A stretch of DNA of 64,000 nucleotides from Dastarcus helophoroides (Eukaryota; Arthropoda; Insecta; Coleoptera; Bothrideridae). This document shows, in pieces, positions 1-64,000 of the stretch (its first letter is position 1; each line of letters starts with the position of its first letter). The translations under genes and the position numbers were made by a program. The notes under the pieces were generated by a model, which was not told the DNA's origin, ran no database searches, and saw only the letters and a list, made by a program, of their open reading frames with translations. The DNA is taken from assembly GCA_028583605.1 (NCBI GenBank), contig CM053331.1, forward strand, positions 14,120,857 through 14,184,856, written 5' to 3'.

Positions 1-1875
1 TTTTGGATTCCTGTTTAAAATGATTTTTTTGAAATTTTGTAAATCAATATATAGATTTATCGTAACGTATTGTCTGATTTGCGTTTTCACTTACTGTAAA
101 AGTATCTTTTTCTGAACTTTAGGTGAGTTTATTGAGGTGTGCTAGTTAGCTCAATAAAGGAAGTTTCTAGAGTGTGAAAATAGGGGATATTGCAGAGTTG
201 TGATAATTTGCCTAGTGTTAAGTCAATGTTTTTCTTCTTTAGTTGATAGTTCCCTTCTTTAATTTATTTTGGTAGGTCCTTATGAATAGTATGAAAAAAA
301 TTGCTTAAATTGGTTAACACTTTGAGCTTATTTTCTCCTCGAATTTCTACAACCGTGCGTTGCTTTTTGCTAGTAATTTTTTCTTTTTACCTTTTTCGCA
401 TTTGGTGGGTTTCATTGCTACTGCGCAAGTTACATAAGCAGGTGACCACTGAAATTAGAACCTTAGACTGCAAAACGGGAGATCTTATGCACATCCTTTC
501 CTTCATTGGAAAAATTGCTTGCACAGATTAAATTTGTTTTTCAAACTTTTGGGGAAATTCAATCCTCAAAAATGTAATTAATGGGGGAGGAAGAGAATAA
601 GATTATTTTTTTAAGCAACAGCTACTCTTTTTTATTATATTGCCGGAAAGTTGAGGTATTTCTGAGTAATTTAGTGTGCAACAGGTATGGTTCGATTTTT
701 TCAATTTTTCTGCAAAATTTTTGCGACAGATCCCCTACAATCTTTACATATTACACATAGATTACCCCAAAAAACCTAATATTTCCCTTTCACCACCCCT
801 GATTATATATTTGAGAATTGAGCCTAATAAATTTCGTGCTTTGCACTCAAAAAAAGGTAAAATAAAATAGAATAATAAAGTTAATCAAAGTTGACTTGTA
901 GGAGCAATGCGAAATGCATATGACTTTTGGGACTTACTGTCGTAAACATACATAGGTAAACACTATCTTTCTCTTTTTGAACAGAAACAATTATGCAATT
1001 ATTAAAAAAAAATTAAATATAAAAGGCATGATTTTCTTCAAATTTTCCCCTTAAAGTTAATTCTGGATGGAGATTTTCATTTTGTATGGTGTTTTTATTA
1101 TTGACTTCGTGGCCAGTAAATGTTTGAATCTATTTCGCAATTTATATTTACTACTTCTTCCTCGGATTATAAATAAATTAATTTCAGTATCTGTGTTAGT
1201 CCTAGAACCAGATAGCAACAATATTGACTTTTCTTCTGGACACTTTTTTTATACGCATATACTAGTCTGTTTTTGAAGAATTTTCAAAGTGGCCCTTTTG
1301 TTCATGAAACGCTACTTTTATTTCTGCTTTCTAGAGTCTTTCCGTGAAAACGCGTAATTCATTATTATTCCTTAGCTCCTAAGTTTGATTTATTTTCATA
1401 ACAATCGTTTCAATCTTATAACAAATGTTCTAAAATTTCAAATCTTCACACACGCCTAATATAATGTTTAAACAGATTTTAGACTTTTTTCTATGATACT
1501 AGAAAAAAATATGATCATATTCTACTTTGAACAGAAAAATAGTAAAAAACGATGTAAATATAATAATTATTAAAAAGAGGTAATAAAGAAAATTAATAGA
1601 AAAGCAAAAATAGGGTTTCTGAAAAATCAAAGAAACGAAATTATCAGCGATTGCAGCAAGTAATATGGAAATATACGCAGAAAAATAAGTGAGGATATTT
1701 TATAAAATGTAATCTTCTGCTTGATGAAAAAACTACATTACACCGGATGGTGCTGTTGAAAATAATTAATTTTAAATTATTAAAATAATATTTCTAACAT
1801 TCTTTCAATTTTTAAATCTAAATAAATAACGTTGAAGCACTATTCGTTTATAAATATTTATCATTTTTTACTTAC
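1..1875. other. AT-rich non-coding stretch left of the HGSNAT-like exon
   Basis: I see no convincing gene here. The short open frames are low-complexity and lack recognisable motifs. Because the exon at 1876-2256 ends in a splice donor, this stretch should be the next intron of that minus-strand gene. No further exon of it was recognised. Confidence 0.5.
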
Positions 1876-2256
1876 GCAGATATATATTTTGAGGTTCCTT
1901 GACAATATCTACAGTACAATTTTTCGTGGAATCCACTGTGACATTGTACACTCCAAATTCTCCAAAATCATCCAGTTCGCAGTAGAGGTTGGGATCTGAG
2001 TCATTTAGAAAACTATGGAATTTGTCTGATAATTTCATTACATAATTGGTATTGATTGTTGTTTTGGATGAAAAACCATAAGATATAAATGGACATTTGT
2101 AACATTCCTTATGTTTTATGTATTGATAAACGCCTGAAAAGTCATCTTTAATGAAATGAATATAAGCTTCGTCAATCATCAGTTGGCTCATGTCATAATT
2201 TTCAAAGAATTGATCGCCGTAATCTTCACTCCATGATTGACCCATGGCTCTGGTTT
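1876..2256 (-). CDS. HGSNAT: Internal exon of an HGSNAT-like gene (luminal N-terminal domain)
   Basis: This exon resembles the luminal N-terminal domain of heparan-alpha-glucosaminide N-acetyltransferase. That lysosomal membrane enzyme moves acetyl groups from cytosolic acetyl-CoA to the terminal glucosamine of heparan sulfate. Seen directly: a frame of about 127 codons with the segments DEAYIHF, ECYKCPF, CELDDFGEFGVYNVTV and a late NIYL. The family has the same order: a D-x-A-x-L/Y start, a C-Y-x-C pair, a Cys followed by FGEFG-Y, and then a Cys-containing strand before the first membrane helix. The borders are a TTTTTGCAG acceptor at 2257-2259 and a GTAAGTA donor at 1871-1875, leaving the exon in phase 1 at its 3' end. 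The acetyltransferase membrane domain is not in the window, and no signal-peptide exon was found upstream. It could also be an isolated exon of a related uncharacterised protein. Confidence 0.65.
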
Positions 2257-2690
2257 CTGCAAAAATTGACATCAAATATAATATTTTTATGGAGAATTTT
2301 CGTTGTTCAAGCAAAGATCCCCCCTAAGGTAGAGCAAAGACTATGGTAGCTCTAGGGCCAGATGGCAAAGGGACGGGGAAATGGTCAATATGGAAAGGCG
2401 GAAAGTAAAACAAGTAGCCAAGTGGCAATTTACAAGAACCATCAAAAATTACTAAAGAGGAGTAGGGGAGATATTAAGCAAGTGGCGTTTTTTTATTTGT
2501 CAAAAATATTTAGGGCAAATTAGTTGACTTTTTGTGGAAGGTTTATTTTTTCTGGTCATGGAAAATTATTTGGTATTCCCCTTTTGTCATGGAATGGTGC
2601 CAAAAAAGACAATCTCGAATCTCGCTCTAGCATGATTGAGGTATGGTTTAAAATAGAAAATTGAAGTAGATGAATAGATTATTTTCTCCA
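2257..2690. other. Non-coding stretch upstream of the HGSNAT-like exon
   Basis: This is presumed intron. I see no coding motif and no clear repeat. The reading frame of the exon stays open to about 2314 but has no upstream ATG there, which supports splicing at 2257 rather than a start codon. Confidence 0.4.
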
Positions 2691-2697
2691 TGCAGGC

Positions 2698-4815
2698 TCC
2701 TTCATTAGTGTGTGGACGAGGAATAGCTCCTAAGCCTGAAGCGATGTGAAAATAGAATTTTGTCCAGTGGCGTACAGGGTTAGTTTTCTTAATGGATACC
2801 CCCCATTATCATTTTTATTTTTGATCGATTCAAAAAATCAAAAGCTGGTCTTGCATGGTTTTTTAAATGATTTCCACTACTACTACTACTACAACTAACA
2901 GACTAGCAGTAGAACGGTAAATAAACAGGGTGTGCAAAAAAGTTAGACTTTTTTTAAATAGAACACCCTGTATATTTTTGCAAGTTTGAACTCCTTCGTC
3001 ATTCTGATTACAAGTAAAACATGTGTATGATCGGTTTACTAGTTTTTGGGTTATTTTAATTTTATTGTGACTATATCGAGAGAAAAGCGATATTTTATAA
3101 ACTTTATAAACTTAATAAATCAACAAATGGAGTAATCAGCAAGCAAAACAAAATTTATGAGTTATTAAGACAAATATATCACATTCTTAAAATAACCACG
3201 ATTAATTTTCATACATTTCAAAAAACGTTTTATTAAATTAGAACGAATTTAAAAAAAAACTGATGCTTCTATATTTAGTATAAATTTTATTTAATATGTT
3301 TTTCTAATCATTTTATAATTTTAACCATTTAAGTGTAAAATTTGTTGTTGGGCTTTTTGTAAAAAAAAATATACCAATGGGTTCCAATGGTTCCATTTGT
3401 TATCCTGCGCGGATTTCAGATCTGAATCCATTGGAATATTTATTTTGGAGAAACACTCAAAGAAAAATTACAGTAAACCCACTGGTTTATTGTAACAAGT
3501 GTCGAACAAATTAAATCAAATTTAAGAAGAAAATTTAAAAGTAATGTACATATATCAGTTTTTCGAGAAATTCGTTCCAATCTTACTAAACATTGTTTGA
3601 AATGTAATGAATTAGTGATGCCTATTTTAAAAATATGAAGTTACTTGCCTTAATAATGTATAAATTTATGTTTTGTTTGCAAATTTCTTCATTTTTTGAT
3701 TTATTACGAGTTTAAAAATGACACTGGTCAACACGGATTTTGTCATACAAACTCTGATAGGTAATCTTGTTTGGGGTACCTATCATGAAACTCTACTTAT
3801 TTTTTTCCCATCACTACTAGTTTTTTTATGACAAGGTATACTTCATTTTTAGAAACGTAGTCTCCCAAAATAGTTTTCCTTTTGCTTTGGGCCCATATGT
3901 TATTTATTTCTTAAGAAATTATCCTAGAAATAAGAGATAATATCAAGATCATATTATTTATTTTAAGTTTCTTTTATCATTAAAATATTGGTACTTTTTA
4001 TATGAACGGAACACTAAGGACAGAAAAGATCACAATTGGAAGAAGCTTTGGTCTGAAGGTACATCTTTAATTTCTGCATAGAAAAATGTGACGCTGTCTA
4101 GTATGTTTTATCTCCCACTTCAAATCAGATTAAACCTCACCAAAAATTTAGTAGCAGTAAAAATGGATGTTTTTTTATTTCAAGGAGAAATTTTCTAGAA
4201 TGAGTAATGTGGTAGTAATAATAGTATTAGTAGGACCACCAATTAAGAGAATTAGCAAAAGTCTCGTTATTAAAAAAAAATGTTTTGAAAAAATCACCAA
4301 GATTAAGATTCTTCTAGTATTTAATTGCAACATTTTTGCGTGACCATACGAGTGACATCTGTAGAGAGTTTGTTAATGAAGTTTTATTGGAGTATAAAAC
4401 TTTGGGTTGCAATATAGAACTTAAGATTCAGTTTTTTGGACTTTTTTTACTGCAAATAAGGGGACTCTGGGAGTTCTAAAAAATAAGAACGGATAAAGGT
4501 TTTATCAGTATATTGCAATTATGAAAAAACGTTATCAAGGCAGAATAAACTCAAAGGTGTTGACTGACTACGGTTGGTCTATCAAGAAGAATCAATTAAA
4601 AACTAAATAATCCAGGGATCATAAGAGTAGAGAATCCTAATGTAGATATTTTAGTTATATTTCTGGAGAACAATCCTGTAAATGGACTGTATATCTGTAC
4701 AATGAAATAAAAATATTTCTAAAATGACTCCCTATAGATGAACGCCACTGGACAAAATTTCATTTTGATATCTTGTCAGGATTCGGAACTCTCGTTCGTC
4801 CACATAATAATGGCA
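2698..4815. repeat. About 2.1 kb element with roughly 95-bp inverted ends
   Basis: The left end (about 2698-2795) and the right end (about 4720-4815) are inverted copies of each other. They share TTTTGTCCAGTGGCG and a GTGTGGACGA / ATGTGGACGA block. The same end sequence recurs at about 22380-22495, so this is a repeat family. The interior contains a transposase relic at 3404-3630. Exact termini and a target duplication could not be fixed. Confidence 0.45.
3404..3630 (+). pseudogene. DDE transposase C-terminal relic
   Basis: Translation of the plus strand gives PARISDLNPLEYLFW near the start. This is the region around the last catalytic acid of mariner/Tc1-type transposases (usual form SPDLNPLD/EYxxW). 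A frame change separates it from a basic tail containing SNLRRKFKSN and EIRSNLTKHC, which fits the transposase C-terminus. The rest of the gene is absent or unrecognisable. Confidence 0.55.
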
Positions 4816-4840
4816 AACCCTGTAGAGTTGTATTGTTACT

Positions 4841-4902
4841 AGTTTATAAGTAATATAGTTTATAAGTAATATAGTTTATAAGTAATATAGTTTATAAGTA
4901 AA
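4841..4902. repeat. Tandem repeat, 16-bp unit x about 3.9
   Basis: The unit AGTTTATAAGTAATAT repeats almost perfectly four times, the last copy being cut short. It lies just outside the right end of the 2.7-4.8 kb inverted-repeat element. Confidence 0.9.
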
Positions 4903-6883
4903 TAACTGGCCACTGCACAGTGGGTCGAAATTAATAATTTTTGGCCAAAACTTTGAAAATTAAAAAACTTACTTAATAATAGCTGGTCATTCCAGAAAAA
5001 ATATTGAAAAAATTATCACCAAGAAATTAGGGTAAGTATTAGGAGTTGAAATTCTAACCAATTTAAAAAATAATTTGGGGATAATTCAATCTAAAAGTAT
5101 TACAAAATTAGTAAAACAATTATTCTTTTACAAAAATAGACTGTAGTACGAGTCAAATTAAATCGGTCGTTAACTCCCAAAGTGGGAATTTCTCTCATCT
5201 GCATTATTCTGTTTAAACGTTACGGTAAAAAAAGCGCAGCTAGGCGCAGCCAAAAATTGTAGAACATCGAAGTCCATACTTCATTAAATATATAAAAAAA
5301 TATGACAAGGCTAAAGTTTGTTAAAGTAAATATGAAATAAACAAAAGTATTAATTTTACTGATTTTACCACACTGATACATTTTATCTGATGACAGACTT
5401 TAAGGCATTAGCCGCATGTTATTTTTTAAAATGAAATATTGATCTACAATAGAACACCTAACTTATTCCATATGAGATATGGCTAATTTTTCAAATTATC
5501 AAATTATATGGCAATCGCCAATACACTGTGCAATTATTTACTTAAACACTTCTTCGTTCTAAGGGTTGCAGCGTGAAATGGGAAAATACATGGGAATCAT
5601 AATCATTTGTTCCTTTTAAAATAATTATTATTCTTGTTAATTAAACGGTCAGTAAGCTATTTTCCCTAAGGCGGAAAAATTCAGTTCTTTTTAGTTTTGG
5701 CCAGAAATTACTTAAATGCATTGGCTGCAACTTTGTCTGCATAAAAGGGAGAATATTTTGAATTAATTATCACAAGAATGTTTGGTAACTTAAATGGTAC
5801 GAAATAAATATCGTAAAATAATTTTTGAAAAACATATTTTGTAACAAAAAGATGAATATTCCGTGATTATATAAAAATAATGAAAACAATTTCTGGCAGA
5901 TAAGGTTACGAAAGCTTTCAAGGCCAGAGTCAGTAAAAGATATACTTCCTGCTGGATTCAACGTTGTCAAATAACTACTGAAATTGTTTAACATTTCATT
6001 CACCATAGTGAAAAACTTCTTCAGGAACCAATGAAAAAGAAAGCACAAGAAAAAATGAAAAAGAAAGAATAAGCCACAGCGCAGTAACTCAGGATATTAA
6101 CCATATCAGAGGTGAAATACTTCAGAAATGAAAATGTTACAAAAGACAATTCTTCTGTATAAGGCTTTAACCTATAGTTGGTTGATAGACTGAGTTATTG
6201 AGCTCTTTAATCCCTATACATATATTCTTGTCGCTTTTACAAGAAGTTTTGTATATGAAATTAAAGATATGAAAATTCAGACATACGGAAAGGTTTATCT
6301 TATTGTTTGTATTATGGAGTATTTAAATCAAAATAAATTTTATTTAAAGAAAAAAATTTCTCATACACAGTTTTATTCCTTCATTTAAACTATTAGATTA
6401 AACGATAAATTCCCATAATATTTTCTCATTGCAATCTACATGAGCCTTTCGCTCTCTTTAGCGTACCCCGGTTAGTTTCATTCTTATCACTTTGTGACCC
6501 ACTAGAAAATCTTGTAGCCAACTTATTGTATCTTTCTAAATTTATTAGATATGAGAAAATTTTAATTAAAAAAATTTATAGAAAATGCTTAAATTTTTAT
6601 TTGACATAACTTTGCCACATGCAGAGTGTGGCCTTTTTGTCAGAATCAAAAACAACTTTAGTTTTTTAAATAGAACACCCAATTATTTTCTCATTTTATA
6701 TTTCTTTTAAAAGTTATGTACATATTTTATATAATCCACCATAGCCCCAAATTTAACACTTTCTGAAATATTGTTAACTGCAAATGGCCAATTTCGACCA
6801 TTTTTGTCGCTACGCAATGTGTGAAAGTGTGAAAGTCAACGAGACAGGCATCCAGTCTCGATCAAGATAAGAGAGCAAATTAT
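4903..6883. other. AT-rich non-coding stretch
   Basis: No supported gene. Open frames such as the one at 5770-6048 on the minus strand have no recognisable motif. Confidence 0.4.
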
Positions 6884-7219
6884 TGTAACACAAGGTAATT
6901 ATAAAGTTTAGTTGGGAATTTTCTAGAAAATTTGATAAGGGGAAGCGGCTGCGATAATAAATTAAGCGGCAGATAAGCGGTCCAGAAATTTCGGCAAACG
7001 ATAAGCCTTATCTGCCGAATTCTTCTAGAACCTGGATCGGGACCTATATAGGGCGGTCACTTTTCCCTCAGTGGAGGAAGTTAGTTAGTTAGTTGGTTGT
7101 TAGATGTCAATGAATAAGTTAGTATTAGTGAATTACAATTGTCGTGTTCCGGAATCAGTTGGAAATAAAGTGAGTACAATTCACGGCATATTAATCATTC
7201 GAACTGATAACGCGCAACA
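6884..7219 (+). mobile_element. Solo LTR (336 bp) with a TTAT target duplication
   Basis: The block begins TGTAACAC and ends GCGCAACA, and is flanked on both sides by TTAT (6880-6883 and 7220-7223), a 4-bp duplication typical of Ty3/Gypsy-type insertions. It contains a TATA-like CTATATAGGG at about 7046, a poly(A) signal AATAAAG at about 7165, and an internal GCAGATAAG / CTTATCTGC inverted pair. No gag-pol sequence adjoins, so it is a solo LTR. Diverged relatives lie at about 22923 and 50485. Confidence 0.8.
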
Positions 7220-7285
7220 TTATTGTTATTATTGACATTATGTTGACAGTTGTATGCTATTTGTAAATTTTTAATTTATTTTATC

Positions 7286-8208
7286 CAGGGCTTCGAACCG
7301 CTACTTTTTTCGTTTCGGTTTTCGGTCTTCGTTCCAGCAAAAAAATTATATCGGTTCAGTTCCGGTTTTCGTTCCGACAAAAGTAAAGGTTTTTTCCGGT
7401 TTTCGGTTTTCAGTTCAGTTCCGGGTGACTTAGTTTTTGATTTTTAAAAGTATTTCAAATTAAAAATTGATTTTTGAAGATAATTTAGAAAATGTGACGT
7501 ATTTTTTTCGTTCATATTATAACACGTAACTACTCTGACCTTGCCTAAAAAAATTGAAGCAAAATATTTTTTTTTTCAAGTTTAAAGGTTTCATGCTGAA
7601 ACTCTGAATTTTGAGTAAAATTTAAAGGAAAAAATTTACGAAAAATCGAAAATTTGACTAATAACTTCAAAAAATAGAGATATCAAATTAGGAAAAAATA
7701 TTGAAATTTAAAGAAAAAAGTAAATTTGGAATTTTTCAAAAAAGTTTCCACAAAAATTTCTAGAAAAAATCGAATTTGCAAAAATAATGTAAGGAAACAG
7801 GGTTTTTTTTATCTTAAACTTGAAATTTTAAGAGCAGAAACAAGAATTTCGAGTATTTCCAGATAAAAGTCCAAATTTTAAGAAAAAGACGAGAATCTCA
7901 AAACAAGTTTCAAGTTAAAACTTACAATTTTAATTTGGGTTAAAATTTTGAGAATAAAATCAATATTTTCTAGAAATTGTAAGTTTCTAATATAATCAGA
8001 AATGAGAGATGAAGATGAAATAAAAGTTGCATGAAATTGGGTAAAATTTCAAAAAAAAATCCAATCTTAAGTATAAAGTAAAAACTCTTATAGGTATATA
8101 AATTCGACGAACCGAAATAAGCCAATATTTTTTTCCGGTTTCGTTCCGGCGAAAATAACGGTTTTTTTCGATTTTCAATTTTTGGTTCAGTTCTGGTTAG
8201 AAGACCTG
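7286..8208. mobile_element. Non-autonomous hAT-like element with an 8-bp target duplication
   Basis: The element starts CAGGGCTTCGAACC and ends GGTTAGAAGACCTG, which are imperfect inverted termini beginning with CAGG. ATTTTATC flanks both sides (7278-7285 and 8209-8216); an 8-bp duplication is diagnostic of the hAT superfamily. Both subterminal regions are packed with variants of CGGTTTTCGGTTC / GTTCCGG. The middle is A/T-rich filler with no transposase. A relative starts at 62218. Confidence 0.85.
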
Positions 8209-8244
8209 ATTTTATCACCTTTGATATTTAAATATTTTGATTTA

Positions 8245-8480
8245 TTGTTTATACTAATAAATGTCTTAAATCAAAAAATCTTTGTGGAAATAATAGGTAT
8301 CAACTGGAAACTATTGACCTAAGTCGTCATTTGCTTTACTGGAGACGTGACTTGGTTATCTACCTAACCTTTTGAAAAGAGATTTCTTAGTAAAACCTTC
8401 GGTTTTAAAGAAGACGTGGACATTTCGAAGTAATCATTTTAATACAGGTAATAACAAAGGCAGTTCCGGTGGACACTCTG
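8245..8480. repeat. Dispersed repeat shared with about 11665-11850 and 28230-28400
   Basis: The block containing GTGGAAATAATAGGTATCAA recurs at about 11670-11740. A following block is related to one at 11800-11950 and 28240-28400 (shared GATATCCAAAT). These are diverged copies of one repeat; its class is unknown. Confidence 0.45.
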
Positions 8481-8604
8481 TATATAAATTCCAATTTAAA
8501 AGTTTTTAAAACATTCACTTTTCTGGAAATTTTGAGTTTAAAGCTATGATTTTTTAACATTTTGAAAATTTCGACTTTCAATTCATAACCTAAGTCCAGT
8601 ATGC

Positions 8605-8898
8605 CGATACCTGAATGAACATTTTCCTCACCGGTGGATTGGGCTTGGCAGTGAATTTATTTGGCCACCTAGAAGTCCAGATTTAAATTCTCTAGACTTC
8701 TCAATATGGTCACAAATGAAGGACATGGTTTACAAAGAAACAATTAATTCCATCGAAGAATTACGACAGAAAATTTAAGAAGCTGCTAATATTATTAAAA
8801 ATAATCGACAAATGTTATTTAATATTCAAAGATCTTTAAGGATACGCCTTACAAAGTGTATTAAAGTGGAAGACGGTCGTTTTGAGCACTTACTTTAA
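8605..8898 (+). pseudogene. Mariner-like transposase C-terminal fragment
   Basis: Translation from 8605 gives RYLNEHFPHRWIGLG, then WPPRSPDLNSLDFSIW, then MVYKETINSIEELRQKI before an in-frame stop. The PDLNSLDFSIW segment carries the third catalytic Asp of DD(E/D) transposases of the mariner group. After the stop the frame continues with a recognisable C-terminal helix region ending near 8898. The N-terminal two-thirds is missing. Confidence 0.75.
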
Positions 8899-9439
8899 AG
8901 TTTTTTTTATTACTGTTACTGATTGTTATTTGTTGCCTTTACTGTTGTTACCTCGCATAGTAGTAATTTAAAAGAATAAATTAATTTTACAACAAACAAA
9001 TTCACTGACTGTTTAAAAATGCAAATAACCCAAAATCTGATAGGGTTACATGAAATAAATAAAAGTATCTTTTTTATTCAAAATTGAATTGCCTTTTAGA
9101 TTTTCTGGTCATTTTAGCCATAACTCATTAGGCAAAAAAATATATTGTAATTTACTTAAATAACAGGGTGTAACTGACGCCCTGCATAAATAATGCGAAA
9201 TTCAGCATTAAATTCGTAATTCTTATGCAAGAAAACATAAAGTTGCCAATTTTCCAGACGACACTGCTTAAAATCACAAAATTATTAGGAAGCTTCAAAT
9301 TAAAATCCCAACTTTGAACACCCTGTACCCCGTAAACCTGCAACATTTGTATAAGGCATGTTAAGCTCAATCACCATATTTTGGTGTGTAGTATCTCCAG
9401 TTCAGAGATTGCCCATTCTTAATGAATCACCCTGTATAT

Positions 9440-10210
9440 TATAGAATTTTAAAGGTTTTTCCAAAATTGTCAAGATTTCACATTTCGTGTTTAAACGTAA
9501 AGTTTGAATTTTGATTTTTTTTCTTTCGACATTTCATCTTTAATTTTGAAATGCCGCTTTTTTTAAAAATATGTATAGAGAAATATTTGTAAATTATTGT
9601 TCAAATTTCGACAACAATTTTTTCTCAGAATTTCAAATTTACACCATTCAACTTAACTTTTTTTTATAACGACTATTTATTATAATTGTAAATTTGTAGA
9701 TGAACGAAATTTTTACTTTTTCTCAACTTTAGGATTTTTCATTTTGAAATTTCCATTGTTCTCAAAAATTTGATAAAAACCCATGCAGTTACAACTTCCA
9801 CATTTTTTAAAAAATATTAAATTTATTCATAGATTTCAATCTTAATCGAAATATTAACTTTTATCTGGAAAAACTCTATTTTTGCCGGAAGGAAAACTGA
9901 AACTTTTTTGTCAGAAAATATCTGGTTCAAATTATAAATTTCAATTTTTTTAACGTATAATCTGGAAATTTAAAATTTTTTAATAATCCGGCTTTACAAT
10001 TCTCATATATGGAAAACTCAATTAATTGTAACCAAACTGAAAATTTTTGCTCGTCGACGTCTTTCTCAAAATGTTATCCTAAATCATATTATTTTCATAA
10101 AATTTATATCTCTTAAAACTCCGAACTACGGATTGAATTGTGAATTTAAGCTCGAAATTTCCAAATTATTTTATAAATTTTAATTTTCGTAAATTCAATA
10201 TGTATAATGT
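9440..10210. repeat. A/T-rich filler tract with phased AAATTT-like strings
   Basis: About 770 bases of degenerate short motifs (runs such as GAAATTT and TTTCAAATTT) with almost no GC. Similar tracts occur at 15.5-17.0, 29.3-30.5, 46.9-47.7, 53.0-54.3 and 63.1-64.0 kb. In at least two cases the tract is bounded by hAT-like termini, so this one may be the interior of an unbounded element. Confidence 0.4.
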
Positions 10211-12390
10211 GTCATATTTAGCGAATGCTGAAAATTAACACATTTTTAAACCCAAGTCGAAGCATTACAAAAAAGTAATTTACTAAGAAATACTGAAATA
10301 AGTTATTCTGAAAAGAAATATACAGTACGAGATTGTCCACTCGGGCCAAGCCAGAATTGAAATAATTGAATAATTTAATACCAAAGAACATTTTAAAAGT
10401 ATAAAAGAGTATTTTTATGCTTACCGTGGAGAGAACACTCAACTAATTGGTAAAATGAAAATCGATTAGACCATGTCGAAAGTGTTTTTAATTTTATACA
10501 ATCTCCAATAGTTGATAAATAATACACTGATAGGTTGTGATAATTCGATGTTCACAATATACACACAAGATTAATATTGATATTTACTATATTCGTAACT
10601 GTGCGGTTACCCAGACCTTACAAACAAGTTTGCTTTCTCTCTTGTTAAATGCTTAAAATTACTATTCAGATCTTGATCCCTTAATTTTATTTGTTTGTTT
10701 GTAGGTGACATACTTTTCATAATTACTGGTTTTATTTCAATTTCACATAAAAATGCATAAGTTTTCGTAATGAGAGATAAGATGATTCATCAATATGATA
10801 ACAGTTTTGTGTACAAACGGTTATTTATTGAAATCATTTTTATGGCTTTTTGAGTATTTAGATTAAAGTGTTTTATGCCGCACTGTAATAGAAAATGGCA
10901 TGCTATTAAAAATCTAAGTACAGTATAGAATCTCGTTGGTCCATACCATTTTAATTCTAATAACCTTGATTCAATAAAGCGAAATTTGAAATTTAACTAG
11001 TTACATTAGATATTTATTTGATAACTTACTATCAATAATTAAGCACTTGAAAACTAAATTAAGCAAACATTACAAAATGCATTATTTTAAACGTTATTTC
11101 TTAAAATTTACATTTTTTCTTGGTTTATGTCTAATAGAATCTTTCTACTGGTAAGGGAGAGGTGGCTTGAAAGGGAGAATTAAAATTGTCGCCTAATAAT
11201 TAACCTTCCCAAAACGAAAGTACTATTGTTTTGTGGTAAACATCAATGCGCACCCATTTTTATCTAGCTTTAACCTTCTGGCCTTTAAAAAAAGGCGAGA
11301 TTGTGCTTGTGATTTTATTCAAGCCTCAAATTAAATTTTTATTCTTATAAAAATAGAAACTGACTGACTGCCATTGTCACTGCCACTGTCAACACACAGC
11401 TCAAACGACTACTTCTAGGAATTTAAAATTAAAGGTTTTTATGTAATTTTGGTGCATATTAAAAATATTTTTTTGAAAGAGAGACGTTAAAAATTCGTTG
11501 TGACTATTTTAATCTAACACGTGCGGGAATCCAAATTGGAGAAGGCAGAAAGCAAATTAAAATTTTTTGACAATGTCTTGATAGCACTATGTTATTTGCG
11601 ATTTTTAAACTGACTGTCACTTTTGTTTTGATCTTTTACTTTATCTTTTTTAATAACAAATACCTTAAATAAAAAAATGACTGTGGAAATAATAGGTATC
11701 AATAGGAAATCGATAAATTGTCTTTCTCATTATTGGAGATAGGAGTGGCGGGGTTTAATTCTTTAGAAACTCGAAATTTTGCAAAAAGTTTTCTTTTGTA
11801 ATACAGTGTGTCTTATTTAAAATGATAGCAACCGGATATTTTTGTTATTATTCGATATCCAAATTTGAGCATTGGCACAATTATGGTCCTATCTATACGT
11901 CATGACTTAGAAAATGTATTGTCAAATTTTGCAGATGATTCATGAAGCTATTTTTGCTGTATAATAAAATCATGGGGCACTTATACATTTACATTGGGAA
12001 ACAAAGATGTCTTTTGGATAAAACTATGGGCTTAGGGGTCATGTTTTGAATTTCTGTGCAATATTTTTCAAAGGGCCACATGAAATAACCATTAATGGGG
12101 CGTGCTTTTTATACTGCTAATTCGTTGAATTGTAATGGCAATAATTTAAGCAGCAATAATTCCACATTCACTACTGATTCTAAGTCTATAAATAATATTT
12201 CACAAACAAAATTAATTACTCAGAAACTGAGACATAAATAAAAGTATTAAAGATTTTTATCTCTGTAAAATCTGCAAAAAAATGGGCTCAGAAAACTTGT
12301 GCTGTAAAGATATTTAACTTATCTTTGCGCTCTGTAAAATATTTACCTGTAAATGATTTTACGAGTTATTAAATTCATACTGACCCTTTC
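10211..12390. other. AT-rich non-coding stretch
   Basis: No supported gene. A relative of the dispersed repeat at 8245 lies at about 11665-11950. Confidence 0.4.

Positions 12391-12393
<3 letters not shown>

Positions 12394-12429
<36 letters not shown>
12394..12429. repeat. (TA)n microsatellite
   Basis: An uninterrupted run of alternating T and A, about 18 units. Confidence 0.95.
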
Positions 12430-12431
<2 letters not shown>

Positions 12432-14335
12432 TTTTCAGTACAGTCATAATATCTCAGAAAATATATAATACTATCATATTTAAATTCCGCGGTGGCACAA
12501 TTAAGGTTTCCAATTCTCTTCGTAACTACTTAAATTGTTGTTTTATTTATTTGCTAGCTTTTTTTGATCAAAAATAATCTTTTCATGCCACCTATCTCCT
12601 ACATACATGCGGTTTCCCCCTATAGTTTCCTTCAATTATATCATTGGCTCGGTAGTTATGTCTAATTTGTTCGTTGTAATTAAATTTTCTTCAAAAATTA
12701 AAACAAGTTTCATAAAGTTTAGAGTTTAGCCATGAATGGAAGGTATTTTAACCAATGGAAGACGTTATTAAAAGATCATTGACCAATTACCCCTGAAGTT
12801 TTTGATTTCATTATCTGAATAGTTGATTCTTATAAGAGATACATTTTACATTATAAATTATGACTCCCTTTGGTTTCAAAGCATTTAGATTGAAACGAAT
12901 TTAAATTAAGCGTCTTATTATATAAACCACTGATTCTATTAAGCGACATTGACTGCATATGCTAGCAAGGGGGAAAGTTCAACATTATTTTTCTTACATC
13001 GAGATGGTATTTATGAAAATTTAATAAATTAGATTTGTATTCTTAATGCACATTATACTATATATTAAATTTATAATATAAAATAAACACTAACCAAATA
13101 ACCAAATATTTGTCTTCATTGCTACCTTAATTGTAGTCTTCTTTTTATTATTAATTTTATATATGACATTTCATTTTGCGGAACAGCTTGTATTTGTATT
13201 GGAATGTACATTTATGTTGTTTTTTTTTACAATCCTCAATTACGGTGTGGCAATCTCTTTAGGACTGCCTCAAGCAGTAGCTGCATTGGTTTTCATTTTG
13301 TAAACTGTTTTTTTTTGTGAATTTGCGAGAGAGAACTAGCACAACGGTTGTTTGGGGTGATTTGCAATAAAAATTAAAATATTTAATTATGGTCGACCTT
13401 TGCGGAAGAAATCCGTGACCAAAAGCTATGTAAAATGATTACAACTAATATCATGCAGTACAGATATAATAAAATAAAGTATGGATATTCCAAATCTCTC
13501 GAATATGTTAAATTATCTGATTCATTCAAGATACTTGAGACATTGCGAAATTTTCATAGTTTATTTTGTTAGATATTGTGTATTTAATGTTAATAGAATT
13601 ACGAACATCGAATAACAAACACCAGTATCAAGGATTACCAATATCAATAAAGATTAATAACAATGCTTATTTAGTTTTTACCTAATACGTTGAGATAATT
13701 AAATTAAAAAAAACACTTACCAGCACTTGCCGATGTTAAGAAAACTAAACGAGAATTAAGATGTAATAAAATATATAAACCTCAAAAACCAAGAGCTAAA
13801 ATGACTGAAATTTATGAAGTTGACAGTTGGCATTGTCTCCATTATTGAGGAAACTTTCATCATTTTGTATTTGTATAAATCGTTGAGAAAATTACTTATA
13901 TTCCTGCTGGGGGTATATACATATAAAATTTATATTGTCTTTTTTTAATGTAAATGCAGTGCGAATTACCAGGGCGGAGACAATTAGATGCCATATGTCA
14001 AGGTTCTTCGTTATTCGCAGTTTTGTCCTCTATTCCGAGGTTGGCTTTTGGCATATCCAAGGACATTGTCAATATCATTTATCTGATAGATCACTCCTTG
14101 GGCTATTCAAAAATCAAGATTTGTTTAAGTTTATTTTGAATAATAAGCACAAAATTCCATATTTTTATAATTTACAGTAAAGTGCGGTTATAAGTTGTAA
14201 TGACTTTCAAGAGGAATGGAAAATCGGTCACAAGAAGGGGTCATAAAAAAAAGCTAAACGAAACTTTTTTTATTACAATAATATCTGCACAATATAGTTT
14301 AAATATGTAAAAAGTACTATGAATATACCGGGATA
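12430..14335. other. AT-rich non-coding stretch
   Basis: No gene or clear repeat recognised. The open frames at 13935-14180 look fortuitous. Confidence 0.35.
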
Positions 14336-14468
14336 TCAAAAATTATCTTGGTCAAGGGTGGTTATGGAATGTAAAACGTGTGTCTTACTTTAAATTTTTG
14401 AATATGTTTTGTTGTGTCAGAATCTGTCAAGTCATTGTGCTGAAATTTTTTAATCCAGTTTTTGAATC

Positions 14469-15364
14469 ATGCCTCTTACCACACAGCACAAAATTTTCAT
14501 GATTGAAGCCTATTTTCGAACGGGTGCGTTAGTTAATGGAAATTGGCAATACAGTCAACGTTTGTGTTTGGACAATTTTCGATAGCACTTCCCAAACGTG
14601 GCAATATTACCGGACAATTTTTATGCGTGCCTTACAAATTGTGTTGAAGTATTTCGCGAAACTGGTTGTGTGACTCATAAAAAAGGTAATGGCAGACCAA
14701 GAGTTCGTACAGAAGAAGTTGTCAATGACGTTCGTCAACGTTTGGAAGAGGAGCCTGCAAAACCTTTGAAACGTCTTTCTCAGGAAATTGGACTTTCTTA
14801 TGGAATATGTCAAAAGATTTTAAAGAAAGACTTGAACATGCATCCATAGAAGATGCAAGCTCTCATGCCCGCAGACCACCCTAGATGCCTTGCTTACTGC
14901 CATTGGTTTGTCAATAATTTAATGAATGACGATCTTCTGGACTTAACTTTTTTTTCTGACGAAGCGTGGTTCCACCTTTCGGGATACATCAATTCTCAAA
15001 ATATGGGAATGTGGAGCAATGATAAGCCTCATGTTTTTACTAAAAAATTGGTGTTTGGATGGCAGTTTCTCGCAGAAGAATAACTGGGCCAATTTGTTGA
15101 TGACCGGCTGATAAGTTTGCATACAGAAGTTGAGTTTCCTCCGACATCACCTTGTTTGACAATTGTGGACTATTTTATATTTCCTTACTTAAAAAACAAG
15201 ATTTTCGCAACTCCGGTAAATAATTTGCAAGAACTACAACAAAGAATTGTTCAGCAATGTGCAACCATAACGCCAGAAATGCTGCAAAACGCTTTTCACA
15301 GCATGAGGAGGAGCGTAAACTTGTGCATCGAACAAAACGGGGGATATTTCCGACAATTACTGTA
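14469..15364 (+). pseudogene. Dead mariner-family transposase (copy 1)
   Basis: The start is [20 protein letters not shown], a helix-turn-helix N-terminus of a mariner-type family common in insects. The frame is broken by TAG at 14584-14586 (the other copy has a sense codon there) and by a TAG after LNMHP near 14847. About 160 bp are deleted near 15091, removing the block that carries the second catalytic Asp. The deletion joins short matching AATTT/TTGATGAC sequence. The first acid (FFSDEAWFHL) and the last (IVDYFIFPYL) remain. It cannot make an active enzyme. Confidence 0.85.
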
Positions 15365-15432
15365 ATTCAGTTTTTCTTGTTACTAAAACCTTTATTTCAT
15401 AATTTGTAGTTCATTATTGTTTTACCACTGAA

Positions 15433-17566
15433 CAGGCACGTAGCCAGGATTTTCGTTCGGGGAGGGTCCAACTCCCCCCTTTTTTTATGTTCTTCGAAAT
15501 AAGCAATATTGCAAAATTTATAGAAAAAGTTGAGTTGCTAAATCAATAAACATCTTGGTCTTTTAGTTAGTGCTCATTATTTACTTTTGCGTAAAATTTC
15601 CAATCTTAATTTCGAAATGTGAACTATAATTTGAAGCTCTCAAGTTCGACTTCAGTCTCGATATTTAAATCTTTCAAATCTAGTTTATCTCGACATTTTG
15701 AAAAAAAAATTAGAATTATCCAGTATTTTTTTAAAATACCTGATTTTTGAACTTTTCAGAACAGCTTCAAATTTCAGATCAAAGACGAAATTGGGAATAT
15801 TAGATATTAAAGATGAAATAAAAAAATTTCAATAGAAGCTTCCATTTTAATTTTTAATTTCGATTTTGTCGAAACTTTAAATTTATTTTAGAAAGGAAAA
15901 GGGTGAATCTAAAAATCTTCAGGAAAAGCAGAAATTTGGACGAAAAATTAAAAGGATGAAAAAAGAAAAGAACTTTATCAAAGAAAATCCAGGAGCTTCG
16001 AAAAGTCCATTTTTTCTAAACTAAAAATGTTGAGTTTACCGTAATATTTAGAAAAAATTTAAATATTAAGAAAAAACCGAAAATTTTCTGATGAAACAAA
16101 AATTTTGGGTTTAAACTAAAATTTTTTTTTTAAGTAGAATTTATGTGACTAGAATTAAAATTTAAAAAAATTAAAGCACCCAATATTTAGTGCTAAGAGA
16201 AACATTTAGAAAAGAAATAAAAAAAAAACTGAAATTGTAAAATAAAGGTGTTTAGAAAAATTTAAAATTTTACACAACAAAAACGCAAACATTATATGAA
16301 ATATTTCTAGCTAAACTGAAAATTTTAAGAAAAACGAAATTTATAAAATCATTTTTTTAGAAATTTCGATTTTAAAGGTCGAAATGGAAAAATAAAAATG
16401 TTGATATTTCTAAATTATTTCAAAATGTTAAATAAAAATTAAGTCTTAAAAACATCAAAAGTTAGAATTTCAAATGAAAATTTCGTTTAAATAAAAGGAA
16501 AATTAAAAGTCCAAATTTTAATTTAAAAAAGTTTATATTTTTAAACTAAAATGAATATTTTGAAAATAATGTCAAAATGCGTATAAATATGTTTATCAAA
16601 AGAGAGAAATCTCTGAAAAAGTTGAAATGTTGAATTTGAATCAAAAATAAAAGGAAAGTTAAAAGGATTTTACAAAAGAAGCTGATATTTCGAAAATTTC
16701 TAAAAATAATCGAAATTTAGAAAAACGTTGCAATATATAGAAAATTTATGAATCAAAAGTATCAAAAGTAAAACATTTTTGAGAAAAAACACCAGAATTC
16801 GGCAAAAAATTATTCATACGTCCTTGGAATTAAAAAAAATAAATTAATGAAATCGATTATGTGCTTACAGAGATGTAAAATTGAAGAAAATAATTTAGAA
16901 TTTTCAATTTAAACCCGAAATTTTGTTAAATTATTAAAATGGCTAGAAAATATTCTTCAGAAAATATAAGACACATTAATTATTTTTACGTATTCATCTC
17001 TTTTATTTTTTCTTTTTTTCATTTTGGTAATTAGTAAAAATAAAGAATAAAATCTAGTGACCTTAACATTATATAAATTTGACAAATAAAAACGTGAAAC
17101 TTACCGAAGAAAAATTTCCTAATAACCACTTTAAGTTCACCTATTTAACTTATCACCGATCAAGAGTCGACTTGTCGACTAATTCTTAACTCGTACCCTA
17201 ATCATAATTTGTTTTGTATTTTCTATGACAATTTGGCAATATGAAATATGAGCTAATATAATAAAGTAGATTAGGTATAAGAATATGTCTTTGACTGCAA
17301 TGCCGCTGCTGCACGTACGTAACGATTGAAGCATATATTGGGAAGCCTTGAGCTCATTGCCAATTTTTCTTAAAATGCCTACATGGCGATTTTGCTTATC
17401 ATAAATTTAGTAGTTAGTAATTTCGGAAATTATTTACATGCTTAAATATACAATCAACCATTTTTCTATTGATATTTCAATTCGTATCATCGTAAATTTT
17501 TTGGCGAATATTCATTTCGGGGAGGGGGTCTGGACTCCTTGGACCCTCCCCCTGGCTACGTGCCTG
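15433..17566. mobile_element. hAT-like non-autonomous element (2.1 kb) nested in mariner copy 1
   Basis: The perfect outer inverted repeat CAGGCACGTAGCCAGG is present at both ends. CCACTGAA flanks it on both sides (15425-15432 and 17567-17574), and mariner copy 2 shows the corresponding uninterrupted site. The subterminal regions are GC-rich (GGGGAGGGTCC forms). The interior, about 15480-17200, is A-rich on the plus strand with no transposase. Confidence 0.9.
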
Positions 17567-17709
17567 CCACTGAAATAGATAGGTATGAAATTTGTAGGTT
17601 ATTGATGATGTCAGTGTGACAGTGACATAATTTTTTCAAACGTAAAGTAAGACACACGTTTTACATTCCACAACTACCCTTGACCAAGATAATTTTTGAT
17701 ATCCCGGTA

Positions 17710-19287
17710 TGTAATGTAGTGTGTATTGCAAAACAATAAGTTCAATGAAAATTTGTGATGCGTAAGTGATCTAGATATTGGATTTCTAGGTAAAATTCTA
17801 CGATCCTACTATTTTATCTTTTTCGGCGCTTTTCCTGCCTTACTGCCTAAATTTCAATTTTGCTAGTTTTTTTGACTTTTTCTACATAATTTGGACATAT
17901 TTTCAAAAAGTTTTATCCCTATTTATCTTTTTTTATAGGTTTTTCCAGTAAATTTATTATACACTTTTGAAGAATTTAAGCAGAAATATGTTCTCATTGA
18001 AATAAAGCAATAAAATGGAAATTTAATCCATCAAAATAAAAACAAAAAGCTTCAGGCATGAATTTCCAAGAAAGGCAACTTAATAGCAAATACTCTTATG
18101 ACCCACCCAGCCCTATCTAAACTTCGCCTGATATTGTGTATGAAAAAATTACCCGAAGGATATCCCTTTTCTAAAATTTATGTTTGAATCCTTTGTGGTG
18201 AGTGCTCTTGTGTGTGCAAAATGCCTCCCGAAAAAGCAATTTCTCTAAGTAAACACATACTTTAGAATTCAATTGTAGGTGTTGAAAAACTCTTTTGAAA
18301 TAAGTTAAATTATATCATAGCAAACATTTTTTTCAGTAAAATTATTGCAAAAAAATTTCATTTTTCACATCATACTTCACATTTCCATAAAAATAAAAAC
18401 AAACTAGGACGCAAAATTTTTTTAAAAATCTGATCGTAAAATCTAGTGTAGGTACATATTTTCATTACAACTGTAGATAAATTAAGTAGTTGAAATTTTC
18501 GTAATTCATTTGTTGCAAAAATATACAGCGGAATAAGGAGAAACTGCTTAAAAATATGCTATGAGAAAGTATGTTGTTTTAAAATATTCATCTTTTGAAG
18601 AAATTAAAAACTGGCTAGATTCACGCTAGTGGTGTAAGTTTCAGCTCATTACTGAATGATGTAAATTGGACATTGTTTGTTTATGTAGAGATAAACTTAC
18701 GAGTATTTATTGCTCTGAAGACGCCAACATTTACAATGGAAAATTTTGAGAGATATTTAATTTGCAGTTGGGAAAAAGTGATGTTTAAAATGGTCAATAA
18801 ATGTTTTTTTTTTGTTAATTGTGATTATGACCTTTTAATACCTATTTGTTTTTGCCTAATTTAAGAGTTTGCTCATCTTTTAAGCTTATTCATTGTACCT
18901 AGAATCGGGTCTGCAGTGATAACAGATGCATAATACTTAGTGTCAGTCAACTATTAATCTATTTTTGTCAGATGCCATGAGGTAACGTTTTAAAAAATCT
19001 TATACTCGTAGTCAAAAATTGCTTTCAAAATTAAACAATGTCAATTATTTAAATAGTAATACAAATGTCCTACAAATTGGGCTCGGTAAGTTAAAATAAA
19101 ATTTTTCAAATAAAACAATGTAATTGTAAAATTTTTGAGTTTTCAAGGGGCACAATTATGTACTGATAATAAGCTTAGTAACCAATCTTCAGGGAAAACG
19201 ATTTTTGAAAATAAAATAAAGGCAATTTTGGACTTCTACAAAAGGCAACACGTATATTTGATAACACAATTTCAGGATAGTATTGAT
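17710..19287. other. AT-rich non-coding stretch 3' of the glutamate receptor gene
   Basis: No gene is supported between the mariner copy and the receptor's putative poly(A) site. Confidence 0.4.
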
Positions 19288-19314
19288 TTTATTGTAAAAG
19301 CACTTTGATTTATT
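19288..19314 (-). promoter_or_regulatory. Candidate poly(A) signals of the receptor gene
   Basis: Two AATAAA hexamers on the minus strand (19288-19293 and 19309-19314) lie about 290-315 bases past the receptor stop codon. In AT-rich DNA such hexamers also occur by chance. Confidence 0.35.
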
Positions 19315-19603
19315 TGCATATTGAGGAAGAGGATAGAATAAATAATATTCGCTTGTAATGTCGTATATTTGGCAAACGTATATACATGAAACAATCTCTA
19401 TGTTCTACATTATTCTAAAATTCGAAATTTTACTGTGTCGTTGAACAGTAAACTACTACCGTAAATCACAATGTCCTGTTTGCAACACAGGATCAGTCAT
19501 CAAAGCTATTTCGCCGACTGTTAAGATCCACGTGACTCAGCGACATATTAAGTCTTGATACCTAAAAAAATAAGACAATAATTCCAGTCTTAGCAGCTAC
19601 ATT

Positions 19604-19849
19604 TTATATTACTTCGAGTGGTGGCGGAAAGTCTGGTGATAATCCGTTTGGTGGCGGCATTCTCGAAGGTGGTTGTGGGGGATGTGGAGGTATCTCTAAA
19701 ACTGCTGGAACGTATGTGGCGCTTGGTAAACATTTTGAACACTGACGTTTTAAGGCAGGCTTTTGTCTGGAACCACGGCATCGCATAGCAAAGCATAGTT
19801 CACCTGCCATTTCTGCACAGAGTGATTGATGGGGCACGTTGGAGAGGCG
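19604..19849 (-). CDS. Receptor last coding exon: cytoplasmic tail and stop
   Basis: The acceptor GATTTTAG at 19850-19851 leads into [20 protein letters not shown], continuing the frame of the M4 exon. The 81 codons include a Cys/Arg-rich stretch ([18 protein letters not shown]) and a proline-rich end ([17 protein letters not shown]), then TAA at 19604-19606. The tail follows M4 directly and should be cytoplasmic. The last four residues LEVI could bind a PDZ domain (Glu at -2), but that is only a guess. An overlapping open frame at 19590-19796 is a shadow. Confidence 0.85.
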   Translation of the reverse strand, partial: RLSNVPHQSLCAEMAGELCFAMRCRGSRQKPALKRQCSKCLPSATYVPAVLEIPPHPPQPPSRMPPPNGLSPDFPPPLEVI

Positions 19850-22800
19850 CTAAAATCAGATACAGGTAACTGATTTTAAAGAAATAATATGCAATATTTT
19901 TTTGCTTTTTTAAGTTCAATTCACTCTAAACCGTCAACTTATTAAACTTTAAGAGCACTGAAAACTGTAACTCGATAGTTTCAAAGCTTGAATACATACT
20001 ATATGAAAATTATGCTTTCTGTTAAGATTTGGTTATCTAGATATCTATATAGAATGTCTCATGGCTCGCAAACACGACTGGATCGTTTTAACACATCTTT
20101 TATAGAAGATTTAGATGGGAGCTCACACTAAACTGTAATTCATAAAATTAATTGGCAACAGAACGACCAAACAATCTAATGGTAATAATCAACCGACAAT
20201 GCTAAATAGTGAAATCGGTTAGGGAAAACCAAGATTTCAGTAAGATATTGTAGAATTAATATTATAAGACCCTATTTATCGTTGATCAACCAGTGAATAT
20301 TTTACTCGATTTTTCTTTCCTGCTAAAGGAATCATTTGTTAGTTGTTTACCTAGAAACTTTGATGAGTACGGAATTACTCAGTTAAAGAGTATGTTGAAA
20401 AAGGTCATACTATACACTACATACAGTGTAGTAACCTGAACTGCAATTAATTAAATCAAAAAGGATCAATATTTGTTTCAGCGAAATTTGAATTATATTG
20501 TTTATGCCATATTTTAAGGTGATTTTTGGCTTTTTCTTTTTATAACAACGTAAGAACTGACTTGAAATGTATCTGAAATAAAAGGAATGCTTTATTATTC
20601 TTCATTGAACGACTGATTGAAGAAGATTATCAATAGAAAAAAGAAAAAAGTTAAAACGTACAATTTTTAAAAGTAAATATTAGTGTAAAGGATTCTCCAA
20701 ATGTGCCCTTAAAAAGAGTGAAGGACTTTGCTCAAATTACCATTGATTGTCTAGTAGGGGTTCCGAAGTTTTAATTTTCATTATAAGATTAGTAACAGTT
20801 TTATTCATTAACATCAGAACCTTAATATTTAAAGAGAATATAGCTTCAAAAAAGTATCGATTGAGGAGATATTTAATAGAGTACATGATTCACAAACTGA
20901 GATTGCGAATCTGAATCGACTCAGCTCTTTGATTGAGTGCATTTTGAAAAGTCTTGTTTTCACATTTTAATATCGACAATGTTTATAATTAGCCCCCGGG
21001 GGTTATTTTGTATTTTGGTCTCGGTGATAAATACTTCTTAAATAAGCAATTATTTAATTAAAATATTTTAGTACTTACTGTACCAGATTTAAAGTTACAT
21101 TTACATAAATCGTACTTAATAATTATTAAAGAAATCGGAGGGCAGCAAAAAAATTAAGGGTATCTCCTCTAGATTTACCCTACACTTTACAAAATTTTGA
21201 TTAGACAGTTAATTTTAAAAATTTCATATTTTTTAAGTCTTTCTTTATTTTTCTCTTTATATTGGATAGAAATTCTTTTCAAAAAATCCTTCCTTAAGAT
21301 CGCAGGGTGTATAGTTAAAAAAAGTTAGTAATTAGTTCTCCGCTTTTCACTTTTCTGTAGGAGAAAAATAGGAATCCCCCTTAAAAATGGCAATTTTTAA
21401 ATGAATTTTAAAGTGTTTCAAAATGTTGGTTGAAAAATTTCGGTCCACCGTTCACCTTTATTAAATTTATTTCAGGTAAATTAATTACACTTTCAGTAGG
21501 TAATTTATTACTTCCATCAATTTTTGAGAAACAAGAACTACGCATAAATTATTTTAATAAAAATATATAGCGTTTTACGAAATCTTTTTCAGGTAGATTG
21601 TACTCAAAGAGTTCTGGAAATTAAATATGTTCCATTAAAATTTATGAAAGTGTTACATTAATATTATGTTTTGCCAAAAATTTATGTAATTTAAATTATA
21701 ACTTACCTTTTCAACTAAGGCGTTTTTCTTCGAATTGTAACAGAATTCGCATATTGCAATTAGAACAGCGAATGCCAACCCGCAAAGTAATACTACGAAA
21801 ATACCACCAATATTATCCACGCCCAATGAATTTGCTTTGGATTCCTTGCCCTTTTCGTTTCTACTGCATGTTTCCCCAGTATTTTTCCACCATTTATCGT
21901 ACAACATCTGAATTTCTCCCTTTTCCTGCAATAATTACATATTTCAGTTGATGAAAATGTTTAATATTTAAAAATATGATGGCGTATAAAGAATTTCAAG
22001 GAACTCTTAAAACATCATTAAAAAGTGCATTTCGTGGGGATTTTTGGTAGAAAGATTATTCTACATAATCAATTAAATAATTAATTTATTTCAACCATTA
22101 AACAGCTTGACGGCCAATTATAGAATAGAAATGTTTACATATTGTTAAAAAACCGAAAAGAAAAACAAAGAAATAAAAATGCGAATATGAAAAATGGATT
22201 TACACAAGCAAATGGAATATTAAGTATGGATAACATGCATCGGAGTCCTACTTCCAGATTTATGATTCTCCATTAGGAAAAGGACCCATTAAAACCCCTA
22301 TAAACTCTATATTATTTTGCTGCATTTTTATAGGGCTATCCAAATATATAAAAATATACAGGGTATTCTCAGTCAGTAAGTTTAAATCAACACTGTATAT
22401 GATAGATGCAATAAAATGAAAATAATTTTAAAATATGCTCCCTGCACCATTGGACAAAATTCCATTTTGATATCTTCTCAGGCACTTTAGGAATTTTCTT
22501 TAAATATTTTCAGTATTCATTATACTTAATGTATCTAGGATACCAGACTAGTCTCGCATATTTCAACTTAGACTTGACAAACGAGTTAAAAAGCATAAGT
22601 AAGGCGTGAGTGACGGTAAAGCCATATAAATTTTTAATAACAAAGTCTAGACTTCTAGAAGGCGATGATATAATATTTTCGATATGTCTGGTGAACCAGA
22701 GTTTTTGATTAAAAGTGACTCCTAAATCACAGAAGTATTGTAGACGTTCGAGTATGATGCCATTCAAAATATAATCGAATTCAAGTGCCTTGTTTCTTTC

Positions 22801-25800
22801 AGTGATATGAGACAACATTACATATATCAGCGTTCAAAGGTAAATTATTGGTGATATACCGAATCTCATGTAAGTTATTTTGGAGTTTCTTACAGTAATC
22901 TGTGGATTTTATTCTATAATATTGTAACACAATTTAATTATAGAATTTAGTAGGGAATTTTTCTAAACAAAATAATAATAGCAAGCGGCCAAAATAATAA
23001 ATTATACGGCAGATAAGCGCTCCAAATGATAAGTCTTATCTGCTAGTTCCTTCTAGAACCCGGAACGGGATCTATAAATAGGCCGTCCGGTCAGATTTCC
23101 AGTAGTTAGTTGGTCAATGAATAGGTTAGTTAATTAAACAGTGTTAGTGAGTTAATTAGTCAGTTGTAGTGTTCGTTGGAAATAAAGTGGTTACAATTCA
23201 CGAAGTATTAATCATTCGAAACGATAACGCGCTTAATTATCTTATTTCCAGTACAGGGAACACAGAAACCATTGGAGATACAAGGAAGCTTAAATGGGCA
23301 AAGTAGTGCAGAATTCAGTGCCCAACAATATTCCGCTGAGAAAACAATCCAATTCCAATTTGTCTTGATTTTATTTAGAAAAAACTGAAAATCCATATTT
23401 TCAATAATCAGCTGTAACTTCCTTATTAGAATTCCGATCCAAAAAAACCAAAAACTGTAATTTTTTATTCATTTTTTCTAAACTCAACTGTTTCTGAGAA
23501 AATTGCATAAAATTTGTTACTTCTTATGAAAGTCATACTGAATTTTTTTATTTTTAAATTCAGCATATTTTTCTGATTATGTATGTCATGGATACTTAAA
23601 ATGTGGCAAAGTAAGTTAAATAAAGTAGTTTATTATTTAAAGAAAAATAAATCATAGTAGGCAATGCAATCGCTATGGCTCTTAATAATAAAAAATACAG
23701 TCCTTAAAAAGCAATAGTTATTATTAAAAAACCAAAAATATTGCAACAAACTGTATAAATGACATAATTCACAGAAGATTTTAAGAATTTTATTACGAGC
23801 GACTTTCCCATGACTCATACCAAAGTGTGCGTTCTAGACTTCTCTAGAAGTTAAATATTCTAAGATGGATAATGTGCATAAATATGAAAGTTATTTCTAA
23901 TGTTAGTTTGTTAGATATTTCACATTACAAGAGTAAGTATTCAATGTTAAAAGAATTTTTGTAAAAATTGCCGACACAATTTTTAGAACATCTACACGTT
24001 TTCATAAAATTACACCATTTAAAGGGGTGCATGCATGTTACGATTATACTAATGACTGTTTCAGTATTGCACAGTTTATTACAATATTTTTGGTTTTTTA
24101 ATAATTATTGTTACGTAATTAGGTACTGTATTTTTATTATTAAAAGCTATGGCACTGGCATCGTTTACTTTAATTTTTTTGTTTAAAAATAAAAAATTAA
24201 TTCATTTAACTGACTTTGGCACATTTGAGGTATAGTAGGTCATATGTCAAATTAATCAGAAAAATATGCCAAATTCGAAAATAATAAAATTAAATAGTGC
24301 GTTTATAAGAAATAACAAAGTAGACATAATAAAGAGTTGAATTTAGAAAAAATTAACGTAGACCAATGTAAAGACATTGAAAAGCAACTAATAACAGTTT
24401 TTATATTTTTTCAATTGAACTTTAAATGAACAAGTTACAGATGACTTAAAAAAGGCGATTTTCAGTTTTTTCTAAATAAAATCAAGACGAGCTGGAATTC
24501 AGTTGTTTTCTCAACGCAATATTATTAAGCATTAAATTCTGCACTCCTTTGCCCGTTTTAGCTCCTTTGTATCTCTAGTGGCTTACGAGATCCCTGTAGT
24601 AGAAATCAAATTTGGTTTAACCTGTATAATTTTAAGTTATCTGCGCAGTCAGCAGGGTACATCCACTACATCCAATATGTCATTAATAAATGTATGAAAG
24701 AGTAGTGGACTCAGTACAGACCCCTGAGGTAAACCAGACGTTGTCAATATTTCTGTAGACTTATGACCACTATATTCAACATCGTGTTTACTTTCATAAA
24801 TGAACAACTTTTGCAGGTGCCACTAAATTCCATTATTTAGTTAAATAGTATTCATGGCAAACATCTACCAAATCCATAAAGGAATCGAGATTAGCTTTAA
24901 ACTTCGCCCATTCATGCTCAGATTTGCGCTGACGCATATGAAACTGATGCGAAAAAAAAAACGCTGGGCATGAACGGGTTAATATATGAAGTGAATTATG
25001 AAAAAAAAAACATTTATATTCATAGGGTTCATAATGTTTTTATTTATGTGTCAGTGATTCTATAAATAATATTATTTTCTATTAGTTTCCGAAAATTAAT
25101 GCGATTGCGATTTTGTCTTCATAGAGAAGAGTAGTATTTTCGTCAAATTTCTTCTACGATGTTTCTCCTCAAAAAATAGGATTCATTTTTACGGCAGTGT
25201 AAGGGACAAACTTCATTAATTTCTTTGTGAATGCTTTAAATGTGTCTTTACTTAATAATAATAACAATTAAGAACAAAAATAACTTATCTCAGAAATACT
25301 TTTACCGTTCCGTCATTATGCAAATAGAATGCAACCTAGATTAAAGTATGCAGCCCTCTAAATGTGTATAGTGGAACACAGGTAGCCCCGAATTCCCGCC
25401 AGTTGAGCTACAAACACTTAGCAAGCGGTCGCTTTCTGGGAAAAGCCCAGAAGACTTAATTTTAAAGCACAGCCAACAGGTTTGAACATCTACCAGATTC
25501 AGAGTTTGGAGATTAAAGACCGGTTTCGATCTTATGAGATCTCGTCTGTTTGGTATAATCAACTCAAATGTTTATAAATATTCCGGCAAGTACATGCTAT
25601 AGAATCAATGGACAAGCTCCGTGCGACTAATAAGACTCCTATCCTATTGCTCCATAGCAGAAATTTTAGAAAACTGCAACCTGCAACAAAAGGCTTAAGC
25701 AAATATAATTCAACTGCAATACTTAGTTACCTTTTCGGCTACCTATGATGTTTTATACGCGTTTAGAGGGGGCGTCAAATGTATACACAGGAAAATTGGA

Positions 25801-28800
25801 GAGGAAGTGCAAGTCTTTGATGTATTTTTGAATAATGACAAACTTAGCACCGCGAGCCAATCACAGGGACTCTGGTTCGCCACTTTTTCCTTGAGGCTCT
25901 CTGGCTTATCGGTATAAATAAGTTTTTCAGCTGTTTTGTTTAATAATGTGGTTCCTAATCGACAGTAACGCCTAACTATGTTCAGGATATAAATAATATG
26001 CTGTATATAAGCTGAGATTAATTTCATTCAATTCGTATCTCGAAGAATGTTACCAAAGTCGAAAAATGAAAATTTTCTTTTATCATAAAAGAGAAAAAAA
26101 TACTCTAAAAAGGACGAGTCGTGAGGCATGAGGCTAATGTATATACGAGGAAAGTATCAGTTGCTGAAAATTCAATCATGCAATCACTGTCAATAAGTTG
26201 TTTCAAAAACTTCACATACAGTGTGTCCCAAGATAGAGTACTGAAGGGAAATTTCTTTTTTATTTGTGAGTTTATGAGAAAAAGTCATTCTTCATACAAA
26301 TCCTGCTTAATCTTAGATCACCAAAAAGGACACATTTTTAGAGATTATTTGTAAAGGGAGTTTAGTTGTTCAAAAATTTCAAAATGCCTAAGACTAAAAT
26401 GTTATTTTTGGCAGTATCAAAAATTGTTACTAATATTTGTAGTTTGTAATAACAAAAAATGCCTAAAAATGAGATTTTGGTTAATTTTCTAAAAACTAAG
26501 CAAAATAGGTTACAAATCAAGGTAACAAGAAAATGAAGATGTCAGATAATAACAATAAGTGATTAAGCTAAAAGATCATTCAGAGGTACCACCACCTGAT
26601 CCCGTGCAAACGTCTACTCTCTTTATAATTCTCTAGGCAAATTAATTTTCTGAATTCTAATGCACAGACCGATGGATTTGAACATTCAGCAAATTTGGGG
26701 CTTGGAAAACAAATTACGGTTTGGATCTTGTTAGATATCGTCAGTTTGGTAGCCCAACTGAAAACTAACAAATGATCCCTTTGAAGGTATACACTAAAAA
26801 ATTATAAATGTTCCCAAATGTAATTTGTGGCGAAATTGAATCTTCTGTGCTATCTAGCGAGAAAAAAATGGATGACTGTGATAGGAATTGAAGAGAATGG
26901 TCTTGATGATGTTACCCATCAAAACAAATATTACTGTTGATTTGTCAGTAATAATAAATTAATTTTCGTTTTCACTTTTCTTGTCAAGTTTAATTAACAA
27001 TAAATTTTATTTCAATATTTCAAATCAACCTTTCTCAAGTAACCGCAAATTTCTAGCTTAGAGCCACCTAGCGGTCTGTAGAAGAAAGTACGAAATAGCC
27101 CAAACAACTGCCGTGTAAACAGAATAGACGTAGAGTCTGCACACATTTAGAGGGCTCGGTAGTTGCAGTGTAGGTATATTCTATTTCTAAAATTTCCTGA
27201 AAATAAATGAACATTTCAAATTAAGATTTTTCTGTAGTTCTAAGCCGCATTTTTAAATAATATTTTTTGATACTGCCAAAAATAATAGCGGTTTATTTCA
27301 GGTCATTTTTAGAATTTTTAAATAATTGAACTCCCTGTATGAACAATTAAGAAAAATGTAATTTTTAGTGATTTAAGATCAAACAGGAGTTTGCATAGAG
27401 AATGACTTTTTATCGTGAATCCACAAATAAAAAAGAAACCCCTCTTAAGTACTTTATTCTAGAACACACTGTATATTCTTTACCACAAACAAGAAAAATG
27501 GAAAGAAAGCTACTACGCCTTTATTTACATAAAAGTTAAACGTTGGACTATTTATCAGATTTGAAATTGAATACCAAAGTTTTGACCGCATTTGTTATCG
27601 TCAGTCTGCCAAGTTAAATTAATTTATTTGTAACAAACCGTTAATGAAACGTCTCTGCGAAGTAAGCATAGCTTACCTGCAATTCTAGAATAGCCAAGGA
27701 TATTTTATCTCGCCAAGGACTCCCCATAGGTGTGGCAATACCATAACCTTTGGAATCGAGAAAGCCACCAATTTGAGTAAGATTGCAGTTTCTTTGTACA
27801 ATGTAGTCCAGCATGGTGGATTCCATCAAAAAGGCATAATTACCCTCCAATACCCTTTGGATACCGTCTTCGTAGGTGGTCACAAAGACGGAAGGTTTGC
27901 GGTTTTCCATAAATCTCCACATTTTTTTGTACGTTTCTATCATTGAATCCTGAAAAATGTATATTAAAAATTTAAAAGATATTTAGTGTCAAAATATCTC
28001 TGTTTTGTGAACATCAGTCGTCTCTAATATATCGTGGTTTGGAGTTGATAGTAACTGATAGCAGTTTAGATCAATTTGATTCTAAAAGTATCTTCATAAT
28101 GGATGCAGCTCTAAATCAATCATTTAAAATATGTTTAAATGTATGCATGGCACGCATCTAAAGCAGAAGTCATAATTTGTGAGTATTTGTTTTTATAGAA
28201 TTTAAAACTAAACTAAAAACTGGAAATTTCGTGGACCTCTCTTTTGTAAAATGGCGTGTCTCATTTAAAATAAAGACACTGGAATATTTTCATAATTATT
28301 TGATATCCAAATCTGAACATTCCTACGATCGTGGTTCTTTATAAGTCGTACCGACATATTTTGGGGTAATTAGGTTTGAAATAATAATCTAAACCAAAGG
28401 CGGCCCCCAAATTCAAGAGAATCCAAGTTTATTCTTAATCATTTTTAGCTAAATTTATACTTTGAATTTAAAATTCTAAGTTTGAAACCTAATTTATTAT
28501 TAAAATTTAAGGTTCGAAAATAACAATTCAGAATTTTAATAAAAAACAAGATTTTTTAAACAAAAATTTTCATAATTTCAAAAATAAAGTAGAAATTTCT
28601 ATTATTTTCTTTTTTAATTTTGACTTTAAAATCGAACGACCAATTAAATGTTTTGTAACAATTAATCGTGCTTAAAATTTAAAATATGTACAACCGCAAC
28701 CATAAACTAGTTTCGGCCTTTCTTGGCCTCATCAGTATGGTACGGTAGTTATATACACTACCAACTTAAAGCCGTTAGTCAGTCGTATAAGTATCCAAGA

Positions 28801-31800
28801 GCTTAAACCCCCATTGGGTGACTTGTAACTGACTTTTAACTATTTATTACGCAAACATACTAATGAGATAATAAACCTTGTATATACGAATATATACAAG
28901 TTTATTCCGATGTAATTGAAATCTAATTTTATTAGAATCTAATGAAAATAAGATTGCAATTGCAAAGTTCACGTAGATGAGGTAAAGCTTGTATCACGGG
29001 TTGCATCGCAACATCCATAGATACAAACGTCCTCGGCGTGACTTTACTTTCATCTAGTTTCACAAATGACCAATTAAATGTTCTGTAATTGGATACTTAT
29101 ACGACTGACTAACGGTTTTAAGTTGGAATTGCATACAACCACCCTACCGTACTGATGAGGCCAAGGAAGGCCGAAACTAGTCTATGGTTGCGGTTTTATA
29201 CGCCAGAAAACTTCAAGAAGGATAGGAAGTTTTCAGATTATTTTTTTACTTTTGAATTTATTCTAACTACAAATTTTCAACCTTACACTCAAAAGAAACA
29301 AAGCTCAAAGTTATGCTTAACAAAAATCATACTTTAAAGTGAGGCATTAAAGAAAATAAAACCCTAACCAAAATTCTTACAAGATTTGTACAAAAATATA
29401 TGCTAGAAAAACATGAAAATTACTAAAAAAATTGTAAGTTACATTTGGAAAGTCAGAATTAAAGTCAGATTAAAATTGTCAACTGCTTTACTATTACATT
29501 CGGGGTAAGTAAACCGCAGATCAGTTTCCAAATTTCAAAAAAAGCCCAAAAACTTCTACAAAACTTCGAAATTAAATAGTTTTTTGGATTGTAAAGTGGC
29601 AATTATAAAAGAAAAATTTAAAATTTTAATTTCTTTGGAAAAAAATAAAAAAATAGAAATTTCAGCAAAATATGAACATTCAAAAGTCTTTTTTTAATAG
29701 AAATTTTACGTGTCTTCTCGAATAAATTCTAGAAATATCGAGTCTCTACAAATTTTCCAGTTTAAACTTTGAATTGAAACTCATACTTTTTAGATTCGAA
29801 AGTTTTGAAGCAAAAGTAGAATTCTTCACATTAAAATCTAAATTTTGGGAAAAAACATTCCAAATATTTTAAACTAAAAACTAACTTTTTAAATAAAAAT
29901 GACCTCTTTTCTATAATTAAGGGTTGAAATTTTGATACAAAAATCTAAATGTCCAGCGAAACTTAAAATTTATGAATTTCGATTTTTAATAAAAAAATGT
30001 ATAGGGTAAAAAGCAAAAAATGGTTAGTTTTATTAATAAAGTAAAAATTTGGAACAAAATTAAATATTAAATAATTACTCGAAATTTCTATTTTAAAATC
30101 ATTCATTTCATAACAAAAAATCGAAATTAAAATAGCAATTTCTCCAAATCGTTGAGGTTTTGGGAAAAAAATAAAAACTTTAAAATTAAAAGAGAAAACT
30201 GAAGAAACCTTGAATTAAAAGAATCATAGTTGTGTGGCAGGCTGAATTAAAGCAAAATTGCAGAAAGAAAATTTTTTTTTCTTTAATTTTAGACTTTATA
30301 CCCGAAATTTCCACTTTTGATATACAGGTCTAATATCTTTCTTTTTACGAATTTAAATCGAAAGGCAGTTCAAGGAAAAGACTTTAAAAGTTCAGATTCA
30401 AAACGCTAAAAAAAAAACTAAATTTGAAAAGATAAATTGGCATTTTTATTCTAAAAAAAGGCAATTATTCATCTAATTCCCGCGGACAAAGTAGCGGGCG
30501 ACAGCGAGGGATTTTGTGAAACAAATTAATTCTCATTAATTATAAATATATCGTTAATTTTGTTTTAGTGTTCGAAACGTACCCTAAAAAAGGTCATCGT
30601 GGAGCCACTTTCCAATGTTCCATAAGGAATTTCAGTTTGACTGGCAAGATCTTCCGCGTTTTCTATGGGAGTAATCATCCTTTCTACGGTAAGGAAAGCA
30701 GCTAAATTTGCTGTATAAGAGGATATTATAATTAAGGTAAAAAACCACCATATTCCTCCAACAATTCTGGTTGATGTAGCCTGCGAAACAAAATTTTTCA
30801 GTAACATGTTAAAACATAAAACATGCATAAACTTAGGTATAAGATATTTGCTTGTTCTGTATAAAGCTTGATGCTGATGACGCGATGACGGAAACAATAT
30901 TCTCAGTATAAAAGAAATCAAATTAGTTAAAACAGAAGCAAGCACAATACCTTCCTAATGACCAACATTTACGCACAATACATTATTTCTAACAATTATA
31001 TTTATTTGTAATAATTGATATAAACTGGCACAAACTATTTTTTATTAAATTAACATTTTCAGTAATGACTACTTTTTTTAATTAAAAAACGCGGATATAC
31101 GGATTACTATAATCTTCTTTTTATCATCTGAAAATCGAAAACGAAAAAGAAAAAACATGTAACACAATACTCCCAAAGTCAGATTTATTCAAACAATTCT
31201 GTTGATTGTATCAAAGGTACTATCACTTTGAAAGCACCCATATTTATTCTTTGTCAATAAAATGTAAGTGAAAAATGTAAATGTGCAAGTATGGAAGAAT
31301 ATAGGTGCTTAGAAACATGCAGGTACTGATTTTCAGGAATATTGTGATACAATATTAAAAAAATATGAGTGCTTTCTTAGTTACAAATGAATTTTATCCT
31401 TGCAAATTAAACAAAGTAAAATTCAATATTAGGGTGTTTCCCCTAATACGTCTGGACGATTTGCTAGGAGTCAAAAAATAATCAGGAAAACCTAAAATAT
31501 TGTATAATTTTAAGCGTATATAAGTGCATATTTAACCCGGCGATAGTCGCGCCAAGTCTTTCAGACCCAATAAATTTTATTTTTCGTAATAACGTGAACA
31601 TGATAACGTTTCATGTAGTGTCCCTTCATCTACCTTCCTAAAATGTAATAATTACGTGTATTGTGCTATTAGCTCCGGCACTGTCTTTTAAGTGACAGAG
31701 TAAGCACTAATTTTTCTTCCCGGCGCGACTAAATATACATGATTTTATTATCTTCTCCGCACGACTAAATAAGCATGATTTTTTTATATCTTGGTTTTTT

Positions 31801-34800
31801 GAGATGCTATTATTTTTTCATGTTGCTTGTGCAGTAAGACTATTCTACAAAGGCGTCATATTTATGTATTTAAATCAGCTCTATATAAGAAATTGACAAC
31901 GGCTTAAATTTTTAACTTTACTGCTCATATTTGTTTAAAGTAAACGTATTGTTAATAATTTGTAATAATCTAAAAAAAAATTTAAAGTTTTCAATCACCT
32001 AATTTCACAAATATAGGGCCCAAAAAATGTTTGGGTCTGTGAGACCCAGCGCGACCATATTTTTTCAAAAGCGCGACTACCGCCTGTTTAATTTTTACCT
32101 TCGAAAGCTTTTATATAACTAACAATATTGAATTACGTTGACATTGGTTTCAGATTTTATTAAATTGTTATCTGAACGTAATAAAATAAAATTCATTTGT
32201 TTGGTACCTTTGGATTCAGATCGGAGCCTTGTTGCATCAATGTTCCAATTGTGAACCAGAATGAGTTGGCCAGAGAAAACTGATTTTCTATAATTTCATT
32301 TTCCACATCGCAAGGATGCGGATTTTGCCATTCGTACGGTGAAAATCTTGCTACTACGAACATGGTTATGGAAACAAGAACGTACGCTGAGAAAACGTAC
32401 ATCCATATGTGGGTGGCAAGCGGATTCAAAAAGGAAAACAGCTTGGCTTGTTGCCTTTTTGGAACCTTAAACAATAGCCAAATTTGAGTATTTCTTATAA
32501 ATTGATATATCGGGTGTAACAGGGTCATAGTACACCCCCATTTTTTCTTTATTTGTAAAGATAAAATTTTCAAAATTGCTACACTTGATGTACTTATGAA
32601 ATGGCAAATTTTGACATAAAAATGACATTTCTACTGCCGTCACTTTTGCCAAAACTGATAGTAATTTTGGATTTTTAAATGGAACACCTTATATATTATT
32701 ACCATTTTTGAATCTGCATAATTTTCTAAATACAATACATCTAAAATAAATGATTTCTAAAGGATCGAAAATTTTTGTGGTCCTATTTTATATTTTACCC
32801 TAGAAGGCTATGACTCATTCTAATTAATTCTAATGGACCACATTAACGCTACAAAGATCAAATCATGTGAGAAGGAGTAATTCATTTTTTTTTTAACGTG
32901 ATGTAGCTGATAAAAGTGGTTTTTATGTCATCACTTCATTTTCTTAAATGACATCATATTAGTATTGTGGTACGACGAAAAAGTATAAATTAATGGGGAA
33001 TCTAACCATCTTTTCATTTTTGTTCTGAAACCAATAGAACTAAAGTTATAGCTAAGATATTTCAAAATATTCGGTTTCAATTTATTTTAAGATTTATTCA
33101 ATAAGAACCCAAAACAGCCGTGAAAATTAAATGAAAAAATTACTCTTCCGACGTTTTCCTAATTTAAATTTTTGCAGCGTTAATTTGGTCGGTTAATTAA
33201 GATGAGTCTTGATCTTCTAGGTTGAAAAGGAAAATGGAATCAAAAAAATGTTTGATCCTTTAAAAATCACGTGTATTGTATTCAGAAAATTGTGCAGATG
33301 CAGAGATGTATAGGGTGTTTCGTTTAAAAATCAAAAATTAGTATCAGTTTTAACAAAAGTGACAGCAGTGGAAATATAAATGGTATTTATGTCAAAATTT
33401 GACACTTCATAAGCTCACCAGGTGTAAAAACTTTAAAAATGTTATCTTCATAACTAAAAAAAAATAGGGGTGTACTATGATCCTTTTATAAAGATATTTG
33501 TTTATTGGAACCACTGGTTCTTGGTTTATCGTTTGCATATTTTTTAGGGAAATTTGTTTCCTTTCCAAATTGTTTTCCAATAAAAATCTCCTTTATTTCT
33601 TTAAACAGCTAGGTAATAAATACCGGGATATCAAAAATTATCTTGGTAAAGGGTGGTTGTGGAATGTAAAACGTATGTGTTAATTTAAATTTTCGAATAT
33701 GTTTTTTTGTGTCAGAATCTTTCGAGTCATTGTGCTGAAATTTTCTAATCCAGTTTTTGAATCATGCCTCTTACCACACAGCACAAAATTTTCATGATTA
33801 AAGCCTATTTTCGAACGGGTGCGCTAGTTAATGGAAATTGGCAATACAGTCAACGTTTGTGTTTGGACAATTTTCGAGAGCACTTCCCAAACGTGTCAAT
33901 AAAACCGGTCAATTTTTATGCATGCCTTACAAATTGCGTTGAAGTGTTTCGCGAAACTGGTTGTGTGACTCATAAAAAAGGTGATGGTAGACCAAGAGTT
34001 CGTACAGAAGAAGTTGTCAATGACGTTCGTCAACGTATGGAAGAGAAGCCTGCAAAACCTTTGAAACGTCTTTCTCAGGAAATTTAACTTTCTTATGGAA
34101 CCTGTCAAAAGATTTTAAAGAAAAACTTGAACATGCATCCATATAAGATGCAAGCATATCAAGCTCTTCGGCCCGCAGACCACCCCAGACGCCTTGCTTA
34201 CTGCCATTGGTTTGTCAATAATTTAATGAATGTCTTAACTTTTTTTTCTGACGAATCGTGGTTCCACCTTTCGGAATACATCAATTCTCAAAATATGCAA
34301 ATGTGGAGCAATGATAACCCTCATGTTTTTATTGAATCGCCACTACATGCTCCAAAAATTGGTGTTTGGATGGCAGTTTCTCGCAGAAGAATAATTAGGC
34401 CAATTTTTTTCGATTTCACCGTCAACGCAGAAAGGTATCGACACAACTTTTTGGCTGAATTGGTGCAACATTAAACGATGATGAACTTCGGTACGGTTAT
34501 TTCCAGCACGATGTTGCAACAGCACAAAATATTGCTTTCCTCCTCAATTTTTTTGATGACCGGCTGATAAGTTTGCATGCAGAAGTTGAGTTTCCTCCGA
34601 GATCACTTTGTTTGAGAATCATGGACTTCCTTACTTAAAAAACAAGATTTTCGCAACTCCGGTAAATAATTTGCAAGAACTGCAACAAAGAATTGTTCAG
34701 CAATGTGCAACCATAACGCCAGAAATGCTGCAAAACGCTTTTCACAGCATGAGAAGGCGCGTCAACTTCTGCATCGAACAAAACGGGGGACATTTGCAAC

Positions 34801-37800
34801 AATTACTGAAATTTAGTTTTTCTTGTTACTAAAACCGTTATTTCATAATTTGTAATTCTTTATTGTTTTACAACTGAAATAAATAGGTATGAAATTTGTA
34901 GGTTATTGATGATGTCAGTGTGACAGTGACATAATTATTTCAAACGTAAAGTAAGACACACGTTTTACATTCCACAACCACCCTTGACCAAGATTATTTT
35001 TGATATCCCGGTACGTATGGATATAAAACCTATCTGGCAGCAATGAATTTCTTGAGAGTAAAGAATTAACGATTTTTTTTCAAATCTGGCAATACGAGTA
35101 TGGATAGATACCGGAGTGATTAAGTTTGTGAATTTCTAGGTATTGTTAACACGAAAATTTTACAGCGCAAAAAAGCTTGACATTGTATAAATTTTGATAT
35201 TTGCTTATTCTTTGCGACGTTGTATTAATAGGACAGGTGACAATATAAAAAATACCTTATTAGATCATGTAAATATGATAAATTATTGAGTAAGAAATAA
35301 GAAATGATAGCCTTTTACCTATAAAAACTCGTAATTAGCTCATTATTACAATTTTAAAATTGCAATATTTTGCTCTGTGAACGATTCTTACAAAACGGAA
35401 CCGGCTATGATAGTTTTAAATGCGATGTCATTTGTTCAGCATAACGAACTTCTGCCAATTCGCTAATGTTTATTTTTGGCTAATCTATCGTGCTCTTATG
35501 CGTTTTGTAGTACCTACTTTTGCTCTTATTTATGGAAGTTATGTTTTTCGACCTGGAATAACCGTTTTTTAAAAATGAAAAAATTCAATTTACTCGCATC
35601 GAAATGTTGATTATCATTAAGGTGAGGAAAACAATGTGAAAGCTTTGAAAACCAGAGCGAGAATAATATATATTTTCTATAAAAATCTTACATAAGTTTC
35701 TCAGATTCGGTGAGGATGTGTTAAATTGCCCCTACGACATTGGAACACATGTGCTTCTTTAATTATCAAATACTACTTAAAACTAGGCCCATTTCATCTA
35801 CAAATTTGGTTCGACCAATTTACGTTTCCCGGTTTTGGGTAATAAAATATATTTTTAATTAAAAGGGATTTCAGTTAACATCTCTCTTCATTAGTCAAAA
35901 AATTAGGGGTTAATCTTCTAATTATTTTCTTTCTTTATAATTCCAATCCTTAGGTAACGAAAGAGTTACTTACAAATAAAAATAACATAAATTTAAGTAA
36001 CTAAAAACTAAACAATAGAAAAGGCTACACTACTTTAAAATTGAGTCAATTTGACATAACAATTAAATGGGCACGGCAATATTTTAATCCGTTTTTAACC
36101 GTCATTGCACAATAATTAATTTCGTAACATTGCACAAAAGTTTTTAATGTTGAAATGCTTAAGGGCGACTGCGAATTAGGGAGTTCTGATTCGTCCATGG
36201 AAAAGCGGTTTCTCGATCTCCTTTGGTATTTCTTTTAGACGGTGTTTTGCACCAAGGATTGGGTGTTTTGGTTGGAACATAACAGTAACAATGGTTCATT
36301 ACATATTAAATATTTGAATGTCAAAACAGGAATGAAAATTAATTAAGGAAAATATTAATAGAAGCCATCAATCGGACAAACAAGGCATTTTCAATATCTG
36401 TGTAAAATATTAATTTTTCACAATTATTTAAATAAAGTTTTTCTTTTTTAAAAACGGTTATTCTAGGTCGGAATAACACCAGATATGATTAAACACATGG
36501 GGAAGAAAGATGTGAAACTATTGTACAAGATTTATAATAAGGTATGGATAAAAGGACAAATACCCAAAAATAGGAGAATAGGTGTTATTATACCCATATA
36601 TAAAATTATCGAGGTATAACTTTATGGAGCACGCTAGCAAAGATATATGAAAGGGTGTTAGCAAACAGGCTTCGTTTAGTCATAGAAAGGCAATTAAGTG
36701 TATCCCAAAGTAGATTTAGAAGAGGCCACAGTATACATGACCATATATATGAAACAACTTACAGATAAAATATTAAGACAACGGAGAGAGGAATATCTGC
36801 GTTCATTGATATTGAAAAGGCCTTTGACAAGGCACCCATAAAATAAATATGGATGAGTTTGGAACAATGAGGAGTCAGCCGAAAATAATTGCTGGAATAA
36901 AAAGCATATATGAGGAAAATGCAAATTACGTCAGAACGCGAAATGTGCAGTCTTCTACTTTCTACACAAGAGATGGTTTACGACAGGGAGGAGTACTTAG
37001 CCCATTACTATTCATTATCCTGATAAATGACATAATCAAACAAACATATACTAAAGCAACAGGCCTACAATTAGGATACTACAATCTACAAAAAGTCTGT
37101 ATAAAAGAATTGCATTTGAAGATGATATAGTAATAATGGCCAATTCATCCGAAAACCTACAAGCTAACTTAGAAATATGGAAAGAAGCTCTAGAATCTAA
37201 ACGAATGAAAATAAATGTCAATAAAACAAAAGTAATGGCGATAACAGAAGATTAAAATAAAAAAATAAATATACGATTGGACAATAAGGATATACAGCAG
37301 GTTCAGGAATTTAAATATTTAGCAGTAATAATAGATAATAAAGGAAACCGGGATAGGGACATCAATGAACACATAGAGAAAGCACTTAAAGCATATGTAT
37401 GTGTGCAACCACAGTCAAGAAAAAAGAAATATCCAAAAATACGAAAATGTTAGTATACAAGACTATCTTCCAACCTATACTACTATTTGGAAGTGAAATC
37501 TGAATTTTAATGGAAAGAATGAAAAGCCGGATACAAGCAGTCGAGATAAAGTTCTTAAGAGCGATATAGGGTATAAGTAGGTGAGATCGAATAAGAAATA
37601 AAAAATTGAGGGAAGAACTGGATGCTAAACCTATATTAGAAATTGTTGAAGAAAAAGAATTAGGTTGGTGGGGACATATACAAGGGATGAAACCATGCAA
37701 GTACAGAAACTATGGGAAGCAAGAACATCAGACCGGAGACGTAGAGGCAGACCTAAAGAAGAGAGGGGTGACACTATTGATAAATTAATCAGAAAGAGAC

Positions 37801-40800
37801 ACTTAAACCTAAACCTAGGTCGGAAAATATAATTTGAAAATATGGATTAATTTAGTATCGTGTAAACGGCGTTGGCCCTAGATCTTTAACAGTGTAAAGC
37901 GAAATAATTATTATTTGGCATCTATAATAAAACGTGTCCTTCATAACATATCAATTGTTCTATTTCGTACTAATATTATTATATTCCAGTCCCTGTAAAT
38001 ATAGTTTAGCACTAACATTTCAAAAAAAGGAAAAAATAACGTCGCTTTTGCCTTAATAATATTTTCTCTTGAACAAAAGGTCCTCAACTACTCTCTAAAT
38101 ATTTTGGACAAAAAACCTTCACACTAACAAATTATAACAACCAAAAAAAGTTCCCCAATACAACCTGCCAATGTTATATCTTCTGCTCTTCCTCGATTTT
38201 AATTTATCCTTGCAATGTAGGATCGTCGCCCCATATTAACCACCAATTTAGCGCCCATTTAGCACCCGGCATCTAGGGCTATCGCACACTTCGTCTAAAA
38301 GCATATTATTTTTTTTTGAGGATCACTTTGATGTAAATATTATTTTATTTGTTACTGTTTGATAACATGGTAAATAAGGTAAGTGGAGTTTTTCGCATAG
38401 TTATTATGCCATGCTTGATACTTTAACATCAAGTTTAAGTGAATTGACTTTCTTTAATTATTTCGGATGTGTGATAATTCCATAATCAAAGTAATATTCA
38501 CAAAAATATAACATATTTTTACTTGAGATGCTTTGGATCCCTCGTTGTAACCAAGTTTTTCTCTTTTTAATACTTCCTATAACTCTTAAAGGCAGTTACT
38601 GTGGTGTCCTTACAGTTGTAGACATCGCATATAATGACTCATTATTTTAAATGAAAATTGTAATGTATGATACCGAACGTTACTTGAGCTTATTTGATTT
38701 CTCTACAAATGACGTCACCATCTATTTAAACATGGCAGCTCTTGTTTTCGCTCCAATTTAAATGGGTGAATTGTATTTTACATATTTTATAGTATAATGT
38801 GATTTTATATAAAGAAAATAAAAATCTATATGGACTATATGGACTAATAATGTGTAAAATAACTAACTTACTAACTAATATGGTATGAACATTAGGACAA
38901 TTTAAAAAGAGTCAAATACTCTACTCCGCTCATTTTATGTAACTCTAGGTATTATACTTTTGTTAAGAAATGTCAATTCCTTTAAGATGGCCCCTAACAG
39001 CGTTAACTAGTTTTTATCTGACACTTAATTATATTTTTTTTTGTTTTTATGATAAGAATGTGCATTATAGCTATTAACGCAACGGGATTATTATGCGATT
39101 TATAATAATCGGGGACGTTGCCAGGCGACAAGTCGTCTGTCCACGTCCGAGATTGCTGAAATGGCTAATAATCGAGTTGCATTCAAAGCTTTATCTTATC
39201 ATTCACAACGAAGACAAAAAAAGCAACAAACTTTTAAAATGAAATTTGTATCTAGCATAATTGTAACTAATTTATTTTCTAATTTACTATTTACTAATTT
39301 ATTATGTTCTACTAAGTTATTGTGCTATATTATTATGAGGTTAATAATTATCAATAAAGATTTAACTCAAAGGACACTTAATTTCCAATAATACGATAAA
39401 TTTTTAGTTGTGTGATAGGTAAAAAAATAAAGGAATTCAGGAAGAAGTACAAAGTTGTATGCTTTTCGCTTGAGAACTCCTGCACACATTTCTTTGAAAC
39501 TTTAGTGACCTATTATGTGGGTCCGAGTTCATCATAAATACGGAAGCATTATTTCAAAACCTCAGCGGGGATCAACTTTTATTTCATATGAAATGAAATA
39601 TGGTGCACTTTCTCTGCTTATTCAACGGCACCTACTAAAGCATAAATATGCTTATGAAAGATACGAGTAAACTATTGGCGTATATAAAGTTTTTAAATTT
39701 TGTAAAACTAAACACATTGTTTGTTTTCATGGATGATTGAGAATCTAACTTGATTCGAAGTTATCGCGAAACGATTGTTATTTATTTTGGACTCACGTAT
39801 CTAGCTGGTTGAAACGTCGGTCACGTATGGCGGAACCGATATTTCAGCAAGTAAATTCCATTCTGGCGTCTTTACAACTTTGACACTGACTAAAGGGTTG
39901 ATTAGAGAAAAATCTTTTTATTTGAAGAAAATACTTTGAATCAACGCTAAATATGAATATTGCATGTAAGCTTAGTTCAGGATGTTGCAGTTAATATAAT
40001 TAAAACTTATGGAAAAACTATATGTCCCATTTCGTCCGGTAATTAGGGTTATGTCGTGACATATATTTTTTTATTTGCACAGTAAAATTTTAAAGAACAC
40101 AAGTCTTAACCATTGGCATTAGCAACATAATTCAATTCTTAATATAAAAATTTGATCTCTCCCTTGTCACTTAAATAATCTGCTTGAAAATACCATTTCG
40201 GGATTTTACATTATATGCCTTAATGTTTACATATTTATGTGCTGCACCTGAAGAGGTAAAAACATTTAAACTTCATTAAATTAATGCTGTAGTGTTAATG
40301 CTCTGCTTTTCTGTCCAAAATTGTTTGAAATGTCTGAATATGAACAATGATTTAAGAAGGCAAAGGGAGAAAAACATCTGTTTAAAAAAAAAGCAAAAAT
40401 TATGGATTCATATCCGAACACCGTTTCAATAAGTTTTATTCATGTTTAATCACGTCTCTGTGTATCCCTGGCATTATTGGACTTACAACAGCAGAGAAAT
40501 ACTGTGGAAATAAAAATATCTAGGTATCATAGTTTAAATGACACATTTATCCATCAATTTGATTAATAGTCCAACATTTTTAATTCGAATAGGCAAAGGT
40601 CAAAGAGAAACATAGAACCAAATGTTTCCTTTTGAAATTGTTTCAATTATATTAAAGTTATTAGGCTATTCACTAAAATAATATTCACAAGAAAACATGC
40701 ACAATTTTCTTTGTTAAAATAAATAAATCTGACTTTGGTTTTTGGTTTACATTGATATCTAGTTCTTTTTACGATTTCTTAAGTTAGCATATAAAGCGGT

Positions 40801-43800
40801 ATCCGTCAAATATCACTCCTAATGTTTAAACGGGTAGGCTGAATATGTATTAAATTCGGTGTTGAGAAGCAAAGTTTTGATTTTATTAGATTTCATTCGG
40901 TTGGCATAGCACTGAGTTTGAATTTCACAAATGTTATGGCGACAAGGAAATATAAAGTACATATAAAGTTTCCTCAATGTGATCACTACGTGGAACATCA
41001 CCCATTCGGTCAATGATTAATTATGAAATAGATTTCATTAAGCCGTTGGCAAATAGAATACAACTAAGACTGCAGCTGATCAGAGCTGTTGTTGTTTACA
41101 ATTATTTGCAGAAACATGTTGCTCTGGAAAAGTTTACAGTAACCAACTGACTACTATACGACAACATCGCTTCCTCTGTTTAATATTGCATAAGGAAGTA
41201 ACATTTATAAAAAGTTCGTGAAATGTAAAATACGTGTTGATTGGAGCCAAGAACTTTTCAGACTTGCAACTGCTATTCCTGTATCATATTCATAATGCTA
41301 ACCAATTTGAAAAATGGAGCTTTACTTATTTACATTTTATCCTGGTTCCCTTTGGAACATTCATATTGATTTCAGATTTGTGAAGTTTTAAATTAAAATA
41401 ATGAAATCCTTCCAGATCCTGCATAACAATTGGCTTTTACAACCTACGTAGTTATACATTTTGTTTCATTTCACATAATGCGATATCTTATAAATGTAAA
41501 TGGTAAAGTGTGGAGCACTGATAAAATGCTTTGGTAAAACATGTCACAGTTTGGAGTTCGCTACTTCATTTAAGGACTTTAATTAAAAATATATTATCGG
41601 TAGGATAGAGAAATCCAAAAAAAACTGATATTTCTTCGTCATAGATTTAAAATTTAAATTCAATTCTTGAAATGAAGATTTCTTTAGGGGACCAGTTTTT
41701 GACACAGAAAAATCTTATGATTACACCTTACCATCACATGTTGCATTACCGACATGTTACAATATTAACAATATATGCAGTTCTAAGTAGGCGTAATTAA
41801 AAACGAGTGATTGGCACCGGAGATTGAACCCGGGATCTACCACGCGATAATTTGACGCCCTACCAATTACTCTATACTGTATGTTGACAATTTTAAATTC
41901 TTACTCGCCTTATATCATATACATATACTTAAGGTTAAAGTGATTGCTTGAAAATTTTAACGTATGTACACTATGCATTGTTTAAATTGTGTTTTAGTTA
42001 AATTATTATATCAATTGCTTAATTGTAGAACCGCATTGCAGTACAGCTGTGAGTATTAAATATTTTAATACTTTAATATGAAAAATTAATAAAAAAACAA
42101 ATTTGGATGTACGATTCACGTTGAATGTTGCGTAATTAAAAATTAAGTCATAACTATAACAGTAATCTGTTTCTGGTAGAGCAGTTAAATACCTGAGGAG
42201 TAATGCCAGATGGTTGTCGCAATAAAGTTCCAGTTATGAACCAAAAACTATTAGACATTCCTGAGTGATTGATTAAATATTCGCCTTCCCTCCATGGCAC
42301 AGGTTTCACCCATTCACAGGGAGAAAATCTTGCTAACGCAAAAAGGGTGAAAGCTGACATAAAAAATGCACCACTAAAAAATATCCAAATGTCTAAGCCT
42401 AAGGGATCCAAAAAGGTGAAAAACGCTGATGCCTTGTCAGTGGGAACCTAGGTAAATATTGGAAAATTATTTAAGTTGTACAATTATAAACAAACATGCA
42501 AATACAACTTTCTTTATGTTATTTCAGTGACGTAACATTTCATTGAATAAAATAATGTTAATATTACATGGTATACAGCTTTCCTCCAATATGGAAAAAT
42601 ACCAAAGACGAAGCAAAGTTGTCCGTATGGTTAAAAAACCGAGTTGAGCAGTTTAGATACGCAACTTTTTTACGAGTCTTAACCGTATGTTAATGAAACT
42701 GTGTTTAATTTCGAATTTTTGTGTGTTATTTTCATTTTTTAATTATTTTTTCATAATGATAATTATAGGTGTTGTGTATATGATGCTCAGTTTTTTTTAA
42801 AAATAAATTCCCTTATATATTTTTGTCACATGGTCTGGTAGGTTTGTGCAGATTTTTCGAAATGACATCAGAACATGACGCAAGTTATCGGAATTATACC
42901 CAACTTGGTTAAAATATTTTTTCTTCTTTCAGGGATACGAAACATTTCATTTTTTTAATAATTAATAATGACATCATCTATGTAGGATAATTTTAAAAAC
43001 TTTTAGCAAGTACAAAGGTAAAATTAAACACATCTTCCAAATTTAAGAAACATCGAATAATGTATCATATTCACATTTTAAGGTATTTGAAAACAAATTG
43101 TGCTCCCATCTATTATTATAAATTATACTGACTCTGCTGTAAAATTGTTCGTCGCTGTGCTAAACGTGGGGGTAAAATTCGATTATGGGATAACTTTGTC
43201 CATTCTATGTATTTATTATTGCTTTATAGGCATCCAATGATAACAAAAGCCAGAAAATTTCTGCACCTAATGCATTTGTGCTCTTTACTAATATAAACGC
43301 CAAATAAATGTGCCGTACTAAAGCGAATAAAGGTTTCCATATATAGATGGTAAGTTGGTTTAAGAACATATTGGATTTTCATTTCGGTGAGATTTCGCTT
43401 AATTGCTTCTGGCATACAGATTTAATACTAATAAATGGAAGCTATGGCCTTTCCATTGAAATTAAATGTCTTCTAAATTCACAAGTAAACCAAATTTATT
43501 GCTTATGACCAGACTATTGTTATGGAAATATTACCTTAAATTTACAGCGTATTATAATCCAAAAAGTTTTGTTAAGAATAAGAAATTAGTGAATAATATT
43601 CTTTGAGTCAGGTTTCTTCTTTGCCGGAAAATTGTACTGAAAACTAAATTAATAAAATTTGATTCGGACCGTTTTATTATTAGGAGGAGGTTATTTGTTC
43701 AAAGTTCAAAACTTTTTCCCAATATTAGTAGAGGTAATTACATAGCCTAAATGAATAGATCTTGTTACGGTTTAAATTTTCACGGAAATAGTTGCTTGTG

Positions 43801-46800
43801 GTTGCTGGCATATCATCTGTCAGTTTTTGCCTGGGGGAAATCGGCCATCTTGCCTCTTGTCGTTTACTTGGGTGTCATCCTTCGTAAGGTGTGGATGCAG
43901 ATCTTTCCAAGTGGATCCTGGGTCTCTTTCCCTTAAGGGATTTACTGTAACCCATCTTCGGACCGTCTGGGGCTATTGTCTTTCGTGGTGTTACTGAGTT
44001 AGAACCAAAGCCTCAGATGGTTCCGGTATTCCCGGAATAAACAGGGAGGTGCTCCCCAAGCACGCGGCAGAGCCAACCAACAATCAAGGTATGAGAATGT
44101 GCCCCTCAACCCTCAATATTTGGAGGGATAATTCTATTTTCTTAATCTTATAGGCTCTTTCTGTTGGGATCCTTGTAAACTGTTTTTTTTTGGGGTCCGT
44201 TTCATGTTAAGAACTGTTCGTTTTGTGATCCTCTTTGATGGATTCTTTTTGCTTGGATCCGTTTCTGATTTCCGACCTGTACTGTGACGCGAAGAGTCTC
44301 AAGGGAATAGCCATCGTCTGGTGGAAGACGCTTCCCCCCCAAGTGTGGTCCTCGAAGACTTCACCGATGTGAGGTCTTGTTCACCTACTGGGTGGCAACA
44401 CGAGACTAAGACGAACCTGAATAATCTTTTGGTGTGAATGTGATCTTCAAAAGGTCGAAGTTAAACCAGATATTGAACTTCTTTAGTTGAAAGAATTGAT
44501 GAAAATGTCAAAAACAAGAATCTTCTGCCTTTTAGTTATTGGCTGATGGACAAAACGTTAAAGAAATGGCTATGGATTATTAATTCAACTTTTAAAAACA
44601 GACCCTACAATAGTAATTTGAGCTGCATAAGAACACTATAACAAAATTCAGTCTTATGACTTGTGCACAAAAAGTGTATGCATATAAAGTTTTCCCATCT
44701 AGTGTGTTAATTTAACTTTTTGGAATATTCACGTATGTTTCTTACTTGATCAGTACTATACACAGAGAACTACATAAACATAAGTTTCAAATTAATGATT
44801 TGATTTTACAATCGTTTTTACGTTGGAAGACGACTCTTTCGATCCTACTGCTTTGGATTTCTTCGATTGGCCTTACTTGAAAAATTTCATCTTTAGAATA
44901 CCAGAAAATTCTAAATATAGAACGATAAAAAATAGTGGCTCATTTTTCCAAGGCATTTAAGGTATATTTATATACCTTAATTATATATTATTATATAGGT
45001 ATTATATATATTATATATTATTATATTACCTGAATATTTCATTATAATGAAATATTCAGGTTTTTTAATAAGTCAATAGCTTAATCCCTAATTATGCGAG
45101 TGCTACTCGCTCTTGGATAAATTATTTCTTAATGTTTATGCATATTGTTTTATCCAAATTTTCTGGTATGATAGCTTCGTGGAAGATATTAAGATCGAGA
45201 TTAGTAAAACTATAATAATTTTCAAGAATACATTATTTTTAAATAGACACCTTTTTGTACAGTCGATCACAACATTTATGCAACTGGTGATTGTGGTAAT
45301 TTTAAAACCATAAAATGTCTTAAATAAAAAGCATTACTAGTCACTAACACTTTATGAGATGGCTTTGGTTGCAATGTCTCAGTTGGCTATGGTTTATTAT
45401 GTATCGAGGGTTGATCTGCCATAATTAATGTCTTGCGAGTAATTAATAAACCTGTGGCAAATCCTAAAATAGATATACATCTGAATAAAATAATATAAAC
45501 GACAAACTGGATCTGCACCTGAAGGTTTTTTTTTATTTTCCTGAATTTTTTTGCGTCCTTCTGTCATGGCTGTACCGTTTTTAGAACAAAAGTAAAATTT
45601 CCTTTCAGCCTTTAATATTAAACAAGCCCAATATATAGTGTAAAGACAAATGTTTCTTTTTTCAAATCATACAGCAAAAATCAGCACGAACTATCCAGAC
45701 CATCAGGTATCCTGCCTCGTGCAATTTTTAAACAGTGTGAAAAAACTTAAGAGGAATGTTGATTCACAGGACAAGAGTAATTATATTTAATTTAATAAAG
45801 GTTTTAAAATATAGTGAAAATACGGTAAATTTTTTAGAAATCGTGAAAAACGGATTATCATACAACACAGAAATATATTTTAATGAGGTCGTTACCTAAA
45901 AGAAAATAATAACTTTTAAAGGAAATGTAGAGAAATGTGTATTTAAAATTGTTTTTGCAACTTAGGGTTAATTCTATAATATGGACTTAAACATTTAGTT
46001 GTGCAGAAAAGAATTTAATTTTTCTTATTTTTTGTTGTATTGAAAACAATTTGCCATTGAAGTTCTGTGATGTTTAAACAGCACAAATTAATTCGTGTAT
46101 GCTCTTTGGTACATACTTTATTAAAATTCTTTATTTTGCAGAAAATGCCTAACAGTACATCCGTAAAAATGGCAAAGTGAGATGAAATGGAGGAAATCGG
46201 AAAAGGCAACGCGTATGTAAAATGTAGATTAAATTTTAATATACAGGAAATTACAAAAAAATCCAAACGTATTACCATTCAATAACTCTGCGAAATCGAA
46301 ATATTCCGATTTATTTTCCTAGACGGATATGAGCCCGTCAGTATGGCAGAGGAATCTTATAGGTTTCAAGACTTTAAATAATGCGCGGTTAGCGGTGCAT
46401 TAAATGAAATACGATGCATTTAATATGCAGAACTCGCATCGGCTTACCTTAAAGAGAATGCTGATTCCCAAGTTCATGAAGGGCTTCGTAAAGTCTATTA
46501 CGCTTTCCCTGGCGTAGTTTATGGTCATCGATCCTACGGCGAGATCGGCTTTCTGTAATAATAAGAGCCCATATAATCCTTCCTGTCGCAAATAAAATTC
46601 AATTGCCATCTAGAGATAAAAAACGATTTTGATAATGTTCCAAAACTTTTGTCCTTTCAAAATGTTATTATGCACCAGTCGTTTTCCATGATTTTAATGT
46701 TACTATTGATTTAAAAAGCTATTTTTTCTAAAGTAGCGCAATTAGACTTAATGTTTTGCTACACATTTTACCAAGCATTCAATTGGAAACAAAAAAGGTA

Positions 46801-49800
46801 GAAACTGATGTGGCCCCCATAATTATATAAAAAGAGTTACTTAGTAAATTTTATATTATTGTCATCAAATGAAAAGTTTTGAACTATTTTTTTGAAATTG
46901 GTGCTTTTAATTTTAAATCCAAATTTTTGTTGATTTATTCTCAAAACTGCTAGTTTCTTCTCGAAATAGTTACTTTAAACACAAAAATGTCAGCTTAACG
47001 CCAAAATTTTGTTTTTAAATTATATATTTCAACTTTAGTATAGAATATCAAAATTTTCAGAATATTTTTTTTTACAAATACTGTTGCTAGTTTTGAAATT
47101 TGGTCATAAAATTTATTTAGAAATCTCAACTTTATTATACCAAAATAGGAAAGTTTCTATTTTAAGCTGGAAATATAGAATGCAATGAAAAATTTGTCTT
47201 CAGTTTTGACAATTAAAACATTAGTATCATTGATCATACAACATTGATCCCGAAATTACGATAAAATCACGGTCGATAGTGTTTTCTTTGAATATCTATT
47301 TTTGCCATAACATAAAAATCTTTAAAGGTTAATTTTAATCGCGAATTTTTCGTTTTTTTTGTATAACATTTGAAGGCACTGTTCGTTGAAAAATTTTGAT
47401 TATGTTCTCGAAGCTTCGAATTTTATCTCAGTTTGTCATTGAATTTAAATTTTTGGCTCTACAAATAAACATTTGCCTATCATCTTTCTTTAAAAATGTT
47501 AAATTTTTTTTTTTAATTTCGACTTGAAAAATTTGCAACTTCTCTGGAAAGAAAGTATTCGTGTCGAAATTTCGAGTCTAATAATTTGATTGAAAAACTT
47601 TGACTTTATACATTCAAAATATTAAAACATTTTATTTTTAGAATTCCATTTGTCAAGATTTAAGTTTTAACGTAAAAAAGGTTAACATAGTTGCAGAATT
47701 TCGAAATAACTTTATCGCACATCGCGATAGTTAATCGTGATGTGCTCTATTATCGGAAAATGCCAAGAAGCTATTTTGTCATAAAAATGACTATATCTCG
47801 GACACTTTTGCACTAAATTCTTTGTAATATAGCTTCTTGGATAGAGGAGAACTTTCCCTAGACCATGATACCCTTGCTACATTCTTAAACTGTGAATAAC
47901 TACAAAATTCCTAACTGAAAAACAACTGTCAGTCTGTGCGTACGTATGTTATCGCACTATAGGTCGCAATTGTTCTTAACCCATATTTGACATTCTTGTT
48001 TCTATGGATTCAAAATTTATCAAAATAGGACCCTATTAAATTAGCAAAATTGGTCAAATAATTTAAATTATATTATAGAAATACATAGTTTATTAGGGAA
48101 AACTTAATCTTAGGAATCTCAAATCTTTATAACTTATATTCATATTTTAGGTCAAGTTCATTTTAAGTACAGTGTAAAAGGATAAGACGTAATTAGCTTT
48201 CCTGTTTGAGAAAAATTAGTTTAGCGAAAAGTTTTTTCTTTTCATTTCATAGAAATTGTTTTGTGCATTTCGTTTAAGTAGACTGTATATGTCAATGATG
48301 GCAAAATTATGACAGGCAGGTCAAAGCTGACACGTTACATTTATTTCTTTTGGAACTAAATAATTCCATTAAATAATGTGCGATGGTAGCTGGAACTTAA
48401 AAACAACATATTTATATCCTTAATAAAAGAACCGAAGTGAAATACACTACAGTAATTGTAATTGTAATAGAAGTTGCACAAATTGCAAATTGTGTCTTTA
48501 AATCCTTAGAGTAAGTTCACTGAATAAGATACTTACTGTCGATCAAAACATTTTTATTTACAACTGGTCATTACGAGAAATTCAATATAATACTGACTAT
48601 CTTTTTTTAAATGCTTGTATCATGAGTTATATTTGATGTTAGAAATAGTTTAGAAAGTAAACTACATTGGCATGTTGAGCTTGAAGGCAAACATTCAGCT
48701 TTTTTTTTTTATATCAAACCAATTTCCGTCGTATGCACCTTTAGTTTTACCAGCATTTGAGGTTATTTTGACTAGTTTTGCCTTTATACACTTGCATGCA
48801 TATGTATAGTATGTAAAGGGTGAGTCATTAGTGTGTCCGTGTGTAGCACGTAAACGAAGAGTTGGAAAAAAGACATTAATTGATACACAAGCGCATTTTA
48901 TTTTCTTATATTCAAAGTAATATTATTATTTTTGGTTGAGTATTAGATCCGTAATAGAACAGAGGCAGGTTTTTTGAATTTATTTGCATGCTTTGCTGCC
49001 AAGATAATTCAACCTTTATGGAAAAAATTAGAATGCAGAGGTTTCAATGTTTAGCTCCAAGGAAATGTGAACTTACCAGTAATATTTTAATTTTTACACA
49101 GATAGCAGGGTCTTGCAATACTTTTCACATGAAACTTGACGTTGCATTAAGCAGGGTGGACCATAAGTAATGTTACACAGAGCAGGAGTGCATTTTTCGT
49201 GTAAAATATTGTGGTTTAGTTTAATTTACCTTATACCAAAAATTGATATTAGATATAGGGCCTCAAAGTTGAAACAAAAGAAAAATTCGATTCGATTTAT
49301 TCGCATAACTATTAAATAAATTCTTATCCTACAGTGCTTGTAGTAGAAAAAAATGCTTTGCGTTTTTCAATAGGTCAGCACTTTATTTAATAGGTGACTC
49401 TATTACATATATGAAAATTAATGATTATAAACTTTTTTTAGCAACACCTTTTTATTTGAAGTAAGTAAAAGTTACAACTCTTATCAATTATGGAGTACTT
49501 TTATGTAAATTAAGATACCTATGTACTTGGAAACCTACTTTGGGAAAGTTTTTGTATTCTTCATATTTTTCTAAAGTTGATAGTTTTCGAGTGGAGAAAT
49601 AGAGTGGAGTTAGGCTGACAGCACGTTCATTGGGGAAACCTTAAATTTCATGCGATGGAAAAAGTATCCTGTGGAGCAGAATAGTTCAGGACATGACTTT
49701 ACATCATAAATTAGCATAGTCTTTTCTAAAAAGTTTTTTGCAAAACCCCACTCTTCTTTCTTTTGGAGCTAAGATCTTCAAAAATTGACATTTCCAACCC

Positions 49801-52800
49801 TAACTTCGTAGAATTCTTTAATATTCATAACTATTAAACTTTATTAACGATAAAATTTCTAAATTTTGTTGCATTTTTACTGTTAATAAAATTTAATAGT
49901 TATGAATCTTCAAAAATGTTTTTCTCAAAAAGTGAAAATCTATTAAATTTAAATGATAAAACAGCAAAAACACGGAATGGAACACCATAAAACACACACG
50001 GATTATAGAAGGAGGTTAGTGCACGATCGTAGAAAATGGTGCCGAAAAAGCGTCTAGAGAGTAGGCAGTACGTTCTCATGATATCATGAGTGATGGAATT
50101 CTACTCCCAATGAGAAACAAAGTAAATAAACATGGGTATTAAACAGCTGTTGATGAATGTCAAAACATGCCGACTTCGTTTAATTTTAATTTATTTCTTA
50201 GTGTATTCATTTATATTTTTTAGGAAAAGATAATGTCAGAGAAATCTTATAAATAATGTTTCAGGTAGGTGTTTTGTAGTCTTTCAACAAAATAACTGCG
50301 CTGCAATTGATATTATCATATCTTGTGCCGCTAATTGATAAACGCTTGTGTGTCCAAGCATTGGCAAATGATTTTCAATGGAAGAGAGAGAAAATAAATA
50401 GATGGGGCCACTTCAGTTTCTAGACAAATTTTGATCAAATTTTTACACATGGCCAATATAGGGCCTGCACTACTATCATATTATTGTAACAAAATGTAGT
50501 TATAAAATTTGTATTACTGATTGTGTAGTGTAAGGAATTCTCTGGAATTATTTGATAATGGAAAGCGGCCGCGAGAATGAATCATACGGCAGATAAGTGT
50601 TCTAGACATTTGCGCAAGGGATATTCTTATCTGTACGGAGATCTGTTCTAGAAACCGGAACGGACAGACAGTCAATTAGTTAGATAGTCTGATAGTTAAG
50701 TGAATCATAATTGTAGTGTTCCGAAATAAGTTTGGAAATAAAGTGTTACAATTCACGACGAATAAAAATTCTTTTTTTTAATTTTGGCCTCACTTATACG
50801 TGAAAATTTGTTTTTTAAAAGCATTTTCTTCTTTATCCAGTACTTTAACAATATTTTTGATTAGATTTAGCTTAATGTGAAGTTGAGGTAATAATATTTT
50901 TCTTTCTAAACTAATAGTTCTCGTGTTAAAATTTTAACGCCAACTTCTATTGTTTCACGTGGAGTTCAAACCTTAATTTTATAATGTTTGTCCTTTGCAT
51001 GGCTGTCCCACTCACAAGAGCAAGAGTATTATTTATGTTGTGATTGCAGTCCTGTCAATAATGCCACCACTTTTGAATATGCACATTTTTGATCTTCGTA
51101 CTTCAAACATCTAAATAACATCTTAAGATTGTTATATGTTTCTTTAATATTTACCCCATGACCTATAGGAACCGATGGATGCTCGTTTCCGTTAAAAAGT
51201 AAAACAGCTTTTAGATTTGTTTTACACGCATCTATGAATAGCCTCCATTGATAATGCGTATATGGTAAGTTCATTTCGGTTATTAGGCCAGGTATGTCAT
51301 GGAAAAATACTAAAAATCGCCTTCCAATGCAAAAAAAAATCTGTGAGAGTAGATTGCATTCTCCTGTAGATGGACATCTTAACTCCTTTTTTCAAGACGT
51401 TCCACTGCTTCAGGCGGGATCCGAGAAGTTCAGCTTTTGTTTTCGGGAGATCCAAGTCACGGAACAAGGTCATTCAAATTACCTTGAGTAATTAAATAAG
51501 GTATATTAGGCAAATCATGAGAACTAGGAATGTAGACTGGTCCGGTGAAGTACCTCTAGGGTCTAATTCAGAATCAAGCATGTAATCCTTAGGTGGCTGG
51601 GCAATGGGTAATGAGGCACTGGTCGCATTGCAGAGGGAGTATTGGTGTACTGAATGCTACGCTTCATTCATCTAGTACTTCCTTTAGTATTCGTCATGCA
51701 AAAATAACAATCATCTACCTGATTACGAGGTTCCCTCCAAACCATTTGAATTGCGAACGGCATAGATTTATGAGTACCTTGCAACATCCCGTGAATTGCA
51801 ACAGATTTTCGGGGCCCACGACTTATGTTGATCTCTAACTTTGCATTCAACGTACAATTGATAAGCCCTTTTTACTAGTGAAGATAAAGGTTTTTGGTAC
51901 GCTTTCGCGGTAAGTTCCCCACAAATATAACAGAAGTTATCGGCTTTATTAACGCAAATTGGCGACGATATTTTTGTTACTCTTTTAAACAGGCACGTAG
52001 GTCTAAGCGAAAATAAAAATAGATGTTTACTAAATGATTATAAAGTAAAGACTAAAGTGATACTTCAAGCATAGATCCAATTACCTGTGGATAATAATGG
52101 GAGGCCGTTTATTACCTATAAATGGGCCACTCGATCCTTCCAAGAAATTTGAGGCTAATATAAACATTTGGGAGTCAACTGTGTATTAGTTTAGGTCCAA
52201 GTTTTACAAAACACACAATATTTTTTTTGGAGGATTTTTGTGTTAAGCAGTGGTATTAGTGAAGTATATTTTTATAAATTTAGTTGACCAATTTTAATTC
52301 TAATACATTTTTAGGATTTTGAAAAAATAATTAACCACTTTTACGTAACCTCCAACTTTGGAAGACTTGAAGTACAAAAGAACTGGGCTTTGAAAAAACT
52401 TCCCAGGAAAGACTTATGATAATTTATAAATTGTATATTATGTATTAGTTAAGCGTTTGACATTTATGTCACTCTATATAGTAATCTAATATATTCTGCA
52501 TACAGGTCATATCACATTCTTTTCTGACTACAGGGATCGCGAAAATGTTAAGAAATGCAGCATCGGTTAGATTATAGCAAAGTTGTATAATTTGGCGACA
52601 AATAAAATGCCTTCGAGAAATCAAAAATATCCTTTGATGCTCTTGAGATTTAAAAAAAATTGGATTTTTGTTTTTATTTTTTTTGGCATTATTTGAAGTG
52701 CAATCGAAATATTGAAACCACTTTCTCATTGGCGTTTTCCATTCTTTACATGATAGCCCAAAAAGTTTTTTTATTAGGCGTTTGGTCTTTTGGCTGTCAT

Positions 52801-55800
52801 TATCAATCACATTATTTTAAATATCCAAGGCCATGTCGTGCTATGATGCAAAGAGGCAATCGCATCAGGGGGCACCTTAGGGAGCGGAATAATCAGCTAA
52901 ATCAAAATATAATTTGAGCCATTCAATAATTAAAAATTTTTACACGTCGCTTATCTATATCGGTCTATGTCAAGGTTGGGAAAGCACGGCTCTTCGTTGA
53001 CTCCCTTTCAAATTTTATTTTTTTTTAAATTTAGAATCTTTTTTACAACCCTTAGTAAAAGTTTAAGCCAAAAACTAATTAAACTCCAAACTTAAACTCG
53101 TGAATTTCCGGAAATAATTCAAAATTGGATAAAATGGAAATTAGCAGATTTAAAACTGACAGATATTTAAAAAAAAACTTTCCGTTAAAAAGAAAGTAAT
53201 CAATCAAGTCTCAATTTCGCAAACACAAGAAAAAAAAGACATCATTTGAGGAAAATTAGGAAAAAAATAAAGGTTGACTGTCAACAAAAAAATTTTTAGA
53301 AAAGAGCGAAATTTTTATGATAAATTTGATATTCATGAAAAAGAAAAAACTCAAACAAAGTTTTATCGTTTTTCATAAATGAGTTTTTTGTCGAAATTTT
53401 CCTTTTTTCTCAAAATTCTGAGTTTGCAAATTCTTATTATTTTCGATACTAAACTAAAAATGTTGAAAAATAATCGAAATCTGAAAAATGTCTTTAAAAA
53501 TTTTGAGATAAATTATGGACAAATCGGGATCAGATAAACCAGAAAACAGTCAATATTTCAAAAAATCAAAAACTCAAGCTTATAGTCAAAATTTCAGGAC
53601 AAACGTTAAAATTAAATTTAGGCTCCATGCGACAAAATTTTGAAAAGTTAAAAAAAATTCAAAAATTTCTAGAACATGAAAATTTTGAAAAAAATGTTAA
53701 GTTTAAAAAAGCAAAATTTTGAAAAAAAATGACATCTGAAAAAAAGACGATACTTCGAAAAAATAGAAAATTTTTAAAAAGTAGAAATGTTCAAATGAGG
53801 TAATATTTTTCAAAAAAGTTGAAATTTTCAAAAAAAAAGTAAATCCTTTAAAAAAAATGATAATATTTTTAAATAAAGTCGCGATTTTCCAAAAAGTTAT
53901 AACTTTGAATGAAAGTCAATATTTTCGAAACTTAACATTTTCAAAAAAAGGAAAAAGTCAGATCCTTCAAATAAGGTGGAAATTGAAAAATAAAGATCGA
54001 TATTTTTTTTAAAATCGCAATTTTTAAAGGTCATAATTCTGAAAAAAATTGAAATGTTCAAAGAAGCAATATTTAAAAAAAAAGATCGAAAATTAGAGAA
54101 TCGAAATTTGAGAATAGAAATTTTCAAAGTCGACATTTATAAAAAATGGAATTTTTAAAAAAACAGAATTTTTCAAAGAAATCAAAATTTGTAACAAAAT
54201 TTCGGGAAAAAGACGAAATATTGAAAAAAATTGAATTTTCAAAAAAAACCCAATTATAAATTTAAGAGTTTCAAAAAACCTAAAATTTTAAAAGTATATA
54301 AAGTAAATTAACGTTAATCTAAAAAAAAGTGTCTTTTTCTTTGATAACGGTTTGAAGTTACAAAATGTTTAGCCACATAGATCAATAAAGTCGGAGGTTC
54401 AAAATTTAAAAAATTTGGTGATGAGAGTGAAAAGGCGAAACGTCTAATAAAATAACTTCTTATGCTGTCTTGTAAAAGATAAAAAATGTTAGTGAGAAAA
54501 TGTTTTTCGTTTTTTGATTACTCTTTAAATAACGTCAAGAAATAATATCAACAAAAACTCAAAATTTTGGTTTTTTTCAAAAATGTCAACAATAGCATAA
54601 GATATATTCGATTTCTTAACAAAATATTTCTTATGTCAAATTGTGCAACTTAACCCCAATTCAACCAATGCTGTATCTCTTACCGTTTTCGAGATTCCTG
54701 TAGTGAGAAGCGAATTTGTTACGACTTGTATATAATTTTGAGAAGCGTTGCTCAAAAAGTTGGGCTTTTTTATTTTAAAATATTTTGATCTGGGAATCTA
54801 TTAAAGTGTAATCACAATTAAGTATTTCGTGATCATATAATGATTGAAAGTTGTAATAAAATTAGTAGCAAATAATTATTATTGGGAACAGACTACTAGT
54901 GATTTATCACTCATTTATGCAATAAGTTTTGCTCCATAAATCTACTAACGAAATGAACTTGCAAAATTTAGCAAAGAACATATCTACATGAATTTGCATA
55001 AAGTTGCTGAACCACTTAATAATTTTACTTCTCAAATGCTCCCACATGCTCCAATGTAGGTAAGAGGAAATGAATGTCGGCGCAATTTCTATTAGGGCCA
55101 AATTTAAGCGGTTGGATATTATAGATCGTTCTAAACTTTAATGAGTTTGGTGTGTAGATTATTGGATACCAACATTTGCCCTTTAATTAGTGTCATTACA
55201 TAGTGTCTAGCGATTAGCATTTGCCCTTAAATTGGTTATAAATTGTACATATGACAGATTCAGCTTAATTATTAGAAAAAGAGGTGAACATATTTTAATA
55301 CATATTGTCTCTTTTAAAATATCTGGTCATTAAATTAATAATTTCTCCTCCAAATCAATTAATAGACTAAACAACAACATAAGTTCCATGTAGTCAAGAC
55401 GAGATTAAATTATCAAAATGAGAGTATTTATAAAATACAATTTGAAAATAATGTGATTTTTTTATGAAAACCAGACAGGAACCTTAAAGTTTTACGACAA
55501 GAAAATGTGAATTGTGGCTAACGAAAAGTGCATGTAATTGTAACACCTTGGATCTCAGTAACGTTAAAATTATATATCGACAAATACCTAAAGTGCATTA
55601 TTTAAAAACAAGCTGCAATAAACATCTGGATTCTAAAAGTTTTCAAGTTTTACGAACTTGGTCCGAAGGCACCTTAGTTGCTTGGTAATTTCCTTAGGGC
55701 CTTAAGTCATGTTCCTCCTCATGCTTCTTTAAATTGAAAATATTTTTATAAATAGTGAAAAATTTTTTGGCTCCTGTGTTACTTTATAAGGGAAATTAAA

Positions 55801-58800
55801 ACTATTGATAAAAGTCAAACAATTTGAAAACGTGCGAATGGTAGGTTCATGTAAAATTGCTGCGATTGTATTTGGTACGTAGGTGTTCCAAACTCTATCT
55901 ATTTCTGAGTGACTGGAGACGTCGAACAGTCTCGAGACAACTGAAGGATAGCAACATAATCAGTGTAGCGAAAATTAAAAAGGAACCTTTTGTGATATCT
56001 CAAATTAGGAACCCATGCTTAGTTTGATACCGTCGATAAAGCGATGGAAAATGTTCTTCGAATGTTCTGAAGATACTTGTCTTGCATTTTTTGCCACTAA
56101 AAAAACAGAAAACAATGGGCACGTTATCTATGTGTGATACTACCACAACTTAGCATGCAAGATGTCAGCGAAAGTATTTTTTCTAGATCAGCATCTCCAT
56201 CTTTTTATTAAAAATTAAGCTGCATATGCATAAGATATTGAAATACACATCTTGTCCCTTGAAACCAAGAAAGATTAAAAAACACAGCAAAGGTTGCTCT
56301 AAACCTTTGTTCTGTTTTTTAATCTTTCTTGCTTTCAGGGGACATGATTTGTATTTAAATTTTTAAAGATAACCAAGGATCAGTCCGTTTCACCAAAACG
56401 CATAAAATATTTCAAATCTGAAAAAATAGCAACAGAAAACGAATGGTTGGAATTTTTTTGGTTCTTAAATAATGTAACCTATGCAATATTACAGCTTTGT
56501 GAAATCGATGACTGCGAGACCTGGAATGTAACATGACTAGTATAAACTTAATAAATTTCGCGCCCGCTTTCCTGAGAATCTGGATAGTATTAGTAAAGAA
56601 CAAGGTTTCACCAGCACATCAAAACAATGGGAAAGTGTTACCACAGATGATGCGATATACTCCTGATGGCAGGTTATTGTTGAAACTTGCAAAGAGATTG
56701 CTCTAACAAACACCTTTCAAAAGTGTTCCACACGAAAACCTTTGAAATGCCAAGTAGTTTTTATTTCTATAAGATTGATTTAAATTGATAAGAACGTGTA
56801 ATTTAATTTAATTTTAATAAGAAGTAACTGCATTTGTTTTGTCATTAATAGTAGGTTGTGTGTCTAATAGTAAAAGCAAAACATTCCTAGATGACGATGT
56901 AAATAGCGGCCGAGGCGCCAGTCGAGACTAACAAAAATCGAAGTCCGGAAATGTGCCTTTTCAAGAGGCATTACATATTCTATTATTTCTGAAATTGCAA
57001 TCAATATTACTTAAATTAAGAAATTTTTATAAATTAATGACATTTTTCATTGGCATCTAATTTTCTATGAAATCATTTTCTTGACAATCATTATTACTTT
57101 CTTGTTATCCGATACGGAAAATTTACTTACTTTCTCAACCTAGAACGGAATAGTATATTCTCCAACAACTTATGGAATAGCGCATATTCCATACGAGCGA
57201 AAAGTTTGTAATCGGAGCCGAAGGCAAGTATGTAATCATAGCAACAAAAACCAATTACTTGAAATCCCGCCCTAAAATGAACCAAACAGCTTCTGATTCA
57301 TCGAAAGCGGAGAAGAATACAGTTCTACCTGGTATGTAGAATGATATTTGTTCCATGACAATTTTTAGTTATAGAATGTGCAGTTTCTATAATAGTGTTA
57401 GAGAAAAAGCTCTCTCGCACTGTTGTGTGATGATTTCTTAGAACGGACTAAAATACTTGAAGAACAAATTTTGGGACCCAAAATTACACCGAGAAAGTAG
57501 GCATTCTCGACAATTTCATAAAAGAATTATTTTCATACTTTTTTTAATTGATTCTTTTCAAATCTGATGGTTCTCTAACTAAAATTTGCTGCAACGATAT
57601 TATGTTTGGTTTGCAATAATTTATTACACAAATGTTACCGCTTTACGTGCATCCCGTTCCTTATCAAAAAATTGATAAATTGAAATAGAATATTCAAATA
57701 TTTAAAATATATAAAAAAATAACATATGAATTCCCACAAATCAATACAATATGAAAACTCGAAAATACATTAATTAAAATAATTTTCTATGCAAATAGAA
57801 TGCGGAATTACACGAGGTTGTTGATTAAATATTGTTATGTATGGGCATGATTTGCTCTTAATATATTTTATCAATCTGGATTAATTAATGGTTAGAATTA
57901 ATTGGGAAGTCGAAAGCTCGTCAAAGTAATTGGCCTTTCAACCAACTGGAGCTAAGTTTTTAACTGTATAGTGTACGCCTCTTATGTTCTGAAACAACTG
58001 AAACAAGCTTAATCGTTAAGTTAAGCTTTGTTTGTTTGAGATAGGCGTTTAGTTAAATCTGTTGCGATTCATTAGCTTGAGCAATCAGTCGACCAATAGA
58101 CTTAACTTTAATGAGTTAATTTTCGCAATGGAATATATTGCTTTAAAGTGATTTCAAATAAATATTATTCATAACACCTAATATTTTGGGGGCAATATAT
58201 TTATGAAAATATTAACGAATGACAGTATGAGATTTTACCATTTCAGGAACGATTCAAATTTTTTGGAATTAGATTTTACTTTTGGATAATTTGTTCGTTG
58301 TTTGCCCCCCGTTTTAATACATCAACCCCTGAGTCAGTTAAAATGTACTTTTTTTGTTATGTTATTATTTTTATAGCTATTCAGAAGTGTGAATAGCAGC
58401 CAGCTTTCACGTTTCTAAGCTCAAAAATGTCGCAGTTCCCATACAAATTTTGTACCTTATTTCCCACTCTTCGAGGATAAATTTTCAACAACAATGATAC
58501 AATTGATTTTTAATTATAAAAAAACCTAAACATCAAGTCCCAAAAATTTTAGTACTTTAGAAATGACGAACTGATATGCAAATTTTCATCCTCTATTCAA
58601 CATCCTTGGATGATGCATTTAAAAAAAATCATTACTTGTTGACGCCTTAAATATTGCAACAATAATATTGTGATTTGCAGTAATGCTGTATGCTAAATTT
58701 ATAGTTAGCATAAAAGATAATAATTTATGAGAAATTAAACAGGTTTAGTGTTTAATTTATTATAAGTATTATGATTTCGAACTTCAAAAAATTTCGGACA

Positions 58801-61276
58801 GAAATATTAGTTTTGACAAATGACCAATTAAATGTTCTGTAATTAAACAGTTAAACGTGCTTAAAATTGAAAATATGTACAACCGCAACCATAGACTAGT
58901 TTCGGCCTTCCTTGGCCTCGTCAGCATGGTACGGTGGTTGTATACACTTCCAATTTAAAGCCGTTAGTCAGTCGTATAAGTATCCAAGAGAGCAAACCTC
59001 CATCTGGTGACTTGTAACTGACTTTTAACTGTTTATTACGCAAACATCTTCGGTACATGCTAATTGAAGCATTACTCTCTGCTGAGATAATAAGCCTTGT
59101 ATATACGAATATATACAAGTTTATTACGATGCAATTGAAATCTAATTTCATTAGAATCTAATGAAAATTAGACCACAATTGCAAAGTTCACGTAGATGAG
59201 GCAAAGCTTGTATCACGGGTTGCATCGCAACATCCATAGATACAAACGTCCTCGGCGTGACTTTACTTTCATCTAGTTTATCTAGCAAACTAGATGAAAG
59301 TAAAGTCACGCCGAGGACGTTTGTATCTATGGATGTTGCGATGCAACCCGTGATACAAGCTTTGCCTCATCTACGTGAACTTTGCAATTGTGGTCTAATT
59401 TTCATTAGATTCTAATGAAATTAGATTTCAATTGCATCGTAATAAACTTGTATATATTCGTATATACAAGGCTTATTATTTCAGCAGAAATATTAGTAAC
59501 AACAATATAAAAACAATGCCTCTTCAAAAATTTCAAACTGCGAGGTGAACACCATGTTCCATCTAAAACGTACCCTTTTGCAACATCATTTGCAGAGTTA
59601 ATAAGCTAATAATTTTAATACATTACATGGATTCCTACGTAATTTTTTCCAATTTTTTCATTTATTTACAAGACGGAACAATTGAACGTAAAAGAGAAAA
59701 GATACTGATGTAAATTGTATTTTTTAAAATAGAACACCCTGTATATTTTGTCCGATTGGATAGATAATTAAATTTTCTTTACGAATATATAACATTTGAC
59801 ATATCTTCCACTAAAAGTTGTTGATTTAAACGTTGTTATACTTCGAGAGTCATTAGATTTAATAATTTGCAAAGATTGTTCAATTCCAAAAATGACATAT
59901 TGCAACATTCCCGGTTTGATAGAAAATGATGGGCAGTTAAAAACGACGCCCACTCTTAGGCCGTTTTTAGAGTCACGCGGGTAGCACCCGTCACCCGCGC
60001 GCGTGTAGGCAGAATACATTTGTTTGCAGCAAGTTATTTAGAGTGGAACGGGTGACCGCGTGCGGGTGCCTCACCCGTCGCGGGTGTCTTTTGCACCCGC
60101 GCCTACTCTCACGCCTCGCGGGCACCCGCTCGCGTGAAAGCCATTGAGACATATTATGTCTTTCAGTGTGACACGGGCCATTTGTTCATTTTTTCCTATG
60201 GTGTACAATCATGAATATTGAATATATCGAAACTGAAAGCTTAGTTATTGACGAATTTGCTGTGCGCATGGGGAGGACTCATTTATACTTATAATATCTG
60301 CAAACACCCGTCCGTTACCCGCGTGACTCTAAAAGGCGAAACAGAGAAAACTTTAGCGGGTGCTCAGGTTTGACAAAAATCGCGCGGGTGACGGGTGCCA
60401 CCCGCGTGACTCTAAAAACGGCCTTAGTGTTTGACCAAAGTTAGTGATAGTGACGTTTATTTTATGTTAAAATACAACTTCGTTTAAGTCATAAACGGAG
60501 TGCCAGATATATCAAGTATTATATATTTTTAAAAGACATTCAATTCTCTATCCAATCATTCAAAAATATACAGGGTGTTCAATTTAAAAAATTACAGCTT
60601 ATATTCGTATCTTTTTTCTCCTACGTTCGATTGTTTATGCTTGTGAAAAAAAAAAATGGAACAAATTACGTAACAATTATTGATCTATCAACTGTGTAGA
60701 TGATGTTTAGAAAAAGTACGTCTTATTGTTAGATTGAATACGGTGTACATTACTGCAGACGTATTTAAGTGCCAACATGTATGCCGCATACCGTAAGTTC
60801 CCATATTGAAGATCTTCTAACTCGAGTAACTTCTGAATAAAATTAATTTATTTTTTTCAAGAAGACCACATTTGAGAAATAAACAATTCGCATCCTAATA
60901 ACGCATTTCTTGTATCAGTCAATCGTTGGAAAATGTTATAATAAAATGAAAAAAAAAAAAAAAAGATTGATATGATATGGACCTGCTATGTGCAATATGC
61001 CACAAATATCGTAAAATAATAAGCCTGTGGGAATCCAAAATAATGAAAAAACTGAAGAAATAATTTACTTACTTTATCCATCAACTGTCGCACAATTCCA
61101 TTCCATTCGCCCGTTTCTAAGTCTATGGCTCCGTATTTTCCATCAGGTACAAGCTCAATTCGATATTCGAATCCTACCATCGACGCTATTTCTTTAAGCA
61201 GGTCAATGCAGAAGCCCATGTATCTGTCGTTACCGGAGAGATTTGGCTGATTCCTAAGCATTACATAAGGCTGTTC
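19604..61276 (-). CDS. Kainate-type ionotropic glutamate receptor gene, 3' two-thirds (gene-level entry)
   Basis: This gene encodes a ligand-gated cation channel subunit at the plasma membrane, opened by glutamate. Eight minus-strand coding exons are placed: 61073-61276, 46448-46552, 42193-42447 (alternative), 32208-32465 (alternative), 30583-30780, 27677-27949, 21707-21925 and 19604-19849. All listed junctions are phase 0 and have GT-AG borders. With either pore exon the joined coding part is about 500 residues: S1, M1, re-entrant pore loop, M2, M3, S2, M4 and cytoplasmic tail. Kept hallmarks are the S1 Arg in [22 protein letters not shown] in M3, GSTMTFF and MEST in S2. The amino-terminal domain and signal peptide are not in the window. 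The sequence is kainate-like rather than NMDA-like. Introns reach about 14.5 kb and are full of transposons. Confidence 0.93.
19850..21706 (-). other. Receptor intron before the tail exon
   Basis: This intron is about 1.9 kb, bounded by GTAAGT and TTTTAG. No exon or clear transposon seen inside. Confidence 0.7.
21707..21925 (-). CDS. Receptor exon: end of S2 and M4
   Basis: It encodes 73 residues starting [18 protein letters not shown], the last helix of the ligand-binding domain. A charged linker follows, then the M4 helix [19 protein letters not shown] and the juxtamembrane [12 protein letters not shown]. Borders are ATTATTGCAG (acceptor) and GTAAGT (donor at 21701-21706). The LYDKWW motif and the [10 protein letters not shown] entry to M4 are typical of insect kainate receptor subunits. 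Confidence 0.95.
22498..22920 (-). pseudogene. LINE (Jockey-like) reverse transcriptase, downstream part
   Basis: Reading the minus strand from about 22916 gives [20 protein letters not shown], then [16 protein letters not shown]. After a stop it continues as [29 protein letters not shown], and [20 protein letters not shown]. These match the post-catalytic thumb region of Jockey/CR1-type reverse transcriptases. The upstream catalytic part resumes at 24625, on the other side of a nested insertion. Confidence 0.8.
22923..23232 (+). mobile_element. Solo LTR, diverged relative of the 6.9 kb copy
   Basis: It begins TGTAACACAA and shares with 6884-7219 the GCAGATAAGCG block, the TTCTAGAACC block, a TATA box (CTATAAATAGG at about 23071), AATAAAGTG at about 23183 and ACAATTCACG. 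Its last bases (after AACGCGC) have diverged, so the right border is uncertain by a few bases. It sits at the left edge of the Tc1-like element described next. Confidence 0.75.
23233..24624. mobile_element. Tc1/mariner-like element with very long inverted repeats
   Basis: The left arm (about 23250-23900) and the right arm (about 24050-24600) are inverted copies. One sign is TTTTCAGTTTTTTCTAAATA at the right against its complement at the left; another is a shared GGGCAAAG.AGTGCAGAATT block. The right end reads AACCTG followed by TATA, giving a TA-type target. It has no transposase frame. A related end sequence is at about 54680-54760. Confidence 0.65.
24625..24830 (-). pseudogene. LINE (Jockey-like) reverse transcriptase, catalytic part
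   Basis: Minus-strand translation reads [20 protein letters not shown] then DILDVVDV. This is the PQGS...PLLF block before the catalytic FADD motif. Next comes a decayed version of the FADD motif itself, followed by LKI, where the Tc1-like element interrupts. The missing codons resume on the far side at about 22916. Confidence 0.75.
25370..25575. repeat. Diverged repeat shared with about 26590-26775
   Basis: Both blocks share an order of short matches: a TTTGAACAT stretch, a GGTTTxGATCTT stretch, and TCGTCxGTTTGGTA. The second copy lies inside the inverted-repeat element at 26219. The class is unknown. Confidence 0.35.
26219..27471. mobile_element. Tc1/mariner-like MITE with about 210-bp inverted repeats
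   Basis: It begins CAGTGTGTCCC next to TA (26217-26218) and ends with AACACACTG next to TA (27472-27473). The arms run about 26219-26440 and 27260-27471. Shared blocks include TTTCTTTTTTATTTGTG, AAAAGTCATTCT and TTTTGGCAGTATCAAAAA. There is no transposase. It lies in the receptor intron about 200 bp beyond the S2 exon's 5'-intron donor side. Confidence 0.85.
27677..27949 (-). CDS. Receptor exon: S2 ligand-binding lobe
   Basis: It encodes 91 residues from [20 protein letters not shown] to ISLAILELQ. It contains [14 protein letters not shown], whose Glu contacts the amino group of bound glutamate in this family, and [18 protein letters not shown], the hallmark of the second lobe. Acceptor TTTTTCAG at 27950-27952, donor GTAAGC at 27671-27676. 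Confidence 0.96.
27950..28637 (-). other. Receptor intron part, repeat-derived
   Basis: A relative of the 8.2/11.7 kb repeat lies at about 28230-28400, followed by A/T-rich filler. No exon seen. Confidence 0.4.
28699..28741 (-). ncRNA. Hammerhead ribozyme (a)
   Basis: Minus strand: stem I ACCATA / TATGGT (6 Watson-Crick pairs), core CTGATGA, stem II GGCC-loop-GGCC, GAAA, then a minimal stem III (C-TA-G) and cleavage site GTT. All invariant core bases are present. The short stem III means it probably needs to dimerise to cleave. Confidence 0.8.
29146..29188 (+). ncRNA. Hammerhead ribozyme (b)
   Basis: Plus strand: stem I ACCGTA / TATGGT (one G-T pair), core CTGATGA, stem II GGCC AAGGAA GGCC, GAAA, CTA, cleavage triplet GTC ending at 29182. 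The outer part of stem I can extend by AACC/GGTT after an internal loop, as in type I hammerheads. Confidence 0.85.
29340..30480. repeat. A/T-rich filler tract in receptor intron
   Basis: Over 1 kb of phased AAATTT-like strings, similar to the interior of the hAT-like element at 15433. It ends at a small GC-rich patch with CCCGCGGACAAAGTAGCGGG (about 30479). No terminal repeats were identified. Confidence 0.4.
30583..30780 (-). CDS. Receptor exon: M3 and start of S2
   Basis: It encodes 66 residues: [20 protein letters not shown], then the gate motif [15 protein letters not shown], a linker, and [13 protein letters not shown], where the GST backbone and hydroxyls bind the ligand gamma-carboxylate in this family. 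Acceptor TTTCGCAG at 30781-30783, donor GTACGT at 30577-30582. SYTANLAAF is intact, so this is not an atypical ionotropic receptor (IR). Confidence 0.96.
30784..31531. other. Receptor intron, no feature recognised
   Basis: AT-rich, no exon or bounded repeat seen. Confidence 0.4.
31536..32087. mobile_element. piggyBac-like MITE (TTAA ends)
   Basis: TTAA stands at both ends (31532-31535 and 32088-32091). The inner ends are inverted: CCCGGCGATAGTCGCGC at the left and GCGCGACTACCGCCTG at the right. A second inner inverted pair uses AGACCCAA / TTGGGTCT. GCGCGACTA-type motifs recur inside (about 31720 and 31760). No transposase is present. Confidence 0.65.
32208..32465 (-). CDS. Receptor alternative exon B: M1, pore loop with Gln at the Q/R site, M2
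   Basis: It encodes 86 residues: [21 protein letters not shown]1 (about residues 20-40, ending [10 protein letters not shown]), a loop with [14 protein letters not shown], and the pore segment [21 protein letters not shown]. The first Gln of MQQGSD is the Q/R site (codon CAA), and Asp is kept four residues later, as in calcium-permeable subunits. Acceptor TTGTTTAAG at 32466-32467, donor GTACCA at 32202-32207. Both ends are phase 0, identical to exon A at 42193, so only one would normally be used per mRNA. This exon is closest to the usual insect consensus. Confidence 0.95.
32521..33485. mobile_element. Foldback element, about 1 kb, beside alternative exon B
   Basis: The arms (about 32521-32800 and 33220-33485) are inverted copies with shared outer GGxTCATAGTACACCCC. 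They also share TTATGTCAAAATTTG, AAAAGTGACxGCAGTxGAAAT, and TTTAAAAATCxAAAATTA with its GGTGTT neighbour. There is no coding sequence. Its left edge is about 55 bases upstream of the acceptor of exon B. Confidence 0.75.
33623..35011 (+). mobile_element. Mariner-like transposon, copy 2
   Basis: Same inverted ends as copy 1 (CCGGGATATCAAAAATTATC), with TA on both sides (33621-33622 and 35012-35013). The length is 1389 bp with no nested insertion, so it shows the original structure of the family. Confidence 0.93.
33764..34830 (+). pseudogene. Dead mariner-family transposase (copy 2)
   Basis: It starts [20 protein letters not shown] and reads through RCLDN-type helix-turn-helix sequence to LKRLSQEI, where TAA (34084-34086) breaks it. 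After that the frame gives [30 protein letters not shown] (first Asp), [19 protein letters not shown], and a stop after AELVQH (34472-34474). The second acid block (YFQHD) sits beyond a frame change. A small deletion near 34625 damages the block holding the third acid. It ends with [20 protein letters not shown] and [15 protein letters not shown]. Several lesions are independent of those in copy 1, so both died separately. Confidence 0.88.
35014..36460. other. Receptor intron, no feature recognised
   Basis: AT-rich; no exon or bounded repeat found. Confidence 0.4.
36466..37835 (+). pseudogene. LINE reverse transcriptase pseudogene
   Basis: Pieces in shifting frames read [59 protein letters not shown] (motif A), [15 protein letters not shown] (motif B), [20 protein letters not shown] (motif C) and [11 protein letters not shown] (thumb). 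A C-terminal part has [10 protein letters not shown] and a basic RRRGRPK-type end. Many stops and frame changes (for example at about 36766, 36843 and 37254). The 5' half with the endonuclease is missing, the usual 5' truncation of LINEs. The order and the C-terminal GWWGH block point to a non-LTR family; the exact clade was not settled. Confidence 0.9.
37836..41805. other. Receptor intron, about 4 kb without recognised gene
   Basis: No exon recognised. The open frame at 39161-39391 follows a modestly GC-richer patch (39090-39175) but shows no known motif. Confidence 0.4.
41809..41881 (-). pseudogene. tRNA-like sequence (probable tRNA pseudogene)
   Basis: The minus strand has a perfect T-arm (CCGGG-TTCAATC-TCCGG), a D-arm-like AATTGGTAGGGC and a 3' end TGCCAATC. 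The 5' side cannot pair with that acceptor strand, and the anticodon stem has mismatches with no T at position 33. So it looks like a degraded tRNA or a tRNA-derived SINE head. The B-box-like GGTTCAATC is intact. Confidence 0.45.
42193..42447 (-). CDS. Receptor alternative exon A: M1, pore loop with Arg at the Q/R site, M2
   Basis: It encodes 85 residues: [20 protein letters not shown], an M1 rich in Phe ending [10 protein letters not shown], a loop with [14 protein letters not shown], and the pore segment [21 protein letters not shown] (split here as motif only). Aligned with exon B, the Q/R site is Arg (codon CGA), the following Gly is Pro, and the Asp four residues on is Gly. Acceptor ACCTAG at 42448-42449, donor GTATTT (weak consensus) at 42187-42192. 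Both ends are phase 0. The frame is intact despite about 40% identity with exon B, arguing for selection. It could alternatively be a leftover of a tandem gene copy, but S1, M3, S2 and M4 exist only once here. Confidence 0.9.
42448..43745. other. Receptor intron, no feature recognised
   Basis: AT-rich; no exon recognised. Confidence 0.4.
43750..44480. other. GC-richer island of unknown origin inside the receptor intron
   Basis: About 700 bases are much less AT-rich than anything around, with blocks such as GGTATTCCCGGAATAAACAG and CACGCGGCAGAGCCAACCAA. No long frame or known motif was recognised. It may be the 5' part of a retrotransposon (untranslated or gag-like region), which is a guess from composition only. 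Confidence 0.45.
44950..45061. repeat. TA-rich tract with a 34-bp perfect palindrome
   Basis: GGTATATTTATATACC, a run of TATTA-type repeats, and then a perfect palindrome at 45028-45061 with half-site ACCTGAATATTTCATTA. Confidence 0.85.
45062..46447. other. Receptor intron, no feature recognised
   Basis: No exon or bounded repeat found. Confidence 0.4.
46448..46552 (-). CDS. Receptor exon: late S1 up to pre-M1
   Basis: It encodes 35 residues from [20 protein letters not shown] to LGISILFK. It holds the Thr and Arg (TINYARE) that bind the alpha-carboxylate of glutamate in this family, and [13 protein letters not shown] leading to M1. Acceptor TTATTACAG at 46553-46555, donor GTAAGC at 46442-46447. 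The frame is open further upstream to 46609, but the internal TTACAG acceptor restores the expected QLMDK-KADLAV joint with the previous exon. Confidence 0.95.
46556..50484. other. Receptor intron, largely featureless
   Basis: A/T-rich filler tract at about 46900-47700. A small inverted repeat (49823-49849 / 49881-49907) reads ATTCATAACTATTAAA at its outer end. No exon recognised. Confidence 0.4.
50485..50762 (+). mobile_element. Solo LTR relative, truncated and diverged
   Basis: It begins TGTAACAAAA. It shares CGGCAGATAAG, a TTCTAGAAACCGGAACGG block and TTTGGAAATAAAGTG-TTACAATTCACG with the LTRs at 6884 and 22923. The TATA-box segment is missing, and the last 30 or so bases of the 6884 copy are absent. 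Confidence 0.65.
50930..51925 (-). pseudogene. Relic of a multicopy, transposon-associated protein gene
   Basis: Minus-strand pieces in order: [38 protein letters not shown] then VDDCYFCMT, a [10 protein letters not shown] piece, [20 protein letters not shown] then [25 protein letters not shown] then [20 protein letters not shown] and [12 protein letters not shown], and a [13 protein letters not shown] end. The order matches a family of uncharacterised multicopy proteins in insects and cnidarians that I associate with mobile DNA; I cannot name its transposon class. Stops and frame changes separate the pieces, so it is dead. Confidence 0.65.
51926..52990. other. Receptor intron, no feature recognised
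   Basis: Open frames at 52469-52917 on both strands show no known motif. Confidence 0.35.
53000..54320. repeat. A-rich filler tract (plus strand purine bias)
   Basis: About 1.3 kb of AAAAATTTT / GAAATTTTC-like strings. It is the longest such tract outside the nested hAT-like element. The DNA just right of it (about 54680-54760) resembles the end of the Tc1-like element at 24560-24640, so it may be the filler of a related element. Confidence 0.5.
54321..58798. other. Receptor intron, mostly featureless
   Basis: Apart from the hairpin at 56241-56356, no exon, RNA gene or bounded transposon was recognised. Confidence 0.4.
56241..56356. repeat. Long hairpin (about 54-bp arms, 6-base loop)
   Basis: The arms 56241-56295 and 56302-56356 pair with few mismatches around the loop GCTCTA. 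One arm contains AAGAAAGATTAAAAAACA and the other a near-perfect complement. The size and single loop resemble a microRNA precursor or a small foldback MITE; the sequence alone cannot decide. Confidence 0.6.
58812..59484 (-). mobile_element. Penelope-like retroelement copy with inverted duplication and 13-bp target duplication
   Basis: Same family as 28638-29206. CAGAAATATTAGT flanks both sides (58799-58811 and 59485-59497). On the minus strand the copy ends with a hammerhead followed by about 75 bases. Its upstream 201 bp are also present as an inverted copy (59079-59279 against 59287-59487) around a 7-base loop. The arms differ at only one position that I could find. No protein-coding part remains. 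Confidence 0.7.
58888..58930 (-). ncRNA. Hammerhead ribozyme (c)
   Basis: Minus strand: stem I ACCATG / TATGGT, core CTGACGA (position 7 is C instead of T, a position that tolerates any base), stem II GGCC AAGGAA GGCC, GAAA, CTA, cleavage triplet GTC. Same architecture and spacing as (a) and (b). Confidence 0.8.
59668..60644. mobile_element. Element with about 107-bp inverted ends, carrying a nested MITE
   Basis: The arms at about 59668-59775 and 60538-60644 are inverted. Shared blocks include GAACACCCTGTATATTTT, GATTGGATAGA and a CAATxGAACGTA stretch. The GC-rich element at 59959 is inserted in its interior. Confidence 0.65.
59959..60423. mobile_element. GC-rich Harbinger-like MITE (465 bp, TTA ends)
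   Basis: It begins GGCCGTTTTTAGAGTCACGC and ends with its exact complement. TTA flanks both sides (59956-59958 and 60424-60426), the target type of PIF/Harbinger elements. Inner GGGTG / CACCC strings recur (ACCCGCGCG, CACCCGTCACCC) and make it by far the most GC-rich block in the window. No coding sequence. Confidence 0.75.
61073..61276 (-). CDS. Receptor exon: early S1 of the ligand-binding domain
   Basis: It encodes 68 residues beginning [20 protein letters not shown], then [20 protein letters not shown] and [20 protein letters not shown] to QLMDK. The EQPYVM start and GFCIDLL...LVPDGKYG are hallmarks of the kainate/AMPA S1 lobe. Acceptor GCTCTGCTAG at 61277-61278, donor GTAAGT at 61067-61072. 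Further upstream coding exons were not found to 64000, so the amino-terminal domain lies outside. Confidence 0.95.
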
Positions 61277-61897
61277 CTAGCAGAGCAACAAAATAACTTC
61301 TATTACGTCTACTTCTAGCCAAATATGATACGTTGAAAATAGCATTAAACATCAGGTATTACCCATTCTTGTACCAATGTATGTATTAGTTTAAGTGCAG
61401 TTTCATTTGTAAGGAAACGCCGTAATTTCATTTAAAGAAAATACCTAAAATAATTTTGGAATTTTTATTTTTTCTTTAGCATTTTTATGCAAATATGTGA
61501 CTAATATCGATTTTCATTTTATAAAAATGATAGTATAATAGTAGGTAACCAGAATTCACCTGGAGTTGTCATCTATTATGCATATGTAAAGAGTACACAT
61601 TTAATTTATGTATTTTTTTAAAGTAATTTGGGTAAAGCAGCATGTATAAAGCAAATAATTATCTAGAAATACTGTTATTTAAATCTACGTTAAGAAAATG
61701 ACCTGATACTAGAACACCGCACAACATTGAAAAATCTTTAGAGAAAGCAAGTTTATTCAACCGTCTTTGTAGATGCTGCTGAAGTTTTCCATTAAATTAT
61801 AGGTAACTATTCTACAAATTACAAATACTTTTCCTCAAGCAATATTCACAACTAAGATAATATATTTAAAATTTAAACAGAAAGAAGATTATTTAAT

Positions 61898-62170
61898 ACA
61901 GAAGAGAAATTTCAGCGGAAGTGCTACAAGGTAACGTACCGGGCCCACTACTATATTTAGTATACACAAGTAATATTCTAAAACATGAACAAGATATAAC
62001 AGCAAAGTTTTTCGACCATACAGAAGTTATGACAGTTGAAAATATTCGCAGAGGTAAAATTTCAAACCTCCATTGATAAAATAAGCTCATGTATCAAAGT
62101 TTGGCGCGCATCAAACCAAATGAAAGTAAGTCGGAACGTGTAGGTATAGACTGTAGACTTTACACAACGG
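61898..62170 (+). pseudogene. Jockey-like LINE reverse transcriptase fragment
   Basis: Plus-strand translation reads ISAEVLQGNVPGPLLYLVYT, then SNILKHEQDITAKFFDHTEV. This corresponds to motif B (PQGSVLGPLLY) and a decayed FADD motif. A frame change leads to KISSCIKVWRASNQMKV, the thumb. It is of a different subfamily from the LINE split at 22.9/24.6 kb. Confidence 0.75.
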
Positions 62171-62217
62171 GTCCGTTCGTCCATAGAGATTGATTCACAA
62201 TTCAATTCATATATTTT

Positions 62218-64000
62218 CAGGGCTTCGAACCGTTATTTTTTTCGTTCCGGTTTTCGGTTTTTGTTCCAGCAAAAAAATTACATCGATTCAGTTCCGGTTT
62301 TCGTCCCGACAAAAATAACTGTTTATTCTTCATGGTGAACTCTTATTGACCGGAAATATTATGTTTATAAATTTTATTTAACATTTCTTCGGCCCAGTTT
62401 GAATAAACCTATTCCTTTAACGGAACGAACGGACGGCAAATGGTGAGTGCTTCTAACTACCAAGCTGAAGAGATTTCGGCGGTTAGGAACAGTAGTCACC
62501 AAGAGCATGTAAGTTCGACCCACAAGTGTAGTTCAATGCCGGAAGGGGTATTAGCCCTCGGAGTAGTTGTTTCTTCTGAATCGGGCTTCAAATATTTAAA
62601 TTTTTACTGCAGTAAATTTTTGATGAAACGTCTATTCATGTCAAAAAAATGTTTATATTTTTTAAAATTTTTATTTTTAAGAATTTTTTCCTCATTGTTC
62701 CCTTTCCATGTTATGCACTGCCGACAAGCTCAAATGAGAGCGAAACATCGATGCCCAGTGCTACAACTTTTTTATGTATTTTTTTATATTTTCATAATTA
62801 ATAAAAAAAAACGAATTTTTTTTCATATCTAATTTTGGTTTTCTGTTTTTTATTTTTCATATTCTATTTAAAATAAACTTACCTCTTATTTTGTCAACTG
62901 TCATGAGGTGACGTTGTAAATAAATTTAAATATCCTGTAGTCATATTTCAAAAACTGTTTAGAATTTTGTCAACAAACAATAAAAATTTAAATATTTCCA
63001 AACTGGGCAGAAGAAATGTTAAATAAAATTAATAAACAAAAATAACGGTTTTTTCCGGTTTTCGGTTCAGTTCCGGGTGACCTTTTTTTTTGATTTTTCA
63101 TAAGTGTTTCGAATTAAAAATTGATTTTCGAACATAATTTAGAAAACGTTGTATCTTTTTTTTTCTTTAATATAACAACATGTAACTACTCGAACCTTGC
63201 CTAAAATTTAAGTAATATATTTTTTAAGTTAAAACATTTCAAGCTGAAACCCTGAATTTGGAGTTCAGTTTCAGTTCAAATTTAAAAAAAAACCTGAATT
63301 GAACGAAAAACTTAATCGGAATTTCGGGTTTAGAAATTTTAAATTTAAATTTAAATTTAAATTGATTGGAAACATTATCATTACTAATTTTATTTAACAT
63401 TTCTGCCTTAAATATTTCCCAAATGAGTAGCAAAAATGTTAAATTTAAATTTAAACTCGGAATTTTCATAAAAATGTTAAACTATATACCCAAGAGTTAA
63501 AAAGTTCTAGAATATATCAAATTTGACGAATTAAATATAAAATTTGAGAGACTTTTTATCATAATTTTGGTTTTTTAGCAAAGTTTTGATTTTAATTCAC
63601 TCTTTCTAACAAAATTGATTTTTGCTGTTTTGACTTTGTTTTCTTGAATTTTGAATTAAAAAGATCAAATTAAAAGAATAAATGAAAATGAAAAAGGCCA
63701 AAAATATAAAATGAAAAGTTTTAAATGAGATTTTGATGAAACAGTCAAAATTTCGAAAAAAGAACTTGGAATTTAACAGAAGAATTTTCAAAATATACTC
63801 CCTAATTTAGAGATATTGATCTTAAACCATAACATTCAATTTTTTTTTGGAAATCTTGCTAAAAACTTTAAAATTTCTAAAAAACTTTAAAATTTTTCAC
63901 AAAGTTTTGGTTAGTTTATTTACCTTCTTCCGATATTTTAACTTAACTTGTATGTACTTTTATTTTTTTTTCTCTAAAGTTTCGACTTTAAGTAAAATCT
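62218..64000. mobile_element. hAT-like element, second copy, with an internal insertion; right end not seen
   Basis: It starts CAGGGCTTCGAACCG, as at 7286, with the same GTTCCGGTTTTCGGTT-type subterminal motifs. Homology to the 7286 element breaks at about 62327 and resumes at about 63036 (AACGGTTTTTTCCGG, then GTTCCGGGTGAC). It then runs into A/T-rich filler up to the window edge. The right terminus is not in the window or has decayed. Confidence 0.65.
62363..63036. mobile_element. MITE-like insertion in the second hAT-like copy
   Basis: Inverted ends: ATTTTATTTAACATTTCTTC, then a GCCCAGTTTG block, at 62370-62402; its complement at 62997-63030. The open frame at 62440-62832 inside has no known motif and is probably fortuitous. 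Confidence 0.5.

Follow-up and report, generated by a model that had tools for sequence, protein, structure and literature searches.

Two putatively mutually exclusive M1-pore exons and a candidate genome-encoded Q/R switch in a kainate-type glutamate receptor gene of Dastarcus helophoroides

One kainate-type receptor gene of the beetle Dastarcus helophoroides very probably carries M1, the M1-pore loop, and the pore loop on two mutually exclusive exons, A and B, which would constitute a genome-encoded Q/R switch. The gene lies on the minus strand of a 64,000-nucleotide stretch of contig CM053331.1 (the window) and encodes a kainate-class ionotropic glutamate receptor with S1, M1, pore, M3, S2, and M4 in that order. 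Among solved structures, GluK2 is the best match for the proteins joined through A and through B, ahead of GluK1, 3, 5, and GluA. Each of these proteins aligns over its full length with residues 410-823 of GluK2 (5kuf_A), scoring 538 bits with A and 603 bits with B. The exon preceding S1a (preS1, at C7:14193355) matches no Pfam family, and its alignment to GluK2 starts at residue 337. The features of the gene within the window are as follows; slashes mark exon boundaries here and below.

61073..61276, minus strand: S1a exon of 204 nt, which begins the ligand-binding S1 half (PF10613)
46448..46552, minus strand: S1b exon, end of S1, common to both forms; donor AAG/GTAAGC
42193..42447, minus strand: exon A, R-type M1-pore exon, 255 nt
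42217..42219, minus strand: Q/R-site codon of exon A, CGA (Arg), by alignment to GluK2
32208..32465, minus strand: exon B, Q-type M1-pore exon, 258 nt
32232..32234, minus strand: Q/R-site codon of exon B, CAA (Gln), by alignment to GluK2
30583..30780, minus strand: M3 exon, with the SYTANLAAF gate helix and the first part of S2, common to both forms
27677..27949, minus strand: S2 exon, common to both forms
21707..21925, minus strand: exon for the end of S2 and M4, common to both forms; Pfam Lig_chan score under the cut-off
19604..19849, minus strand: C-terminal tail exon with stop, similar to the tail of the sister gene described below

Exons A (TAG/GTT...CAG/GTATTT) and B (AAG/GTT...AAG/GTACCA) each have an open frame and are phase 0 at both ends, and the coordinates, intact frames, phases, and GT-AG borders given in the original prediction were all confirmed. 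Their likeness, put there at about 34 of 85 positions by hand, came to 35 identical columns of 86 in a computed alignment (score 186; maximum of 5 in 500 shuffles). Each exon alone passes the Pfam Lig_chan cut-off of 30.8 bits (A, 40.5; B, 68.3), and single-exon matches to GluK2 5kuf_A reach 52 bits for A and 116 bits for B. All eight exons of the gene in the window are phase 0 with lengths divisible by three, as is a further exon upstream (S1a*, below); thus, the identical phase of A and B is unremarkable in itself. The pair nevertheless has the features of mutually exclusive exons as drawn from the title of PMC3228551, being homologous, similar in length, of the same phase, adjacent, and flanked by shared exons.

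No further copy of the eight exons was detected by tblastn on either strand of the window (best other match, E 0.07), and phmmer against its six-frame pieces of at least 15 amino acids returned only the exons themselves and the A-B pair. No exon of the gene was found between A and B. Pattern matches in viral contigs came to 24 and 13 stretches, and none of these stretches codes for a relative. The view that S1, M3, S2, M4, and the tail occur once holds within the window by both searches, but it fails for S1 across the whole gene. An intact second S1a exon (S1a*), with the same 204-nt length as S1a, lies about 10 kb upstream of it at C7:14192144-14192347. S1a* and S1a are probably a second choice point, located in the ligand-binding lobe, which together with A and B would make 2 x 2 receptors possible. 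The swap between A and B is itself narrower than the whole channel-lining part proposed originally, because M3, which lines the channel gate, is common to both forms; what changes is the stretch from M1 through the M1-pore loop to the pore loop.

A second kainate-type gene, beyond the window at 14.91-14.98 Mb of the same contig (C7) and about 0.7 Mb away, has a similar pair. Between one S1b' and one M3' lie A' (R-type) and then B' (Q-type), in the same order as in the first gene. Arg occupies the Q/R site (the column of GluK2 Q621) and Gly the +4 position in the first exon of either gene; the second exon has Gln and Asp there. The Q/R codon is CGA in both A and A', the only two of 11 M1-pore segments counted in the genome with Arg at this site. 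Identity between the genes is 41/85 for A-A', 56/86 for B-B', 44/68 for S1a-S1a', 61/66 for M3, and 32/35 for S1b, and the C-terminal tails are similar. Mutually exclusive splicing is the best reading of these arrangements because single S1b and M3 exons flank the pair, double inclusion would double the M1-pore segment, and the paralogue has a pair as well. The splicing mode originally proposed for A and B is supported to that extent.

Transcripts would thus carry A or B, one at a time. Splicing from S1b through B to M3 would put Gln at the Q/R site of the subunit and Asp at +4. In known receptors this combination accompanies calcium permeability and block by polyamines; PMC6307864 states the roles of the two positions. 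Splicing through A would yield a subunit with Arg and Gly, whose channels would be calcium-poor, block-resistant, or dominant-negative. Selection of the exon would then do the job of mammalian A-to-I editing at the same codon. The original prediction made no mention of the Q/R and +4 changes. Exon A also has an unusual Pro at +2 in the pore and non-consensus residues in M1. The pore that it encodes may be altered or non-conducting, given its fast evolution, this Pro, and its lower GluK2 score than that of B.

The same peculiarities bear on another reading, which appears improbable: that A drifts in this gene as a relic or little-used exon while A' functions in the sister gene. In its favor, besides the Pro and the M1 residues, A has the longest branch of the tree (1.56, against 0 for A'), and A-A' identity is far under that of M3 and S1b, although B-B' and S1a-S1a' have diverged as well. 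Conversely, A retains an open frame with zero frame-breaking indels and both splice sites. Identity between A and A' is 54/85 at codon position 1 and 63/85 at position 2, where about 22 are expected from composition, whereas position 3 is at chance (23 vs. 21.8 expected). Since positions 1 and 2 are conserved, exon A is unlikely to be debris. When B was left to decay neutrally to the A-B divergence, the frame stayed open in 1 of 600 simulations. This test is less telling for a late loss of function, because many frames stay open at high identity (20, 6, and 1.5 percent at 0.9, 0.8, and 0.7 identity); a recent loss would stay hidden in a fifth of cases at 0.9. Taken with the sister-gene comparison, the codon-position identities and the simulation led to the relic exon being judged unlikely.

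Other uses of A would leave it functional but outside a swap, and they seem considerably less probable still. A and B could be included jointly in frame, making A a cassette beside B, but two M1-pore segments in tandem would break the known topology. Alternatively, A could provide an alternative end through intron read-through, which meets a stop after 12 codons; against this, its donor CAG/GTATTT follows the consensus in 7 of its 9 positions. The same exon order in the sister gene speaks against both uses. Least probable is an origin of A and B in separate genes that were brought side by side through misassembly or a nested tandem copy. The window by itself could not dismiss this, but a tblastn scan of the surrounding 124 kb (E up to 0.001) found one S1b, M3, S2, M4, and tail and no second copy of any, and the arrangement recurs elsewhere on the contig. 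A neighboring gene using A with M3, S2, and M4 exons of its own, which the original prediction had named as the case against it, was not found within these 124 kb; a separate gene is likewise unsupported in the window and in 100 kb of the sister locus.

How exclusion between A and B might be enforced was sought in donor types and intron pairing, and no mechanism was found in either. Steric exclusion is unlikely because the exons are 9.7 kb apart. Because both lengths are multiples of three, neither double inclusion nor double skipping would be removed as a frameshift. In favor of the swap, donor position +5 is G in 1 of 4 M1-pore exons and in 10 of the 11 remaining exons (p 0.033); this feature was picked after it had been seen. 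This value supersedes those of a narrower comparison with S1a as constitutive and preS1, S1a*, and S1a' left out (p 0.018 and 0.010). Pairing energies with U1 point the other way, the A (-7.2) and B (-5.6) donors being at least as strong as the S1a (-5.1) and M3 (-5.3) donors. The minor-spliceosome pattern used is absent from all seven donors of the gene that were checked. The longest perfect complements are 12 nt between introns 1 and 2 (as long in 40 of 40 shuffles), 17 nt between introns 2 and 3 (1 of 40), and 12 nt between introns 1 and 3 (28 of 40); the shuffle keeps dinucleotides only roughly, and no mechanism is drawn from these lengths.

The descent of the pair is read differently by proteins and by third codon positions. 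In the protein tree, A and A' form a clade (support 99/98), and clades of A with B and of A' with B' are rejected (AU p 0.009 and 0.005, respectively). Of six informative protein columns among the four exons, five group by exon type, one by gene, and none crosswise. The A-A' grouping depends on the pore, and removal of alignment columns 73-84 leaves no resolution. Third positions lean by gene (11 sites, vs. 3 by type and 4 crosswise), being shared at 42/86 for A'-B', 34/85 for A-B, and 23/85 for A-A'. Within genes, dS is 2.3 for A-B and 1.5 for A'-B'; between genes it is not computable, being saturated for A-A'. The A/B pair may predate the split of the genes, as the protein tree suggests and third positions speak against. 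Since third positions and dS favor grouping by gene, within-gene conversion, or separate duplications with convergent pores, may have occurred.

Among the closest known systems is flip/flop of the vertebrate AMPA receptors GRIA1-4, a mutually exclusive pair of 115-nt exons at the end of S2 (PMC8257547). A and B resemble it as a pair of mutually exclusive type in an ionotropic glutamate receptor gene. They differ in size (255 and 258 nt), in spanning M1 to the pore, and in being jointly in frame, whereas using both flip and flop causes a frameshift. No pair lies at the end of S2 here: A and B sit between S1b and M3, and the S2 and M4 exons are single. The Q/R site of GluA2, GluK1, and GluK2 is changed by A-to-I editing with Gln or Arg as outcomes, and the calcium permeability of these mammalian receptors depends on editing that one codon (PMC8257547). 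The beetle exons share the residue and both outcomes with this system. Edited CAA is decoded as CGA, the very codon found in A and A'. Here, however, Arg is genomic and resides in a separate exon that also alters +4 and the M1 editing-site positions, which we take to be 567 and 571 of GluK2 as matched to the alignment rows. Homologous exon swaps at or near a pore also occur in alternative exon 8 of the insect nAChR alpha6 and the alternative turret exons of molluscan Cav3; these belong to other channel families and involve no Q/R switch.

In Drosophila, ekar (CG9935) and CG11155 are likewise two kainate-class genes on one chromosome, at 102D1 and 102F8 (PMC4382183); that they are orthologous to the two genes on C7 is a guess. 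PMC3228551 and PMC3303723 mention neither glutamate, GluR, kainate, nor the two fly genes by name. The portions covered of PMC8257547, PMC5740500, PMC7954323, PMC6307864, and PMC4382183, and the reference list of PMC3923563, do not name such a case. Among the matches listed in a literature search, no title or abstract beginning tells of pore exons being exchanged in ionotropic glutamate receptors, "Q/R" being probably unsearchable there. Exons of the A' kind may already stand unremarked in insect annotations. Some insect kainate receptor sequences presumably have an FLRQGSG pore, which exon A' fits.

On balance, the evidence somewhat favors a broader reading, in which a pair of arthropod kainate genes carries the Q/R switch as alternative M1-pore exons, by shared descent or reached twice, with 2 x 2 choices in one of them. 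If so, ligand response and calcium permeability would be selectable separately by splicing. A gene with a separate exon for each pore would have an independent answer to the calcium-control problem that mammals solve by editing. A splicing reporter would then trace the receptor's calcium permeability in individual cells, exon deletion could fix it, and the meaning of Q versus R would become testable in an animal. Were the pair general in insects, studies based on one cDNA per gene would cover only one pore type.

The gene under study, of the kainate type and on the minus strand of the window (C7:14120857-14184856, C7 being contig CM053331.1), carries two candidate mutually exclusive exons for M1 and the pore, A and B. 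The original prediction put their likeness at about 34 of 85 positions; alignment gives 35 identical positions of 86 and bears out the homology. The eight exons in the window are:

S1a exon, 61073-61276, minus strand, Pfam Lig_chan-Glu_bd
S1b exon, 46448-46552, minus strand, Pfam Lig_chan-Glu_bd
Exon A, 42193-42447, minus strand, Pfam Lig_chan above the cut-off
Exon B, 32208-32465, minus strand, Pfam Lig_chan above the cut-off
M3 exon, 30583-30780, minus strand, Pfam Lig_chan above the cut-off
S2 exon, 27677-27949, minus strand, without a Pfam match at 0.001
M4 exon, 21707-21925, minus strand, Pfam Lig_chan below the cut-off
Tail exon, 19604-19849, minus strand, without a Pfam match at 0.001

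Every one of them is in phase 0 with a length that is a multiple of three, so the phase that A and B share is to be expected here. By eye, a possible alternative last exon, short and with its own stop, follows M4 (21575-21613, minus strand) and would replace the long tail exon. Two copies of a broken-frame transposase, presumably mariner-like, lie at 14586-15365 and 33761-34832; the latter lengthens the A-B intron.

Proteins joined through A and through B both align with residues 410-823 of GluK2 (5kuf_A), at 538 and 603 bits, respectively. The Q/R glutamine (621 as the 908-residue GluK2 chains are numbered, counted from the alignment row) is encoded by CAA in B, and A has CGA (Arg). Four residues further on (+4), the residue is Asp in B and Gly in A. 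GluK2 M1 positions 567 and 571, two further editing sites, are also covered by the exchanged exon, B having Val and Tyr there and A having Phe at both. Thus, the swap replaces the segment varied by editing in mammals.

That exon A is a relic is unlikely. A-B identity at codon positions 1, 2, and 3 is 0.58, 0.67, and 0.41, with about 0.26 predicted from composition. In simulations of neutral decay of B by substitution (1,000 runs), the open frame survived in 20, 11, 6, and 1.5% of runs at identities of 0.9, 0.85, 0.8, and 0.7. At the observed identity of 0.553, it did so in 1 of 600 runs, and the sole length difference between the exons is one codon, so a long-dead exon A is unlikely. A recent death would escape this test.

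A search of the whole genome (538.9 Mb, 50 contigs) gave at least 56 matches with PF00060 and 11 with the exon A protein. As read from the table of PF00060 matches listed, M1-pore and M3 are separate matches at 11 loci, nine with one M1-pore match and two with two. The latter are this gene and a plus-strand sister gene at C7:14.91-14.98 Mb, whose exons are primed here:

preS1' (exon before S1a'), C7, from 14914616, plus strand
S1a', C7:14927924-14928127, plus strand, one copy found in 100 kb of the sister locus
S1b', C7:14933102-14933206, plus strand, single
A' (R-type, Arg at the Q/R site), C7:14938933-14939190, plus strand
B' (Q-type, Gln at the Q/R site), C7:14960231-14960698 (stretch L023), plus strand
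M3', C7:14970699-14970896, plus strand
S2'-M4', C7, from 14974582, plus strand
tail', plus strand, after S2'-M4'

In both genes, the R-type exon comes first and the Q-type second. The M1-pore loop of B' has 70 extra residues; the 69 excluded before aligning are acid-rich (18 Asp/Glu, 2 Lys/Arg, 5 Cys). Among 11 M1-pore segments surveyed (the nine genomic sequences of the tree below, L001, and L018, most of the at least 56 matches lying outside), Arg occupies the Q/R site only in A and A', Gln in seven, Ala in L019, and Asn in the NMDA-like L018. The +4 residue is Gly in A, A', and L018 and Asp or Glu in the other eight. Outside these 11, the more distant segments L002, L006, and L008 have, by eye, Pro, Pro, and Cys there. 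L019 belongs to another kainate-like gene (C3:4829673-4829969, pore SIMAQGCDI), with neither Gln nor Arg at the Q/R site. Separately, two kainate-like genes lie on opposite strands at most 4 kb apart at C3:45634643-45638396 (L012, L013).

Identity between the two C7 genes is 32/35 in S1b, 61/66 in M3, and 76/91 in S2, versus 41/85 for A-A' and 56/86 for B-B'. S1a (44/68) and preS1 (52% of 65) diverge too, so fast change is not restricted to the M1-pore exons. Like exons of the two genes are 0.28-0.43 identical at codon position 3 and 0.62-0.95 at positions 1 and 2.

The exon pair may predate the split of the two genes and have undergone conversion inside each of them afterwards, or it may have arisen separately in each, the pore residues being reached twice. 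In a tree of 10 M1-pore sequences (A, A', B, B' without its insert, five other kainate-like loci of the genome, and GluK2), A and A' group with support of 99/98 and the four C7 exons with 91/96. Six protein columns are informative for these four exons: five sort by type, one sorts by gene, and no column supports the crosswise grouping. Constraint tests rejected A+B (p-AU 0.009) and A'+B' (0.005); B+B' is neither shown nor rejected (p-AU 0.113). However, removing alignment columns 73-84, the pore, abolishes resolution, and third codon positions sort by gene at 11 sites, by type at 3, and crosswise at 4, which argues against a simple story. Third positions are shared within genes at 34/85 (A-B) and 42/86 (A'-B'), with about 21 expected, and between genes at 23/85 (A-A', chance level) and 32/86 (B-B'); dS could be calculated within genes (2.3 for A-B, 1.5 for A'-B') but not between them. 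Given this third-position pattern, the dS values, and the pore-dependent clade, both origins are possible. Under either, the two genes agree in having one exon of each type, R and Q, at the same position and in the same order.

The original prediction also held that S1, M3, S2, M4, and the tail occur once. For S1b this stands, no further copy having appeared in 124 kb, but S1a has a counterpart outside the window:

S1a*, C7:14192144-14192347 (L025 7288-7491), minus strand, open 204-nt exon with borders TTTAG and GTATGT

S1a* and S1a, both 204 nt, share 37 of 68 residues (0.60, 0.78, and 0.29 identity at codon positions 1, 2, and 3). One preS1 (ending NVTLIVTTIL) precedes both and one S1b follows both; a search of 124 kb at E up to 0.001 showed no second copy of preS1 or S1b. 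Joined as preS1-S1a*-S1b, the protein matches GluK2 (5kuh_A) residues 337-512 at 166 bits, versus 182 bits with S1a. When all minus-strand frames of at least 35 aa were compared with one another, A/B and S1a*/S1a were the only receptor pairs, and the other matches look like repeats. The pair S1a*/S1a is thus probably a second point of choice, this one in the ligand-binding lobe, and the gene may offer two choices, one of ligand-lobe exon and one of pore exon.

As means of enforcing the putative exclusion, crowding was rejected because 9.7 kb separate A from B, a minor-spliceosome mismatch because all sites of this gene are GT-AG, and frameshift decay because both exons are in frame. Flip/flop, the case of mutually exclusive exons in ionotropic glutamate receptors named in the literature consulted, differs in that using both exons shifts the frame (PMC8257547), whereas A and B together stay in frame. 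The four M1-pore donors (GTATTT, GTACCA, GTTTGA, GTGCAA) have G at +5 in 1 of 4, versus 10 of 11 other donors (p 0.033), and AG at +4 and +5 in 0 of 4, versus 8 of 11 (p 0.026), both features having been chosen post hoc. U1 pairing energies are mixed (A -7.2, B -5.6, S1a -5.1, M3 -5.3, S1b -9.5, S2 -11.0, M4 -10.1), so splice-site support for regulation is slight. Acceptors end in AAG in both Q-type exons and TAG in both R-type exons. The introns flanking B (42192-32466 and 32207-30781) contain a 17-nt perfect complement, matched in length by 1 of 40 shuffles, that may be repeat-derived.

No description of a pore-exon swap in an ionotropic glutamate receptor was found among the papers listed from the literature searched, which was mainly open-access and did not extend to the main Drosophila exon list; novelty is therefore unproven. 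By analogy with known receptors, in which the roles of the Q/R and +4 residues have been described (PMC6307864), B subunits should give rectifying channels permeable to calcium, and A subunits, on their own or in mixtures, should reduce both calcium entry and rectification. Since A has Pro at +2 of the pore and has changed fast, its pore may be poorly conducting or dominant-negative. A', which lacks this Pro, is more likely than A to form a plain R pore.
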